64,000 nt of DNA, taken from a virus. The stretch spans positions 1 to 64,000 of IMG/VR virus record IMGVR_UViG_3300025417_000018; one strand, written 5' to 3'. The position numbers were made by a program, and so were the translations under genes. A model generated the notes under the pieces. The model was not told where the DNA came from and did no database searches. It was given only the letters and a program-made list of their open reading frames with translations. Shown here one piece after another: positions 1 to 64,000 of this stretch. Every line of letters begins with the position of its first letter. Positions within the stretch are counted from its first letter, which is position 1.

Positions 1-1024
1 GGCAATAGAAAGCTGCCGCATCAGTCTCTGATGAACCTTTGTAACCAACCAATACAGGTTGTGTATCTGGAGCATAGCTATTTACAAATACACGCATAGC
101 ACCATTCAATGTACCAACGAACTTAGTGTTAGTTGGAGCTTCGAATGTACCTTCTGTTGTACGAGCAAAAGCTGATGTTGTTGCTGACTGTAATACAGTC
201 AATGAAGCTGGAGATACAACTGCCCAGTTACCAGCACCACGACGTGTGCGTTGTGCAATCAAGTTAGCAACACGATTGATTAGAACAGCTAAGGCAGCGT
301 GTTCGTCACCAACGTAAGTAGCTGTACCTGATACAGTAGCTTGGTTGTATGTATACTCTGTTGTTGCTAATGTAGCTAATGACAATAGAATTTCTTGGTC
401 AATCTCAGCAGTAATCTCTTGTGCAAGAGCTGCCATGATTTCTGCTTCTACGTCAATACCATGTTGAGACTGAGCATCTTGTGCTGCCTCAAATGTCCAA
501 CGTGCTTGTAACTTACGTGATTTAGCTTCAACAGCTTGACGTAAGATTTGTACGCTGATTTGCTTACCACCGTTGCCTTCTAAGGCAGCTGTGTCGTTAG
601 CAGTATAGTAACTTGATGTGTCAGTACCATATGGAGTACGTGAATATGCTTGAGCAATCAAGAATGGACTTAACGCTTCTTGACCAGCTGTTACGCTAGT
701 TTGAGCGGCTGAGTTATCAGTCAAGTTGTTTGCATAACGTACACGTAATGTATGAATCTGACCTACTGGACCAGTCATTGGCTGAACGCCTACCAACTCA
801 TTAGCGATAACAGTTGGCATTACACGACGGATAACTGGAAGAATCACACGGTTTAATGTAGCGATATTACCAGATGTTGTTGTTCCTGCTGATGATTCAG
901 CTAACAACTGTTTTTTAGTGTTTTCTAAAATAACACTCATTGTTGAGCGGCGAGTGCCTTTTAAGCCTTCTAACAGAGCTTCCTTGGTCTCGTCCCAACG
1001 GCTTTCTAATAGAACTTTTGACAT
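1..1024 (-). CDS. 23: Major capsid protein gp23 (C-terminus cut by window edge)
   Basis: Main shell protein of the T4-like head. I translated it directly from the minus strand: it starts MSKVLLESRWDETKEAL and stays open through about 341 codons to the left edge, so the C-terminal part is missing. The stretch around residues 55-80 (NRVILPVIRRVMPTVIANE) followed by GVQPMTGPVGQ is the typical gp23 core. A gp21-type cleavage site (L-x-E) is visible at Leu41-Ala42-Glu43, followed by an SSAGTTTSGN linker, so the first 43 residues are probably removed during maturation (inferred from T4). The start is supported by AGGAGA at 1032-1037 on the minus strand. It follows gp22 by 29 bp. I see no TAAATA late-promoter core in that gap, unlike most other structural units here. 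Family assignment is confident. Confidence 0.95.
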   Translation of the reverse strand, partial: MSKVLLESRWDETKEALLEGLKGTRRSTMSVILENTKKQLLAESSAGTTTSGNIATLNRVILPVIRRVMPTVIANELVGVQPMTGPVGQIHTLRVRYANNLTDNSAAQTSVTAGQEALSPFLIAQAYSRTPYGTDTSSYYTANDTAALEGNGGKQISVQILRQAVEAKSRKLQARWTFEAAQDAQSQHGIDVEAEIMAALAQEITAEIDQEILLSLATLATTEYTYNQATVSGTATYVGDEHAALAVLINRVANLIAQRTRRGAGNWAVVSPASLTVLQSATTSAFARTTEGTFEAPTNTKFVGTLNGAMRVFVNSYAPDTQPVLVGYKGSSETDAAAFYC

Positions 1025-1053
1025 TTTATATTCTCCTAATCTATGTCTTTTTT

Positions 1054-2154
1054 TTAAAGCCCTGCCAGACGCTTGATATCGATAACGTTGTCACGTTGGT
1101 CCATATCAACTTCTTGTTTCTTGGCAGATTTATCACCAGTTACTTCTTTAATACTTTCGCTTAAAACAGACTTGGTAGTCTTGTTTACTGCGCCAGAATT
1201 TAGAACTGCTGGTAGATACTTATCGAAAGTGGCTTGCAATTTTGGTGTTTGCACACTTTCTAGTAAATCCTTCATTACCTTAGCCTTCTCATTGTTTAAT
1301 GGAGCAAGTAACTCACTCATCATTTTTTCACGTTGATTAGATTCTTTGATAATGCGGACTTCACGTTCCTTTGTTTCAACCAATTTTTTAGTTTGGTTAA
1401 GTGTTTCGATAGATTCAGCTAATTGCTGGTCTTTTAATTGTAATGCATTCAATAACTTGCGTGTTTCCGCTTTGTCATTTAAGTGTGTTACTGAGAACTC
1501 ACTTGCAAAACTTTCAAAGATACGACGGCCAAAGTTGTTTTCTTTTGCAACTTTGATGTCTTCCTTCAACTGGCTCAATTCGCCTTTAAGATGTGTAGTT
1601 ACAACCTTATTCAATCTTTCAGCACTTTCATTAACAAATTTTGCTTTTAGTGCTTCTAATTGTTTACGGCCTTCAGCAACTAACTTAACTTTGGCTTCGA
1701 CTACAGCTTTCTTATCTTGTGAGAATTCTTTGATTTCACGTGCTAAAGCATGAACAACGAATTGTTCTAACTTTTGCTGATTTTCCATTTGTAGTTTGCG
1801 CTCGCCACGTAATTCTTTGATTTCTTCAGCTAGTTTAGTAACCATAAAATCATTGAATTTTGTTGCGTGTTCACGTAATTGCTGTTTAGCTTTTACGCGG
1901 TCTTCGTTCATTGCTTGTCTTTCAGTTTGAAATTCGGAAATTTCTTCTGATAAACTTTCTGTAACCATTTTATCAAGGGCTTCTACCATCACGATTCTGT
2001 CGTGTTCATAACGTTGTGCGAATTCCTCACGTAGTTCTGCACGAACTTGTTCACGTGCCTCATTTAACTTAGATTCCCATGCTTCATTTAGAGCCTGGCC
2101 TACATCTTCGTTAATAAGTCCACTTTCAAGTAATGGCTTGATAGCATCAAACAT
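1054..2154 (-). CDS. 22: Prohead core scaffolding protein gp22
   Basis: Internal scaffold around which the gp23 shell assembles; in T4 it is then degraded by gp21. The 366-residue product is almost entirely charged heptad-like helix rich in Glu, Lys, Gln and Leu, as expected for a coiled-coil core protein, and begins MFDAIKPLLESGLI. It lies between gp21 and gp23, the T4 order. T4 gp22 is about 270 residues, so this is longer. A Lys/Asp-rich tail (around KSAKKQEVDMDQRDNVIDIK) ends the protein. The start is supported by an AAGGGGAA ribosome site overlapping the end of gp21. Assignment rests on position plus composition and N-terminal resemblance. Confidence 0.88.
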   Translation of the reverse strand: MFDAIKPLLESGLINEDVGQALNEAWESKLNEAREQVRAELREEFAQRYEHDRIVMVEALDKMVTESLSEEISEFQTERQAMNEDRVKAKQQLREHATKFNDFMVTKLAEEIKELRGERKLQMENQQKLEQFVVHALAREIKEFSQDKKAVVEAKVKLVAEGRKQLEALKAKFVNESAERLNKVVTTHLKGELSQLKEDIKVAKENNFGRRIFESFASEFSVTHLNDKAETRKLLNALQLKDQQLAESIETLNQTKKLVETKEREVRIIKESNQREKMMSELLAPLNNEKAKVMKDLLESVQTPKLQATFDKYLPAVLNSGAVNKTTKSVLSESIKEVTGDKSAKKQEVDMDQRDNVIDIKRLAGL

Positions 2155-2165
2155 GCTGTTTCCCC

Positions 2166-2801
2166 TTATTTAATTTTAAGATCCTTGATAAGGCGCATTA
2201 CTTCCTCTTTCAAGTATCTTTCTACTTTCTTGTTGCCTTGTGCGTCTTTTGCTATATCTAACAACTTATGACCATGCTTCATATTCATCATGCCTTCATA
2301 AATTGCTTTAGGATATGCATTTGGTGCGCTCGGTTGAGCAACAATATCCACCGTGACTATTTCAAAGTCACTCACTTTGCCGTCCATGTCGTTTACATTA
2401 CCTGATCCACGACTTGAAACGCCTAGTTTCACTCCACTCTCCAACATAGTAGCTACTAACTGCCCCATTGGAGTTGGTAAAATCTTTAATTTACCGAATC
2501 CATTAGCTCCGTCCATCCACATTTGAGTAATCATATGTGATACACGGTCTAAATTAATCTTTAAATCATCTGGATGATCCACTTCACCTAATACTGAATG
2601 TCCTTCAGCGATTTGTGAGTTTAGTGTTTGTACTGCGGCTTCGATTTCGGAAACAGGGTAAATACGCTCATTAGCGTTTTTTACCCCGCCCTGAATGAAA
2701 ATACCTTTCATGTAAAGGTTTTTCTTATCGCCTTCACTTATACTTTCGACTACCATACTGGCACGGTCAAAAGATAAGTGTTCTTTGAGATACAAAGCCA
2801 T
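2166..2801 (-). CDS. 21: Prohead core protease gp21
   Basis: Serine protease of the T4 prohead (MEROPS S80 type) that digests the core and trims gp23 after L/I-x-E. The 211-residue product carries the two diagnostic catalytic segments: GEVDHPDD, with the likely catalytic His76, and GVSSRGSG near residues 127-134, with the nucleophilic Ser (Ser129 or Ser130). The NERIYP segment near residues 44-49 is also typical of prohead proteases. Length agrees with T4 gp21 (about 212). It is followed after 11 bp by gp22 and preceded by the acidic core protein. A ribosome site AAGGAT lies just upstream. Likely substrate sites are in gp22, the gp67-like protein and gp23 residue 43. Confidence 0.93.
   Translation of the reverse strand: MALYLKEHLSFDRASMVVESISEGDKKNLYMKGIFIQGGVKNANERIYPVSEIEAAVQTLNSQIAEGHSVLGEVDHPDDLKINLDRVSHMITQMWMDGANGFGKLKILPTPMGQLVATMLESGVKLGVSSRGSGNVNDMDGKVSDFEIVTVDIVAQPSAPNAYPKAIYEGMMNMKHGHKLLDIAKDAQGNKKVERYLKEEVMRLIKDLKIK
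2167..2172 (-). promoter_or_regulatory. Possible late promoter core TTAAATAA before gp22
   Basis: Overlaps the gp21 stop codon. TAAATA is followed by AGGGGAA, which also serves as the gp22 ribosome site. It is the weakest of the set and could be chance in AT-rich DNA. Confidence 0.25.
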
Positions 2802-2815
2802 TGCTCTCAGATCCT

Positions 2816-3661
2816 TTATACTCTACGCTTAGTAGAAGTTTTACGTGACTCAGCTACTGGACTCTTAGTTCCTGTTGCGCCGTCTTTAGTCACTGGTTTT
2901 GGTGTGCTTTCTAAGTCTGCATTGTTTTGTGCAGGAGCATTTTTCCACTTAGTTGCATCTTTAACTTGTGTTTCGCCCTTTGAATAAATGTTACTTGGTT
3001 TCTTAGGACTTGTTGGGTTAGCTTCTGCGCTACCACTGAACTTAACTGGCTTACTATCCATTCCAGCTTGACCTGAATTAGATGTTACAGTAGATTTAGT
3101 TTGTACACCGTTATCACCATGAGTTACAGGAACTTTCTTTAATGCAATGGCTTCCATCATTGGGTCTTCGTCCATTTCCATTTCGTCTAAGTCATCATGT
3201 TCTTGTTCCATGTCGTGAGTTAAGTCTTCACCTTCTTCTTCAGCTTGGTCATCAAACTCAGCATCAGATTCTTCACCATCACGGTCAGCCATAATTTCTT
3301 CAAATTCAGCCATCAACTCATCTAACTTGTCTTCTAAGTCAGTTACACGGTCTTCTAATTCTTCTTCTTCGTGGTCATCATCTTCACCGTCAATGTCAAT
3401 GATTTCATCATCGCCATCATCGTCAAAGTCGATTTCTTCGTCTTCAGCTTCAACCATACCTTCGTGTTCTGCTGAGATTTCGTCCATCATTTGGCCTACT
3501 TGACCACCCATGCCGTCTTCTTCCATGTTTTCTTCGTCCATGATTGTCTCATAAATCTCGCGGGATTTTTCAACAACGATGTCGTGGAATAACGCACGTG
3601 CTTGTTCTTCGTTCTCATTGATAATCAAATCAATAAGTTGTTCAAATTTTTTGTTGTCCAT
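2816..3661 (-). CDS. Acidic prohead core protein (gp67-like)
   Basis: Probable minor component of the prohead core. The N-terminal 40 residues (LIDLIINENEEQARALFHDI, then VVEKSREIYETIMDEEN) resemble the short helix-forming start of T4 gp67. Residues about 45-170 form an extreme Asp/Glu block, and residues 175-281 are a Lys/Ser/Thr/Pro-rich tail ending in a basic segment (STKRRV). At 281 residues it is far longer than T4 gp67 (about 80). It lies between gp20 and gp21, where T4 has genes 67 and 68. Ribosome site AGGAGA at 3670-3675 and a TAAATA core at 3694-3699 (minus strand) suggest its own late promoter. The alternative is an unrelated acidic core protein. Confidence 0.6.
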   Translation of the reverse strand: MDNKKFEQLIDLIINENEEQARALFHDIVVEKSREIYETIMDEENMEEDGMGGQVGQMMDEISAEHEGMVEAEDEEIDFDDDGDDEIIDIDGEDDDHEEEELEDRVTDLEDKLDELMAEFEEIMADRDGEESDAEFDDQAEEEGEDLTHDMEQEHDDLDEMEMDEDPMMEAIALKKVPVTHGDNGVQTKSTVTSNSGQAGMDSKPVKFSGSAEANPTSPKKPSNIYSKGETQVKDATKWKNAPAQNNADLESTPKPVTKDGATGTKSPVAESRKTSTKRRV

Positions 3662-3693
3662 TTATATTCTCCTAAGTAATGGCTTTGTAGAAT

Positions 3694-3699
3694 TATTTA
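3694..3699 (-). promoter_or_regulatory. Late promoter core CTAAATAA for the acidic core protein
   Basis: CACTAAATAATTC on the minus strand, 32 bases before the start codon, followed by an AGGAGA ribosome site. Spacing is normal for a leader. Confidence 0.45.
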
Positions 3700-3765
3700 G
3701 TGCGTAGTTATACAAACTACTCAATAAGCACGTATTTTTTACGTTTTTAGGAGAGATAATGGTTT

Positions 3766-4005
3766 TTAGAGAGTGGGTTGAGCGGCTCCGGCTGCGGCCG
3801 CACTTGCCGCGCCATATTGTTCTTGTACTTTTTTCATGTGCATTTGTTTTTCGTAATTACGAACATCCATCATTTTTCGTAATTTTCTGATTTGACGTAA
3901 TGTTAATTTTGTTTTACGGCTTTCTTTCCATTCAGGTCTACTGTTGTCACTTGCAACATCTTGATAGCCTTCTATGGCTTTGTCGAACATTTCCATTAAT
4001 TTCAT
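3766..4005 (-). CDS. Small basic prohead core protein (gp68-like)
   Basis: A 79-residue basic helix-rich protein with the compact motif LTLRQIRKLRKMMDVRNYE (residues about 34-52) and a C-terminal Ala-rich tail. It lies directly after gp20. The LxLRQxRKLRKM segment and the position agree with the small prohead core proteins of T4-like phages, most like gp68, but this is from memory of the family and not from an alignment. There is no clear ribosome site. A TAAATA core sits only six bases before the start codon, immediately after the gp20 stop. A second in-frame ATG at codon 4 could be the real start if the transcript begins at or after the first. Confidence 0.5.
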   Translation of the reverse strand: MKLMEMFDKAIEGYQDVASDNSRPEWKESRKTKLTLRQIRKLRKMMDVRNYEKQMHMKKVQEQYGAASAAAAGAAQPTL

Positions 4006-4011
4006 AGATAG

Positions 4012-4017
4012 TATTTA
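4012..4017 (-). promoter_or_regulatory. Late promoter core GATAAATACTAT before the gp68-like gene
   Basis: Begins three bases after the gp20 stop and ends six bases before the next ATG. The extension CTAT is as in T4 late promoters. Confidence 0.45.
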
Positions 4018-4019
4018 TC

Positions 4020-5816
4020 TTAAACTGGTGTTCCTGTTGGAGCAGGTGTTCCCGCTGGTTGATTGCCTGCTTGTCCTCCTACAACTGGACCTGCAACATC
4101 AAGTCCACCTGTCTCATCACCCTCTGGTGGAGGATTTTCAAGTTGGTCTGCTGTTTCTAAATCGCTATCAATACTTCCTGCATTGATACCAATATTACGT
4201 AAGTCTTCACCCTGTGGTTCTTCCGTAACATTTTTACCGTTTTCTTCACGCCATAATGTTTCGTTTTTGTTGATTTCGTCTTCAGTTAAACCTAAGAAAC
4301 GTTCCATTGCAAAACGTTTACTGATGTAAGGAAACGCTTCCATCGTACTAAATGTATTAACACGTGCAGTATCTAACTCACTTTGACGATAACTTGCAAA
4401 GTTTTGCGGTGGATTAAATTCCATTGTAAACAATCCACTATCAATATTAAAACCTCTCCAACGCAAGAATAGTTTGAATTCTTCATCCAACTTATCACTC
4501 ATGTATTTTTGTAGACGTTCACAATATTGATTGAAACGAAACTCTTGAATCATAGCTGTACCAACACGGCCATCATTTAATGGAGTAGTATTGTCATCAG
4601 GGCCTGTAGGTAAATAACTACTTGGTACACGTAGTCCACGTGCCAATCTATTATTAAAATACTTCAAGTCATCAATTTCACCAAGATTTTGTCCACCTGG
4701 TAATACTTCAACGCTACTACCACGACCATCAGCAGTTACTGGGAAAAAGTAATCTTCGTTCATACTTAATGGATTGTATGTAGCATCTACTACAGATTGT
4801 CCACCATTGATTGAAGGGATACGTCTTTGGTGAATTTCATTTTTAATACGTTCAACAAAAGCCATAGCTAAGTGACTTGGCATATTACCAACGTCAATCT
4901 TAAACATTCTACGTTCTGGAGCACGTTGTACACGATAGATAAGAACAGCATCTTCTAACAGTTCTTTTTGTTTGTATACTTTAAAAATATTCTCTAATAT
5001 TGATTGACCAAACGGCCAAAATCTGTCTAAACCTTCAGTTAAACTCAAGTGAACAATGTGTTTACTATCAATAGCACTTTCGCTTTGACCTAAAGTAAAT
5101 CTTGAACCTGTTGTATTGTATGGCATACTTGGAACAGTATAACCATTTGTATTAGAACCACCACCTGTACCACCTAAACCAGTTGCAGGATTAGCGGCAA
5201 AGTCTGTGTTTGTTTTTTGTGCTACTGTTAAATTTTGTAAATTAATGTTAATATCTTTGATAACATACTGTTCTGGTAATTTACCTTCACTTTCGTTAAC
5301 AATAACTTTAACAACTTTAGTCATGTCTACCCAAAATAACTTAAACGTTTCTGGGTCACGCACAAATACTTGGTCTCCGTATTTTACAACATTACGGAAA
5401 ATTTTAAATGCTCTTTTATCAAAATCATTTAATTTACACCATTGCTGTAACTGTGTTTTTAACAATTCTACTTCATGTGGAGTAGGGTCATCTTTGTATT
5501 TTAAGTTAAATGGAGTGTTGTTATGTTCATTTTTTTGCGTACTGAACTCAGCTAAAATATCTAAACAAGCATTAATTTCAGCATCAACATCCATCATTTC
5601 ATATTGATTATAACGTTCGATACGGTTTGGGTGTCCTGTATAGACTTCAGGAAGTCTAGACATATAGTTTTTATAACCCATTTCTTGATTATTCCAACCA
5701 CCTGTTTCAGAACCATTTTGACCTGGACTGCCGTTCCAAGCTCCAGTGGTACTATTAGCACCGCTGATTGGACTAGATATACCTGTTTTGTTGGTAAAAC
5801 GCTTTTTATATGACAT
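4020..5816 (-). CDS. 20: Portal vertex protein gp20
   Basis: Dodecameric portal through which DNA enters and leaves the head. The 598-residue product has the T4 gp20 pattern: NRIERYNQYEMMDVDAEINA near residues 62-81, FNLKYKD, FKIFRNVVKYGDQVFV, ERRMFKIDVGNMP, and a QEFRFNQYCERLQKYM region close to residue 430. The first 50 residues are Gly/Ser/Asn-rich and the last 60 are Pro/Gly/Glu-rich, both extra to the core; T4 gp20 is about 524. It starts 14 bp after the tape-measure gene stop. No Shine-Dalgarno is visible, and TAAATA lies four bases before the ATG. Confidence 0.94.
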   Translation of the reverse strand: MSYKKRFTNKTGISSPISGANSTTGAWNGSPGQNGSETGGWNNQEMGYKNYMSRLPEVYTGHPNRIERYNQYEMMDVDAEINACLDILAEFSTQKNEHNNTPFNLKYKDDPTPHEVELLKTQLQQWCKLNDFDKRAFKIFRNVVKYGDQVFVRDPETFKLFWVDMTKVVKVIVNESEGKLPEQYVIKDININLQNLTVAQKTNTDFAANPATGLGGTGGGSNTNGYTVPSMPYNTTGSRFTLGQSESAIDSKHIVHLSLTEGLDRFWPFGQSILENIFKVYKQKELLEDAVLIYRVQRAPERRMFKIDVGNMPSHLAMAFVERIKNEIHQRRIPSINGGQSVVDATYNPLSMNEDYFFPVTADGRGSSVEVLPGGQNLGEIDDLKYFNNRLARGLRVPSSYLPTGPDDNTTPLNDGRVGTAMIQEFRFNQYCERLQKYMSDKLDEEFKLFLRWRGFNIDSGLFTMEFNPPQNFASYRQSELDTARVNTFSTMEAFPYISKRFAMERFLGLTEDEINKNETLWREENGKNVTEEPQGEDLRNIGINAGSIDSDLETADQLENPPPEGDETGGLDVAGPVVGGQAGNQPAGTPAPTGTPV

Positions 5817-5820
5817 AATG

Positions 5821-5826
5821 TATTTA
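5821..5826 (-). promoter_or_regulatory. Late promoter core AATAAATAC four bases before gp20
   Basis: The minus strand reads AACAATAAATACATT then the gp20 ATG. No Shine-Dalgarno intervenes. If it is a T4-type promoter, the start point would fall in or at the start codon. Confidence 0.45.
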
Positions 5827-5829
5827 TTG

Positions 5830-8800
5830 TTAAGCCCTTGCAGTCTTTAATAATTTAGACTGGGTATCATTTCCTCTGTGTACAGCCTCAATTAACATAT
5901 CTAGCTTAGTGTTCATTGTTGTGTTAAGATTATCAATTGATGCTAATATTGGATCAGGTTGTGCAGCCGGTGGCGTTGTATTCGATGTGGTTGGTGCATT
6001 ACTAGCAACAATTTTACTAGATGATGTTGCAGTATTATCTTTTGCTAATGCTTGACCTGCATTAGGTGCACTTGGTATAGTTTGTGCGTTTGCACTTGCT
6101 AGTATTGTTCCGGCATTATTAGATCCTGAACCAAGATTAGCGGCAAATTGTGTGGCAAAACCTGATCTTTTTGCAGTCTCAGCAGTTCCACCTGCGTATC
6201 CAACTGCTTTACCTACAGAATTAATATCCGCTAAATTGGTTCCTTTTTTCTGTGCTTCCTTAAAATATGCTACAACTAACTTTTTTGCAACTTCAGGATC
6301 ATTGGCTAAGTCTGGATTTTTTACTAAATCTACACCTATCAATTTACCAAACTTAGCGTAATTATCTTTACCTGTTAATTGAATTAATCCACGACCGCGA
6401 TATTTATATCCCTCATCAGCGGCATTTCCCATTCTACCGCCATAAACCAAATTACCAATTGCTTCAGGACCACCAGCTACTATACGTTTGGCATCGTCTA
6501 TTGATTTTACTTTATTAGGGAATACTTTTAATAGTTGTTCGGGGCTATAATTTAGATTTTCTGATTTTGGTTTAAAGTCACCTGACTCACCTTTTATTTG
6601 AGCAAGAATATTAGATTGCGATTTTGTATCAGTAATACCATTTGCACTTAATGCTTTTACTATGTCATTAGGTGTAGTGCCGGCACCGCCACTACCCATA
6701 GTGATAGGAGCACTAGGTGTAGTCGGCGCTGTTGGTGTAGTCGGCGCTGTTCCACCAGACGGGGCACTTCCTCTACCACCAACTGCACCTAATCTAGCAT
6801 AGATGTCCTGCATTCTTTTTTGTTTTTCTTCTTCAGTGCCACCCTGATACTGAATAGTTTGAATATTGCTTAAATCGTCTAATGCTTGAGTTAAATTGAT
6901 TAACGCTATTGTATTTTCTGTTAACCCTTTTGTTTCTTTGTCAGTATCTAATGTGTTTTGTTTTTCAGATTGTAGTGCTTTTTTATCTGATTCTTCTTGT
7001 TTTTTAATATCTTCGTCTGATAAACCAGCACTTGCTCTATCTGCTCCAGGACTATCATCTTTTAATTTGTCGCCGGCTATTTTACCTGCTTTCTCACCAA
7101 TTATTTCACCACCCTTACTACCCAACCATCCACCAACTGCGGCTCCTAATAATCCACCAATAACAGTACCTACTACTGGTACAACTGATCCAATTGCGGC
7201 GCCTGCGGCTGCTCCAGCCCATGCACCACCTGCACCACCGGCTGCACTACCGGCGGCACTACCAATTGCTTGGCTTTTTTGCATTGTTGCTTCATTTTTA
7301 GATATTAACCCAGCATCACGCTGTTTGTTAACATCACTTACTTTATCATATCCTTCTTTGGCAGCAAGTCCTACTGATAATGCGGTGCCTAACGGCCCTG
7401 CTAGTTTACCTACTTTTCCAAGAACGCCTGCCATTTTGCCTAAAGTACCAACTTCTTTAGCAACTGCTCCTTCGGCTGCTCCTGCGGCTCCTTTACCTAA
7501 TGCGGCAGCCTCTCCCTCAACAGCGCCTGCGGCTCCTTTACCTAATGCGGCAGCCTCTCCCTCAACAGCGCCTGCGGCTCCTTTACCTTTACCCAATAAT
7601 TTACCCAATCCACCTTTGCCACCTTTAAGCAATGATGCTCCGGCCATTACACCCAGCGCCAATGCGGCCGCGGCCGCGGCAGCTGCCAAAGCAGTTGCGG
7701 CTATTGTTGTTGCATTAAATCCATTCAATAAAGGATTGGTTGATTGTACTAGTTTATCTACTGCTACTTGTGCAGATATTTCTGTTTCTGTTAAGTTGTT
7801 TCTTGCTATTTGAGCAGGATCTGTGGCTGCGGCACCACCTGCAGTTGATTTTCCTTCTGCGGCACCACCTGTTTTATTCCTTGCATCAGCTAGTGCTTGT
7901 TCTTCGTTGCGATTTTGTTTGTTACCAGTACGTTGTATAAACTCTTGGTCTAGACCTAATTGCGCTCCTAACTTTTCAGCATCATTTGTTTTTCCAATAG
8001 CAGTACCAAGTCTGTCAATTTGTTTATCGCCTGCTTGTTTTAGTTCTTCAGCAAACTTTGCACCACCAGCTTCACCGCCTTTTTGACCTTGTTGAATCTG
8101 ACCTACAGTGATACCTAATTGTGCAAGACCTGATGTTTTTTCATCAAACTGACCGGTACGACCGACCCTAGCTACCTCTAGACCTTTTTTCTTACCGTAC
8201 TCTGCTGTAATGACTTTGTTAAAGTCAATACGTTTCTTTTCTTGTTCTTCTAAATCTTTTGCTTCTTTGTCTCTACCTTCAGCTTTTAATCTATTAATTT
8301 TATTTTGCTGTTGGCGTTCAAACAATACTTCTTCGTATTCTAACTGAACGGCATTTTGTTCTTCTTGTAGTTTGTCTGCACTTTTACCTGTTAAAACACT
8401 TAATCTAGTTAATTGTTCTGCGTATTCTAATGATTCTCTTTTTAATCTTTTTTGATCCGATAAACTATCGGAATATGATTTACCAGACAACTCTTGTAAT
8501 TTTACATAGTCTGCCTGACGATCCATCAATTCTTCTTGACTTACACCTAATCTTTGAAATGCCTGACGTTGTTCTGCGGTAACAGCAACCATGGCACCAA
8601 ATGCTTTTGTGCCATCACCTACAGTAGAACCTAATATTGATAAACCGCTATTTGCACGCCCAGCGGCTTTGGTCATTACTTCAAGATTTTTTGATGTTAA
8701 GCCAGCATTGTGGCCCATATCCAATACTTGATTTGCCGTTAGTGAACCGGCAGCACCTAATTTAGATAAATTATCGGTGGCTTTTAATGTAGCATCTGCT

Positions 8801-9273
8801 TGTTTAGTCCATTGTTCGGCTGCTACTGTGACACCCTTGACTAAGGCGCCAAGTGCCATACCCAACACACCAAAGTTTTTACCTAATTGCCATGCGGCAT
8901 CTCCGGCTCCCTCTAGTGCTTGATTGTACTTTCCAAAACTTCTTTCAGATGATAATAATGCGCCGGCTAAAGATGTTAAACTTCTAGTACCTGATGTAAG
9001 GGCCGCATTAAAGTTGCCCATGGCTTTAGCATATTCTTCAGCGGCTTTTTGATTTGCTTGATATGCGGCAGACTGTTGACTGATATTAGTTTTTAAGTTA
9101 CTAAAATCTTGGTCTAACCCCTTAATATTCTTTACATCAACACCTTGAGCGGCGGCTAGCTTTTTAAGAATTTCAGTTTGTAAAATAGTACTAGTACTAC
9201 TAGCCGCCATAGTGTCGGCTAAATTACGCATCTGTTCTGCTAGTTGTGCGTTGATTTCGTCATTACTGCTCAT
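5830..9273 (-). CDS. Tape-measure-like tail protein with GH19-type muralytic domain
   Basis: A 1147-residue protein probably housed inside the tail and injected first. Residues 1-480 are mostly helical. Residues about 518-555 form an Ala-rich hydrophobic membrane-like stretch, followed by a 15-residue tandem repeat (GKGAAGAVEGEAAAL) and a second Gly/Ala-rich hydrophobic block near 680-735. Residues about 875-1045 look like a glycoside hydrolase 19 / phage lysozyme domain: QIKGESGDF with the probable catalytic Glu896, then YRGRGLIQLTG and NYAKFG near 955-970. The usual HES start of the catalytic motif is GES here. The length would measure a tail of roughly T4 size or longer. It is followed by gp20, an unusual neighbour for a tape measure. 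Its promoter region faces the gp26-like gene. Confidence 0.75.
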   Translation of the reverse strand: MSSNDEINAQLAEQMRNLADTMAASSTSTILQTEILKKLAAAQGVDVKNIKGLDQDFSNLKTNISQQSAAYQANQKAAEEYAKAMGNFNAALTSGTRSLTSLAGALLSSERSFGKYNQALEGAGDAAWQLGKNFGVLGMALGALVKGVTVAAEQWTKQADATLKATDNLSKLGAAGSLTANQVLDMGHNAGLTSKNLEVMTKAAGRANSGLSILGSTVGDGTKAFGAMVAVTAEQRQAFQRLGVSQEELMDRQADYVKLQELSGKSYSDSLSDQKRLKRESLEYAEQLTRLSVLTGKSADKLQEEQNAVQLEYEEVLFERQQQNKINRLKAEGRDKEAKDLEEQEKKRIDFNKVITAEYGKKKGLEVARVGRTGQFDEKTSGLAQLGITVGQIQQGQKGGEAGGAKFAEELKQAGDKQIDRLGTAIGKTNDAEKLGAQLGLDQEFIQRTGNKQNRNEEQALADARNKTGGAAEGKSTAGGAAATDPAQIARNNLTETEISAQVAVDKLVQSTNPLLNGFNATTIAATALAAAAAAAALALGVMAGASLLKGGKGGLGKLLGKGKGAAGAVEGEAAALGKGAAGAVEGEAAALGKGAAGAAEGAVAKEVGTLGKMAGVLGKVGKLAGPLGTALSVGLAAKEGYDKVSDVNKQRDAGLISKNEATMQKSQAIGSAAGSAAGGAGGAWAGAAAGAAIGSVVPVVGTVIGGLLGAAVGGWLGSKGGEIIGEKAGKIAGDKLKDDSPGADRASAGLSDEDIKKQEESDKKALQSEKQNTLDTDKETKGLTENTIALINLTQALDDLSNIQTIQYQGGTEEEKQKRMQDIYARLGAVGGRGSAPSGGTAPTTPTAPTTPSAPITMGSGGAGTTPNDIVKALSANGITDTKSQSNILAQIKGESGDFKPKSENLNYSPEQLLKVFPNKVKSIDDAKRIVAGGPEAIGNLVYGGRMGNAADEGYKYRGRGLIQLTGKDNYAKFGKLIGVDLVKNPDLANDPEVAKKLVVAYFKEAQKKGTNLADINSVGKAVGYAGGTAETAKRSGFATQFAANLGSGSNNAGTILASANAQTIPSAPNAGQALAKDNTATSSSKIVASNAPTTSNTTPPAAQPDPILASIDNLNTTMNTKLDMLIEAVHRGNDTQSKLLKTARA
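7481..7587 (-). repeat. Identical 45-bp tandem repeat in the tape-measure gene
   Basis: Two full identical units (7481-7525, 7526-7570) and a 17-bp partial third. Each encodes the 15 residues GKGAAGAVEGEAAAL. The identity suggests recent slippage expansion in the hydrophobic middle of the protein. Confidence 0.85.
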
Positions 9274-9316
9274 ATATGTTAGATGTCCGGTTTTTTTAGG
9301 TGCTATTTTATACCAA

Positions 9317-9322
9317 TAAATA
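9317..9322 (+). promoter_or_regulatory. Late promoter core AATAAATAG for the gp26-like unit
   Basis: CCAATAAATAGAC lies 56 bases before the gp26-like start in the 104-bp divergent gap. It faces the minus-strand core at 9333. Confidence 0.5.
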
Positions 9323-9332
9323 GACTACATAG

Positions 9333-9338
9333 TATTTA
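9333..9338 (-). promoter_or_regulatory. Late promoter core GCTAAATAC for the tape-measure gene
   Basis: The minus strand reads TGCTAAATACTATG, matching the T4-style late core with downstream CTAT, 60 bases before the tape-measure start. The two opposed promoters in this gap overlap in their transcribed regions. Confidence 0.5.
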
Positions 9339-9377
9339 GCATTGGGCAAACACCCAAATTTCAAAAGGACAAAATTT

Positions 9378-10208
9378 ATGGCACTGGCAAATAATCCACT
9401 AAGACAGTATTTTCGTAGACCTGCAATCTTTTTAAAACTACCAAGTCAAGGTATTGGATATCCTGAAGGGGTATTGAACACTACAGAAACTGGTGAGTTC
9501 CCTGTTTACCCAATGACTGCAATTGATGAAATCACTAGTAGAACACCTGACGCATTGTTTAACGGTTCTGCTGTTTCAGACATTATTAAAAGCTGTATCC
9601 CTGATATTTTAGATCCATGGCGCCTACAAAGTACTGACTTAGATGCAGTATTGATTGCTATAAAGTCAGCAAGTCAAGGTAATCAATTGGATATTCAAAC
9701 AGAATGCCCAAACTGTAAAGAAGTATCTGAATATGGAGTAAACTTAGTTGGTATTTTGTCTACACTAAAAGCACCAGACTATAGCAAAGAGATACAGATA
9801 AACAACTTATCCATAAAGCTAAGACCTTTACTTTATAAAGAAATGAACCAGGCAGCATTAAAACAATTTGAAATGCAACGTTTGTTTAATTCATTAACTA
9901 CTATTGAAGATGAAACAGAACGCGGTGTTAAAACTACTGAAGGTATTGCTACTATTACAAAAGTAACAATGGAAGTACTAGCGGAAACAATTGAATATAT
10001 AGCAACACCCTCAGGTAAAGTAACAGAAAAACCTTTTATTTTAGACTTTTTGCAAAACTGTGATAGTGAAACGTATAGTGCTATCCGTGACTATAATACA
10101 GAACTAAAAAATGCATCTGAAATGAAGCCAATGCATATTACATGCACCAACTGCCAACACGAATACGATCAAAACTTTACATTTAACGCATCTGATTTTT
10201 TCGGATAA
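9378..10208 (+). CDS. 26: Baseplate hub protein, gp26-like, with split zinc knuckle
   Basis: A 276-residue protein beginning MALANNPLRQYFRRPAIFLK, followed by LPSQGIGYPEG, the pattern of the gp26-like baseplate hub subunit of T4-like phages. Two CxxC pairs, Cys110/Cys113 (ECPNCKE) and Cys256/Cys259 (CTNCQHE), could jointly bind one zinc ion. The frame is open upstream to 9342, but I choose 9378 because AAAAGGA at 9363-9369 lies correctly before it. Leader length from the TAAATA core at 9317 is about 56 bases. The next small gene overlaps its stop region, echoing the T4 order 26-51. Confidence 0.75.
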   Translation: MALANNPLRQYFRRPAIFLKLPSQGIGYPEGVLNTTETGEFPVYPMTAIDEITSRTPDALFNGSAVSDIIKSCIPDILDPWRLQSTDLDAVLIAIKSASQGNQLDIQTECPNCKEVSEYGVNLVGILSTLKAPDYSKEIQINNLSIKLRPLLYKEMNQAALKQFEMQRLFNSLTTIEDETERGVKTTEGIATITKVTMEVLAETIEYIATPSGKVTEKPFILDFLQNCDSETYSAIRDYNTELKNASEMKPMHITCTNCQHEYDQNFTFNASDFFG

Positions 10209-10213
10209 GGCTT

Positions 10214-10432
10214 TTGTACCTTGAACCCGAGAAGGTTCAAAAGCTGTTAGATGATATGGAAAAAGAATGTACCTCTATACGAAAATCTGCATTTAGCTTT
10301 AGCTGGTACATGAGGGGCGGAGTCTCATACGAGGACGTATTGAATATGTCCATGGAAGAAAGAAAACTCATTAATGAACTGATAGAGAATAATTTAGATA
10401 CAACCAAGAAAACCCAGTTACCATTCTTTTAA
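10214..10432 (+). CDS. Small tail/baseplate protein (gp51-like position), TTG start
   Basis: A 72-residue protein with a conserved-looking core SWYMRGGVSYEDVL and the C-terminus LDTTKKTQLPFF, a pattern I associate with a small gene beside gp26 in marine T4-like phages. T4 gp51, the hub assembly factor at this place, is about three times longer, so equivalence is only positional. The frame begins with TTG at 10214. The nearest ATG falls 14 codons in, inside the conserved helix, which makes TTG likelier. The AAGG available as ribosome site overlaps the gp26 stop codon, implying translational coupling. It is the last gene before a hairpin-rich terminator region. Confidence 0.6.
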   Translation: MYLEPEKVQKLLDDMEKECTSIRKSAFSFSWYMRGGVSYEDVLNMSMEERKLINELIENNLDTTKKTQLPFF

Positions 10433-10479
10433 TCTGGACGCAGTTATTCATTTATCAACTTCGGAGACATCTCTTGTAG

Positions 10480-10498
10480 AGACAAACTTCGTTTGTCT
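10480..10498 (+). terminator. Hairpin AGACAAAC-TTC-GTTTGTCT
   Basis: A perfect 8-bp stem with a three-base loop, 48 bp after the stop of the small tail gene. It is immediately followed by a second hairpin, and together they form the probable end of the gp26 transcript. Confidence 0.5.
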
Positions 10499-10528
10499 AA
10501 GAACTCACTTCGTTCGTTCTTAATTTTT
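10499..10528 (+). terminator. Hairpin AAGAAC...GTTCTT followed by AATTTTTA
   Basis: A 6-bp stem (10499-10504 with 10516-10521) with an 11-base loop, directly followed by a T-rich run on the plus strand. This is the best rho-independent terminator candidate for the plus-strand unit. Confidence 0.45.
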
Positions 10529-10585
10529 ACGGTGATCTATTCTCTAAAACTTTATTTTACTAAAAGACTTATTGCCGCTTTGAAG

Positions 10586-10616
10586 CCATGGTAGTGCTAT
10601 TCAGCACTACCAATGG
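10586..10616. repeat. Strong inverted repeat, 13 paired bases with ATTC loop
   Basis: The arms CCATGGTAGTGCT and AGCACTACC-A-ATGG pair with one bulged A around the loop ATTC. It is the strongest hairpin in the gap and has no T-run on either side, so simple termination does not explain it. Confidence 0.6.
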
Positions 10617-10838
10617 TAAAGGAGTTTGCCACGCCCGTCATCCAATGTTATCTTTTCCCCAAGTAATTGCCTATTTCTGACACTACTTGCTACCGGTTGC
10701 TCTGTAAAGTACTTATGGGACTGTAGTGAAGCTAACAACTTTAATTGTTTCTTCAGCAACGCACATTCTATGAAATCAAGATAAAGTATTCATAGACTTG
10801 TTGAAGGTTCGCTTTGCCGATTGCCTTCTCGGTATATC

Positions 10839-10858
10839 CATAGTTATCGCTAACTATG
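10839..10858. repeat. Perfect hairpin CATAGTTA-TCGC-TAACTATG
   Basis: An 8-bp perfect stem with a four-base loop. It is in the part of the gap that a transcript of the minus-strand recombination unit would reach about 70 bases after its last stop. Confidence 0.5.
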
Positions 10859-10902
10859 CTTACTCCAGATCCGTTGGCGATATTTCACGCTTCCTCAAGG
10901 AG

Positions 10903-10917
10903 GTCTCCCACGGAGAC
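10903..10917 (-). terminator. Hairpin GTCTCC-CAC-GGAGAC after the nuclease gene
   Basis: A 6-bp GC-rich stem with a three-base loop, nine bases past the stop of the nuclease gene on the minus strand. The flank lacks a long T-run, so it may act as a transcript-stabilising or weak terminator stem. Confidence 0.4.
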
Positions 10918-10925
10918 AACAAATT

Positions 10926-11480
10926 TTAGATTTCTATTGTTAGTAATTCTTCAACTGGTTTTGACTTGGTGTCTGATTGAGAATATGTTTTTAATAACTG
11001 AGTGTTTGATTTAAAAAATAAGTCGAACTCAAAGATTGTCCAATCTCCATGTTCTTTTGAACTGTAATATATAAAATTATCTGATATCCATGTTAATTTG
11101 CTTTGTACTGCAACATATCTACCTTTGCGGTTGAATTTCATGAAAAGAATATTTACATCACCCGGGTCGGCAACGTCCATTAACTGACTCAACCAACCAT
11201 CTATTACTTTACAGTCGCCTGATAATAACAGATGAAAAGGAAAATCAGCGTAAAATTTACATTCAATGTTCATTTTACTGAATGACAAGCCAGGAACCAC
11301 ATCGCCCTTAAAGCTACGTATTTGTCCTTCATGTAGTACTTCTTTACGCACTTGATTTTTACCACCAACATAAGCACCAGATCCAGGTACACGGATAAAA
11401 CTCTCACCGTAAGTGTCTGTGAGATATTTAGCTACCTCACGCTCAAAACCTGAACCTTTTGCTTTTTGTGGACTTGTCAT
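10926..11480 (-). CDS. Predicted PD-(D/E)XK nuclease (Holliday-junction-resolvase-like)
   Basis: A 184-residue protein with the order of motifs expected for a PD-(D/E)XK nuclease: GSGFEREVAKYL with Glu13 on the first helix, GD at residues 59-60, and IECK at 72-75 giving the E-x-K pair. VPGSGAYVGG at 31-40 is the Gly/Ser-rich turn seen in Hjc-like archaeal and phage resolvases. It is the last gene of the gp55-gp47-gp46 unit, which fits a role in recombination or branch resolution during replication, in place of T4 gp49 (unrelated fold). A restriction-like or single-strand-specific activity cannot be excluded. No strong ribosome site is visible. Confidence 0.55.
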   Translation of the reverse strand: MTSPQKAKGSGFEREVAKYLTDTYGESFIRVPGSGAYVGGKNQVRKEVLHEGQIRSFKGDVVPGLSFSKMNIECKFYADFPFHLLLSGDCKVIDGWLSQLMDVADPGDVNILFMKFNRKGRYVAVQSKLTWISDNFIYYSSKEHGDWTIFEFDLFFKSNTQLLKTYSQSDTKSKPVEELLTIEI

Positions 11481-11514
11481 ATGTTTTACTTATCTCTATT
11501 TTTCAGCAATAAAA

Positions 11515-13278
11515 TTATTCCATGTCCACTGCTGAATTGTATGTAGTAAAACCATTTTCCTTCACTACTTTAAGCACACTAGGTACTCTTCCCGCTAATT
11601 CTTCTCTATGACTGACTAACCAAATTGATTTATGTCTACGACGGCTCATGTCTTTTAAAATAGCAATACTGTTCTCAACACCCATTGTGTCAAGACCACT
11701 ATCAATTAACTCATCAATAAACAACGTGTTGATTGGGCTATATAGGTTCTCCCATACATCACGGAACGCAAAACTCAAACCAAGAATCAATCTGTTACGT
11801 TCACCACGTGATAAGTTATCAAAGTCTAACTCACGACCCAATTCTGTAATCTCAACTTGTAAATCATTTTTGAATACTACATTATGCGGTAAACCAATCT
11901 TGTCCAAATAGTGTGTTAGTCGTGCGTTCAAGTAACTTAAGTTTTGGTCAATAATCTTTTTACGAACAAAGCTGTCTTTACTTGTTAGTAAGTCTAATAA
12001 GAACTTTTGATGTTCCATAGTTTTGGTGTATGTGTTGATTTTGTCAAAACTAATTTCTTGTAGTGCTTGACTTTCCATCTCACTAATCTGTTCACTATAT
12101 GGATCAACTTCAACTGCTTTAATTTCAATTTGATTTAAAATATTGCTTATCTGACTTGAATGCTTGACCGCATCTGCCTCAGTATCATAATGCGTTTTAG
12201 GCATAGGCCCCAACTCACCCAAGTCTTTAAGACTGGTTGTATACTCAATATATTGATTATTGGTTGTTAATGCCTGTGCTGAGGCTTCTTGTAATGCTTT
12301 TTGTTTTTCAGCTAACACACTTTCATGTTTCGCATCGTGAAATTCTTGTCCACATGCATAACATGTATGATTCTGTAAGTCTACGATTTCTTTGTTTAAC
12401 TTATCAATTACTTTTAATTCTTTGCCTTCATCAGTTTGGCATCGTGCAATAAGTTTTTTCAAGTCATCAATAGCCTTACGCTTTTCATTATATGAAATTA
12501 AATCTTTATGTGCTTGTAACTCAACGTTGATATCAATCTTGGTTAGTTCATCATAAGCCAACGCAAGTTTAGCTAAATCATCATCGTGTTTAGTTTGCCA
12601 AAGTTTTTGTCTACGTTTGGTAGCTTCAATTTGTTCTTTAACACGTTTGTTGGCTTCTTCAATAGCCTTGATATTAAATTCTTCTTGTTGAATATTGTCT
12701 TTGCTAGTCCTAATCATGTTTTTAATGATTTCGGCTTTTTCACTTAATAAAGTAATACCCAATAATTGTTCAATAATATCACGTTGTTCGTTTGGTTTCA
12801 ACGCCAAAAACGGTTGACTATATGTGTTAAGAACCACAATGTGACGAAACATTTCAGGAGTCATGTTAATCACACGCTCAATGGCTAACTGTGTTTCTTT
12901 GTTTTCACCTTGTTGGTCTTCACTTGTTTTATCTTGTATATTGTTGACGTAAAATTTTAAGATGTTTGGTTTACGACCACGTTCAATCTTATACTCAGTA
13001 CCATTTACATTAAACTCTAGTGTTACCATCATGTTTTTTGTATTGGTACGGTTAACTAAATTGTCTTTACGAATATCATTAATGGGAACACCAAACAATG
13101 CGTAGGATAACCCTTGAATTAGTGTGGTCTTACCGGTACCATTTCTAGCACCATCTCCACCTAAGTCTAAGTTTTCACCTAAAATAAGTGTTAAGTCTTT
13201 TCTGTCAAAGTCAACTGCTTGTGTAACTTGTCCAATACTTAAAAAGTTTCGTAATGTTATGTTCTGGAGTGTTATCAT
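11515..13278 (-). CDS. 46: Recombination endonuclease subunit gp46 (Rad50/SbcC-like ATPase)
   Basis: ATPase subunit of the gp46-gp47 complex that resects DNA ends for recombination-dependent replication. Motifs in the 587-residue product: Walker A GARNGTGKTT at about 43-52; a long coiled-coil pair on either side of a zinc hook CYAC (Cys306 and Cys309); the ABC signature LSRGERNR near 488-495; Walker B LFIDEL near 519-525. Length fits T4 gp46 (about 560). It overlaps the preceding 78-residue gene by four bases (ATGA), so translation is coupled. Confidence 0.95.
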   Translation of the reverse strand: MITLQNITLRNFLSIGQVTQAVDFDRKDLTLILGENLDLGGDGARNGTGKTTLIQGLSYALFGVPINDIRKDNLVNRTNTKNMMVTLEFNVNGTEYKIERGRKPNILKFYVNNIQDKTSEDQQGENKETQLAIERVINMTPEMFRHIVVLNTYSQPFLALKPNEQRDIIEQLLGITLLSEKAEIIKNMIRTSKDNIQQEEFNIKAIEEANKRVKEQIEATKRRQKLWQTKHDDDLAKLALAYDELTKIDINVELQAHKDLISYNEKRKAIDDLKKLIARCQTDEGKELKVIDKLNKEIVDLQNHTCYACGQEFHDAKHESVLAEKQKALQEASAQALTTNNQYIEYTTSLKDLGELGPMPKTHYDTEADAVKHSSQISNILNQIEIKAVEVDPYSEQISEMESQALQEISFDKINTYTKTMEHQKFLLDLLTSKDSFVRKKIIDQNLSYLNARLTHYLDKIGLPHNVVFKNDLQVEITELGRELDFDNLSRGERNRLILGLSFAFRDVWENLYSPINTLFIDELIDSGLDTMGVENSIAILKDMSRRRHKSIWLVSHREELAGRVPSVLKVVKENGFTTYNSAVDME

Positions 13279-13511
13279 TTTAATTTTCTAAAAAAACTAT
13301 CTTTGGCTAATTGTTCAGCCTTCAATGTTTTTTCTAATATACCTTCTAATTTTAACTTAACTTTAATCAATCTGCTGGTTTCTCTTAAACTACCTATATA
13401 GGGTTGAGTACGTGACAATTCAGATAGTGCAATACCCAAATGTTTATTAATCTTTATAAGAGATTCTAAATCTCTATACTCTTTCCCATACCGTCTTGGT
13501 TCCATAATCAT
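13275..13511 (-). CDS. Small unknown protein between gp47 and gp46
   Basis: A 78-residue basic, helix-rich protein of unknown function (starts MIMEPRRYGKEYRDLESL, ends with Phe-Arg-Lys-Leu-Lys). Both ends overlap the neighbours by four bases (ATGA at each junction), so it is translated in lockstep with gp47 and gp46. T4 also has small genes between 47 and 46 (46.1, 46.2), but I see no recognisable similarity. The fixed stoichiometric position suggests a modulator or partner of the complex. This is inference only. Confidence 0.6.
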   Translation of the reverse strand: MIMEPRRYGKEYRDLESLIKINKHLGIALSELSRTQPYIGSLRETSRLIKVKLKLEGILEKTLKAEQLAKDSFFRKLK

Positions 13512-14524
13512 AGATTATTATAGATGTCCAAAAGTATTTTTTTGTCAAAACTATTGCTTTCAATTGCATTGATTTGGTCAATAATAATTTGGTCAACGCT
13601 TTCAAACTTAAGACCGTCAGCACTCATGCCTTGTTCTACAGCCTCACCCTTAATTGGGATAAGCGACATTTCTCTTAGTTTGTATTCTGGTATAAATGTT
13701 TCACGCAAAAAATTAGCCTCCTCATAGCTGATATCAATATCAAGATGTACTCTAACATGACTATCAATCAAAAGATACTGTTCCGGGCTTTCTAAGATAT
13801 CACTCAATTTGTGTACACGATACACTGGTTGACGTGGCCAACTATGAAAGATTGGATCTTCACCCCACTCAAGTATCATCATTCCCCGTGCATCATCTCC
13901 TGCATCAGCATAGTTATGCGGGAAAGCATTACCAATATACCAAACATTGGCACGACTTTGCCTCTTGTGAAAGTGACCACTGAATACTTTATCAAAGCCA
14001 CGCATATGGTCTGTGTTAATTTCACCATGGTCGGGCATTTCAACCATAGCGTTCATGTAAAATCGGGGTAATTCAAAATGACCAAATAAGTATTTGCCAC
14101 TTAGTTTTTGAATTTTTTTATAATCATCATGTACTAACCAAGGAGCAATAACTACATCACCCTCACTAAAAAAGTCATTGACAATTTTTACATTCGGCAA
14201 ATGTTTAGCCCACTCGACACTATGAATATCACGACGGTCACGATAATAAAGGTCATGATTGCCGGGGATAAAATACACCGTATCAAAATTGGCACTTAGT
14301 TTTTCCAATGCTTGTAGACCAAACTGTAGTGTGTGAATGTTGATACTTGCTCTGTGGTGATTGTAATCACCCAAAAAGAAACATGTTTCACAATTTTCTG
14401 CTTTGGCTTTTTGTATAAACCAATCAACAAAATTCATACAGTCTTCATTGTGCTGTATGCTATTGCTTTTTAGTCCAAAGTGAATATCCGTAAAAACGGC
14501 AGCTTTTTTAAATAGGTTAGTCAT
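13508..14524 (-). CDS. 47: Recombination endonuclease subunit gp47 (Mre11/SbcD-like)
   Basis: Metallophosphoesterase nuclease partner of gp46. All calcineurin-type motifs are present in the 338-residue product: DIHFG (Asp13, His15), GDYNHH (Asp53), PGNHD (Asn89, His90), GHFE near residue 145 and GHFHKR near residue 181. Length equals T4 gp47 (339). The gene follows gp55 by 54 bp, a gap that contains an inverted repeat, and its stop overlaps the start of the small 78-residue gene. Confidence 0.95.
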   Translation of the reverse strand: MTNLFKKAAVFTDIHFGLKSNSIQHNEDCMNFVDWFIQKAKAENCETCFFLGDYNHHRASINIHTLQFGLQALEKLSANFDTVYFIPGNHDLYYRDRRDIHSVEWAKHLPNVKIVNDFFSEGDVVIAPWLVHDDYKKIQKLSGKYLFGHFELPRFYMNAMVEMPDHGEINTDHMRGFDKVFSGHFHKRQSRANVWYIGNAFPHNYADAGDDARGMMILEWGEDPIFHSWPRQPVYRVHKLSDILESPEQYLLIDSHVRVHLDIDISYEEANFLRETFIPEYKLREMSLIPIKGEAVEQGMSADGLKFESVDQIIIDQINAIESNSFDKKILLDIYNNL

Positions 14525-14541
14525 CTCGATAGTGTATAGGA

Positions 14542-14567
14542 AATGCCACTACAAATGCAATGGCATT
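14542..14567. repeat. Inverted repeat AATGCCA-12-TGGCATT between gp55 and gp47
   Basis: A perfect 7-bp stem with a 12-base loop in the 54-bp gap. It may attenuate read-through from gp55 into gp47 or protect a processed end. Confidence 0.4.
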
Positions 14568-14578
14568 GGTTAAATTGA

Positions 14579-15484
14579 TTATTCTTCAAATACAGCAACA
14601 CCGCCACCAGAGTTTTGGCGACTCCAGCTTGGGTTAAGCCCATTGATTTCTAAGATATCATCACGTATATTCTGATTACGTTTTTCAATGTTCAATACAC
14701 GACAGAAACTATTTGTGATAGCCGCTGTATAGTAAGCGAATGGGTTAGCACTTTTGGCTTCATTAAAACGTAACCCAACATATGTTAATTGTAGAATGGC
14801 GCTATTACGCATTTCATCATTGTACGTATATCCGCGCCAATTAAATTTCATGGCGTATTTCTCACACATCATGATATACATTTTGGCTAATTTGTTTGTA
14901 ATTTGCCCATGATCTTTACTGAATGAGCCGGTAACTAAATCACCTTTCCAGTGACTTTTACCCACACAATAAAATTTATTGTTTTCGTCAATCTTGTAAT
15001 GTTGGAATGGTGGAAAGTTAACTTTAACATGGACCATGTCATCAACTTCTTTTTTGGTTGTAACATCTTCTAAATCGGCAAAAATTTCATCTGGATCTAC
15101 AATATCGTCTTCAAACTCAAAGATATCTTTTGCTGTTTTCTTTTTTACTGATTTCCTAGGTACTTTGGGTGCGACTGGAACATGATCCCATGTCATAACC
15201 CTAAATACTAAATCATTAACTGATACCGTATCTGGGTTGATTTTTGTCCCACTTTCAACAGATAAGCGTGTAGCACGTGTTTCCTTTGCTTGTTGAATAT
15301 TTTCTGGTTTAAAAGCACTTTCTAAACTAAGTTCTATACTATCATGTGGCATGTCTACAATATAATCATACCTATGATATTCAGGGAGTGTATAGTAACA
15401 ATATGTATTTTTGCTTTCGTGAATTTCTTTTAAAATATCTTTGTTGTTAAGATAATTTACAGGCTTTTTGCTTGGTAATGACAT
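14579..15484 (-). CDS. 55: RNA polymerase sigma factor for late transcription, gp55-like
   Basis: Directs host RNA polymerase to TATAAATA late promoters together with the sliding clamp. The C-terminal third carries the recognisable part: a helix YNDEMRNSAILQLTYVG, then NPFAYYTAAITNSFCRVLNIE, the region-2-like core of gp55. The first 150 residues are an extra acidic/basic segment, including a KSVKKKTAKD patch and a DEIFADLED acidic stretch. T4 gp55 is about 185 residues, so this 301-residue form is long, as in many marine relatives. Ribosome site GGAGA at 15488-15492. Many TAAATA cores in this window are its likely targets. It is transcribed from a sigma-70-like promoter upstream. Confidence 0.78.
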   Translation of the reverse strand: MSLPSKKPVNYLNNKDILKEIHESKNTYCYYTLPEYHRYDYIVDMPHDSIELSLESAFKPENIQQAKETRATRLSVESGTKINPDTVSVNDLVFRVMTWDHVPVAPKVPRKSVKKKTAKDIFEFEDDIVDPDEIFADLEDVTTKKEVDDMVHVKVNFPPFQHYKIDENNKFYCVGKSHWKGDLVTGSFSKDHGQITNKLAKMYIMMCEKYAMKFNWRGYTYNDEMRNSAILQLTYVGLRFNEAKSANPFAYYTAAITNSFCRVLNIEKRNQNIRDDILEINGLNPSWSRQNSGGGVAVFEE

Positions 15485-15509
15485 ATTTCTCCGTTAATGT
15501 GTTAGAAAC

Positions 15510-15539
15510 ATTGTAGCATTTGTTGTTGCACAAGGGCAA
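15510..15539 (-). promoter_or_regulatory. Sigma-70-like promoter of the gp55-47-46 unit
   Basis: On the minus strand: -35 TTGCCC (15534-15539), an 18-base spacer, and TGC followed by -10 TACAAT (15510-15515, five of six matches plus an extended TG). It lies 25 bases before the gp55 start codon, suiting early or middle expression by unmodified host polymerase. Confidence 0.5.
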
Positions 15540-15540
15540 C
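15525..15540. repeat. Inverted repeat GTTGC-6-GCAAC over the -35 element
   Basis: A perfect 5-bp inverted repeat with a six-base centre overlapping the -35 box of the gp55 promoter. It could be an operator or chance. Confidence 0.3.
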
Positions 15541-15573
15541 ATGTTTTGGATAGATTACTAAAAATAGCACTCT

Positions 15574-15579
15574 TATTTA
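15574..15579 (-). promoter_or_regulatory. Late promoter core CATAAATA toward gp55
   Basis: The minus strand reads CATAAATAAG, seven of eight to the T4 late octamer, 90 bases before gp55. It is back-to-back with the plus-strand core at 15584 and may allow late expression of gp55. Confidence 0.35.
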
Positions 15580-15583
15580 TGAC

Positions 15584-15589
15584 TAAATA
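15584..15589 (+). promoter_or_regulatory. Late promoter core CTAAATAC for the baseplate module
   Basis: GACTAAATACA lies 21 bases before the first baseplate gene, with AAGGAA at 15595-15600 as ribosome site. Resembles the T4 late motif. Confidence 0.55.
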
Positions 15590-15610
15590 CAATTAAGGAA
15601 TACTAATATT

Positions 15611-17125
15611 ATGGCATCAGTAACAGCTAGTATAGGCGGTGGAGTAAATGTCGTTGCAACGATGACATCGACGGGCATACAATATGTAATAAACTTGGCT
15701 AATGGCTCAAGTGCCGGTCCCTATACCGGAGACCAATTGGTAAATGTTGGTAGCCAAACAATAACTATACCTCCTCCAGAGCAATTCATATTAACATACA
15801 ATGGTCAAACTGTAGCAACATCTACTAACCCAGCCGATATTGAAAATGGAGGAGATATTGTACTAAACACCTTTCAAATTCAACAATACGCTGAACAACA
15901 GTTAGCAGTAGCACCGAACACAACCGCCGCCGACGCACCTGTTGGTACTGATGAAAATGTTCCTGGAGCAGGATCAACTCCAACCAACACAAGCCCAACA
16001 ACAATTACTAGTCAGAATGATCCTTATTTAGGAGATGCGACAAATCAACCCTATGATGATAATGGTAATTTAAATCCAGGTTGGCAAATCGATGAGGCCA
16101 CAGGAAAACCTTTTTATGTGGGTGATTTACCGGCAAATAGTAATACTGTAGTTAGCAATGCTGATCCTGCAGCCACAACAGCCAATGTAGGTGCGGCAGA
16201 TGCATCTGCTTCAAATCAAGCAGTTGCTCAAAACGATTCCGCTCAAGCCAACAACAATACCAATCAAACTGCATTAACCGGTCCATTATTAAACACACAA
16301 AGTCAAGCAACTCAACAGGATGCGGCAAACTTTGCACAACTTGGTGATTGGCGTGTTAGATTAGCATTGGCACCGAGTGCAACCTATTTGTATAAGAACA
16401 AGGGCAATGAAGGAATACTATTACCATTAGCCGCGACAGATGGAGTAATATTCCCCTATACACCTGCGATTTCCGTTCAATATGCCGCAAATTATGATGC
16501 CACTGAATTAACACATAGTAACTATAAATTTTTTCAGTACAAGAATAGTGCAGTAGATAGTATTTCAATAACATGCGATTTTACAGCACAAGACACGCAG
16601 GAAGCTAACTATGTATTAGCTGTAATACACTTTTTCCGTAGTGTTACAAAAATGTTTTATGGTCAAGATTTAAATCCAAACAATGGGACACCTCCTCCAT
16701 TATGTTATCTATATGGATTGGGACAATTTCAATTTGATAGCCATCCTTTAGCAATTACCGCATTTAATTATTCATTACCCACAGATGTTGATTATATTCG
16801 TGCAGGCGCCGCAACAACAGCACCCGGTGTCAATTTGGCATCAATGAATGTTGCAACACAAAATAGTAGTAGTGTGTCTGGTGATCGATTAAATAGTAGT
16901 GGATTAAATCCAGGAGCGACCACTGGTTCACCCCAATTTGCAACTAGTGATGGCACACGCACTCCAACATATGTACCAACAAAAATTCAAATGTCAATAA
17001 CAGCAATACCAATCGTTACACGTAACGATATTAGTAACAATTTCAGCTTAAATGGCCCTGGGCCAAACTATGGTAGTGGTGCATTATTGCAAGGTTCAAA
17101 ACGACAAGGCGGAGGTATTTGGTAA
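15611..17125 (+). CDS. Baseplate/tail-tube-associated structural protein
   Basis: A 504-residue virion protein upstream of gp53. Residues 1-240 are Asn/Thr/Ala/Pro-rich with little predicted order. The folded part starts near residue 240 (LGDWRVRLALAPSATYLY) and runs through FPYTPAISVQYAANYDATEL, FFQYKNSAVDSISITCDFTA and VIHFFRSVTKMFYGQD to DVDYIRAG. I recognise this as a structural protein family of marine T4-like phages near the baseplate genes. The ordered beta-rich middle could be a tube-like or tube-cap domain (the gp48/gp54 role), but no decisive motif is visible. Ribosome site AAGGAA; the stop overlaps the gp53 start (TAATG). Confidence 0.6.
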   Translation: MASVTASIGGGVNVVATMTSTGIQYVINLANGSSAGPYTGDQLVNVGSQTITIPPPEQFILTYNGQTVATSTNPADIENGGDIVLNTFQIQQYAEQQLAVAPNTTAADAPVGTDENVPGAGSTPTNTSPTTITSQNDPYLGDATNQPYDDNGNLNPGWQIDEATGKPFYVGDLPANSNTVVSNADPAATTANVGAADASASNQAVAQNDSAQANNNTNQTALTGPLLNTQSQATQQDAANFAQLGDWRVRLALAPSATYLYKNKGNEGILLPLAATDGVIFPYTPAISVQYAANYDATELTHSNYKFFQYKNSAVDSISITCDFTAQDTQEANYVLAVIHFFRSVTKMFYGQDLNPNNGTPPPLCYLYGLGQFQFDSHPLAITAFNYSLPTDVDYIRAGAATTAPGVNLASMNVATQNSSSVSGDRLNSSGLNPGATTGSPQFATSDGTRTPTYVPTKIQMSITAIPIVTRNDISNNFSLNGPGPNYGSGALLQGSKRQGGGIW

Positions 17126-17439
17126 TGGCAACAATTAATGGAGTATATCCAGCAACTAGTCCTTATTATCTAACAGGAATAGTAAACAGCAATTTTTTAG
17201 ATGTTATGGTAAACAGAGTTATACCGATGCAACCTTCGGATATCTATTGGCAAATCACCCCCGTTTATGAATATCGCCCTGACACATTAGCCTACGATTT
17301 ATATGCTGATAGCAGATTATGGTGGGTATTTGCACAGCGCAATCCAAACACATTAGCAGATCCGTATGGTGATTTTGTAGCGGGTACTGGAATATATTTA
17401 CCTAAACTAGCTTTATTAAAACAAGTATTAGGGATATAA
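17125..17439 (+). CDS. 53: Baseplate wedge protein gp53
   Basis: Baseplate wedge subunit that in T4 holds neighbouring wedges together. The 104-residue product has the family signature YEYRPDTLAYDLYADSRLWW followed by VFAQRNPN and DPYGDFVAGTGIYLP; the last part is the LysM-like segment that reads as a membrane-puncturing-tail adaptor in many myophages. T4 gp53 is about 196, so this is the short marine type. The frame opens at a TTG two codons earlier, but ATG at 17125 with GGAGG at 17111-17115 is clearly preferred, and it overlaps the upstream stop codon by one base. Confidence 0.85.
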   Translation: MATINGVYPATSPYYLTGIVNSNFLDVMVNRVIPMQPSDIYWQITPVYEYRPDTLAYDLYADSRLWWVFAQRNPNTLADPYGDFVAGTGIYLPKLALLKQVLGI

Positions 17440-17440
17440 G

Positions 17441-20317
17441 ATGTCTGATGGAACAGTAACACTTACAATTGACGGATATACTGTCATTGCTCAATACAAC
17501 TATAGTTATGGAGCGATTAGCTATACTGTCAATAATCCAGATGGCAGTCAATTAATTAGTGCAGGTGATGCTTTTGGATTAAGTTCTGGATTAAATAGTT
17601 TGTCCAATAAAGCAAGAGCAGCCGGCAACACGGATTTAGCTGACCAATTATTTCAACTTAATAGTGATTTAAGTAGTCAAGAAGCGTCAATACAACAACA
17701 AGTAATCGATGCAAATAAACCAACAGAACCGTCCGCCTCAGTAACACCGCCGGCAAATACTTTAGCACAAACAGACCAACAAAATAATGCCTATGTAGCA
17801 AGTGGCAGTGCAAATGACGAAACTGGGACTGTGAATAATGTGCAGACTGGTGCAAATACCACTGCTGACAACTCGGGTGCTCCTAATAATCCACCTGCTA
17901 TTCCCCAAAACTACACTAATGCAGGTACGACATCAGCAGGTGCATCAGGGACATCAGCCGCTGTTACAAATAGTAATGCATTACCTGGTAAAAGACTACA
18001 AAATCCTTTAGGTAATTTTAGCAGTTACACATATCAAATATCATTGTATATGATTACTCCTGATGCATACCAGGCATTTGTTGATTCTGGAAGAAAAAAT
18101 ATCAATGCACTACAAGTTAATACCACTGGTAATACGGCCGCAACAGGTGCAGGCAATGGCGCATTTTTAATAGCACAAAGTGGGGGTATTAATAACAGTA
18201 CACAAAAACGTGCTCCATATTTTGACCAAGATTTTTATATTGATAACTTAAAAATAACTCAAGCCATTAACGGTAAAGATACCGGTAGTGCTACCAATGT
18301 CACAGACATGTCATTCAATATTATTGAACCATATGGATTTTCATTCTTATCTAGATTACGTGATGCATTTACGCAATTGTTACAGGTAGGTGGAAACACA
18401 GGGGGCAATGCCGGTACACAAGGTAGTAGCAATTCAGGTAGTGGTACTCCTGGTGCCACTCAGTTACAAGATCCCTCACGACAATTTTTTATATTAGGTA
18501 TACAATTTTTAGGCTATAATGAAGATGGGAGTTTAATTAGTTCCAAAGATATAACAGGACCTAATAGTGACCCGGCGGGCAACGCATACGGTGTCTATGC
18601 AAGATATTATGATATTAATATAACAGAGCTTCATTTTAGTTTAGCAGGTAAAAGTGTTGTGTATGCATGTAAGGCAGTTAATAGTGCAACTATGTCTGGC
18701 ATGGGATTGAAACGTGGAATCGTGTGGACAGGTGCTGAAGTTTACGGAGAAACAGTAGACGATGTTATTCAGGGCACAGGTGACGGAGTTCAAGGATTGC
18801 TAACTAAATTAAACCAAGAACAACAGCAATTATTAAACGATAGCAAAATACAAATTCCAAATGAGTATAGTCTTGTTTATTTAGGAACCTCATCTACTGA
18901 AATAGCAGATGCTAAAATCATTTCACCAGCAGATACAGATAAATCAAAACAAACCATGAGTGATGTTTCAAAATCTAGTCAGGTTAACGAGCAAACAGCA
19001 CAACAAGCCACTCCTAATAAAAATATTAATAAGATAAAGTTTGATAATGGCACACCAGTGGTACAAGCAATAGAACAAATTATTAAACAAAGTACGTACT
19101 TAACAGATGCTTTAAAATCAGTTATAACAACTGAAGAAGAACCAAATCCAGATACTGATTCAGAAAATGAAATAGCAGATCCATCACCAAAGACAATTAA
19201 ATGGTATAACATTGGTGTAGAAGTTACACCTAAAGCATGGGATCAATTACAACAAGACTTTGGTTATAAAATAAAATATATTATACAACCATATGAAACA
19301 CCAATTGTGACTAGCGCATATGTTAATAAGACTGCAAACTATTATGGCCCTCATAAACGATATGAATATTGGTTTACAGGAAAAAATACTGAAATTATAA
19401 AATATGAACAAACGCTAAACAATTCATTTTTTAATGTTACACTAGACCCAGCATCTAGTCAAACTGCATCAGGTGGTAGTGCAAATATACCTATTATTAA
19501 CGGTATTCCACAAAATCAAGCAAAGACTGGATTGTTGAATCAAGGTATGGAGGCACAAAACTCATACATGACAAGTTTATATGATCCTGGTTCTTGGAGT
19601 GAAGCTAAAATAACAATATTAGGAGATCCTGATTTTTTGATGGAACCTAATCCTAGTAGTGTGGCAAGTGTGTATAACAAATATTATGGAACAGATGGGT
19701 ATACAGTTAGCCCTAATGGTGGACAAGTGTTTATTGAAATAAATTTCAGAGAACCAGTAGACTATAATAATAACACTGGATTATTTGAACTCAACACAAA
19801 TATTGCATTTTATCAATACCCTCCTGCAATTCAAGCAGATATAAACAGTAGAGGTGGCGGTGTAAGCTACATGGTAAAAACTGTAGTTAGCACATTTAAT
19901 CAAGGTAAATTTACACAAGAATTAGATTTAAATATTAATACATTTGGTGATGATGCCAGTGGTACTGCATCAGGTAGTACAGCTAACAGTAATGCCAATG
20001 GTAGAGAAACTTCTGCGGCAAATGCAGGTGATAATAGAACTGGAAGCGGAAGTTCGCAATCATCTACTGGAAATAATACATCTAGTACAACTGGATTTCC
20101 AACACCAATTACACAAAATGCGCCTATATTACCTCAGTCACTTGATACAAATCTATCTAGTCCAGCATCGATTGAATCACCTACTGGGCAAAACACAACA
20201 CCTACTGGAGATCCAAATAATCCTGTAGTAGCAATAGACGCACCGGCACCAGTAGTTACAAATAGTGTTGATACTGCTAATCAGGGAGGAAGAGAAGACC
20301 TGTCACAAGGACCTTAA
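17441..20317 (+). CDS. Large baseplate hub-like structural protein
   Basis: A 958-residue virion protein directly after gp53. Residues 1-180 are linker-like (Asn/Thr/Ala/Gln). The folded part begins NPLGNFSSYTYQISLYMITP near residue 186 and continues with YFDQDFYIDNLKITQAING, NIIEPYGFSFLSRLRDAF, FFILGIQFLGYNEDG and YYDINITELHFSLAGKSVVY. A second ordered part near 580-800 includes TIKWYNIGVEVTPKAWDQLQ and a PDFLMEP turn. The tail is Ser/Thr/Asn/Gly-rich. Its position between gp53 and gp5 suggests the hub role that gp27 has in T4, but I cannot prove homology. The EPYGFSFLSRL segment is common to a family of phage hub-like proteins. Confidence 0.55.
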   Translation: MSDGTVTLTIDGYTVIAQYNYSYGAISYTVNNPDGSQLISAGDAFGLSSGLNSLSNKARAAGNTDLADQLFQLNSDLSSQEASIQQQVIDANKPTEPSASVTPPANTLAQTDQQNNAYVASGSANDETGTVNNVQTGANTTADNSGAPNNPPAIPQNYTNAGTTSAGASGTSAAVTNSNALPGKRLQNPLGNFSSYTYQISLYMITPDAYQAFVDSGRKNINALQVNTTGNTAATGAGNGAFLIAQSGGINNSTQKRAPYFDQDFYIDNLKITQAINGKDTGSATNVTDMSFNIIEPYGFSFLSRLRDAFTQLLQVGGNTGGNAGTQGSSNSGSGTPGATQLQDPSRQFFILGIQFLGYNEDGSLISSKDITGPNSDPAGNAYGVYARYYDINITELHFSLAGKSVVYACKAVNSATMSGMGLKRGIVWTGAEVYGETVDDVIQGTGDGVQGLLTKLNQEQQQLLNDSKIQIPNEYSLVYLGTSSTEIADAKIISPADTDKSKQTMSDVSKSSQVNEQTAQQATPNKNINKIKFDNGTPVVQAIEQIIKQSTYLTDALKSVITTEEEPNPDTDSENEIADPSPKTIKWYNIGVEVTPKAWDQLQQDFGYKIKYIIQPYETPIVTSAYVNKTANYYGPHKRYEYWFTGKNTEIIKYEQTLNNSFFNVTLDPASSQTASGGSANIPIINGIPQNQAKTGLLNQGMEAQNSYMTSLYDPGSWSEAKITILGDPDFLMEPNPSSVASVYNKYYGTDGYTVSPNGGQVFIEINFREPVDYNNNTGLFELNTNIAFYQYPPAIQADINSRGGGVSYMVKTVVSTFNQGKFTQELDLNINTFGDDASGTASGSTANSNANGRETSAANAGDNRTGSGSSQSSTGNNTSSTTGFPTPITQNAPILPQSLDTNLSSPASIESPTGQNTTPTGDPNNPVVAIDAPAPVVTNSVDTANQGGREDLSQGP

Positions 20318-20323
20318 TTAATC

Positions 20324-23300
20324 ATGGAAGATATAGTAAAAACAAAAGGACAACCAAAAGCAAGTCAGCCTACCAGCGGAGGAGGCGTTGCACGTAACGT
20401 TCCTGTTATAGGAGTTGTCAAAAACGTTATTGACAAAGTTAGAGGTGGACGACTACAAGTATACATTGCAGATTTTGGTGGTAGTAATCCCGATGATAGT
20501 CACTCATGGACTACAGTTTCATACATGACACCGTTTTTTGGTGTAACTCCAGCACAAGGCGGAACATCAGATAATGGCAGTTACTTAACTAACCCAAATA
20601 GTTATGGTATGTGGTATAGCCCTCCTGATATTGGTAGCTCTGTTATTTGTATTTTCATCAACGGTGATGTAAACTATGGCTATTGGATAGGGTGTGTACC
20701 TAAACCAGAACAATTACAAATGGTGCCAGCAATTGGCTCTTTTGCAAATGTTATTACAAACAGTGGTGAAGCACAAAGTTATGGTGGTGCAACCGTTTTA
20801 CCTGTAGTTAATATCAATAGCAATAATAGTTCTATCAATGATAACGACCAATTTTTAAATGCGGCAAAACCAGTACACAGTTATCAAGCAGGTATATACA
20901 GTCAACAGGGTTTAATTAGAGATCCAATCAGAGGTCCTATAACAAGTAGTGCGTTGCGTGAAAGTCCAAGTCGTGTTGGTTGGGGTGTAAGCACACCTGG
21001 TAGACCTATATATCAAGGTGGCTATGATGATAGTACAATTAAAAGTGCGGCTAATCAAACATCAACTGATGCATCACAATTAAAAATTATTGCACGTAGA
21101 GGTGGGCATACACTAGTAATGGACGATGGTGACGTTAGTGGTAAAGACCAATTGATAAGATTACGAACTGCTACTGGACATCAAATATTAATGAGTGATG
21201 ATGGTCAAACACTATTCATTATTCATAGCAATGGACAAAGTTATATTGAATTAGGTAAAGAAGGTACAATTGACATGTACTCTACTAATTCATTTAACGT
21301 TAGAACACAGGGTGATTTAAATTTACATGCAGATAATAACATTAATATCAACGCCGCAAAAGATATTAATATAGCATCTAAAAATTTAAATGTAAACACA
21401 GAAAAAGATGTTACTTTTAGAACAGGTGGAAACTTCAAAGGTTACACAATTGGTACATATACATACAGAATTGACGGTGCAATGAGCATGGCATCTGGTG
21501 GTGAAGGTTCATATGCTAGTAGTGGTACTATGTACATTAATGGAGACAAGGTTAATTTAAATAGCGGTCAAACATCAGTTACACCAGAAACTGCATCATT
21601 AATTACAGCAATAGCACATACTGACACGTTATTTGATGCAACTAAAGGCTGGGCAAGTGCACCGGGTAAATTATTATCTATTGTAAGTAGAGCACCTGCA
21701 CACGCACCATGGGCAAGTGCAAATCAAGGTGTTAATGTACAAGTTAGTAACAATTCCAGTGATGCTCTACCATCTGCTCCAAGTGCCGCAGTTGCCGCAA
21801 CTAATGCGTCAGCAACCAACACACCTGAAAATGTAGTGTCTGCGGCAACTGCAAGTACAGTGCCTGCATTAGGATCAGTTAGTGATGCAATTGATGGTTC
21901 AGTAACAGCAACATTAGTTGGTGGTGTAGCCAGTCAAGCGGCAGGAGCCGCAAGTAGTGTAGTGGCAACTGGTACAGGTGTTATAAAAGATGCATCAGGG
22001 CAATTAACTGCCGCAGTGGGTTCATTAGCGCAAACACCAGCACAATTAGAAACAGCAGGAATCATGAAGCCAGGTTCAAGTGCATTGGTCAATGGATTAG
22101 TTCAGGGTGGCGTAAACGTACAAGCCGCAATGACAGATAATTTGTTTACAGGTGCTCCGGGCGCACAAAACTTGTCACAAATATCAAATAACGTAAATGC
22201 ACAAGTTGGTGCACAAATTACCAACTTTAATAAAGCACAAACTGCACTTACTCAGTCAGGGGTAATTACTGGTACTGAAGCCGCCGGGGCTGTTGCAGGT
22301 TTAGTAAACGCCACTTCACAAGTTGGTATTGGTCCTGTACAAGATTTTGTAAAAAACTCAACAGGCTCTCTTGGTAGTACATTGTCAAATATAGGAGGTT
22401 CTGTGTCTGGTTCTGCAGCCGGAGTAGCAGGTGGTGTTCAAGGTGCAGTTAGTAGTGCAATCGCAGGAGGTAATTTCGCCGCCGGCATTGGTACAAATTT
22501 AACCAGTGGTTTGGGATCAATTGCTACAGCATTAGGTGGCATTGGATCATCAGCTATCAACGGTATTAGTGGTGCATTGGATGCCGCTAAAGGTATTGCA
22601 GGTTCAGCATTTGCCGCAATTACAAAATCATTCAAGCCATTCACGCCAGGAGTACCTCAAGACCTTACTGCCATTACAGCACAAAATCAAGCTGAACAAA
22701 CTGCAAGTGAAACAAGCGCAGCCAGTGGCGTTTCAAGTGATGTGTTGGGTGCAACGACCTCTGCATTACCAAATCTAAATGTAGGTGATGCAGGTAATAT
22801 AGCTAGTGGGGCATCGTCATTGGTTAATTCAGTTGGTAGCGCATTTGGCACTACAGCAGGGGCACTAACAGGTCAAAGTGCAAGTACATTTAATAATCTA
22901 ACAAACACATTAACTGGTGTTAATAATCCTAATAACTTATCTATAGGAGGGGTTAGTGTTGCAACAGGATCATTATCTGCATTAACTAGTAAGGTGGCCG
23001 GTGCTTCAGGTTTCTCTACAGCAATAAATCCTGCTAGTGGATTAGGAGCGTTGCCAGGTGGACTTGATGCAGTTGCAAGTGTAGTTAATTCAGCAACAGG
23101 TTCGTTAACAAGTATTCCCAGCTTAGGTGGAGTTTCTAATTTAATTAAAAATGTCTCTAGTTCTGCATTAAATGGGTTGGGACTTGGTTCAAGTGCATCA
23201 AGTTCAATCGCTGGACTAGCAGCCGGCGGCTTGAGCGGTGTATTGAATAATGCAAGTAGCTTGAATGCATCATCATTATTGGGTGGTTTAGGCAACGCAA

Positions 23301-23770
23301 GTCAAAGTCTTGCATCATTGGCATCTTTAGGTATGCCGGCAGGCGCATCAGCCGCACTTCAAGCAGGTATTAATTCGTTAAGTACTCCTGGATCACTACC
23401 GATTACATTACCAACTGTAGCAACAGGAACAACTAACAGAAGTCAAATATCTAGTCAACTTACGTCTGTGTTTGGTAGCTCAAAAATACCAGCTCCAAAC
23501 TTCTCTGGAACAGACCAGTTACTAGCACAATATGAAGCACAAAATAAGAAAAATGAAGATATTTTATCACAAGTGGATGCTTTAAAAGCAAAAATAGATG
23601 ATTTAAATCCAGTCGTAACAACTGCACAAGCCAATTGGCACAATCTACGAGACACATTACCAAAAGGTGACCCTCAAGTTGACGCCGCATATCAAGAATA
23701 CAGCGATGCATTTGACCAGCGTTCAGCACTTAAAAAACAAGCATTAGACTTGTTAAGCCAGATAGCATAA
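20324..23770 (+). CDS. 5: Baseplate spike protein gp5 (no lysozyme domain)
   Basis: Central spike of the baseplate. Residues about 20-145 form the OB-fold seen in gp5/VgrG (VPVIGVVKNVIDKVRGGRLQ, WYSPPDIGSSVICIFINGD, GYWIGCVP). Residues about 260-400 form the trimeric beta-helix (GGHTLVMDDGD, RTATGHQILMSDDG, then repeated short strands ending NVNTEKDVTF). The T4 lysozyme domain between them is absent. Residues about 470-1060 are a long Ala/Gly/Ser/Val repeat-like extension, and the last 80 form a coiled coil (NEDILSQVDALKAKIDDL). The muralytic role is probably taken by the GH19 domain of the tape-measure gene. A ribosome site AAGGAC lies inside the end of the previous gene. Confidence 0.88.
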   Translation: MEDIVKTKGQPKASQPTSGGGVARNVPVIGVVKNVIDKVRGGRLQVYIADFGGSNPDDSHSWTTVSYMTPFFGVTPAQGGTSDNGSYLTNPNSYGMWYSPPDIGSSVICIFINGDVNYGYWIGCVPKPEQLQMVPAIGSFANVITNSGEAQSYGGATVLPVVNINSNNSSINDNDQFLNAAKPVHSYQAGIYSQQGLIRDPIRGPITSSALRESPSRVGWGVSTPGRPIYQGGYDDSTIKSAANQTSTDASQLKIIARRGGHTLVMDDGDVSGKDQLIRLRTATGHQILMSDDGQTLFIIHSNGQSYIELGKEGTIDMYSTNSFNVRTQGDLNLHADNNININAAKDINIASKNLNVNTEKDVTFRTGGNFKGYTIGTYTYRIDGAMSMASGGEGSYASSGTMYINGDKVNLNSGQTSVTPETASLITAIAHTDTLFDATKGWASAPGKLLSIVSRAPAHAPWASANQGVNVQVSNNSSDALPSAPSAAVAATNASATNTPENVVSAATASTVPALGSVSDAIDGSVTATLVGGVASQAAGAASSVVATGTGVIKDASGQLTAAVGSLAQTPAQLETAGIMKPGSSALVNGLVQGGVNVQAAMTDNLFTGAPGAQNLSQISNNVNAQVGAQITNFNKAQTALTQSGVITGTEAAGAVAGLVNATSQVGIGPVQDFVKNSTGSLGSTLSNIGGSVSGSAAGVAGGVQGAVSSAIAGGNFAAGIGTNLTSGLGSIATALGGIGSSAINGISGALDAAKGIAGSAFAAITKSFKPFTPGVPQDLTAITAQNQAEQTASETSAASGVSSDVLGATTSALPNLNVGDAGNIASGASSLVNSVGSAFGTTAGALTGQSASTFNNLTNTLTGVNNPNNLSIGGVSVATGSLSALTSKVAGASGFSTAINPASGLGALPGGLDAVASVVNSATGSLTSIPSLGGVSNLIKNVSSSALNGLGLGSSASSSIAGLAAGGLSGVLNNASSLNASSLLGGLGNASQSLASLASLGMPAGASAALQAGINSLSTPGSLPITLPTVATGTTNRSQISSQLTSVFGSSKIPAPNFSGTDQLLAQYEAQNKKNEDILSQVDALKAKIDDLNPVVTTAQANWHNLRDTLPKGDPQVDAAYQEYSDAFDQRSALKKQALDLLSQIA

Positions 23771-23775
23771 CAGAA

Positions 23776-23781
23776 TAAATA
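23776..23781 (+). promoter_or_regulatory. Late promoter core AATAAATAC four bases before gp25
   Basis: AGAATAAATACATC then the gp25 ATG. It has the same four-base spacing as the gp20 site on the other strand and no Shine-Dalgarno. Confidence 0.45.
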
Positions 23782-23785
23782 CATC

Positions 23786-24238
23786 ATGCCTAATTATATT
23801 GGATTTAACACACAAAACGTAAACATACCCAAACCTTCTACTGTGTATAATGCAGGAGTAGACGGTGGTTTGGGTTCAGTTGTACAGCCTATAGTATACG
23901 GAAAAAGTTTTACATTGGTGGATACACCATTAGTCATCAGAGATTTTCTTAACGCACTAAACATACGTCAAGGTGAAAAAGTAGGTCAACCTGAATATGG
24001 TACAACTCTATGGAGTTTTGTATTTGAACCAAATACAGCAGATGTACAGTTTCAGTTGGAAAATGAAATACGTAGGGTAGCCAGCAAAGACCCTAGAATC
24101 ATACTAAACACAGTAAAAGCATACCCGCAAGAGAACGGAATACTAGTTGAAGTAGAATTTGCAGTAAGTCCGTTTAATCAAGCACAGTTATTGAACGTGT
24201 TTTTTAACAACGCTACTAATAGAGCAATATTACAGTAA
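23786..24238 (+). CDS. 25: Baseplate wedge protein gp25
   Basis: Small wedge core protein that nucleates the sheath in T4. The 150-residue product has the GPW/gp25 fold pattern: LVIRDFLNALNIRQGEKVGQ, then PEYGTTLWSFVFEPNTADVQ with the acidic EP motif, and a C-terminal RIILNTVKAYPQENGILVEV strand. Length matches T4 gp25 (132) with a short N-terminal extension. It lies between gp5 and gp6, a conserved neighbourhood. The 5-prime spacing to TAAATA is discussed under findings. Confidence 0.92.
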   Translation: MPNYIGFNTQNVNIPKPSTVYNAGVDGGLGSVVQPIVYGKSFTLVDTPLVIRDFLNALNIRQGEKVGQPEYGTTLWSFVFEPNTADVQFQLENEIRRVASKDPRIILNTVKAYPQENGILVEVEFAVSPFNQAQLLNVFFNNATNRAILQ

Positions 24239-24267
24239 TTGTTAAAAATAGCGTTTTTTAGGTATGA

Positions 24268-24273
24268 TAAATA
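24268..24273 (+). promoter_or_regulatory. Late promoter core GATAAATACTT for gp6
   Basis: TATGATAAATACTT ends 17 bases before the gp6 ATG, with AAAAGAGAA as ribosome site between. It is also the only late core ahead of the 19-kb gene that follows gp6. Confidence 0.55.
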
Positions 24274-24290
24274 CTTAAAAGAGAATACAC

Positions 24291-27200
24291 ATGGCTACAA
24301 GTTCAAGACAATCCGCGTTATTTGGTGTAAATGATTGGCAGGCTATCTACCAAACCTTCCAACAGGCAGACTTTAGAAGTTATGATTACGAAACACTTCG
24401 TAAGACAATGATAGACTATCTACGTCTATATTACCCTGAAACTTACAACGATTACATTGAAAGTAGTGAATTTATTGCGTTACTAGACGTAATGTCATTC
24501 ATGGGACAAGGTATTGCTTTCCGTGATGACCTGAACACACGTGAAAACTTTATTGACACAGCAGAACGTAGAGACTCTGTTATCAAATTAGCCAATCTTG
24601 TTAGTTATACTCCAAAACGTAACCTAGCAGGTCAAGGTTACATCAAAGTAACAAGTATTCAAACCACACAAAATATCACAGACTTAAATGGTTATAATTT
24701 AAGTAACGTTCCTGTATTATGGAACGACCCGGCTAACCCAAATTGGTTACAACAGTTTAACACAATTATCAATGCTTCATTGGTAAACGCACAGCAAATT
24801 GGTAGACCAGCAAATAGTCAAGAAATTCTTGGGGTGACAACAAGTGAATACAACATGCAAATACCAGCAGGTAGCTTGCCGGTAGTTCCATTCACGAGTA
24901 CTGTTAATGGTCAAAGTATGAGATTTGAATTATGTAGTGTAACTAGCGTGGGTGAAGATTACATTTATGAAATTCCACCTCAACCAACAAATAAATTCAA
25001 CATACTATATCGTAATGACAAATTAGGATATGGCAGTCCAAACACAGGCTTCTTCTTTTACTTTAAGCAAGGTGCATTAGAAAGCTACGATTTTACATTA
25101 CAACAACAAATCAGTAATCAAGTAGTGGACATTAATATTCAAGGTATTAACAATACTGACACTTGGTTATATCAAATCAATGCAAACAATGGCACATATG
25201 GTTATTGGCAACAAGTTGATAACATTTATGCTGATGCATACTTACAAACAGAATCTAGCCAAAGAACTATTTTCTCTGTAAACTCAAGATTTAATGACCA
25301 AGTAAGTTATATATTTGGTGATGGTGTGTTTAGTGAGATTCCAGTTGGAACTTTCCGTGCATATGTACGTGCAGGTAATGCATTAACATATACAATACAA
25401 CCTAGCGAAATGCAAGGACTTAGTGTAAGTTTTAGTTATGTAAGCAGACTTGGTCGTGTAGAAACATTAACAGTTGGTTTTGCATTACAATTGCCAGTAT
25501 CAAATGCATTGGTACGTGAAAGTTTAGCAAGTATTAAACTAAACGCTCCTAGCAGATACTATACACAAAATCGTATGGTTAATGGAGAAGACTATAACAA
25601 CTTCCCGTATACATTGTATAGTTCAATTATTAAAAGTAAAGCAATCAACCGTAGTAGCGTAGGTGTAAGTAAAAACTTAGACTTACTAGACCCTACAGGA
25701 AAATATAGTAGTAGCAATAGCTTTGCAGACGATGGTGGTATTTGGTTAAATGCAACCTCAGGATTTTCGTTATTAACAATTAATAACACTGGCGATATTA
25801 TTACATTCTTAAGCGGTACATTGGCAGCTGTATTAGCTGGTAACCGAGCAATGCAATACTATATACAATACTATCCTAGATACGCAACTGGTCCATCAAT
25901 AAGTAGTAATTCTACATATGTAGCAGACACAGGAACAGCATTTGATTATTGGCAAATCAGCACAGTTGATGCCAACAGTTTAAGTGGATATTTTTATAAT
26001 TTTACAAATAATGTAAACACTCCAATTCCAATTGGTACATATTCTACAACAAATGCAAAATATATTACTGCCGGAGCTATCTTAAAATTTGTTGCACCCG
26101 CTGGTTATTATTTTGACAGTAATAATCGTTTAGTAAGCGGTATCCCCACACCAAGTAATCAAACATATATTTGGACTACTGTGTTAAATGTCATCGGTGA
26201 TGGTTATAATAATGGTCAAGGTAGCTTTACTAATGGTTCGGGCCCGGTAACATTAAATGGATTTGTACCAACAGGCGCAATACTGTCTGTTGTAATTCCT
26301 GCATTTACCAATTCATTAAGCAATGCAGTTATTCAAGAATGTATTACTAGACTTGAATTACAACAAAATTTCTCATTGGTATTTGATAACTCATTAACAA
26401 TAGCACAGGATCGTTGGAGTGTAGAATTATACACTAATCCAAATTGGTTTGTTCTTTTTGAAAGCACAGGATATAATCGTTACCAAATAACATATCGTTC
26501 ATTGGCTTATTACTTTGGTAGTGTAGACCAAACTAGATTTACATTTGAAACCGGGTCATTAGTATATGATCCATTTACAGGAAAAATCTTACAAGATTAT
26601 ATAAAAATATTAGAGACTAATTCACAACCTAACAGCAATTATCCATTAAGCACTCCTATTACTGCAAGTATTATTGGACAAACAGTTGAAAGTGACGGTT
26701 ATGTTGATGACTTTGAAGTAGAAATAGCAAGTATAGATGTTAATAATTCCAGTATCGTAGATAATCCAGACTTCTTTAATCAAGCAACTGGATATATTCC
26801 AAATGGTACTAATATTGGAATTTATGCATTCTTTATACAAGTGCAAGATGCACTTAATTTAACACGATATGATTTGATTGACAGTACTACAGTTTGCTAT
26901 CAATATGCAACACAATCACAAATTGAAGTTGTAAAATATGAATATCCAGTTGGACAACTATTTTATGCATACACAGATAATGTGTTTTACATTACTGTAC
27001 AAGACCCAACAGTTACAACTCCATATTATACATTGGCACAGCAATCACAATATAGTGTTCAAACAGGTCGTCAGGGATTAAGTTTTCAATATCGCCATAA
27101 TAGCAATAACACTACACGTATTGATCCAGCTACAACAAACATTATTGATTTATATGTTGTAACTCAATCGTATTATACACAATATCAAAATTATATTCAG

Positions 27201-27701
27201 AATAGTACAAATACTATTCCAAAACCAATTCCACCTACAATCAATGAATTGACAACTGAATATTCACAATTACAAGATTATAAAATGTTAAGTGACAGCG
27301 TGGTCGTAAATAATGTTGTTTTCAAACCATTATTTGGTCCTAAAGCTGATCCATTATTACAAGCAACAATTAAAGTTATTCCAAATGCAACTACAAATGC
27401 AAGTACGAGTGAAATTGTAAGTGCGGTGTTAACGCAAATGAATAATTACTTTAGTATTGATAATTGGAATTTTGGAGACACATTTTATTTTAGTGAGTTA
27501 AGCGCATATATTCATAGCAATATAGGTGATTATGTAAGTTCGTGTGTGTTAGTACCAAACGATCCAAATTTAACGTTTGGTGATTTGTATGAAATTCAGT
27601 CTGCACCTTATGAAATATTTGTAAATGCGGCAACTGCTAATGATATTGTTGTAATTGCCGCGCTGACCCCGGCTGAGTTACAATCAGGAAGTACATCATA
27701 A
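24291..27701 (+). CDS. 6: Baseplate wedge protein gp6
   Basis: Main wedge ring protein connecting the baseplate to the inner hub. The 1136-residue product has the strongly conserved N-terminus of marine gp6: FRSYDYETLRKTMIDYLRLY, then YNDYIESSEFIALLDVMSFM and ENFIDTAERRDSVIKLANLV followed by SYTPKRN. T4 gp6 is 660 residues, so about 450 extra residues lie in the middle (roughly 480-780, rich in Tyr/Asn/Ser), before the conserved C-terminal wedge fold. The late promoter core and the ribosome site lie just upstream. Confidence 0.93.
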   Translation: MATSSRQSALFGVNDWQAIYQTFQQADFRSYDYETLRKTMIDYLRLYYPETYNDYIESSEFIALLDVMSFMGQGIAFRDDLNTRENFIDTAERRDSVIKLANLVSYTPKRNLAGQGYIKVTSIQTTQNITDLNGYNLSNVPVLWNDPANPNWLQQFNTIINASLVNAQQIGRPANSQEILGVTTSEYNMQIPAGSLPVVPFTSTVNGQSMRFELCSVTSVGEDYIYEIPPQPTNKFNILYRNDKLGYGSPNTGFFFYFKQGALESYDFTLQQQISNQVVDINIQGINNTDTWLYQINANNGTYGYWQQVDNIYADAYLQTESSQRTIFSVNSRFNDQVSYIFGDGVFSEIPVGTFRAYVRAGNALTYTIQPSEMQGLSVSFSYVSRLGRVETLTVGFALQLPVSNALVRESLASIKLNAPSRYYTQNRMVNGEDYNNFPYTLYSSIIKSKAINRSSVGVSKNLDLLDPTGKYSSSNSFADDGGIWLNATSGFSLLTINNTGDIITFLSGTLAAVLAGNRAMQYYIQYYPRYATGPSISSNSTYVADTGTAFDYWQISTVDANSLSGYFYNFTNNVNTPIPIGTYSTTNAKYITAGAILKFVAPAGYYFDSNNRLVSGIPTPSNQTYIWTTVLNVIGDGYNNGQGSFTNGSGPVTLNGFVPTGAILSVVIPAFTNSLSNAVIQECITRLELQQNFSLVFDNSLTIAQDRWSVELYTNPNWFVLFESTGYNRYQITYRSLAYYFGSVDQTRFTFETGSLVYDPFTGKILQDYIKILETNSQPNSNYPLSTPITASIIGQTVESDGYVDDFEVEIASIDVNNSSIVDNPDFFNQATGYIPNGTNIGIYAFFIQVQDALNLTRYDLIDSTTVCYQYATQSQIEVVKYEYPVGQLFYAYTDNVFYITVQDPTVTTPYYTLAQQSQYSVQTGRQGLSFQYRHNSNNTTRIDPATTNIIDLYVVTQSYYTQYQNYIQNSTNTIPKPIPPTINELTTEYSQLQDYKMLSDSVVVNNVVFKPLFGPKADPLLQATIKVIPNATTNASTSEIVSAVLTQMNNYFSIDNWNFGDTFYFSELSAYIHSNIGDYVSSCVLVPNDPNLTFGDLYEIQSAPYEIFVNAATANDIVVIAALTPAELQSGSTS

Positions 27702-27720
27702 TTAAAGAATTATAAAAAAT

Positions 27721-30700
27721 ATGGCAACTACAAGAGTTAGAACAATTAATTTTCTTCCAGAAATATTCCAAACACCTACAAACACACAGTTTTTAGGTGC
27801 GACATTAGACCAAATCACATCACAGCCTAACACGCAAAAGATACAAGGTTATATTGGTAGTAAGTTTGGATATGGTGTAAATCCAAATAACTATTATGTA
27901 ACTGAACCAACTAAAACTAGAACAGATTATCAATTAGAACCAGGTGTTGTTTTCACTGGGGTTGATCCATCTAGCGGTGCAACTGTAGCACAAGATTTTA
28001 TTAGTTATCCTGGTATTTTAGATGCATTAAAATTACAAGGTGGCATTACAGATAATAACAGTAGATTGTTTAACAGTCAATTTTATTCATGGGATCCTTT
28101 TGTTGATTTAGATAAAATTATTAATTACAATCAATATTATTGGTTGCCATCAGGTCCGCCTGCTGTTACTATTTCTACAAGTGTTATATATAATTCTGTA
28201 AACTTTTTAGTACAAAGTCAATCTGAATCATATTTGATTACTTCAAATATAGACCCTGCCGGGGCTGTAAATCCAACACTAACATTATTGCGTGGAGGAA
28301 CATATACATTTACAGTAAATCAAAATAGTCAATTTTGGATACAGGGTCAACCAGGCATTACTGGTTATAGTCCAACTCAACCAAATGTACAAACACGTGA
28401 TGTATATGGAGTATCAAACAATGGTGCTGATTATGGAGTAATCACATTCCAAGTACCAGAAGCCAATGCCTTAGACCAATATATATTCCCGGGAAACAAT
28501 TTAGTAGATGTTGTTTGTAATGTTCCTTTTAGTCAAGTTAATGGTGCATTTGTAAACGCCTTAGGTGGCATTGATAGTGTTACTGCATTAAATGGTTTAA
28601 CAGTAATGTTTTATAATACTGGCGTTGAAGATGAATATGGTTATGTAAATCAATTTTATGCACAAACTACATACGACCAAGATGGTGGTAATCCAAATCC
28701 TTATGTGTTCCCTGGTACACCTTTAGACAATGATAATTTTGAAGGTGGTTATTATACACAAGTAAATGCTACATTTTACACAATAAGTTTAATCGGAGAT
28801 CCTTCAAATCCACAAATCCAATTAACGCCATCTGGTTTTATTCCAACAAATGAAAACATTACTGCAACATATGGTAATGAATATATTAACCTTAAATTCT
28901 TTAGAAATACAAATGGTACTATAGAAGAAATACCGTATAATAGTGCAATATTAGATACATTATATTATCAAGATGGCACTACTCCAAGTAAAGTGGGCAT
29001 TATTAAATTAGTTGAAAACAACAATAATAATACACTAAACGTTGATACAGAAATATTAGGTAAAACTCAATATACATCGACTACAGGAATTGTTTTTACA
29101 AATGGTTTAAAGGTAACATTTCAGGGTGATATTTTCCCAACAAGTTATGCAAGTGGAGAATACTATGTACAGGGTGTTGGTACCGCTATTGAATTAATTC
29201 CTACTACTGAATTAATAAGCCCGGGCTTATTTTCAGAAGGACAATATATTCCATATGATACATTACCATATGATATTGGTAACTATGATATTACATTATA
29301 CTTGCCACTACTGCAAGATTATATAACAATTGCTAGAAATTCTATTAATAGAAATGCCTGGTCACGTAGCAATCGTTGGTTCCACACAGACGTTATTACT
29401 GCAACTGCAAAATATAACAATGATCCAACTATTATTTCTACATATGCAACACAGGCTGCCAAAGCAATAAGACCTATCATTGAGTTTTATCCAAACTTAC
29501 AATTGTTTGATTCAGGTACAATTGGTAAATCACCTATTGACTTTATAGATTTTAGAACAACAAATGCGTTTACTCAAGTGGCTGGGCAAACAAATTACTA
29601 TCCTGATGTAGCAGGATACACAACATATAATGCAACGATTCAAGCAGTAACAGGTCCTTCAACTAAAACTGCGACACATACAACTGCATTAATAAATCAA
29701 ATTACATTGAGTGATACCAATGGATTGTTTGTAAATGACACAATCACTTTTAGTGGTACAACTTTTGGTGGAATAAGCACAGGTGTTACATATTATATTA
29801 CATCAATCATTGGTACTAATATTACAATTTCAACGCAAAAACAAGGTACAAACTTAACATTAACTACAGCTACTGGTACATTAAGTGCATCAATATATCC
29901 ATACAGTACATTGATTACTATCCCAACTGCCGATCTGTCAGGTACATTTGGAATTGGACAATATATTACAGATTCAACATTGGTATTACCTGCAATTACG
30001 CAAATTACAAATATTGAAAAAGTTGATACCAATACTATCATTACAGTAAGTTGGTATAATCAATCAACTGTTCAAGGAACAACGGTAGCTAGTTTAGTTA
30101 CAGCATATACTCAACTAAGCAATTACGCATTGTTCGATGGTGCAAGAATTGTTTTTGCAAATGACACCGATGTAAATGTAAGAAACAAAATCTATGTGTC
30201 ACAATTTTCTACAACTGTAACCAATGGTGTACCAATCATTACACTAACAGAAGCAGAAGACGGATTGGTATTACCAAATGAACAAACAACAATTTATCGT
30301 GGGTATAATTATCAAGGTACAGATTTTTATTACAATGGTACAGCTTGGATAGAATGCCAACAAAAAATAAATGTAAATCAAACACCTTATTTTGATGTGT
30401 TTGATAGCAATGGAATAAGTTTTGGTGACTTAACAGTTTATCAAGGTAGCTCATTTAAGGGAAGCACACTATTTCAATATGGTGTTGGTACAGGAACAAA
30501 TGACACGGTATTAGGTTTCCCAATTCAATATTCTGGTGTAGACAACATTGGTGATATATCTTTCAATGTAACATTGAATAGTGATACTTTTACCTATGTA
30601 AGTGGGTTAAGTCCTATAACTGAAAATGTTAACACTGGTTATGTATATAATTACTCTATTGACGGTACAACATATATTCGTCAATTAGGTTGGCAAACAG

Positions 30701-33700
30701 CAGTAAGTCCTAGCGTTCAATATCAAATTTTTGATTTTAGTGTACCTGCACTAAGTGGACTCACAGCATTTAATTGCGACATTGCTCCATTAAGTTCAAC
30801 ATCTGATATTCAATGGCCTAAGGTTCAAGTTTATGTAAACAATACATATTTGGATCCTGCTAATTATACATTAACAACAACTTCTGATACCACAAGCATT
30901 ATTATATCTTCAGCATATATTCCGGTAACTGATTGTGTAATACAAGTTTTAATATTAAGTGACCAAGTAAGTGAAACTGCTTACTACCAAACACCTATTA
31001 ATATTAATAACAATCCTTTCAACACCAATATTACAACAGCGAATGTTGGTGATATTCGTAGACAATATCAAAGTATTTTCTACAATAATCCAAATACTAG
31101 CGGTCAAATCTTTGGACCTAATAATTACCGTGATTTAGGTAATTTAGTTCCATGGGGCAATGCTATTATTCAAAATAGTGCAAGTTTAGTATTGCCTGGT
31201 GCATTTTTACGTGACCCAAATACTAATTTATTTGACTCATTACAATATAATAGTAGAGAATATATTACATTTAAAGATTTGTTAGTTTACACAATTAATA
31301 ATACAAATTATAGTTATATACAAACTCCTGCTCAAATTTTAGATGATGCAATAACGCAAATATCAGCAACACATTCTTCAGATCAACCATTCTTTTGGAG
31401 TGATATGTTGCCTTGTAATGCTCCTTATATTACAAATACATATACTTTTGCAAACTCATTAGATATTAGTATCTATCCATTGAGTACAATTTATGATTTT
31501 AGTAAAGCAAATTATAGTAGCGTATTGGTATACTTAACACGCAATGGTGTTCAAACTCAATTGATACGTGGTGTTGATTATACTGTCAGCAGTACCGCAC
31601 CTTCATTAACGGTAACATATGACTTGTTACAAAACGATACCATTACAATTAATGAATATAATAACACAACAGGTAGCTATGTACCTAACACACCAACTAA
31701 GTTAGGATTATACCCTGCAACAATTCCTAGCGTAACATTAGATTCAGATTACTTTCAACCAACATATTTTATTGTAGGACATGATGGTTCATATAATAAA
31801 CTATATGGTAATTACGATCCAGATACAGGCGCATTAGATGATTTCAGAGACCAAGCGTTATTAGAGTATGAAACACGTGTATACAATAACTTAAAACTAA
31901 GCAACGTTATACCAATTACACAATATGAAGTAGTTCCCGGTTTCTTTAGAACGTTGCCATATTCATATGATGAATTTTTAGAAATCTATAGTGAAGGTTT
32001 CTTAAACTGGGTTGGTATCAATCGTATTAATTATAAAACTCAATTCTATTTGAAATCAGACCAGTTTAGTTATAATTATTCTAACAGCGCAAATAAGATA
32101 AATCAAGAACCTATCCAACAAGGTAACTTTAGAGGTTTATATTTGTATTACTATGATACAAGTACTCCAAATGAAACACCTTGGGAAATGGTAGGCTACA
32201 CAACAATGCCAGGTTGGTGGACTGACCGTTATGGTCCCGCACCATATACAAGTGATAACTTGGTGTTATGGAACGACATGGCTCAAGGTATAGATTACAA
32301 TAATGGTAATCCATTTATTAATCCTCTTTATGTTCGTGATGGTTTGTTAAGTGTTTTACCAGTAGATAGTCAAGGTAATTTGTTATCACCGTTTGATTCT
32401 ATTATGGGTAATTACAATCATTTTACTTTCCAAAATGACTGGGTAGTAGGTGACAGTGGTCCTGCAGAATTTTCTTATCGCAGAAGTAGCACATGGCCAT
32501 TTGATTTAATGCGCTTGTATGCATTATTCAAACCTGCAGAGTTCTTTAACTTGGGTGTTGACGTTGACAATTACAAATACAATGCAGAGTTTAATCAATT
32601 CTTAATCAATGATAGAAGTCATTTAGATATACAAAACATACCTGTGTATGGTAGTGGCACACCTGCAACTAGTTACATCAATTGGATTGTTGATTACGAA
32701 AAACAATTAGGTGTAGATGCAACAACACAGATTACAAACCTATTCAGTAACTTAGATGTTCGTTTGGTATATAGACTAGCTGGCTTTAGTGACCAGTCAT
32801 TATTGAATTTCTATTTAGAAAAGAGTTCTGCAAACAGTAACAACAGTTCATTATTAATTCCTAATGAAAACTATTCTGTACTATTATACGAGAACACACC
32901 TTTCACAACTTTAGTCTATAGTGGCGTAGTTGTGCAAATAACTCAAAACGGTTATAAGGTATACGGAAACAGTCAAAACGATGCATATTTCAGAGTTTAC
33001 CTGCCAAATACAAGTTCAAAATATACAGTAAGTACAGTAGAAAATTTGTCAGTAAAAGTATACTCACAATTTTACAATGATGTGGTGTTAGTTCCATATG
33101 GTACTGAATTTTATTCTGCACAAGAAGTAGCATCATTTATCAGTGGTTATAGTGCATATCTTATTGAACAAGGTATGATTTATGAATCAGTAGAAAATGG
33201 CGTCCCGGTAACATGGAATCAAATGATTGCTGAATTCTTATATTGGGCACAAATGGGATGGGACTTGGGAGTTATAACAACACTAAATCCTGCTGCCTCA
33301 CAATTAACAATTGATAAAGATAGTTATGTAGTACAGCCATTATCGGTACAAGAACAAAACTTTGTATTGAATCAAAACTTATACCCAATAAAGAATATTG
33401 ATTTGTCAATATTCCGTAATGGTACATTGTTTAATGTAGCTCCGCAAAATCAAGGTGACTCAATTAGTTATGGACAATTTAATATCAGTAACATTGAGCA
33501 TGGTATTGTATTTGATAATGTAACACAATTTAATGACATCATTTATAATTTGATTACAGGTTTACGTCAAAATAGAATTTATGTGCGTGGTGTAAAAACT
33601 GCTGATTGGAACGGTACATTAGATGCTAATGGATTTATATTAAATCAAGATAATATTTTACCATGGGACCCAACTGTCAAATATACTGCTGGTAGTATTG

Positions 33701-36700
33701 TTACATACAAAAACAAATATTGGTTTGCACTAGATATTGTTCAACCAAATCCAACGTTTATAGAAAAGAGTTGGAAAGTTACTAACTATAATGAAGTACA
33801 AAAAGGTTTATTACCAAATGGACAAACACGTGCATATGAATCTACCTTGTACTATGACACATACAGAAACAATTTAGATGAAGATGCTAACTTATTAAGT
33901 TACAGTTTGATTGGATATCGTCCTAGAAATTACCTAGCAACAGTTGACTTAACTGATATTACACAAATCAATGTTTATAAAAACATGATTAAAGAAAAGG
34001 GTACAATAAATGCTCTTAACGCATTTAAGGGCGCTAATTTGCCACAGGGTGGTATTGATTACACAATCTATGAAAATTGGGCCATATTGTCAGGGCAATT
34101 TGGTGGAACATTAAACAACAATTACGTAGAATTTATTTTACAACAAAATCAATTAACAGGTAACCCAAGTATTGTTGGGTTAACAAATGGTGTATATACT
34201 GACGGGGTACAACAAGAAGTTCCGTTGTATCAATTGGTTAACTACTCAGAAACAATTACACAGCCTAATATACTACCTACAATTTCAACAACAACACCTA
34301 GTACAGTATACCCAACTGCAGGTTATGTTAATTTTGATGACGTAAAAATGGCAAGCTATTACTATTCAGGATTAGCTACTGCTAAAAATAGTTTTGGAAC
34401 AGTAGTACCATTAAGTAATTTTTACGTTGGTGACTATGCATGGATAGCAAATTACTTAAGTGATTGGGACGTATTTACACCTGCAAGTTTAGGTCCTATT
34501 GTTAATGCTAAAAATAATTTAAATGGTACAGTAACGATTACATTTGTACAACCACACAACTTAACAAAAAATCAAATTTTTGCAATCGTTAATTTTAATA
34601 CACAAATCAACAATTACTATATTGTTGCTGGTGTTGTTGATGCAAATAGAGTATTGATTAATTTATCATTAAATCCACAACTAACAAATGTCACAGGGTT
34701 AGGTGTTGGTTTTATGTTTGACAGTCAACGTGTTGCAACAGCACCTGAGATTGCAGAACTACCATCACTACTTAACAACGAATTCAACCAGCTGTTAGTT
34801 TGGACAGACGCAAATACCAATGGTGGTTGGGCGGTATATCAAAAATCGTTGAATTACACCTATGATGCTGAAATATTGTTACCAGCAAGTGAAACATTTG
34901 GTTCTGCCGTTGCATACGCATATAATTTAGGATATATGATTGCTGATGCGGGTGCAGGTAAAGTTTATAGATATCAATATAATAGTGTATATCAGGCATA
35001 TGAAATCACACAAACATTGACGCAGAATACTTCTTTTGGTACTACAATTGCCTATACTGGAAACACATTTATTATATCAGAACCAACAGGTAACGTTTAT
35101 GTTTATGAATTGATTCAAACAGCATTGGTAAATTCACTTGAATTACAACAAACTATTCCGGCTCCTGCTGGTGGCAGTATATGGGGTAAAGGTCTTGCAA
35201 TATCAGGTGATGCAAATTGGTTATACATTAGTGATACCGCAAACAATAATGTTTATGTATATCGTAAATCAGCAATCACATATCTATATGAATTAATGGA
35301 AACATTAAGTGTAGCCGGTATTAATTCAAATGCAGAATTTGGATATTCAATTGCAACAGATTATTACGGAGATACAGTAACAATTGGAGCTCCTTATACA
35401 AACTATGATGCCAATACTGCTAGTTATGGTTATGCATTCTTGTTCAATAGAACAGTTCAAATGTTTGAAGCTACTAATCCAAGTCAACTTTTTGTTCCTC
35501 AACCATTTACATTGGCATGGACACCTACAACTACTACAGTAACAGCATCTAGTTATAGTGGAAACGCATTGGTGTTGAATACTGTTGTTGGTGTATATGT
35601 TAATTTACCATTTATTATTACAGGTACACCATTTGGTGGTTTAGCAGTAAACACAGTTTATTATGTAAAATCAATTAGCGGAAACAACATCACAGTATCA
35701 TTGACCAGAGGTGGCCCGGCGTTTACATTAGCCGGCGCAACAACAGGCTCAATGAATTTGGTTATACAAAATTCACCATTGTATGTTACTGTCAATGGAA
35801 CATTGATACCTGATAGCATGTACGCAGTATTAGGCTCAACATTTAACATATATAGTAACTCGACCCCAACACTTAATTATGGAGATTTGATAAACATCAG
35901 TAGTATTAATTTTGTATTGGCACAAACATTTACCGATGAAATGACACCAAGAGTTGGGGTAGAATTTGGTACAAGTATTGCTACAAATAATTTTGCAAAT
36001 GAAATATTGATTGGTGCACCATTTGAATTAAGCCCTGAAAATCATGAAGGTGCTGTTCATAGATTTACCAATAGTGGTGAAAAATATGGTATGATTGTTG
36101 GTGCCTATGCAACAAACGTAACACAAAATCATACTATATTATTGAATGGATATGCAGTTAATTTAAAACCTGGCAACGCAACAGTTATCAGTCAGCTTAT
36201 TAACAATGCAAAAATAACAAACATTACCTCAACCGCAGTTGATGGCATATTAATGATTCAATTGATTGATGTATCATTAGGTGTTTCAAACAACAAATTA
36301 TCATTGACGGTATTAGACAGTACAGTATTAGCTGAATTAGGAATTGAATTATATACTGAAACACAAGTTATCCAATGCCCACATACAGCAGGTGCCACAC
36401 AGTTTGGTACTGTAGTTAAGTTTAACGAATTTGGTACAAGTATAGTTGTTAGTGCTCCTGCAGGTACACGCTATTCTGCAACAACATTTGATGCTACCCC
36501 TCAAAATAACGTAGATTTAGATACTATCTTTGACAACAACGCAACACAATTTATTGATACATTCAATAATGCTGGTGCTGTTTATATGTTTGATTATTTA
36601 GGTGCATATAATGAAAGCATAACAGCTCCTGGACTATTTGCATATGCACAAAGTACAAATGCATTGAATATTGATTATGGTTCACAACCTTTATACGGTA

Positions 36701-39700
36701 CTGCACTAGACTATAATAACAATGTGGTTACTATTGGTACTCCTAAATTTAGCCCTACAACTTATGCAAATGACACAAACGGTCAGGTGGTTACATATGT
36801 AAACAGCAGTACAAGCAATGACTGGGCTGTGTATAGAACATCATGTCCTGTTGTAGATGTTAATAACATTGGACCTATCTTAATTTATAGCGCAAAAACA
36901 AATAACACATTAATTAATTTAGATTATTTTGATCCATTGCAAGGTAAATTATTAGGTGCAGTAAGAGAAAACATAGACATTATCAGTAATGTTGATCCTG
37001 CAACTTATAATTCTGTGGGTACAACAGTTGGTGGGAAAGTTTGGGGAGCAGAAAATCTTGGTAAACTTTGGTTTGATACAAGTAATGTTCGGTTTTTAAA
37101 TTACCATCAAAATGATGTAGTATACAATAGCCAATATTGGGGCGCTGTATTCCCTGGAAGTGACGTTGCAATATATTCATGGGTAGCAAGTAACGTGCCA
37201 CCTAACCAATATTCAGGTCCTGGAACTGCTTATAGTATAGATTCATTTGTGGTTACGCCAATCATTAATGAACAGGGTGCAATTGTTCCTATATATTATT
37301 TCTGGGCTAGAAACACAAATATAGTAAATCAAGAACAGGGAAAAACATTAGCCGATTCTACATTGCAAAGTTATATTGCACAGCCTCAGGCTAGTGGTAT
37401 AAGCTATTTTTCACCATTATTACAAAATGTATTTGCATTATATAACTGTAGTGACTACATAAACAATACAGACTCTGTACTACATATTGGTTACTCATCA
37501 GGTGGCGGTAATGATGTTGCACATACGCAATACACACTAATACAAGATGGAAACAAAGACAGTTTCTTGCCTGGCTTACCAAGCACAAGCGTATACAACT
37601 TAAGAGGATCAGTAACATCAACACAACCAACTGGTTTGTATGCTAGAATGTTAGACAGTTTGTCTGGTACAAATGTTACTGGAGCCGTTGTTCCTGATCC
37701 TAGGTTACCTCCCCCAGTTCGCACAGGTGTACTAACAAGACCCCGTCAAAGTTTCTTCTATGACAGATTGGGAGCATTGGATAACTATATTACTGGTGCA
37801 AATGCATTATTGATTCAATATCCTTTCAATGAAATTGCCAATAGTGTTTTCTTGTATGAAGTTGGTCCAATTAATCCTTCAACTGGATTACCTTTCTACA
37901 ATGTTGCAAATTATGTAAATTCTGTTAATTGGTGGGCTCCTGGCTACAATGACAATACAAGAGCAAGTGTGCAAGTACCTATCTATGCAGATTTATCAAC
38001 TCTTAATGTTCCTGTAGGAACTATTGCAAGTGTGTTGAAAAACGGAAACGGTTTCCAAGAAACATATGTATTAGATGCTACCTTAGGATGGGTACGTATT
38101 GGTTTACAGTATGGTACTGTTCAAATCAGTAGTGCAATATATGATTATGCAAACAACGCCATTGGATTTGGTAACAACTATTTTGACACAGCACCATATG
38201 ATACATATCCTAGCGAAGAAACTAGATATATTATACGTTCATTGAATGAAGAACTTCCTGACAATTTATTAGTAGAGAGAAACGTAGGTTTAATATTATT
38301 ATTCAATTATATCCAAGCTGAAACAGTACAAAATCAAAACTTTTTACCATGGTTGAACAAAACATCATTGGTTGATGTTACACATACTGTGCGTGAATTG
38401 TTACCATTAGAAGTTTTCCAAAGTGATAATGAAATATTCTTAGAAGGATATTTAAACGAGGTAAAACCATACCATGTTCTTATCAAAGATTTCTTATTTG
38501 CGTATACAGGTACTGACGTATTTGAGGGTGATATTACTGACTTTGATTTACCTGCTCAATGGAATTCAAGTGTTCAACAATTTATAACTCCTGAATTGGT
38601 ATACAATAATGCCAGCGGTGATAATCAATATTTACCCACAGATTCAATATGGCAAGAAACAAGTTATAATCAGTGGTTTAATAATTATGGATTAAGTATT
38701 GTTGGACAAGATAATTATTTAATATCCACGTTGCAATCGTATATGGCGGTTAATACAACATCTTGTTATGTTGACAATGTAACCGGATTTCCGGTCAACG
38801 GTACTATAACTATTGATAATGAACAAATTGGATATTCTGATTTGAATATTGCTACAAATCAATTATTGGGATTATCACGTGGATTGAACAACAGTGGTGC
38901 TAGTCAACATCTACCTGGTTCAAAAATTTACATTAATTTACCAGCAGTATTGGTATTGAACAGCGGTAGGGGTTACAGTAATCCTCCGCAGATTAGAGCA
39001 TACATTGATACATCAATATACCCTGCTCCAAGAGTTCCTGCATCATTTACTGCAATTATGAATTTGGATCGTGTGATTGGGGTGACAGTTAATAATCCAG
39101 GTGAAGGTTATGCAATATTACCTAGCATTAGTATTGATCCTGCACTTGTTGTAAGCGTTAACAGCAGTCAAGTTAATACAACTAATAACACAATTGATTT
39201 ACAATCACCATTGCTACAATCAGGTGACTTAATCATATATGAACCAGAAACAGGGTCAGAACCAATTGAAGGTTTAATTCCTAGTGAAAGATATTATGTT
39301 AACGTATTGGAATCATATCCAAATATAACGTTTGCGTTATATGAATCATACTTGAATTGTGTAAACGACAACAATCGTGTGAAATTAAATTCGCAAGGTA
39401 CTGGATATCAGAATTTTAGTGTAGGTGCTGTTGCAAGTTGCGTAACTAGTGCTATACCAGTTAGAGAAAATAACATAACATTAAAATTTGATAGAACAAC
39501 GTATAACAGTCAAGTTATTGATTGGCAACCAGGTGGGTATTACGGTGCATTCTATGCAGGTTCATATTCAAATAGTGAATTGGTTTCAAGTTCAAGTATT
39601 TTATTAGATAATGCTCAACCTAATATTGCTAATATACTTGCTAGTGCCCAAGGCGCGCCTTTTGAAATATTAGCTGTAGAAAATCAACAAACATTAGTTT

Positions 39701-42700
39701 GGTCTTCACTATCTAGAAATACTGTACAAACATATGGTTCTGGATCGTCATATCCAAATACAATTCGTATAACAGCAAGTACTGGTGGTAATCCTGTTAC
39801 TCCAACTCTTGGTGCTACACTTGGTTTTTACGTAGGTATGCCAATACAATTTATTGGAGAAGCAGTTGGTAATTTAAGTAATTATACAACATATTATGTA
39901 AAATCATTGGTACAGCTTCCTAATTTAACAACAGGTGTCTTAGAGGCAACAGGCTTTACTGTTTCAACTTCAATAGATGGTAATGGAAACCCTGGCTCAA
40001 CATTTGCACTAACATCTGCTACTGTGCCAACAGCGGGATTATTAGCTTATCCTGGTGAAGTTACAAATCAAGCAATATTAACAATCAACTATGATGGCAT
40101 CAGAAATACAACAGCTACTACTGCTGGAACTAATTATGTTACAGTAGAGTTAACACCAACAGGTCAAAATGGAACAACAAACTTCTATGTTGGTCTTCCA
40201 ATATTCTTTACAGGTGATGTGTTTGGTGGAATTGTTGCTAATGAAATTTATTATGTAACAACTGTAGTTGATCCACAGACATTTACAATGTCTACAAGTG
40301 CTGACCCATTAATGGTAAACGTTACGGCAACATCTTCAAGCAACAACGCAATCACTTGCGATAGTACGTTGGGCTTGTCTGTAAATACACCTATTATATT
40401 TACTGGAACTGCTGTGGGTAATCTGCAAACAGGTATTACTTATTATGTAAGCCAGTTATTTTCTGGGACAAAGAACACTCAATTTTCTGTGTCATTAAGT
40501 ATCAACGGCCCTGTAGTAACATTAACTACTGCAACTGCACCACTAGATCCTGTATTTGGCACATCACTTCTTACATTTACAAGCCAAGCTAATACATTAA
40601 AATTAACTAATGGTACTGGCTCAATGACGTTGAATGTTAATTTAAGTATTAATCCTGGACAAATTCAAGGACAACAATTTACAGCATATAATACTTCAGG
40701 TGTGTATACCGGTGTAAATGGTACATTAAACACATCTAGTTTATTGAACATAAATCTTACAGCTACATTGGCAACAGTTAATAGAGTTTGCTTGAGTCAA
40801 ACTGGACCTGGAATAACCAACATTTATACTAACATGCAATTTAATGTTAGTGGTAATATTGGTGGATTAACTACTGGAACAGAATACACAGTCGTAAACA
40901 CTGGAGTAACTTCAGTTCAGGTGTTAAGCACTAGTAGCACTGGAAATTGGTTAACAGTTAATGGTACTAATTCAACTGATGTATTATATGTTGGCATGCC
41001 GATATACTTCTCAGGAACATCATTAGGTAATGTTTTATTAAATGTAATTTACTATGTACATAGCATTGATAATAGCCCTCCAAGCGGTGAAGGAAGATTT
41101 ACTATAGCTACTTCAGTTGGAAGCTCATTACCGTTATCAGTATCTAACGATACAGGTAGTATGACTGGTACAGGTGACCCATATGTTGTGTTAAGCAACA
41201 CTTTAACAAATGCAACAACTAATACAATTTCATTAACACAATATATTAATCCAAGTAACTATGCAAGTTTTGACGTTAGTTATATTTTAGGTGGATACAA
41301 TGTGGCATTTTCAAGTGCAGGTGTTGGATACGCAATAAACAATACCATTGTAATACCTGGTACTTCAGTAGGAGGAACTACACCGGCAAATGATTTAACA
41401 TTAACTGTGTCCGCAATTAATAGTACAGGTGGTATTACTGGAACTATTGCAACAGGTGTAACACCTGGATTGGACAACAAATATTATGTAGATGTAGTAG
41501 ACGTAAATCAAATTGCACTATACAGCGATCCTAACTTGAAGGTATCAGTGAGTGGACAAAACTTACCATATAAAGGAATAACAAGTACAACTGCAACACA
41601 AACTGCAACCACTGGTAATGTTATTACTGTTGTAAGCAATACTGAATTTAATATCAATGATCCTGTTGTGTTTACGGGAACTGTATTTGGCGGTATAACA
41701 ATTGGTCAAACATATTATATTCTAACTAAACCTACATCAACGACTATAACTATTAGTACAAGTATCGGTGGTAGTGCATTTACAATTACAACAAATGCAA
41801 CTGGATCAATGACAATGGCTAAGTCAGGTGATTACTTATTATTACCAGAACCATTCTATTTTAACAGTAGTATTGTTAAGTACAATAATAATGTTTACCA
41901 ATGTATTGTAAGTAATAATGATGCTGACTTCATTTTTGGTAAATGGGAATTATTAACTTCAGGTTCAAGTAAACTTAATGCGCTTGATAGAATTATTGGT
42001 TACTATCAACCAACTGTTGACATGCCAGGTGTAGATTTAACACAATTGGTAACAGGTATTACTTATCCAAATAGTACGTATTTAGGTAATGCATTTGCAC
42101 CGGCTGATAATTATCCGTTAGATACTATCTTACAAGACCAACCATTTTACCCAACTGGCATTAATTTATCAGCAGTATTATATAACAACCATGCTTATAT
42201 CGCAACAAGTGATTCGGGTAACAACTCATCAATTAATGCTAGTGTTGACGGAGTAACATGGTCTAGCCTACAGTTAGCTAATACACCAATTGGTTTATAT
42301 GACATTATATATGTTGATGGTGAATATGTACTAACAGGAAACAATAGTGCTACTCCAATATTAATAAGTATTGATGGCACAACCTTTAGTACTCCATCAA
42401 CTGTAGTACCTTCAACTGGATTAAGCAGTATTGCATATGCAAATGGTTTATATGTTGCAGTAGGAAAAAATATTGTTACTGCAACAGATATTAATGATTG
42501 GAAACAACGTTATGAATTTACTGGCACATTAGAAAATAATTTGACAGGAGTAACATATGCAAACACAGCAGGATTCACTGGATTTATTGCTGTTGGTTCA
42601 GGGCAAGTTTCAACTAATTTAGTTATCAATAATGTCGCAATTATTTTCTCTAGTAGAGATGGTATATCATGGAGTCCATTAACCTTTACTACTCAATATG

Positions 42701-45700
42701 GACTTAATTCTGTTGCAAGTAATATTGATACTATAGTTGCTGTTGGCCAAGGCGGTAGCATTTATACTACATTTAACACGTATACTTGGTTTGTACAAAC
42801 ATCAGGTACAACTGAAAATTTAAACAAAATTATATGGGACAACATTAATAATAGATTTGTGGCTGTAGGTGATAATGGTGCCATAGTGTACGGAACAGTT
42901 GACGGTACAACTTGGACTACACAAACTTCAGGCACAACGCAAAACTTAAGAAGTGTTACATACAATAGTGATACTAATGAATATCTTGTTGTAGGAGATA
43001 ACAACACGGTATTACAGGGTAACACATCTGGTTGGACAATAGGTAGTATATTTAGAAATCCACCTACTGTATACGATGTACAAGGTGACTCATTTACTAG
43101 TGGTTATGGTCCAGAAGAATTGGTACCTGGTGTGGTAAGCGACACATTAACAATGACAGTAGCTACACGTCCTGGTACAAACTGGGACGCCACAGTATAT
43201 CAAAACCTAGGTTATGGCACTAAATCAATTGAGATACAGGCAACTAGCGGTACTCAAACTGAATATAGTTTTGCAAGTATAGCTACAACTCCAAGCGAAT
43301 TAGCTGTATATGTTACAAGTTATACGACTGGTTTAAGCACAAGAGTTTACGAAGAAAACGGATTCTATACCGTTGATTGGGTAAATCAATTAATCATATT
43401 GACAAACTCATTGTCATTTACAAGCCCTGGCAACGCAGATTCATTACGTATTGATTTGTATGAAACTGGTAACGGTGACCAATTGGTTAAATCTAGTACG
43501 AGTAACAATCCAATTAGAACAAACGAAACTACTGGCTTCCAAGAAATTTACTTAAATGCAAATTATAGTGCAAGTATCTATCAAGGTTCAGGGGTTATCA
43601 GACCAGGATCACAACCCTACATTGCAACTGCAACACATACTGATTCAACCACAAATCAAATAACGCTTGATACAGTGGCTAATATTGCATTAAACAACGT
43701 AATAACTTTTGAAGGAACTGTGTTTGGTGGTGTTGCAATAGAAACTCCTTATTACGTAAAAACAATTGATGACATATCAAATAGAATTACTATATCAACA
43801 AGTATCAATCTTTCTACAGGTACAGCAGGTGTTACTTTTGATTTAACTACAGCAAGTGGTAGCATGAAAGCTATCTCTCAAAATGGTGATGGTGTTGTTT
43901 GGACTCCACCAGCGGTATACCATAATGGTAATTTATTAGTATTGGGTGAATCTGGTATAGTTACAAATACACTTTCTTTTGATAATTTAATAATTGTTAA
44001 TTCAACATATAACTTTGTACCCAATATGCCAATTACGTTTGGTCCCGGTATTTTTGGTGGAATTACTCCATACATAACATACTACGTTAAACAAATATTA
44101 GGATACGATAGAATCACCATTAGTGAGACTGCAGGTGGTCCAGTATTTGTTGTGTCAACTGAATCAGGTGTAGCAACTTATATATCTAACGACTTTGCAT
44201 TAGGTATAGCAGATAATGGAATTAACGCTAAGATTATTCTTGCACAAACATACAACACAGCAGTAGATTATATTAGCTATACTGTATTGGGACAAACATC
44301 TCCTATACAATATGGTTACACAATACCACAAACACAAGTGTTCTTTGGTAATGCATCTAAATCAACATTTAATTTGGTAAACTATTGCGGTGGTGACAAT
44401 CCAAACAATGCAATTGTAGAGATTAATGGCTTACGTCAAACAATAGGATTATATTCAATTAATAGTTCAACAAATACTATTTTGTTCTATACTCCGCCCC
44501 TATTAAACTCAACGGTAGCAGTTACTACATATAACTTAACTGACCGTCAATATTTAAATACTCAATATGGTATCACTGGAAGTCCTGGCTCAGTATTTGT
44601 TGAAGTTGTAGTTGGTGCTACTGTAAATACATTGGCTACATACGATGAAAATAGCCCAAATACATATACATATGATGAAAATAATCCACAAATTGTAACA
44701 TATGACGAACAATTTAATTACTTACATTTGAGTACAGGTACTACGGCAGATTTAACTGTCAACAGCCCAATCGTGTTTTCATCACCTACATTTGGTGGAA
44801 TTATCGCCGGACAAGTTTACTATATTCTTCAAATATTAAATTCTACAGACTTTACTATTTCAACTCAAGTTGGTGGTGCTGTGTTCCCAGTTACTAGTGA
44901 TACTGGTACAATGAACGGTTCATTGAATGGTTTAACTGTGGCTAATATTGTTAATATCGACAATGCCATTACCCCTGCAAGTTCAACAGTATTAGTATCT
45001 CAAACAATTTCCGGAACAAATGCAATTGTTTATAATGCGACACACCCAGTGGTACCGGGACAATTTATTATATTCAAAGCTCAAACGCCTGGCACATATG
45101 GGGGAATCAGTACAACTGGTGAATACTATATTGTAGGCACAATTATTGACGATACAAGTTTTACAATCACAGACCAATATGGTACAACAATTCAATTGAC
45201 TGATTATAGTACAGGAACTATTGTTGGATATGCAGGAGGTCAGCCAGCTATTCGTGTGACAACTGGAATTGACCATAATTTAGCTGAAAACTCATTGATA
45301 CGTATAGATGGTACTGTTGGTTCCGTACAATTGAATAATAATGTATTTTATGCTAAAATAGTTACAAGTAAAATTATTGATTTGTATCTACAAGCATATA
45401 CTCCAACATTAAATGCCCCTAACTTCCCTGTAACTAATTGTTCAACATACATAGGTGATGGTTATGTTTGGTTAGATAGAGTGTTCACACTTTCAAACAC
45501 AAACACAACAGCAACAAATTCTACTGGTAATAGAATAACAGTGGTAAGCACACAAGGATTAATACCTAATACTCCTGTATACTTTACTACTGTAAATTCA
45601 ACTTTTGGTGACAATATTTTAGGTGGTATTCAAGCTGACGTAGAATACTATGTTTATGAAGTAAGTCCTATTACAACTGCAGGAAACTTTATTATTGGAA

Positions 45701-46734
45701 ATCAATATACGATTGTAACATTAGGTACTACTAATTTCACCGCAGTTGGCGCAAGTTCTAACACAATTGGCGTTACATTCATTGCAACAGGTTATGGTAG
45801 TGGAACAGGAACTGCCACAGCAGACCAAGAATTTACAATTAGCACAAAGCAATATCCAAATCAAAGTGAGTTTGTATTAACAACTGATACAGGTAAAGTG
45901 TTTGTGTCACAATTTGTACAAATTAACGTAGATAGATTATGGGTAACAATAAACGGGTATCGTGTTCCTTCAAGTAAGTTAATACTAAACCCATATAACG
46001 ATTTAAGCATATTAACTACAATTCAAACAGGTGATGAGGTTATTATTACAAGTATGATGCCAAGTGCTACACCAAACGAAGAAGTTTATTTGTTAAACGT
46101 GTCTGCTTCAAATCAAGGAAATGTTTTCAGAACTAATGGAAATAATAGAACTTGGTTAACACAACCATTGCAATACACGGATAGTATAATACATTTTAAT
46201 GATGTTAAAAAAATTACAAACAGTATTGTACAAAATGCAACTTGCCCTGCGGCCGCAACTGACGGGGACTATTATATTGGTTTAAGTGCTAATAAAAATG
46301 ACATCTGTTACATATATGTCTATAACAACACTACAGGAGTAGAGTTAAATCAAACTAGTTACAAAACTGTAATTGTTGATACAGCTCCTATATTGCAGAT
46401 AAACAGCCAAGTGTCTATTGGTGACTCATTAACTATTACAGTGGGTATTGGTAGATTAGTGTTTATTAACGGAGAACAGATTGGATTTGAGTACTGTGAT
46501 TTAAATACCAACACAGTCACTGGATTATCTAGGGGAACAAATGGTACTGGAGAACAAAATTACATACCAGTATACACTCCTGTGTATGGAATAAACACAA
46601 CTAACATGATGACAGATGTTTTATATCATGAAACATGGAATCCTATCCCAGGATATTATGACACAGTTAACGGTGATCCGTTACAGATTGCATATACTCA
46701 GGGCGCAGATTTCCTAAGAGGCGGTATAAATTAA
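27721..46734 (+). CDS. Giant baseplate/tail structural protein, 6337 residues (gp7-like N-terminus)
   Basis: One uninterrupted frame of 19 kb, nearly 30 percent of the window. The N-terminus (INFLPEIFQTPTNTQFLGAT, then NSQFYSWDPFVDLDKIINYN, QYYWLPSGP) and a central block at about 31840-34250 match a large baseplate-wedge-region protein of marine T4-like phages, placed where T4 has gp7. Visible domain order: N-terminal core; repeat unit 1; conserved core with a carbohydrate-binding-like YTAGSIVTYKNKYWFAL patch; FG-GAP-like propeller (34750-36790); a further core ending VKPYHVLIKDFLFAY; SRG motif IDNEQIGY; repeats 3-7; a second WY patch (IVKYNNNVYQCIV); BNR-like propeller (42160-43030); repeats 8-12; C-terminus with a second EQIGFEYCDL...GLSRG motif. 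It probably replaces several T4 baseplate and short-fibre genes and may carry receptor-binding surfaces. A start without a strong ribosome site follows gp6 by 19 bp. No frameshift is seen. Confidence 0.75.
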   Translation: MATTRVRTINFLPEIFQTPTNTQFLGATLDQITSQPNTQKIQGYIGSKFGYGVNPNNYYVTEPTKTRTDYQLEPGVVFTGVDPSSGATVAQDFISYPGILDALKLQGGITDNNSRLFNSQFYSWDPFVDLDKIINYNQYYWLPSGPPAVTISTSVIYNSVNFLVQSQSESYLITSNIDPAGAVNPTLTLLRGGTYTFTVNQNSQFWIQGQPGITGYSPTQPNVQTRDVYGVSNNGADYGVITFQVPEANALDQYIFPGNNLVDVVCNVPFSQVNGAFVNALGGIDSVTALNGLTVMFYNTGVEDEYGYVNQFYAQTTYDQDGGNPNPYVFPGTPLDNDNFEGGYYTQVNATFYTISLIGDPSNPQIQLTPSGFIPTNENITATYGNEYINLKFFRNTNGTIEEIPYNSAILDTLYYQDGTTPSKVGIIKLVENNNNNTLNVDTEILGKTQYTSTTGIVFTNGLKVTFQGDIFPTSYASGEYYVQGVGTAIELIPTTELISPGLFSEGQYIPYDTLPYDIGNYDITLYLPLLQDYITIARNSINRNAWSRSNRWFHTDVITATAKYNNDPTIISTYATQAAKAIRPIIEFYPNLQLFDSGTIGKSPIDFIDFRTTNAFTQVAGQTNYYPDVAGYTTYNATIQAVTGPSTKTATHTTALINQITLSDTNGLFVNDTITFSGTTFGGISTGVTYYITSIIGTNITISTQKQGTNLTLTTATGTLSASIYPYSTLITIPTADLSGTFGIGQYITDSTLVLPAITQITNIEKVDTNTIITVSWYNQSTVQGTTVASLVTAYTQLSNYALFDGARIVFANDTDVNVRNKIYVSQFSTTVTNGVPIITLTEAEDGLVLPNEQTTIYRGYNYQGTDFYYNGTAWIECQQKINVNQTPYFDVFDSNGISFGDLTVYQGSSFKGSTLFQYGVGTGTNDTVLGFPIQYSGVDNIGDISFNVTLNSDTFTYVSGLSPITENVNTGYVYNYSIDGTTYIRQLGWQTAVSPSVQYQIFDFSVPALSGLTAFNCDIAPLSSTSDIQWPKVQVYVNNTYLDPANYTLTTTSDTTSIIISSAYIPVTDCVIQVLILSDQVSETAYYQTPININNNPFNTNITTANVGDIRRQYQSIFYNNPNTSGQIFGPNNYRDLGNLVPWGNAIIQNSASLVLPGAFLRDPNTNLFDSLQYNSREYITFKDLLVYTINNTNYSYIQTPAQILDDAITQISATHSSDQPFFWSDMLPCNAPYITNTYTFANSLDISIYPLSTIYDFSKANYSSVLVYLTRNGVQTQLIRGVDYTVSSTAPSLTVTYDLLQNDTITINEYNNTTGSYVPNTPTKLGLYPATIPSVTLDSDYFQPTYFIVGHDGSYNKLYGNYDPDTGALDDFRDQALLEYETRVYNNLKLSNVIPITQYEVVPGFFRTLPYSYDEFLEIYSEGFLNWVGINRINYKTQFYLKSDQFSYNYSNSANKINQEPIQQGNFRGLYLYYYDTSTPNETPWEMVGYTTMPGWWTDRYGPAPYTSDNLVLWNDMAQGIDYNNGNPFINPLYVRDGLLSVLPVDSQGNLLSPFDSIMGNYNHFTFQNDWVVGDSGPAEFSYRRSSTWPFDLMRLYALFKPAEFFNLGVDVDNYKYNAEFNQFLINDRSHLDIQNIPVYGSGTPATSYINWIVDYEKQLGVDATTQITNLFSNLDVRLVYRLAGFSDQSLLNFYLEKSSANSNNSSLLIPNENYSVLLYENTPFTTLVYSGVVVQITQNGYKVYGNSQNDAYFRVYLPNTSSKYTVSTVENLSVKVYSQFYNDVVLVPYGTEFYSAQEVASFISGYSAYLIEQGMIYESVENGVPVTWNQMIAEFLYWAQMGWDLGVITTLNPAASQLTIDKDSYVVQPLSVQEQNFVLNQNLYPIKNIDLSIFRNGTLFNVAPQNQGDSISYGQFNISNIEHGIVFDNVTQFNDIIYNLITGLRQNRIYVRGVKTADWNGTLDANGFILNQDNILPWDPTVKYTAGSIVTYKNKYWFALDIVQPNPTFIEKSWKVTNYNEVQKGLLPNGQTRAYESTLYYDTYRNNLDEDANLLSYSLIGYRPRNYLATVDLTDITQINVYKNMIKEKGTINALNAFKGANLPQGGIDYTIYENWAILSGQFGGTLNNNYVEFILQQNQLTGNPSIVGLTNGVYTDGVQQEVPLYQLVNYSETITQPNILPTISTTTPSTVYPTAGYVNFDDVKMASYYYSGLATAKNSFGTVVPLSNFYVGDYAWIANYLSDWDVFTPASLGPIVNAKNNLNGTVTITFVQPHNLTKNQIFAIVNFNTQINNYYIVAGVVDANRVLINLSLNPQLTNVTGLGVGFMFDSQRVATAPEIAELPSLLNNEFNQLLVWTDANTNGGWAVYQKSLNYTYDAEILLPASETFGSAVAYAYNLGYMIADAGAGKVYRYQYNSVYQAYEITQTLTQNTSFGTTIAYTGNTFIISEPTGNVYVYELIQTALVNSLELQQTIPAPAGGSIWGKGLAISGDANWLYISDTANNNVYVYRKSAITYLYELMETLSVAGINSNAEFGYSIATDYYGDTVTIGAPYTNYDANTASYGYAFLFNRTVQMFEATNPSQLFVPQPFTLAWTPTTTTVTASSYSGNALVLNTVVGVYVNLPFIITGTPFGGLAVNTVYYVKSISGNNITVSLTRGGPAFTLAGATTGSMNLVIQNSPLYVTVNGTLIPDSMYAVLGSTFNIYSNSTPTLNYGDLINISSINFVLAQTFTDEMTPRVGVEFGTSIATNNFANEILIGAPFELSPENHEGAVHRFTNSGEKYGMIVGAYATNVTQNHTILLNGYAVNLKPGNATVISQLINNAKITNITSTAVDGILMIQLIDVSLGVSNNKLSLTVLDSTVLAELGIELYTETQVIQCPHTAGATQFGTVVKFNEFGTSIVVSAPAGTRYSATTFDATPQNNVDLDTIFDNNATQFIDTFNNAGAVYMFDYLGAYNESITAPGLFAYAQSTNALNIDYGSQPLYGTALDYNNNVVTIGTPKFSPTTYANDTNGQVVTYVNSSTSNDWAVYRTSCPVVDVNNIGPILIYSAKTNNTLINLDYFDPLQGKLLGAVRENIDIISNVDPATYNSVGTTVGGKVWGAENLGKLWFDTSNVRFLNYHQNDVVYNSQYWGAVFPGSDVAIYSWVASNVPPNQYSGPGTAYSIDSFVVTPIINEQGAIVPIYYFWARNTNIVNQEQGKTLADSTLQSYIAQPQASGISYFSPLLQNVFALYNCSDYINNTDSVLHIGYSSGGGNDVAHTQYTLIQDGNKDSFLPGLPSTSVYNLRGSVTSTQPTGLYARMLDSLSGTNVTGAVVPDPRLPPPVRTGVLTRPRQSFFYDRLGALDNYITGANALLIQYPFNEIANSVFLYEVGPINPSTGLPFYNVANYVNSVNWWAPGYNDNTRASVQVPIYADLSTLNVPVGTIASVLKNGNGFQETYVLDATLGWVRIGLQYGTVQISSAIYDYANNAIGFGNNYFDTAPYDTYPSEETRYIIRSLNEELPDNLLVERNVGLILLFNYIQAETVQNQNFLPWLNKTSLVDVTHTVRELLPLEVFQSDNEIFLEGYLNEVKPYHVLIKDFLFAYTGTDVFEGDITDFDLPAQWNSSVQQFITPELVYNNASGDNQYLPTDSIWQETSYNQWFNNYGLSIVGQDNYLISTLQSYMAVNTTSCYVDNVTGFPVNGTITIDNEQIGYSDLNIATNQLLGLSRGLNNSGASQHLPGSKIYINLPAVLVLNSGRGYSNPPQIRAYIDTSIYPAPRVPASFTAIMNLDRVIGVTVNNPGEGYAILPSISIDPALVVSVNSSQVNTTNNTIDLQSPLLQSGDLIIYEPETGSEPIEGLIPSERYYVNVLESYPNITFALYESYLNCVNDNNRVKLNSQGTGYQNFSVGAVASCVTSAIPVRENNITLKFDRTTYNSQVIDWQPGGYYGAFYAGSYSNSELVSSSSILLDNAQPNIANILASAQGAPFEILAVENQQTLVWSSLSRNTVQTYGSGSSYPNTIRITASTGGNPVTPTLGATLGFYVGMPIQFIGEAVGNLSNYTTYYVKSLVQLPNLTTGVLEATGFTVSTSIDGNGNPGSTFALTSATVPTAGLLAYPGEVTNQAILTINYDGIRNTTATTAGTNYVTVELTPTGQNGTTNFYVGLPIFFTGDVFGGIVANEIYYVTTVVDPQTFTMSTSADPLMVNVTATSSSNNAITCDSTLGLSVNTPIIFTGTAVGNLQTGITYYVSQLFSGTKNTQFSVSLSINGPVVTLTTATAPLDPVFGTSLLTFTSQANTLKLTNGTGSMTLNVNLSINPGQIQGQQFTAYNTSGVYTGVNGTLNTSSLLNINLTATLATVNRVCLSQTGPGITNIYTNMQFNVSGNIGGLTTGTEYTVVNTGVTSVQVLSTSSTGNWLTVNGTNSTDVLYVGMPIYFSGTSLGNVLLNVIYYVHSIDNSPPSGEGRFTIATSVGSSLPLSVSNDTGSMTGTGDPYVVLSNTLTNATTNTISLTQYINPSNYASFDVSYILGGYNVAFSSAGVGYAINNTIVIPGTSVGGTTPANDLTLTVSAINSTGGITGTIATGVTPGLDNKYYVDVVDVNQIALYSDPNLKVSVSGQNLPYKGITSTTATQTATTGNVITVVSNTEFNINDPVVFTGTVFGGITIGQTYYILTKPTSTTITISTSIGGSAFTITTNATGSMTMAKSGDYLLLPEPFYFNSSIVKYNNNVYQCIVSNNDADFIFGKWELLTSGSSKLNALDRIIGYYQPTVDMPGVDLTQLVTGITYPNSTYLGNAFAPADNYPLDTILQDQPFYPTGINLSAVLYNNHAYIATSDSGNNSSINASVDGVTWSSLQLANTPIGLYDIIYVDGEYVLTGNNSATPILISIDGTTFSTPSTVVPSTGLSSIAYANGLYVAVGKNIVTATDINDWKQRYEFTGTLENNLTGVTYANTAGFTGFIAVGSGQVSTNLVINNVAIIFSSRDGISWSPLTFTTQYGLNSVASNIDTIVAVGQGGSIYTTFNTYTWFVQTSGTTENLNKIIWDNINNRFVAVGDNGAIVYGTVDGTTWTTQTSGTTQNLRSVTYNSDTNEYLVVGDNNTVLQGNTSGWTIGSIFRNPPTVYDVQGDSFTSGYGPEELVPGVVSDTLTMTVATRPGTNWDATVYQNLGYGTKSIEIQATSGTQTEYSFASIATTPSELAVYVTSYTTGLSTRVYEENGFYTVDWVNQLIILTNSLSFTSPGNADSLRIDLYETGNGDQLVKSSTSNNPIRTNETTGFQEIYLNANYSASIYQGSGVIRPGSQPYIATATHTDSTTNQITLDTVANIALNNVITFEGTVFGGVAIETPYYVKTIDDISNRITISTSINLSTGTAGVTFDLTTASGSMKAISQNGDGVVWTPPAVYHNGNLLVLGESGIVTNTLSFDNLIIVNSTYNFVPNMPITFGPGIFGGITPYITYYVKQILGYDRITISETAGGPVFVVSTESGVATYISNDFALGIADNGINAKIILAQTYNTAVDYISYTVLGQTSPIQYGYTIPQTQVFFGNASKSTFNLVNYCGGDNPNNAIVEINGLRQTIGLYSINSSTNTILFYTPPLLNSTVAVTTYNLTDRQYLNTQYGITGSPGSVFVEVVVGATVNTLATYDENSPNTYTYDENNPQIVTYDEQFNYLHLSTGTTADLTVNSPIVFSSPTFGGIIAGQVYYILQILNSTDFTISTQVGGAVFPVTSDTGTMNGSLNGLTVANIVNIDNAITPASSTVLVSQTISGTNAIVYNATHPVVPGQFIIFKAQTPGTYGGISTTGEYYIVGTIIDDTSFTITDQYGTTIQLTDYSTGTIVGYAGGQPAIRVTTGIDHNLAENSLIRIDGTVGSVQLNNNVFYAKIVTSKIIDLYLQAYTPTLNAPNFPVTNCSTYIGDGYVWLDRVFTLSNTNTTATNSTGNRITVVSTQGLIPNTPVYFTTVNSTFGDNILGGIQADVEYYVYEVSPITTAGNFIIGNQYTIVTLGTTNFTAVGASSNTIGVTFIATGYGSGTGTATADQEFTISTKQYPNQSEFVLTTDTGKVFVSQFVQINVDRLWVTINGYRVPSSKLILNPYNDLSILTTIQTGDEVIITSMMPSATPNEEVYLLNVSASNQGNVFRTNGNNRTWLTQPLQYTDSIIHFNDVKKITNSIVQNATCPAAATDGDYYIGLSANKNDICYIYVYNNTTGVELNQTSYKTVIVDTAPILQINSQVSIGDSLTITVGIGRLVFINGEQIGFEYCDLNTNTVTGLSRGTNGTGEQNYIPVYTPVYGINTTNMMTDVLYHETWNPIPGYYDTVNGDPLQIAYTQGADFLRGGIN
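29692..29893 (+). repeat. FGGI/YYV repeat unit 1 of the giant gene
   Basis: Protein-level repeat of about 65 residues: short strand, ITFSGTTFGGIS, TYYITSI, NITISTQ, LTLTTATGTL. The first of twelve recognised copies. Confidence 0.6.
34750..36790 (+). other. FG-GAP-like beta-propeller segment in the giant gene
   Basis: At least six blades recognised by eye: SETFGSAVAYAYNLGYMIAD, TSFGTTIAYTGNTFIISEP, GKGLAISGDANWLYISD, AEFGYSIATDYYGDTVTIGA, VEFGTSIATNNFANEILIGA, TQFGTVVKFNEFGTSIVVSA, and a shorter LYGTALDYNNNVVTIGTP. Integrin-type FG-GAP blades have this pattern. Repeat unit 2 (35567-35765) is inserted between two blades. Confidence 0.55.
35567..35765 (+). repeat. FGGI/YYV repeat unit 2, nested in the propeller
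   Basis: Reads PFIITGTPFGGLAVNTVYYV, then ITVSLTRGGPAFTLAGATTG. Lies between two FG-GAP blades. Confidence 0.55.
39790..41822 (+). repeat. FGGI/YYV repeat units 3-7
   Basis: Five degenerate copies at about 39790-40030, 40132-40310, 40340-40545, 40920-41170 and 41613-41822. Consensus: P-I-x-F-T-G-x-x-F/V-G-G/N-I/L, then Y-Y-V, then F-T-I/V-S-T-S, then S/T-G-S-M. Confidence 0.55.
42160..43030 (+). other. BNR-like (S-x-DG-x-TW) propeller segment in the giant gene
   Basis: Repeated blades with SVDGVTW, SIDGTTFS, SSRDGISWSP, FNTYTWFVQTSGTT, GTVDGTTWTTQTSGTT and the strands GLYVAVG, NRFVAVGDNGAI, EYLVVGDNNTVL. Asp-box-like repeats typical of sialidase/photosystem-assembly-type propellers, usually binding rather than catalytic in phage fibres. 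Confidence 0.55.
43630..45905 (+). repeat. FGGI/YYV repeat units 8-12
   Basis: Copies at about 43630-43872, 43984-44185, 44718-44930, 45021-45230 and 45528-45905. Unit 12 is split by a nested 45-50 residue module. A short triple repeat YDENSP/YDENNP/YDEQFN precedes unit 10 (44636-44718). Confidence 0.55.
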
Positions 46735-46737
46735 TGA

Positions 46738-46743
46738 TAAATA
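46738..46743 (+). promoter_or_regulatory. Late promoter core GATAAATAA before the 49-residue gene
   Basis: Starts four bases after the giant gene stop and ends five bases before the next ATG. A third instance of close spacing without ribosome site on the plus or minus strand. Confidence 0.45.
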
Positions 46744-46748
46744 AATAT

Positions 46749-46898
46749 ATGAACGAAAACCTAAACAAAAAAGAAGAAAAACCCGTAGAAAAGCCCCAAA
46801 AAAAGCCAAATGAAATTGGCGGGTTCTATTTTTCTTCTGGGGTTAAAATAACTGATCCAAACACAAAAGAAGTTCTAGTACACATGCGAGGCGATTAA
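46749..46898 (+). CDS. Small 49-residue protein with KITDPNTKEVLV motif
   Basis: Translated directly from the sequence between the giant gene and the 206-residue gene: it starts MNENLNKKEEKP, has a Lys/Pro/Glu-rich front of about 22 residues, then GGFYFSSGVKITDPNTKEVL and ends VHMRGD. The segment at residues 31-47 matches residues 12-28 of the next gene product (GFLKVYDPNNGEVFVEKK): K-[IV]-x-DPN-x-x-EV-[LF]-V. The stop lies three bases before the next ATG. No host-type ribosome site; a TAAATA core sits five bases upstream of the ATG. Probably a minor virion or assembly protein; function unknown. Confidence 0.65.
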   Translation: MNENLNKKEEKPVEKPQKKPNEIGGFYFSSGVKITDPNTKEVLVHMRGD

Positions 46899-46901
46899 TT
46901 A

Positions 46902-47522
46902 ATGTCAGTAATACAATTATCATATAAAGTAGAAGGCTTTCTAAAAGTATACGATCCTAACAACGGAGAAGTATTTGTGGAAAAGAAAAATGCCATTAAT
47001 TATGAAAATATGTCAGAATCAATTGCTAACACATTAAGTAATCGTGGTTATGGTCAGATTTATGAAATGGCTTTTGGAAACGGTGGTGCAAGTGTAAGTG
47101 AAACAGGCGTTATTACTTATTTGCCCCCTAACGTATCTGGACAAAATGCGGCATTGTACAATCAAACTTACGCAAAAATCGTAGATGATACTAGTGTTTT
47201 TAACTTGGATCCTACACGTAACAAGATGACAGTAACGCATACGACAGGTACAGTTTATACAGATATATTAGTTCAATGTTTACTAGATTACGGTGAGCCC
47301 GCAGGTCAAGCCGCATTTGATAATAGTACACAAACTGATAGTTCTTATGTTTTTGATGAATTGGGCTTGCTCTCAAATTACGGTACAGATAATAACGGTA
47401 ACGTTATTACTACTTTATTAACTCATGTGATTTTTCACCCAGTACAAAAGAGTTTGAATAGACAAATTCAAATCGATTATACTGTAAGAATACAGAGTTT
47501 AACTAATTTAATAACAATTTAA
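46902..47522 (+). CDS. Virion structural protein with DPN motif
   Basis: A 206-residue protein of a type I recognise from marine T4-like phages just after the wedge genes; role unknown. It starts MSVIQLSYKVEGFLKVYDPN, then EVFVEKKNAINYENMSESIA, followed by a Gly/Asn-rich loop and beta strands (TYAKIVDDTSVFNLDP, LTHVIFHPVQKSLNRQIQ, DYTVRIQSL). The near-identical motif in the small gene just upstream suggests a duplicated docking element. GAGG at 46888-46891 serves as ribosome site. Confidence 0.6.
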   Translation: MSVIQLSYKVEGFLKVYDPNNGEVFVEKKNAINYENMSESIANTLSNRGYGQIYEMAFGNGGASVSETGVITYLPPNVSGQNAALYNQTYAKIVDDTSVFNLDPTRNKMTVTHTTGTVYTDILVQCLLDYGEPAGQAAFDNSTQTDSSYVFDELGLLSNYGTDNNGNVITTLLTHVIFHPVQKSLNRQIQIDYTVRIQSLTNLITI

Positions 47523-47524
47523 GA

Positions 47525-47530
47525 TAAATA
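47525..47530 (+). promoter_or_regulatory. Late promoter core GATAAATAAC for the tail fibre gene
   Basis: AAGATAAATAAC directly follows the stop of the previous gene, with ACGGAG (47538-47543) as ribosome site and the ATG at 47554. Ordinary leader spacing. Confidence 0.5.
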
Positions 47531-47553
47531 ACAGATAACGGAGTAATTAAAAC

Positions 47554-48813
47554 ATGGCATATTCGATTAATAAATTCAATGGGCAACCACTAACTACCAT
47601 TGCAGACGGTACTATCAACACAAATAGTACATCACTATACGGGTTACCCGGTCGTAATTATGCTGGTTATGGTAACGTTTTAGATACAAACTTTGTTTGG
47701 CTAACTGAGAATTTTGCCAATGCAAGTCCTCCTCCTAACCCATTACAGGGCCAATTATGGTTTAATACAAATAATAACACACTAAATGTTTGCCCTACAG
47801 ACTATATCACCAATGCAAATGCTTGGTTGACATTAGCACAATCAGGTAGTTCAGGAACAACAACTTTTGGCACACTACAAGTTACAGGAAATTTAACAGC
47901 AAACAATGCTACAATCACTAATGCATTGGCAGCTGACACAATTACAGTACGTTTAGCAACTGTAACAAGCAATGCAAGTATTGCAAACGCAAACGTTACA
48001 ACAGGTAATATTGGATCATTATACACACAATTTATCAGTACTGGTTCACCATCTACAACAGGTAACATTGTTGGTGCTTGGACAGTTAATGGTTCAGCTT
48101 CACTAAATTCTCAGGGAGGAACCGCAGTATATATCACTGGTGGTAATTTATTGATAGGTAATGTAAATAGCCAAGGTGGCGGTAATATTGGTATTAGAAC
48201 AGATAACTATTATTATGCAAATGGTACACCTGTCAGCTTTGCAGGTACCTATAATAATGGTAACGTGTATGATTATTTGACAGGTAGCAACTCAGTATCA
48301 CGTTTTAGTGGTTCGATTAGCGTTGCAAGTGTCACTACAGCAAACATTACAACTGGTGGAAATACAATTGCTGGTGCGCTTACTGGTAATTTTACATTAA
48401 CAACAGGTTCAAGGTTACAAGCAACATACGCTGACTTAGCAGAACGTTTTGAAGCTGACCAAGAATATGAAGTTGGTACAGTAGTTGAAATAGGCGGAGA
48501 AAAAGAAATCACCGCAGTTAAATTGGATTTAAGCGACAATGTATTTGGTGTAGTTTCAAATACAGCGGCATATTTAATGAATCAAGCCGCAGGTTCAGAT
48601 AAAACCCACCCTCCTATAGCACTCGCCGGTAGAGTAGAAGTTAAAGCAATTGGTCAAGTTAAGAAGGCTGACAGATTAGTAAGTGCAGGCAATGGCATTG
48701 CACGTGCCGCAAAAGCAGGGGAAGCTACACCATTCAACTCAATAGGTCGTGCATTAGCAGACAAAACCACAGACGAAATTGGTTTGGTTCTAGCAATCGT
48801 ATCAATTAAATAA
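47554..48813 (+). CDS. Tail fibre-like protein with C-terminal self-assembly/peptidase-like domain
   Basis: A 419-residue protein. The N-terminus (MAYSINKFNGQPLTTIADGT, then LWFNTNNNTLNV near residue 70) is a common attachment domain of marine phage fibres. Residues 95-300 are a Thr/Asn/Gly-rich stalk with collagen-like or beta-repeat character. Residues about 305-419 (ATYADLAERFEADQEYEVGT, then VVEIGGEKEITAV, DNVFGVVSNTAAYLM, HPPIALAGRVEVKAIGQVKK) form a compact beta domain found at the end of fibres, similar to Peptidase_G2-type self-cleaving or trimerising domains. No catalytic residue can be assigned with confidence. Confidence 0.65.
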   Translation: MAYSINKFNGQPLTTIADGTINTNSTSLYGLPGRNYAGYGNVLDTNFVWLTENFANASPPPNPLQGQLWFNTNNNTLNVCPTDYITNANAWLTLAQSGSSGTTTFGTLQVTGNLTANNATITNALAADTITVRLATVTSNASIANANVTTGNIGSLYTQFISTGSPSTTGNIVGAWTVNGSASLNSQGGTAVYITGGNLLIGNVNSQGGGNIGIRTDNYYYANGTPVSFAGTYNNGNVYDYLTGSNSVSRFSGSISVASVTTANITTGGNTIAGALTGNFTLTTGSRLQATYADLAERFEADQEYEVGTVVEIGGEKEITAVKLDLSDNVFGVVSNTAAYLMNQAAGSDKTHPPIALAGRVEVKAIGQVKKADRLVSAGNGIARAAKAGEATPFNSIGRALADKTTDEIGLVLAIVSIK

Positions 48814-48831
48814 TAAAAGGATTAATAAAAC

Positions 48832-49785
48832 ATGTCATACGCACAATACGGAACAATTCAAGCTAGTGACTATAATGCACTAGTAGGTGGCGATCCTGTC
48901 ACTACATCAGGTGCATTAAACACAGTATGGGCAACCGGCGGCTCAACCGCAGGTTATGGTCAAACTGCATTAGCAAACGTATCTGCAGGTAATTCAGTTT
49001 TTGCTAGTGATTGGGCTAACTTAGTTAATAAAACTTCTAATGCCGCTTCACATCAAGGCACAAGTATCACAGCAGTTACTGCTCCAGTTGTGGGCGGTGT
49101 TATTACTTATTTGTCAGCTATCCCTACAAACTTAACATCAATCTATTCACCTAGATTAAATGCAGCCAGTCAAGGAACCACTGTTGCTAACACAGCAACT
49201 TATGGTAGTACTTGGTCAACTGCATTGACATTTACTCACACAATTACTTTTGCAAACGGTGATGCCGCACGGTATTTCTTTAACTCAGGTGGACAATTAA
49301 AAATTACATGTAGTAATCCAAATAATACTTCGGGTATTAACTTACTAATGAACCAATTAGCAAGTAACGTTGGTACAATTGTAATAAGCGCACCTAGTTC
49401 AGGTACAGCAACAATTGCAAGTACATCGTATAGCGGTGTTCAAAAAGTTGGTGGAGGTGGTAATTCACCAACTGTATTAACAAATAACGGATATTATGCA
49501 TTAACAACAAGCAATGCTAACGTGTTTACACAAACAGCGACAGGTAGCCCTTCAGGTTATGTAAACACATTTATTCGTGTTGTTGCTAAATCAAATGGTA
49601 CGCAAGGTTCACACAGTGACACAGGTAGTGTTATTACTTTATACACAATTTGGGACGAGATTCCTGGTGGCTTAACTGTTGGTACAGGTTCTGCTACAAC
49701 AGTAACAGCAGTTGTTCCAGAAACAACATACTTAAGTAATACTTGGGGTACAATTACTGTAACCGGTACTGTTTCGGGTTCATAA
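48832..49785 (+). CDS. Virion structural protein (fibre/appendage)
   Basis: A 317-residue protein starting MSYAQYGTIQASDYNALVGG, a pattern known from unassigned virion proteins in marine T4-like phages. Residues 45-80 (AGYGQTALANVSAGNSVFAS, then DWANLVNKTSNAASHQG) are the helical head domain; the rest is beta-rich, Ser/Thr/Asn/Gly-heavy and ends LSNTWGTITVTGTVSGS. No catalytic motif. Ribosome site AAAGGA. It is the last structural gene before the modification operon, probably part of a fibre or decoration. Confidence 0.55.
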   Translation: MSYAQYGTIQASDYNALVGGDPVTTSGALNTVWATGGSTAGYGQTALANVSAGNSVFASDWANLVNKTSNAASHQGTSITAVTAPVVGGVITYLSAIPTNLTSIYSPRLNAASQGTTVANTATYGSTWSTALTFTHTITFANGDAARYFFNSGGQLKITCSNPNNTSGINLLMNQLASNVGTIVISAPSSGTATIASTSYSGVQKVGGGGNSPTVLTNNGYYALTTSNANVFTQTATGSPSGYVNTFIRVVAKSNGTQGSHSDTGSVITLYTIWDEIPGGLTVGTGSATTVTAVVPETTYLSNTWGTITVTGTVSGS

Positions 49786-49810
49786 TTTTTATAATGTCTT
49801 TGTGTTAATC

Positions 49811-49818
49811 TATAAATA
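49811..49818 (+). promoter_or_regulatory. Perfect T4-type late promoter TATAAATA before the modification operon
   Basis: TCTATAAATACTC carries the full T4 late octamer. It lies 19 bases before the ATG of the 101-residue gene, with AGGAGAG between. It is the only perfect octamer I found among the candidate late promoters. Confidence 0.7.
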
Positions 49819-49837
49819 CTCATAGGAGAGTATATAC

Positions 49838-50143
49838 ATGGACACAAAGACATTAATTAACGAAGCCAAAGCACGTTTCAATCATAACTCAGCCAAAGCC
49901 TATTTAAAAGACAAATACGACAGCAAACTTATTGTTGCCGAACAAAATGGTCTTTGGCGTGCTGATTTAACAACCATCAATTTTTTGAATTCAAGCAAGT
50001 CAAAAGAAGTAATTCTTATTGACACTTTTAACAATCCTGTCAAAGTAGACAGAAAAACATTGTTAGCCAAATTACAAGATACTTATACAACAGTAATGAG
50101 TGATTGGCACGATGAATGGACAGAACTAGAGAATAACAGATGA
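49838..50143 (+). CDS. Small conserved protein heading the modification operon
   Basis: A 101-residue protein of unknown function. Visible order: basic helix MDTKTLINEAKARFNHNSAK, a beta-rich centre with LIVAEQNGLWRADLTTINF and VILIDTFNNPVKVDRKTLL, and a C-terminal helix with the acidic/aromatic motif MSDWHDEWTELE. I recall relatives upstream of radical SAM or glycosyltransferase genes in pelagiphages, but there is no functional clue. It is expressed first from the perfect late promoter, and its stop overlaps the next start by four bases. Possibly a partner that recognises the substrate (inference). Confidence 0.5.
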   Translation: MDTKTLINEAKARFNHNSAKAYLKDKYDSKLIVAEQNGLWRADLTTINFLNSSKSKEVILIDTFNNPVKVDRKTLLAKLQDTYTTVMSDWHDEWTELENNR

Positions 50144-50943
50144 GCCAAGGGGTACTATTATTCGCCTTTAATAGTCCAAAATACAATTATTACGAAATGG
50201 CAGTGGCTACTGCTAAACGTATTAATCACTTTTTGGGACTTCCAGTTACATTGGTAACGGATGAAGAGTCATTGCCACAAAATCAAACTTATATTTTTGA
50301 TAATACCATTATAACCACAGCCGATAAAACCAATAGTCGTGAATGGGGTGTGTGGATGAATAAAGGTAGATTTCGTGCTTATGACTTAAGTCCATATGAT
50401 GAAACAATACTATTGGACACAGATTACATGGTTAATTCAGATAAGTTGTTAAAACTTTTTGAATTGCCAACAGATTTTTGTTGCCATGATTCTACTAGTT
50501 TTTTAATGCATCCAAACTCTGACCAAGACATGATTAGCGTATATAGTTTTAAGACTATGTGGGCAACTGTTGTAATGTTCAAAAAGACAAATCGTGCTAA
50601 ACAAATATTTGAATGTTTAGAAATGATTCAATCTAATTACGACCACTATGCAACATTGCACGGTTTTATTTCTATTACATTTAGAAATGATTATGCACTA
50701 ACATTAGCCGCACGTATTACCAATGGTCATACTTCTCCTACCGAAGATATTATTCCATGGAATTTGGTACACGTTGGTAAAAACACAAGTGTATACAGAA
50801 ACAATGATGATGAATTCAACACAGAATATACCGTTATGTTTGATAACTGGACTAAAGGAAAAATTCGTAAAGAATATTCAATGGTTAAAGATACAGACTT
50901 TCACATGATGAACAAAGATAATTTTATGGAGCTTATAGCATGA
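50140..50943 (+). CDS. Glycosyltransferase-like protein (GT-A fold), copy 1
   Basis: A 267-residue protein with a Rossmann-like N-terminus (GVLLFAFNSPKYNYYEMAVA), an LVTDEESLP turn, and the probable metal-binding DxD at Asp93-Thr94-Asp95 in ILLDTDYMVNS, the typical position in GT-A nucleotide-sugar transferases. The next gene is its apparent paralogue. ATGA overlap with the preceding gene gives translational coupling. Sugar and acceptor are not predictable. The alternative is a nucleotidyl-binding protein without transferase activity. Confidence 0.65.
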   Translation: MSQGVLLFAFNSPKYNYYEMAVATAKRINHFLGLPVTLVTDEESLPQNQTYIFDNTIITTADKTNSREWGVWMNKGRFRAYDLSPYDETILLDTDYMVNSDKLLKLFELPTDFCCHDSTSFLMHPNSDQDMISVYSFKTMWATVVMFKKTNRAKQIFECLEMIQSNYDHYATLHGFISITFRNDYALTLAARITNGHTSPTEDIIPWNLVHVGKNTSVYRNNDDEFNTEYTVMFDNWTKGKIRKEYSMVKDTDFHMMNKDNFMELIA

Positions 50944-51689
50944 GTAAAGGGTTTGTAATCATGGCTCAGGATACCGAGCAAACAAAATATACAAAATGTG
51001 CTGAAGCATTAAGTAAAAGCATACTACGTGTAATGCCTAATGCAAATATTACAATTATAACCAGTGATATGTTACCATATGGAGATTTAGGTGGATATCA
51101 AAATGATTGGCAAGTATATGAGGCTAGCCCATATGATGAAACAATCAAATTAGAAAGTGACATGTATATACCACGCAGTATAGAGCACTGGTGGGATATT
51201 TTGGCATTACAAGATGTTGTTGTATCAACTACAATTAGAAATTACAAACAAGAAATTTCAGATGCAAGAACCTACCGTAGATTTATTGATGATAATAAAT
51301 TACCAGATGTATACAATGCCATAACATACTTTAAAAAATCTGACACAGCAAAAGCATTTTTTGAAGTTGTTAAAGATGTATTTGAAAATTGGGAAACGTA
51401 TAAAGCTACACTAAGATGTAAACCGCAAGAAGAAGTTAGTACAGATTGGGCATATGCTATTGCATGTCATATTGTAGGAGTTGAAAAAACAACATTACCT
51501 TCATTTAATGAAATGAGTATGGTACACATGAAACAGTTTGTAAACAACAACCCAACTGAAAATTGGACAGACACATTTGTGTACGAATGTTTACCAAACC
51601 AAATTAGAGTGCAAACAGTATCACAACAATATCCATTTCACTATCATATTAAGAATTTTTCTGATAAAATACTGGAAAGCATAAAATGA
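50940..51689 (+). CDS. Glycosyltransferase-like protein (GT-A fold), copy 2, ExD variant
   Basis: A 249-residue paralogue of the preceding protein: GFVIMAQDTEQTKYTKCAEA, TIITSDMLPYG, then DETIKLESDMYIP in which Asp-Thr-Asp is replaced by Glu72-Ser73-Asp74. The shared SPYDETI segment before it aligns the two proteins exactly. It still has a conserved central helix, TYRRFIDDNKLPDVYNA and later EVSTDWAYAIACHIVG. The altered motif could change metal use or signal a non-catalytic partner. ATGA overlap at both ends. Confidence 0.6.
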   Translation: MSKGFVIMAQDTEQTKYTKCAEALSKSILRVMPNANITIITSDMLPYGDLGGYQNDWQVYEASPYDETIKLESDMYIPRSIEHWWDILALQDVVVSTTIRNYKQEISDARTYRRFIDDNKLPDVYNAITYFKKSDTAKAFFEVVKDVFENWETYKATLRCKPQEEVSTDWAYAIACHIVGVEKTTLPSFNEMSMVHMKQFVNNNPTENWTDTFVYECLPNQIRVQTVSQQYPFHYHIKNFSDKILESIK

Positions 51690-52057
51690 CAGTCAGATAC
51701 GTAAAAGACAAAAACGCAGATTTTCTTATTGTTTGGGAACCACCTGTTATGGTGCCTCCCGAATTTAGATTATATTATGACGATAAAGGTAATGTTATTT
51801 CATATGTAGGAGATAAATCCTGCCATATTGAAGGTGGTAACTATATTGTTATCGATAAACAAACATTTGCCGAAGCCCGTCATGATATAAAAGTTATTGA
51901 TGGTAGAATTTCAACAGCGAAAGCAGATGCTGTTGTTTATAAATTAATGCCAAGCAATGACGGAATCAGTTGTTATAGCGAGGATGTAAGTATCGTAGTT
52001 GACGAATCATTTAATGATAAAATGAAATGGAAACTTACTATATATGAACTCGGATGA
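51686..52057 (+). CDS. Small conserved protein, 123 residues
   Basis: Unknown function. Notable features: KDKNADFLIVWEPPVMVPPE, then FRLYYDDKGNVISYVGDKSC and GNYIVIDKQTFAEARHDIKV. I recall relatives in marine T4-like phages beside radical SAM genes, as short beta-rich proteins. It overlaps both neighbours (four bases upstream, 14 downstream), which makes stoichiometric co-production with the transferases likely. No signal peptide or membrane segment. Confidence 0.5.
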   Translation: MTVRYVKDKNADFLIVWEPPVMVPPEFRLYYDDKGNVISYVGDKSCHIEGGNYIVIDKQTFAEARHDIKVIDGRISTAKADAVVYKLMPSNDGISCYSEDVSIVVDESFNDKMKWKLTIYELG

Positions 52058-52997
52058 TATTATTGATGTAGCAGACTTAGATTGCATTTATCTTAGTTAT
52101 GATGAACCACAGAAAGAAGAATTCTGGTTAAAGATTAAAAACATGGTACCTTGGGCCAAACGTGTTGACGGTGTCAAAGGTAGTGATGCCGCACATAAAG
52201 CCGCAGGTGAAGCCAGTGAAACAGAACGTTTTATTCTTATTGATGGCGATAATATGCCACAAGAAAATTTCTTCAACATTCAACTAGATTTTACTGATAA
52301 AGAGGAAACATTTAAAAAAGCACAGTTTCGTTGGAAAGCTATCAATGCTATCAATGGGTTACGTTATGGTAACGGTGGTATGAGTAGTTGGACAAAAACA
52401 TACGTGCGTGAAATGCAAACACATGAAAATCAAACAGAAGGTGATATAACACGTATTGCTGATTTTTGTTTAGATAGTAAAGATAATCTATACTGGGCTA
52501 TGCATGATTGTTATTCAACTACATATCCAAATCAAACTCCCTTCCAAGCATGGCGTGCTGGATTCCGTGAAGGTGTTAAGATGTGTTTAGACAAAGGTGC
52601 GGTACCCTCAGTAGATGTATTCAAAGAAACTGTAGCCATGCGTAATATGAATAATCTAACAATTTGGCATAACATTGGATTAGATGCCGAAAACGGAGAA
52701 TGGGCAATCATGGGCGCACGTATGGGAACGTACATGACAATGCTGACTGACTGGAATCATATTGAAGTTCAATGGTTTGATAACTATCTTGCAATGTGGG
52801 AAAATGTTAAAAATGAAGATCCATTACAGTTAATTAAAAAGTACGGAGATGATTTAAGTGCTAAGTTAGGTTTACCTATGTGTATGCATACCGCAGAACA
52901 AAGTAAGTTTTTCAAACGCCACTATAAAGCAGATGCACGTAATTTAGGACCATTGGTAACAGAAATGGAAGTCATTCGCAGAATCGAAGGTTGGTGA
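52044..52997 (+). CDS. Glycosyltransferase-like protein (GT-A fold), third type
   Basis: A 317-residue protein with a likely DxD at Asp67-Gly68-Asp69 (FILIDGDNMP), preceded by a nucleotide-binding-like N-terminus (DCIYLSYDEPQ, VPWAKRVDGVKG). The middle contains RWKAINAINGLRYGNGGMSS and HDCYSTTYPNQTPFQAWRAG; the C-terminal third is helical. Little similarity to the two upstream transferases, so an independent recruit. The DG-DN turn and the aromatic-rich central part are also seen in unassigned phage transferases. The start overlaps the previous gene by 14 bases. Confidence 0.55.
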   Translation: MNSDDIIDVADLDCIYLSYDEPQKEEFWLKIKNMVPWAKRVDGVKGSDAAHKAAGEASETERFILIDGDNMPQENFFNIQLDFTDKEETFKKAQFRWKAINAINGLRYGNGGMSSWTKTYVREMQTHENQTEGDITRIADFCLDSKDNLYWAMHDCYSTTYPNQTPFQAWRAGFREGVKMCLDKGAVPSVDVFKETVAMRNMNNLTIWHNIGLDAENGEWAIMGARMGTYMTMLTDWNHIEVQWFDNYLAMWENVKNEDPLQLIKKYGDDLSAKLGLPMCMHTAEQSKFFKRHYKADARNLGPLVTEMEVIRRIEGW

Positions 52998-52998
52998 T

Positions 52999-53673
52999 AT
53001 GGATTCTAAAAATGTGCTAAACTCTCAACTATTTGATTTAAACAAAAAAGGCACAATAATTATTGGAACTATGCGTTCTGGTTCTAATTTTCTACGTGCA
53101 TTAGTAGGTTCTAGACTAGCAGAGAGTAATATTCCTTATAATGATAATGGTGAGTATTTTACAGATAGATTTGATGTGGAAGGCACCGACGATGAATATT
53201 CATATTTCAACATGGTTGAAAAACTACAAAAAGTAACAGCTAATAACGATAGTTATAGTGTTGGCACAATTGTCTATACAGAATTAGATATGATTTCATG
53301 CAATCCTAGTAGTTTTAAATGGTATAATGATAACTATCATTTAATTAAATTGTATAGAAGAAACTATATAAATCATTTTATGTCACATTGTATTTTTTTG
53401 CATACCAATCGACAATACAAATATGATACTTTTTCGCAACTTGGTATGCCTTTACCAGTTAAGTATGATATACGTGAAATTAATAATTTTATAAAGAAAA
53501 TTCTAGAACTTAATAGATTTCCTTGCGACAATACACTGGTGTATGAAGACATAGAACCTGTGCCAATCGGTGAAGTGGTAAAAAATATATACAATATAAC
53601 TCCTAAAGAATTTTTTGCTGATTATGATAAGTTAGTAGAAATGTTTAATTTATTGGAATACAATGTCGGGTGA
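52999..53673 (+). CDS. Sulfotransferase-like protein
   Basis: Predicted PAPS-dependent sulfotransferase of 224 residues. The 5-prime-phosphosulfate loop is visible at about 21-32 (IIGTMRSGSNFL), the form used by carbohydrate and LPS/Nod-type sulfotransferases. A second segment, LIKLYRRNYINHFMSH near residue 115, resembles the 3-prime-phosphate-binding region. The C-terminus is helical. The next radical SAM gene starts 11 bases before its stop. With the three transferases it suggests assembly of a sulfated glycan, either on the virion or on host surface material. PAPS would come from the host. Confidence 0.65.
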   Translation: MDSKNVLNSQLFDLNKKGTIIIGTMRSGSNFLRALVGSRLAESNIPYNDNGEYFTDRFDVEGTDDEYSYFNMVEKLQKVTANNDSYSVGTIVYTELDMISCNPSSFKWYNDNYHLIKLYRRNYINHFMSHCIFLHTNRQYKYDTFSQLGMPLPVKYDIREINNFIKKILELNRFPCDNTLVYEDIEPVPIGEVVKNIYNITPKEFFADYDKLVEMFNLLEYNVG

Positions 53674-55228
53674 GTACGACCAATATGCTAGAGACATGCG
53701 TGACCGCTTGAATGCGGTCAGTCCATCACTATGTCTCGCAAAATGGCAACAAGTTTCAATACACTTGCCAAGTGGATTAACACAAAGCTGTTACCATCCT
53801 CCTACGCATAAGATTCCACTAGAGTTATTAAAAGATAATCCTAGTGTATTACACAATACACCTATCAAAATACATGAACGCAAACAAATGCTCAACGGTG
53901 AAAGACCTGAGGGTTGTAGTTACTGTTGGAAAGTAGAAGATGCACAAAGTGATGACCCCAAAGGTCACATGAGTGATAGACATTATCGCAGTAGTGAGTG
54001 GTGGAACGCACCAACATTTGACGAAGTAACAACAAATAGTTTTGACTATAATGTTACCCCTCGCTATGTAGAGGTTAATTTTAATCAAGCATGTAATTTC
54101 AAGTGCATGTATTGCAGTCCTCACCTAAGCACAAGTTGGGAAGAAGAAGTTAAAAAACATGGTGGGTATAAATTATCTGACATGACACACAACAACTTAG
54201 AGCATTTGGAGAAAAAGGGACTAATGCCACTTAAGGTTGCGGCTAAAGATAATCCATATGTTGAAGCATTTTGGCAATGGTTTCCTGAGATTTATCGTAA
54301 GTTACGTGTTTTTAGAATGACCGGCGGTGAACCACTCATGGACAAAAACACATTTAAAGTATTAGACTATGTAAATGAAAACCCACATGGTCAACTTGAA
54401 TTAAGTATAACAAGTAACATGTGTCCTCCAGATCAAAAACTATTTGATAAGTTTTTAGAAAAAGTAAAGGCACTAGAAGAATTACGTACATATGAAGACA
54501 AGGAAAACTTTAATGAGTTCAGCGGTAATCATTGGTATGTAGACAAAGGCTTCAAGCACTTTTGGTTGTTTGTATCATTAGATGGATTTGGGGAACAAGC
54601 AGAATATATGCGTACTGGATTAGAGTTTGACAGATTGTTGAACAATGTTCGTACCTTTTTACGTGAAACAAAATACAGCACAGTTAGTTTTATCAATACA
54701 TTCAACATGTTAAGCATTCCCAGCTTACATAAATTTTTAGAAATGATTTTAACACTACGTGAAGAATTTGGTGGACGTGCCCAAACTGAGTTTACAATCG
54801 CACCCGAACAAACTGAAACTGAAAAAGAAAATAATATTGTACACAAAGTTTATAAGCAAAAGAAATATCAACGTGTATTCTTTGACATACCCATTCTACG
54901 TTATCCACCATGGTTCAGCATACAAAATGCAGGAGAATATGGTATCAAAGAAGTAGAACGTTGTTTGAAATATATGGAAGACAACGTACAAGGTGAAGAC
55001 TATTCGGAAACATTCGAAGGATTTAAACCCTATGAGATATTGAAAATCAAGCGAGACCTTGCTATAATGCAAGAATCTTTGCCAGCGGACCAAGTGTCAC
55101 TAAATAAAACTAACTTCTACATGTTTATTAGTGAGTACGATAGACGTAGGCAAACAAATTTTATGGAAATATTTCCAGAACTAAAATGGTACTGGAGAGA
55201 ATGTATTAAAGCGTATACCAAACATTAA
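53663..55228 (+). CDS. N-twitch radical SAM protein 1 (large HPP/CWK class)
   Basis: A 521-residue enzyme of the N-terminal-twitch radical SAM type. Residues 15-95 have auxiliary Cys positions and class motifs: SLCLAKWQQ, SCYHPPTHK, HNTPIKIHERK, then GCSYCWKVED. The radical SAM motif is CNFKCMYC (Cys144, Cys148, Cys151), followed by RMTGGEPLMDK for SAM binding. The C-terminus ends with SEYDRRRQTNFMEIFPEL, a D-x-RR-x(4)-F-x(3)-FPE motif shared by most of the array. Not recognisable as a known biosynthetic enzyme. The start ATG lies inside the sulfotransferase end. Confidence 0.8.
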   Translation: MSGEYDQYARDMRDRLNAVSPSLCLAKWQQVSIHLPSGLTQSCYHPPTHKIPLELLKDNPSVLHNTPIKIHERKQMLNGERPEGCSYCWKVEDAQSDDPKGHMSDRHYRSSEWWNAPTFDEVTTNSFDYNVTPRYVEVNFNQACNFKCMYCSPHLSTSWEEEVKKHGGYKLSDMTHNNLEHLEKKGLMPLKVAAKDNPYVEAFWQWFPEIYRKLRVFRMTGGEPLMDKNTFKVLDYVNENPHGQLELSITSNMCPPDQKLFDKFLEKVKALEELRTYEDKENFNEFSGNHWYVDKGFKHFWLFVSLDGFGEQAEYMRTGLEFDRLLNNVRTFLRETKYSTVSFINTFNMLSIPSLHKFLEMILTLREEFGGRAQTEFTIAPEQTETEKENNIVHKVYKQKKYQRVFFDIPILRYPPWFSIQNAGEYGIKEVERCLKYMEDNVQGEDYSETFEGFKPYEILKIKRDLAIMQESLPADQVSLNKTNFYMFISEYDRRRQTNFMEIFPELKWYWRECIKAYTKH

Positions 55229-55237
55229 GGAAAACAC

Positions 55238-56770
55238 ATGGCAGGTAAAAAACACACAGAAAGTTTTGCAGAGTATAAAGCACGATTGATTGATCCAATT
55301 AGTGAGAGTTATTGTGCGGCAAAATGGCTAAACGCAACTATTTGGTTGGGTAATGGTCAAACAACAAGCTGTCACCACCCATTAGGTCATCAAATTGATG
55401 CCAATGAATTGATTGAAAACCCTTCAGCAATTCATAATACTCCACATAAAAAACTTATGCGTAAAATGATGCAGGAAGGCACACGTCCACAAGAGTGTGA
55501 GTACTGCTGGAAGATTGAAGATATTGGTCGTAACAACATCAGTGACCGCGTATACAAGACTGCTGTATTTGAAGAAGAACATATTTTAAAAACTGCCAAA
55601 GCAGATTGGCAAGAAAACACAATGTTGCGTACATTAGAAATTAGTTTTGATAGAACATGCAACTTTGGTTGCAGTTATTGTAACCCTAGTTTTAGCACAA
55701 CATGGGTAAAAGACATTCACAAGTATGGCCCATATCGTAACATCGATGGTGATGCCCGTAGTCACTTTGTTAATGCGGCAGACCACGCAAAGCCATTGCC
55801 TGATGAAGTTAACCCATATATTCAAGCCTTTTGGCGTTGGTGGGAACAAGAAGATGGTCTTGCAGATAACTTAGAAGAAATTCGCATTACAGGTGGGGAG
55901 CCATTAATGGCTCCGGGCGTATGGAAACTATTCGAATGGTTCAAAGCAAATCAAGAACGTGTTAAAAATCGTAAAGATGGAAAAGTTATGCGTTATGCGA
56001 TTAACAGTAACTTAGTTCCTAAAGATGATATCATGGATAGATTGATTGAGTTAAGTCACTTTGTCCCGCACTTAGAAGTATACACTAGCGCAGAAAGTTT
56101 AGGCGCACATAGCGAATATATTCGTGATGGTTTCATTTGGGATAAATGGATTCATAATTTAACACGTTTACATACTGAAGGTAATATCAAAAAGACACAC
56201 ATTATGATGACAATCAATAGTTTGTGTTTAGCAAGTATTACTGAGTTCATGGATGAAATACTAGCATTTAAGCGTAAGCATGACACTCACTATCCAACAA
56301 TGAGTTTGAACATCTTACGTTTCCCTAGCTTTCAAAGTTGCTCATTATTGCCAATGGATGTTCGTCAAAAGTACAGCGAAAAACTACAAGTATGGTTAGA
56401 TGAACAAATTGCAAAAGATGAAAGAACAACAGGCGGTAGCCCAATTCTTATGCATATTGAGCGTGAGCAAACACAACGACTGATTGACTATCTTGACGTT
56501 ATTAAAACTCCGCACAAAAATGTTAAAGACCCTGAGCAAAACAAACGTGACTTTAAACAATTCTACCATCAATATGATATTCGTAGAGGTAAAGACTTCC
56601 GTAATACATTCCCGCAAGAGTTTGTAGACTTTTACGATAGTATTGACACAGACTTACCAACTGAAACAGAAATCACAACAGGTCAATATAGTGATGGTAC
56701 AGGGTATATTCCAATTCATCCTGCTGAAGATCCTAGTAAAGATGTGTTTGTTAACCCAGATTTACAATGA
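55238..56770 (+). CDS. N-twitch radical SAM protein 2 (large HPP/CWK class)
   Basis: A 510-residue paralogue of protein 1. N-terminal Cys region: YCAAKWLNATIWLGN, SCHHPLGHQI, HNTPHKKLMRK, ECEYCWKIED. Radical SAM motif CNFGCSYC (Cys141, Cys145, Cys148), SAM-binding RITGGEPLMAP, C-terminal YHQYDIRRGKDFRNTFPQE. The tail of some 35 extra residues is acidic (TDLPTETEITTG). Ten bases separate it from protein 1, with AAGGAAAA as ribosome site, the loosest junction in the array. Confidence 0.8.
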   Translation: MAGKKHTESFAEYKARLIDPISESYCAAKWLNATIWLGNGQTTSCHHPLGHQIDANELIENPSAIHNTPHKKLMRKMMQEGTRPQECEYCWKIEDIGRNNISDRVYKTAVFEEEHILKTAKADWQENTMLRTLEISFDRTCNFGCSYCNPSFSTTWVKDIHKYGPYRNIDGDARSHFVNAADHAKPLPDEVNPYIQAFWRWWEQEDGLADNLEEIRITGGEPLMAPGVWKLFEWFKANQERVKNRKDGKVMRYAINSNLVPKDDIMDRLIELSHFVPHLEVYTSAESLGAHSEYIRDGFIWDKWIHNLTRLHTEGNIKKTHIMMTINSLCLASITEFMDEILAFKRKHDTHYPTMSLNILRFPSFQSCSLLPMDVRQKYSEKLQVWLDEQIAKDERTTGGSPILMHIEREQTQRLIDYLDVIKTPHKNVKDPEQNKRDFKQFYHQYDIRRGKDFRNTFPQEFVDFYDSIDTDLPTETEITTGQYSDGTGYIPIHPAEDPSKDVFVNPDLQ

Positions 56771-57900
56771 CCGATAACAGATATATATGTCCATTGGCTT
56801 TTGGTGCTGTTCATTATGACATGGACAACAAAATGGGACCCTGTTCGTTAAACAACATGGTCAATGTCAAAACAATTGATGAATATCTGAAAGACGAAAA
56901 ACTACAACAATTAAAATCAGACATGAAAAATGGTATTAGAAATCCATTATGTAATTCATGTTATAATTTAGAGGAGATAGACCAAAATATTGGTAGCAAT
57001 AGACAATTTTGGTTGTCAAAAACTGATAAAACTATTTTTGAATCAGATAATTTTTCTCACTTAGAAGTTAGATTTTCAAACATATGCAATTCTAAATGCA
57101 GAACGTGCATACCAAATACCAGTTCACCAATTGCCACAGAAGAAAAAAAATACTTAAATTGGAAGTTTCCGGTATTACGTTATTCTGGGATAGATGAAAA
57201 TTTTATATTAAATCAGTCAAAGCAAATTGCTAGTAATCTAAAAACAGTTACCTTTAGTGGAGGAGAGCCTCTACTACAATGGCAACATTGGGACTTTTTA
57301 GATTATCTTATAGAAAACAAACTAGACCCTCAGTTGTTATATTACAGTAATGCATCACTATTGACATTTAAGAACCAACACATTTTTGATAAATGGAAAC
57401 ATTTTAGTGATGTTATTTTTAGAGTAAGTATAGATGCAGTTGAAGATTCTGCCGAATATTGGAGACATGGAGAAAAATGGGATACAATTATTAATAACGT
57501 TAAACAAGTTAAACAATTAATGCCAAATGTTAAATTAGAGTATACAGTAACTATATCTTGGCCAAATGTTTTTCATGTAGAAAAGATAATTGATGCACTA
57601 GCTTCTTTTGATAATAAACCACAAATTAATTTTAATACAGTATACTCAGATTTGTTTAATTTGCAAGTATTACCTAAAAATATCAAAACACGTGTTGAAA
57701 AATATTTTAATAGTATTGATAAAAATAAAGTTAATATGGATACATTGAAGGGAATGGTTTTATTTATGAACAGTAAAGATAAATCAAATTTGATGACAGC
57801 GGCAATAGCAAGATTAAAAGAAGTTGATTTACGTAGGGAAGAATCATTTATTAATGCGTTTCCCGAATACAAAGAAATGGCGATAGAATATGGATACTAA
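56767..57900 (+). CDS. N-twitch radical SAM protein 3 (short class)
   Basis: A 377-residue enzyme. N-terminal twitch cysteines: YICPLAFGAVHYD, GPCSLNNM, CNSCYNLEE. Radical SAM motif CNSKCRTC (Cys107, Cys111, Cys114), then TFSGGEPLLQW. C-terminal VDLRREESFINAFPEYK. AT-rich codon use and Asn/Lys/Ile richness stand out against protein 2, so it may have a separate history. Four-base ATGA overlap at the front; the next gene starts 11 bases before its end. Confidence 0.8.
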   Translation: MTDNRYICPLAFGAVHYDMDNKMGPCSLNNMVNVKTIDEYLKDEKLQQLKSDMKNGIRNPLCNSCYNLEEIDQNIGSNRQFWLSKTDKTIFESDNFSHLEVRFSNICNSKCRTCIPNTSSPIATEEKKYLNWKFPVLRYSGIDENFILNQSKQIASNLKTVTFSGGEPLLQWQHWDFLDYLIENKLDPQLLYYSNASLLTFKNQHIFDKWKHFSDVIFRVSIDAVEDSAEYWRHGEKWDTIINNVKQVKQLMPNVKLEYTVTISWPNVFHVEKIIDALASFDNKPQINFNTVYSDLFNLQVLPKNIKTRVEKYFNSIDKNKVNMDTLKGMVLFMNSKDKSNLMTAAIARLKEVDLRREESFINAFPEYKEMAIEYGY

Positions 57901-59299
57901 TAACAGAATAATCCCTATATGGGGAGATAATGCAAAGCCTGCTCCTGAAAGCAAAAACAAAGTGTTTTGCATGGCGCCATGGACACACACTTACATAAGC
58001 CCACAAAGCGAACGCAGATTATGTTGTGCCAGTCGTGAAGAACATAGCTTTCAAAAACAATATATTGACAGTAGTAATGATAGCAAGTATGGCAATGTAA
58101 AAGAAAGCGGTACTTCACTTGATGCATATAAGCCTATTAGTCTAAAAGAACATTGGAACAGTCCATACATGCGTGACATACGTGTTAAGTTAATGCGTGG
58201 CGAAGAGATTCCACAATGTGATGTATGCAACAAAAATCTATTGATGGAAGGTTATAGCTACCGCGGTTGGTTTACCGGTGCATTGTTCCGTGACAAAATA
58301 CAACAAGCATTTGATAGCACAGACGATAATGGTTACACCACGATGGAACCAATTAGTTTCGATTATCGCTTTAGCAATCTATGCAATTTCAAATGTCGTA
58401 TGTGCGGAGAACAATTAAGTAGCGCATGGGAAACTGAAAAGAAAACACATGATATGTGGACACCAAAGAATCAACCTTTTATGATTCCGGAAATCAAAAG
58501 TGCCATGCAAGACTTTCAAGTTAATGTTGTGGAAGCAGAATTTAAGGATGCGGTACGCAGGGGTATTGTTGAAGAAATGTATTGGGTTGGTGGTGAGCCA
58601 TTGATGTATGATATACATTGGTGGACATTAGAAGAAATGCTGAATAACGGGAGTAATGAGAAATGTTACATGCGTTATAACAGTAACTTAAGTCGTGTAC
58701 AATTTGGAAAGAAAAACTTATATGATTATCTTCCATTGTACAAAGACTGGATGATGTGTGCAAGTATTGATGGCACTGGTGAAATTGTTGAATACATTCG
58801 CACAGGCATTAAATGGGACAAGTGGTTAGAAAACTTCAAGCAAGGACTAGCATTACCAAATGGTAAAGACAAAATGGTTCTTGATTTAACACTAACTGCT
58901 CCAGGCATGTTTTCAATTAAAGACTTGTTTGACTTGAGTATTGAATTAGATGTTAAGATTGAAACTAAAACAACGTTTGGCTTTCACAATGATATCATGT
59001 GGACACCATTAAGTTGGCCACGTCCTATACTCAACGACATGGTAGATGATATCTTAGAGTACATTACACCACGTGCTACGTGGAAACAAGACACCTTGAT
59101 TGGTAACTTAAAGGCATTAAAAGAAACACGTAAAACACATGCCGAAGAGTGGCCAGAAACATACAAACAGGGTGCTAAAAACGGTAAAGGTTGGGTAGAA
59201 AGACTAGAGCAAATTCGTGAGAATCCGTTAACCCTACGTGACATTTACAGTCGTAACCCTGAATTATTAAAATGGTGGGATAATATTTACAATGAGTGA
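57890..59299 (+). CDS. N-twitch radical SAM protein 4 (CC/CxxC class)
   Basis: A 469-residue enzyme. N-terminal region: FCMAPWTHTYISP, RRLCCASREE, IPQCDVCNKN. Radical SAM motif CNFKCRMC (Cys165, Cys169, Cys172), with a following WETEKKTHDMW insert, then VGGEPLMYDIHWW. The C-terminus ends with TLRDIYSRNPELLKWWDNIY, lacking the clear D-x-RR motif of the other classes. The C-x-APW start is the common N-twitch form found in many phages. Confidence 0.8.
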   Translation: MDTNNRIIPIWGDNAKPAPESKNKVFCMAPWTHTYISPQSERRLCCASREEHSFQKQYIDSSNDSKYGNVKESGTSLDAYKPISLKEHWNSPYMRDIRVKLMRGEEIPQCDVCNKNLLMEGYSYRGWFTGALFRDKIQQAFDSTDDNGYTTMEPISFDYRFSNLCNFKCRMCGEQLSSAWETEKKTHDMWTPKNQPFMIPEIKSAMQDFQVNVVEAEFKDAVRRGIVEEMYWVGGEPLMYDIHWWTLEEMLNNGSNEKCYMRYNSNLSRVQFGKKNLYDYLPLYKDWMMCASIDGTGEIVEYIRTGIKWDKWLENFKQGLALPNGKDKMVLDLTLTAPGMFSIKDLFDLSIELDVKIETKTTFGFHNDIMWTPLSWPRPILNDMVDDILEYITPRATWKQDTLIGNLKALKETRKTHAEEWPETYKQGAKNGKGWVERLEQIRENPLTLRDIYSRNPELLKWWDNIYNE

Positions 59300-60470
59300 T
59301 ACATTATGCGTACTACCCTGGATGCATTTGGCTACGCACCCTAACGGAGGAGCTAGCCTATGTTGCCGTAGCAATCATACAAATGCAATCAGTTGGGCAA
59401 AGAAAGATGACACACAAAGTCTAGTTATGCTTGACAATGATAGTGTTAGTGACATTATGAACAGTAAAAAGTTTATTGAAGTTCGCCAAGCTATGATAGA
59501 TGGACAACGTCCTGTTGAGTGTGAAGGCTGTTGGAGTGACGAAGACAAGGGCATTAAAAGCAAACGTCAATATGAAAACGAACGTTGGGCGCACATTATA
59601 CCTTTACTAGAAAAATCTGCTAAGTTACAAAACGTAGACTTGCGTTATGTAGAGTTACGATTGGGTAATGTATGTAACAATGCTTGTTTAACTTGCAACA
59701 GTTATAGCAGTAGCAAATGGTATCCTGATGAAAAGAAAATTGCTAAAGTGTTGCCTTGGTTCGAATTGCGCCCGCTTGAAAATTTCAAATGGTTTGAAAA
59801 ACCCGAGTTCTATCAAGACTTAGCAGAACACAGTAAAGACGTAGAAGAAATTTACATCAATGGTGGTGAACCTACATTGATTAAAGCACACTTTGAATAC
59901 TTAAAGAAATTGATATTGTTAGATGTTGCACAAAATGTACATTTGGTTTACAGCTTGAACATGATGGATATTCCCAGCAACTTAATTGCATTATGGAAAA
60001 GTTTTAAAAAGGTTACAGTCAACGCAAGTATTGATGACTTGAATGAACGCAACTATTATATTCGTTACCCAACCAAATGGGAACAGACACTTAACAGTAT
60101 TAAAAAACTAAACAAACTAAAGAATGTAGACTGGCATGTTACGCAGACTGTTAGCATTTTCAATATCTATAACTTAGACAAGTTTAGCGATTGGTTAAGT
60201 AGTGAATACAACAAACACCCACATCACAATTATGTGTTATACCCAGACTACTTAAGTCTAGCAGTATTGCCCAACCATATCAAAACTGAGTTGAAAGAAT
60301 ACTATGCTGACAAGTTACCCGAATATCAACGCAATGATTTGTTTGCTAAACTTAACATAGAGTTTCAACCTGAACTACTAACTAAAGCCAAAGACTTTAT
60401 TGTAGCAGTTGACAATGCACGTAATATAAGATATAATGATTACATACCAGAATTAGAGAAATTTTTATGA
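59292..60470 (+). CDS. N-twitch radical SAM protein 5 (CC/CxxC class)
   Basis: A 392-residue enzyme. N-terminal region: LCVLPWMHLATHPNGGASLC, CRSNHT, VECEGCWSDED. Radical SAM motif CNNACLTC (Cys128, Cys132, Cys135), then YINGGEPTLIK. C-terminal DNARNIRYNDYIPELEKF. Closest in architecture to protein 4. Overlaps it by eight bases; followed by protein 6 with an ATGA overlap. Confidence 0.8.
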   Translation: MSDTLCVLPWMHLATHPNGGASLCCRSNHTNAISWAKKDDTQSLVMLDNDSVSDIMNSKKFIEVRQAMIDGQRPVECEGCWSDEDKGIKSKRQYENERWAHIIPLLEKSAKLQNVDLRYVELRLGNVCNNACLTCNSYSSSKWYPDEKKIAKVLPWFELRPLENFKWFEKPEFYQDLAEHSKDVEEIYINGGEPTLIKAHFEYLKKLILLDVAQNVHLVYSLNMMDIPSNLIALWKSFKKVTVNASIDDLNERNYYIRYPTKWEQTLNSIKKLNKLKNVDWHVTQTVSIFNIYNLDKFSDWLSSEYNKHPHHNYVLYPDYLSLAVLPNHIKTELKEYYADKLPEYQRNDLFAKLNIEFQPELLTKAKDFIVAVDNARNIRYNDYIPELEKFL

Positions 60471-61750
60471 TACCAATTATTCCAGATAAGATTAAAGATA
60501 GTTTTTGTTCAGCCAAATGGTTAATGGCTACCATGCACTTTGGTATGGGAGAAAATCACAGTTGCTACCACCCACCAATACATCGTTGGAACTTAGAAGA
60601 TGTAAAACGTGACCCAAGCATGTTGCACAACACCGCACATAAAATTGAGCAACGTAGACAAATGATGAATGGTGAAAAACCTAACGAATGCTATTACTGT
60701 TTTGACATGGAAAAGATTAATCCAGATGTGATTAGTGATAGAAAACGTTTTACCAACGAACAATATGCTATTGAACGCAGAGAAGAAATTATCAATGCAC
60801 CTTATGATAAACATATCAATCCCAGTTATTTGGAACTAAGTTTTAGTAACGTGTGTAACTTTGGTTGCAGTTATTGCAGTCCTGGACAAAGTAGTAAGTG
60901 GGAAACAGAAGTACGCAAGTATGGTAGTTACCCCATTGAAGACCCTACAGTACACAAAGACAAAATGCATGACATGTTATTAGAAGATGACAATCCATAT
61001 ATTGATGCATTTTGGCAGTGGTTACCAGATGCTTACAAAGACTTAAAATATCTACGCATTACAGGGGGTGAACCACTTGCAACTCGCAACTTTATGAAGT
61101 TGTTAGACTTTGTTGCAACAAATCATAACCCCAACTTAACATTGGTTGTAAACACAAACTTGTGTGTACCTGATAAGAACTTAAACATGTTCTTTGAAAA
61201 AGCAACAACATTATTAAATGCTAAAACAATCAAAGGCTTAGAAGTATATACAAGCATGGATACATGGGGCCCACAAGCTGAGTACATTCGTGATGGGTTA
61301 GATATTGAACGTTGGGAAAATACTGTACGCAAAGTAAGTACAACATTTAATGTACCTATTCGTATTATGGTAACGTTTGGGTTAATGAGTATTTTTAACT
61401 TTAAAACATTTATACAGAAAGTTATTGAACTACGCAATGATGGCATAGACATTATGTTTAATTGTGCAAGACTTGTTGACCCTAAACAGTTTGATTTAAG
61501 AATTCTCCCTGATTATTGCGATAAGTACTTTGATGATACAAATGATTTTATTAAAAACAATAATGTAACTAATGTAGAAGAAGAAACGTGGCAAATGGTT
61601 TATGACTTTTGGAAAGCACGACACGACACAATGACAACAGAAGACAGAGATTGGCGTACAGACCAGTTTAGTAAGTTTGTTAATGAGTATGACAAACGCA
61701 GAAATAAAAACTTTAACATGAATTTCCCGGAGTTATCAGGATGGATTTAA
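60467..61750 (+). CDS. N-twitch radical SAM protein 6 (large HPP class)
   Basis: A 427-residue enzyme whose N-terminus is clearly related to proteins 1 and 2: FCSAKWLMATMHFG, SCYHPPIHRW, HNTAHKIEQRRQMMNGEKPN, ECYYCFDMEK. Radical SAM motif CNFGCSYC (Cys130, Cys134, Cys137), RITGGEPLATR, and C-terminal VNEYDKRRNKNFNMNFPEL. About 80-95 residues shorter than proteins 1 and 2, mainly after residue 200. It is separated from its closest relatives by three other genes. Confidence 0.8.
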   Translation: MIPIIPDKIKDSFCSAKWLMATMHFGMGENHSCYHPPIHRWNLEDVKRDPSMLHNTAHKIEQRRQMMNGEKPNECYYCFDMEKINPDVISDRKRFTNEQYAIERREEIINAPYDKHINPSYLELSFSNVCNFGCSYCSPGQSSKWETEVRKYGSYPIEDPTVHKDKMHDMLLEDDNPYIDAFWQWLPDAYKDLKYLRITGGEPLATRNFMKLLDFVATNHNPNLTLVVNTNLCVPDKNLNMFFEKATTLLNAKTIKGLEVYTSMDTWGPQAEYIRDGLDIERWENTVRKVSTTFNVPIRIMVTFGLMSIFNFKTFIQKVIELRNDGIDIMFNCARLVDPKQFDLRILPDYCDKYFDDTNDFIKNNNVTNVEEETWQMVYDFWKARHDTMTTEDRDWRTDQFSKFVNEYDKRRNKNFNMNFPELSGWI

Positions 61751-62874
61751 CACCTTACAAAAATTGTCTAGCACTAACAAATAGTATTTTTATTGCTAAT
61801 GAAGAAAAACCCTACAGACCTTGCTGTTGGTTCAAAACTTATATTGATGCAGTTGATGCAGATGATTATAGAAAACAACTAAGTGAAATGGACTTAGAGT
61901 ATAATTGCGATTATTGTATCAAGCAGGATCAAGGTGGGCAATATAGTTATAGACAACAATTTGATAAACCAGACGAATTGATATTAACAGTTTCATTTGA
62001 CAATATTTGTAACTTGGGTTGCATTACCTGCACTCCTTCAAATTCAACAACATTGATTAAAGAATTTTTTGTTGATTGGCCTGACGGAGTAATGGGTAAA
62101 GATAAAAAGTATTACACACGTTTGCAACAACAAGCTCCTAAGAAAGTAGATTTTGTTAAAACAACTCTAGCCAACAATACATTCAAAACAATACGTGTAG
62201 ACATATTGGGCGGTGAACCATTGATTAATCCTGCTATCTTTGAATTTTTAGATTGGTTAAGCGAACAATCTTATGCAAAAAATACCATGATTAGTATTAC
62301 TACAAATGGTACCACATACAGCGACAAAATACTTAAGTATTTGGATAAGTTTTCTAACGTTATCATTCAGTTAAGTATTGATGGTATTAATCAAGAGTAT
62401 GAATATTTGCGATATGGAAATGATTTTACCACATTAGAAAAAGTATGTGATGAATTTTATAAATTAACTGAAACACACAGTAACTTTTTTATAGGAAGTC
62501 ACTATACATTAAGCTGGATGAATTGTTTGCATTTCGCACAATACTACAATTGGGCACAACGCAGATATCCAAAATGGAATATCTATGTTAGTAAACTAGA
62601 TGTACCAGAACATTTTTCAATTGATTTGTTATCCGTAGATATGAAAACACGTGTGTTCAATAAAGTTATGACCGAATTGGACACCCCAGTTAATGAAAAT
62701 TATGAACGTTGCTTGTTTCTTTACAAAGAGCATATGCTATCCACAACCTATGATTCATATGACAAAGAGTTATTAAGAAGTGGAATAAATTCGTTAAATG
62801 TCTTTGATGGTAGACGTGGTAATACACATCAACCATTGGTACAAGATTTTTTACAATTTATAGGCTATAAGTAA
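61741..62874 (+). CDS. N-twitch radical SAM protein 7 (CCWFK class)
   Basis: A 377-residue enzyme. N-terminal region: LTPYKNCLALTNSIFIAN, YRPCCWFKTY, YNCDYCIKQDQ. Radical SAM motif CNLGCITC (Cys90, Cys94, Cys97), then DILGGEPLINPAIFEFLDWL and SITTNGTT. It is the closest paralogue of protein 8 directly downstream. Overlaps protein 6 by 10 bases, and its stop lies one base before the ATG of protein 8. Confidence 0.8.
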   Translation: MDLTPYKNCLALTNSIFIANEEKPYRPCCWFKTYIDAVDADDYRKQLSEMDLEYNCDYCIKQDQGGQYSYRQQFDKPDELILTVSFDNICNLGCITCTPSNSTTLIKEFFVDWPDGVMGKDKKYYTRLQQQAPKKVDFVKTTLANNTFKTIRVDILGGEPLINPAIFEFLDWLSEQSYAKNTMISITTNGTTYSDKILKYLDKFSNVIIQLSIDGINQEYEYLRYGNDFTTLEKVCDEFYKLTETHSNFFIGSHYTLSWMNCLHFAQYYNWAQRRYPKWNIYVSKLDVPEHFSIDLLSVDMKTRVFNKVMTELDTPVNENYERCLFLYKEHMLSTTYDSYDKELLRSGINSLNVFDGRRGNTHQPLVQDFLQFIGYK

Positions 62875-62875
62875 A

Positions 62876-64000
62876 ATGATTGATTTAACACCTTATAAAG
62901 AATGCTCTGCACATAAGCAATGGATTTTTATTGCCAATGCTAGTCAGATTGAATCAGCAAAAGTATATAAACCTTGCTGTTGGTTCAAATCTAGCATTGA
63001 AGCTAAAACACCTAATGATTTTTATTCTCAATTAGCTGAGTGTGATATTGAAACCAATTGTAAAGGATGTATTGACATGGAGAAATCAGGTCCATGGAGT
63101 CTAAGAACATCCTTTAAGGATAGCATACGTTCGGATAAAGTATTGGTTGTTACTGCATCGTTTGATAACTTATGCAATTTAAAATGCATTACATGTATAC
63201 CTGAAAATAGCACACGTATTGCCGCAGAAAAACTACAAATAGAAGGTAAAGATATAAAATGGTTTAATAAAGTAATAAAGAGTCCGGCACCTGAAAAAAT
63301 TGACTTTATTAAACAATTACTGGCAGAACGTGATTTTGAAGAATTTAGATTTGAAGTGTTAGGCGGTGAACCATTGATTAACCCAATGGTACTAGAGTTT
63401 ATTGATTGGTTAGCAGAACAGCCTTATGCAAAGAATACTGTGATAGTTATCACAACCAATGGAACAACCAAATGTGAAAACATACAAAAATACCTAAACA
63501 AATTCAGCATGGTGGGTATTCAATTAAGTATAGACGGTACAGATAATGTATTTGAATATATTAGGTCTGGTGCAAATTATCAATCAACTAAAGAAACAAT
63601 TGATTATTTTTATCAATATTATACCAATGCATCAAACATGACTTTTGGTTTTAATTATACATTGTCATGGATGAACTCTAGTAATTTCAAAGAATTTATT
63701 AATTGGATAAGTACGGATTATCCAAAATTATCAGATTTATTGGTAACTAAATTAATTGGTCCTAATTATTATTCTGTTGACATATTATCTTCTGACAACA
63801 AACGACAAATATGTGAATATGTTATTAATGGTATAAATCCCAACATAACCAACAAAACTATACTACGTGGTATAGAAATATTTAAACAACATATGGATTA
63901 TTCTGTGCCAAAAGATTTTGATACACGAAAATTTGATATAGCAATAGATACTTTAAATAATATAGATATCTTAAGAAATACAACATACCAAAATGCGTTT
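62876..64000 (+). CDS. N-twitch radical SAM protein 8 (CCWFK class, cut by window edge)
   Basis: Translated directly from the sequence: starts MIDLTPYKECSAHKQWIFIA and stays open for 375 codons to the edge. N-terminal region: YKPCCWFKSS, NCKGCIDMEKSG. Radical SAM motif CNLKCITC (Cys100, Cys104, Cys107), then EVLGGEPLINPMVLEFIDWL and ITTNGTT. Aligned with protein 7 it lacks only about the last 10-20 residues at the window edge. The gene array may continue to the right. Confidence 0.78.
   Translation, partial: MIDLTPYKECSAHKQWIFIANASQIESAKVYKPCCWFKSSIEAKTPNDFYSQLAECDIETNCKGCIDMEKSGPWSLRTSFKDSIRSDKVLVVTASFDNLCNLKCITCIPENSTRIAAEKLQIEGKDIKWFNKVIKSPAPEKIDFIKQLLAERDFEEFRFEVLGGEPLINPMVLEFIDWLAEQPYAKNTVIVITTNGTTKCENIQKYLNKFSMVGIQLSIDGTDNVFEYIRSGANYQSTKETIDYFYQYYTNASNMTFGFNYTLSWMNSSNFKEFINWISTDYPKLSDLLVTKLIGPNYYSVDILSSDNKRQICEYVINGINPNITNKTILRGIEIFKQHMDYSVPKDFDTRKFDIAIDTLNNIDILRNTTYQNAF

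Follow-up and report, generated by a model that had tools for sequence, protein, structure and literature searches.

Tandem N-Twitch radical-SAM genes behind the tail genes of a T4-related phage: a possible late pathway for tailoring a tail glycan

Introduction

Why should a phage place a long run of radical-SAM genes directly behind its tail genes, in the company of predicted sugar transferases? The question is raised by record IMGVR_UViG_3300025417_000018 of IMG/VR (103,401 bp), of which bases 1-64000 make up the stretch of 64,000 nt analysed here as the window. Phages with many radical-SAM genes have been known since 2010, and in the open-licence papers their functions have been proposed only as general metabolism. 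The Campylobacter phages CP220 and CPt10 encode 11 and 12 radical-SAM proteins (PMC2853527), and a 183-kb T4-like genome, TARA_ERS488813_N000010, carries 12 such genes (PMC5332604); the latter, as described, resembles the present virus in radical-SAM count and T4-like affiliation. The run of eight genes was originally presented as unusual, a claim that needs qualifying given these phages with 11 or 12 genes, on which papers appeared in 2010 and 2017, and given that up to 20 matches to the family occur in other IMG/VR records.

The virus and its late-type operon

The portal protein is approximately 52% identical to that of Sinorhizobium phage Phosso, and because of its portal and baseplate proteins this aquatic virus is placed with the jumbo T4-related myoviruses (Phosso, Atu_ph07, PA5oct, RaK2 and others). 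The baseplate genes are followed by a gene for a 6337-aa protein, then o24, o25, o26 and a late-type promoter, beyond which 22 plus-strand genes lie between 49838 and 72666 with a spacing of -20 to +9 bp. The features of the region up to the array are as follows.

27721-46734, 6337-aa open frame between the baseplate and fibre genes
46902..47522, + strand, o24, conserved virion-region gene of 206 aa, with homologues in Atu_ph07 (gp177) and Phosso (293)
47554..48813, + strand, o25, tail/fibre-type protein whose C-terminal part resembles Peptidase_G2, homologous to Atu_ph07 gp176
48832..49785, + strand, o26, fibre-like, S/T/G/N-rich and fast-evolving, candidate acceptor
49811..49818, + strand, late-type promoter TATAAATA, 27 bp upstream of the first operon gene
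49838..50143, + strand, o27, 101 aa, weakly Gp45_2-like (PF17470 E 0.02, below cut-off)
50140..50943, + strand, o28, GT8-like glycosyltransferase by profile homology to o29, with a DTD motif
50940..51689, + strand, o29, glycosyltransferase of GT8/GT-A fold (predicted)
51686..52057, + strand, o30, small protein whose position in the block is conserved
52044..52997, + strand, o31, highly conserved, GT-A-like by weak fold matches, with a DGD motif
52999..53673, + strand, o32, accessory gene, sulfotransferase-like by its GxxRSGSxxL and R...S (PAPS-type) motifs

The late-type promoter that had been reported beside the fibre genes lies at 49811, and either TATAAATA or TCTAAATA is retained at this position in all seven relatives. 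Close relatives have giant frames related to that at 27721-46734, and Phosso and Atu_ph07 have a gene of about 13.5 kb for a giant virion protein at the corresponding place.

The radical-SAM array

All eight tandem radical-SAM genes described in the window are present, each with CxxxCxxC, GGEP and four N-terminal cysteines (C...C...CxxC), and they are spaced at -11 to +9 bp. When the sequence was extended rightward the array continued beyond the window, giving 12 consecutive genes (o33-o44) at record positions 53663-69115 and a 13th at 71392-72666. Scores are given against NF033640 (NCBIfam N_Twi_rSAM, twitch domain-containing radical SAM protein), for which the curated cut-off is 170 bits.

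53663..55228, + strand, o33, N-Twitch radical SAM, core, 288 bits
55238..56770, + strand, o34, N-Twitch radical SAM, core, 290 bits
56767..57900, + strand, o35, N-Twitch radical SAM, accessory, 260 bits
57890..59299, + strand, o36, N-Twitch radical SAM, core, 295 bits
59292..60470, + strand, o37, N-Twitch radical SAM, core, 345 bits
60467..61750, + strand, o38, N-Twitch radical SAM, core, 283 bits
61741..62874, + strand, o39, N-Twitch-type radical SAM, variable, paired with o40, 161-166 bits
62876..64000 (ends at 64033 in the record), + strand, o40, N-Twitch-type radical SAM, 167 bits
67919-69115 (record), o44, radical SAM of another type, 35 bits
71392-72666 (record), 13th radical-SAM gene
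73596-75107 (record), NodU-type carbamoyltransferase (significant match)
75116-80428 (record; L009:13116-18428), o51, 1770-aa repeat protein

Ten of the 13 copies exceed the cut-off and two fall just below it (161 and 167), while o44, at 35 bits, is not a member; its N-terminal region is missing, and at its C-terminus SPASM is matched weakly. The twelve N-Twitch-type copies resemble NF033640 in combining an N-terminal Twitch region with a radical-SAM core, although the model defines a sequence subfamily to which the library assigns no function. At its N-terminus the o42-group profile aligns with the BtrN Twitch region (E 2e-5), which places an auxiliary-cluster domain at the N-terminal end; since the match is confined to that domain, it is uninformative on substrate.

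Decay of the copies was considered and rejected, as no copy is broken and all frames are open. Pairwise identity among the paralogues is mostly 14-35%, so the copies are not redundant recent duplicates; o39 and o40 alone are close (44%) and look like a more recent duplication. Downstream of the 12-gene run are three SGNH-like genes, the 13th radical-SAM gene and a further SGNH-like gene, the SGNH-like assignments coming from motifs and sub-threshold Pfam matches.

Transferases and tail genes upstream of the array

Three glycosyltransferase-fold genes and a sulfotransferase had been proposed between the promoter and the array. For o29 the assignment held, through its predicted fold: the AlphaFold model (pLDDT 94.9) matched the GT8-type enzymes LH3, glycogenin and LgtC in Foldseek with probability 1.00 and E 3e-6, and a sequence-profile search of the PDB gave a weak glycogenin match (E 0.2). 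It also held for o28, a paralogue of o29 (hhalign 97.8%) conserved adjoining it; at the DxD-type metal-binding position o28 has DTD and o29 has EAD or ESD, with E and D conserved. The third gene, o31, is weakly GT-A-like: its model (pLDDT 89.4) has glycosyltransferases as best Foldseek matches, but these are weak, with TM-scores of 0.15-0.4. The putative sulfotransferase o32 has PAPS-type motifs as its support, but gave no significant match in Pfam, NCBIfam or PDB sequences. Of seven close relatives just one has it, and in the rest its place is taken by a methyltransferase or another gene, or is empty. Sequence-profile searches of the PDB with o28, o31 and o32 returned nothing usable, and the products of 49838-50143 and 51686-52057 are neither glycosyltransferases nor sulfotransferases.

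Among the tail genes, o24 is 51-53% identical to Atu_ph07 gp177 and Phosso 293 and 83-90% identical in close relatives, and o25 matches PF11962 at 26.3 bits (cut-off 25). The fast-evolving o26, a candidate acceptor of the modification, is 57-69% identical in relatives, and o31 is 74-82% identical in close relatives.

Conservation among related phages

A version of o37 with 74-80% identity is found in seven IMG/VR records, which hold 5-17 family matches apiece. In the five to seven relatives compared, o33, o34, o36, o37, o38, o41, o42, o43 and o44 have orthologues at 55-89% identity. Their dN/dS values, which are rough because many of the pairs approach saturation in dS, are mostly 0.02-0.1, with o41 and o44 looser at 0.12-0.21 and the terminase at 0.09; strong purifying selection acts on most core copies. 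The genes that vary among relatives are o32, o35, o39/o40 and the SGNH-like genes, and a methyltransferase, an FkbM-type methyltransferase or an SDR may be inserted.

A profile search with o31 found at least 577 related stretches. In 79 of the 80 records kept from this search o25, o26, o27 and o29 lie upstream of o31, and in 75 of the 76 that extend far enough this block, which corresponds to 46902-52997, is followed by a radical-SAM gene within three genes of o31; o26 is present as two or three copies in nine of the 80. The searches with o42 and o31 also supplied 50 selected large records, in which the N-Twitch family count ranges from 1 to 20. Because the records were selected by those genes, these figures describe that group rather than phages overall.

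A tblastn search with three array proteins against 50,697 phage records found no comparable array, the best isolate being Vibrio phage K566 (OZ196521.1:161581-178879), with five N-Twitch family matches of which two exceed the cut-off. In CP220 two nucleotide-sugar-transferase-type genes adjoin five of the radical-SAM genes, a likeness to the present operon, whereas the CP220 and CPt10 clusters differ in being dispersed and interchangeable and in their association with an amidinotransferase. None of the CP220 and CPt10 proteins exceeds the NF033640 cut-off (best 31-35 bits) and their similarity to the array is weak; by sequence, the enzymes belong to another family. The host-recognition cluster of pelagimyophages combines GT8 genes and radical-SAM cassettes near tail-fibre genes, but the passages on it describe no conserved multi-subfamily array (PMC7029224).

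The same subfamilies in other phages and in bacteria

The genes o33, o34, o42 and o36, assigned by best profile, occur in that order in the marine phage contigs L249, L253 and L237, and an o37-like gene comes last in L249 and L253 (in L253 tied with o42). These three contigs and L275 are filed under bacterial MAGs and carry homologues from the o25-o31 block, for which reason all four were set aside as bacterial candidates and treated as probably mis-binned phage; L248 was doubtful and was left out of the chromosomal set.

Chromosomal occurrences were found in some predatory bacteria, in the Bacteriovoracaceae and Oligoflexia. Bacteriovoracaceae UBA6144 (L241:4031-16027) has eight N-Twitch genes in one stretch beside an obgE-like gene, including o33-, o34-, o36-, o37- and o42-types in an order differing from that of the phage. 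A second member of the Bacteriovoracaceae (L273) has o37-, o36- and o42-types near leuS- and def-like genes, and an Oligoflexia genome (L234) has o34- and o42-types. In trees, phage and bacterial members are joined with strong support for o33 (0.99), o37 (0.95) and o42 (0.91), and with weaker support, about 0.7, for o34 and o36. No recognised glycosyltransferase was present in the stretches examined around the L241, L273 and L234 clusters, and a Pfam tally of the operon neighbours of bacterial N-Twitch genes gave no dominant family or glycan-enzyme signal and only a few secreted-protein domains, so that the substrate cannot be read from bacterial context. In bacteria, the pathway does not need virion genes.

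What speaks most for a single pathway is that several subfamilies occur together in separate lineages: because four or five of them recur jointly elsewhere, the balance leans towards a multi-enzyme pathway and away from redundant duplicates. The dedicated multi-enzyme line that the original prediction placed in this late operon is accordingly supported by the deep, non-redundant paralogues, purifying selection, the conserved array and bacterial recurrence, and the locus looks like a real multi-step modification pathway. Its position and late-type promoter make a target on the virion or host surface plausible.

Possible functions of the pathway

The tentatively preferred reading, with a probability somewhat below even, is that radical chemistry tailors a glycan late in infection and that the phage's glycosyltransferases attach this glycan to a tail protein. 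It is favoured because of the late position, the linkage to tail genes and the sugar-type enzymes. Evidence on the other side comes from the bacterial clusters, in which the stretches examined and the operon neighbours gave no dominant glycan-enzyme signal, and from the radical-SAM site of Atu_ph07 and Phosso described below, which points to protein modification. Several distinct radical-SAM enzymes would act sequentially on one sugar or glycan, the candidate reactions being oxidation, dehydration, epimerisation and other C-H functionalisation. SGNH-like enzymes and the NodU-type carbamoyltransferase may decorate the glycan further, helped in certain phages by a methyltransferase, SDR or sulfotransferase-like enzyme. 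The GT8-like pair (o28, o29) and o31 would move the glycan to a tail protein, most simply o26 or o25, which would let the virus vary the chemistry displayed at the end that contacts the receptor. A bolder form, rather unlikely as a whole, is that about ten non-redundant radical-SAM enzymes build an undescribed glycan on the phage's own tail, that aquatic phages and predatory bacteria have traded the core of four or five subfamilies, and that the structure made depends on the length of the array. The conserved block, running from the tail genes through the GT8-like pair and o31 to the N-Twitch genes, makes a defined gene set with candidate acceptors and genetically testable bacterial counterparts, and the uncharacterised N-Twitch family gains a set of naturally co-occurring enzymes.

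Most radical-SAM enzymes of the SPASM type use peptide substrates, which lends some weight to direct, RiPP-like modification of side chains or backbone in virion proteins, with glycosylation separate or later. In addition, o39 gives weak scores against peptide maturases, CefB and PapB among them, and o26 is almost always adjacent and sometimes duplicated. In Atu_ph07 (Agrobacterium) and Phosso (Sinorhizobium) a radical-SAM site likewise lies behind o24 and o25 homologues (L070:21909-28647 and L069:25272-33015) and pairs three or four radical-SAM genes with a cupin-like gene and a protein of about 300 aa ending in CHxSCHASCHxSRSRR. These radical-SAM genes gave no N_Twi match at E 1e-6, and the set is possibly a phage-borne peptide-modification set. 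The Cys/His-tailed protein at this matching site speaks for direct protein modification, but repeated His-Xaa-Ser or Cys-His motifs are absent from the record and from the relatives examined other than Atu_ph07 and Phosso, the operon has no obvious small precursor gene, the chromosomal clusters lack a conserved neighbouring protein in the data examined, and glycan-type accessory enzymes recur. Direct modification is a rival reading of low probability.

It is also unlikely that the locus is simply a recombination hot spot gathering radical-SAM paralogues that act separately. The range of 1 to 20 copies per record and the turnover of accessory copies would fit such gathering, but the core subfamilies keep their order, strong purifying selection acts on most of them, and sets of four or five are found together in other phage contigs and a bacterial chromosome.

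Modification of the host envelope, in which lipopolysaccharide or another surface polymer would be altered, for example to block competing phages, carries a similarly small probability. The GT8 genes of the pelagimyophage host-recognition cluster were interpreted in this way by their authors (PMC7029224), LgtC itself belongs to GT8, and some bacteria have the subfamilies without virion genes; the late-type promoter and the constant association with tail genes argue against it, and the timing would be late for excluding a second phage. Hypermodification of DNA or nucleotides, with the enzymes making or tailoring a modified base, is very improbable: phage DNA-modification systems can include carbamoyltransferases and glycosyltransferases, and a thymidylate-synthase-family gene lies at record 95522-96433, but the cassette follows tail genes and has a late-type promoter, and the fold of its glycosyltransferase is GT8-like.

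The C-terminus of the 1770-aa protein o51 is an o31-like domain by hhalign, although the o31 profile gave no HMMER match to it. The protein comprises about 15-17 repeats of approximately 66 aa, and its relatives have 12-15.
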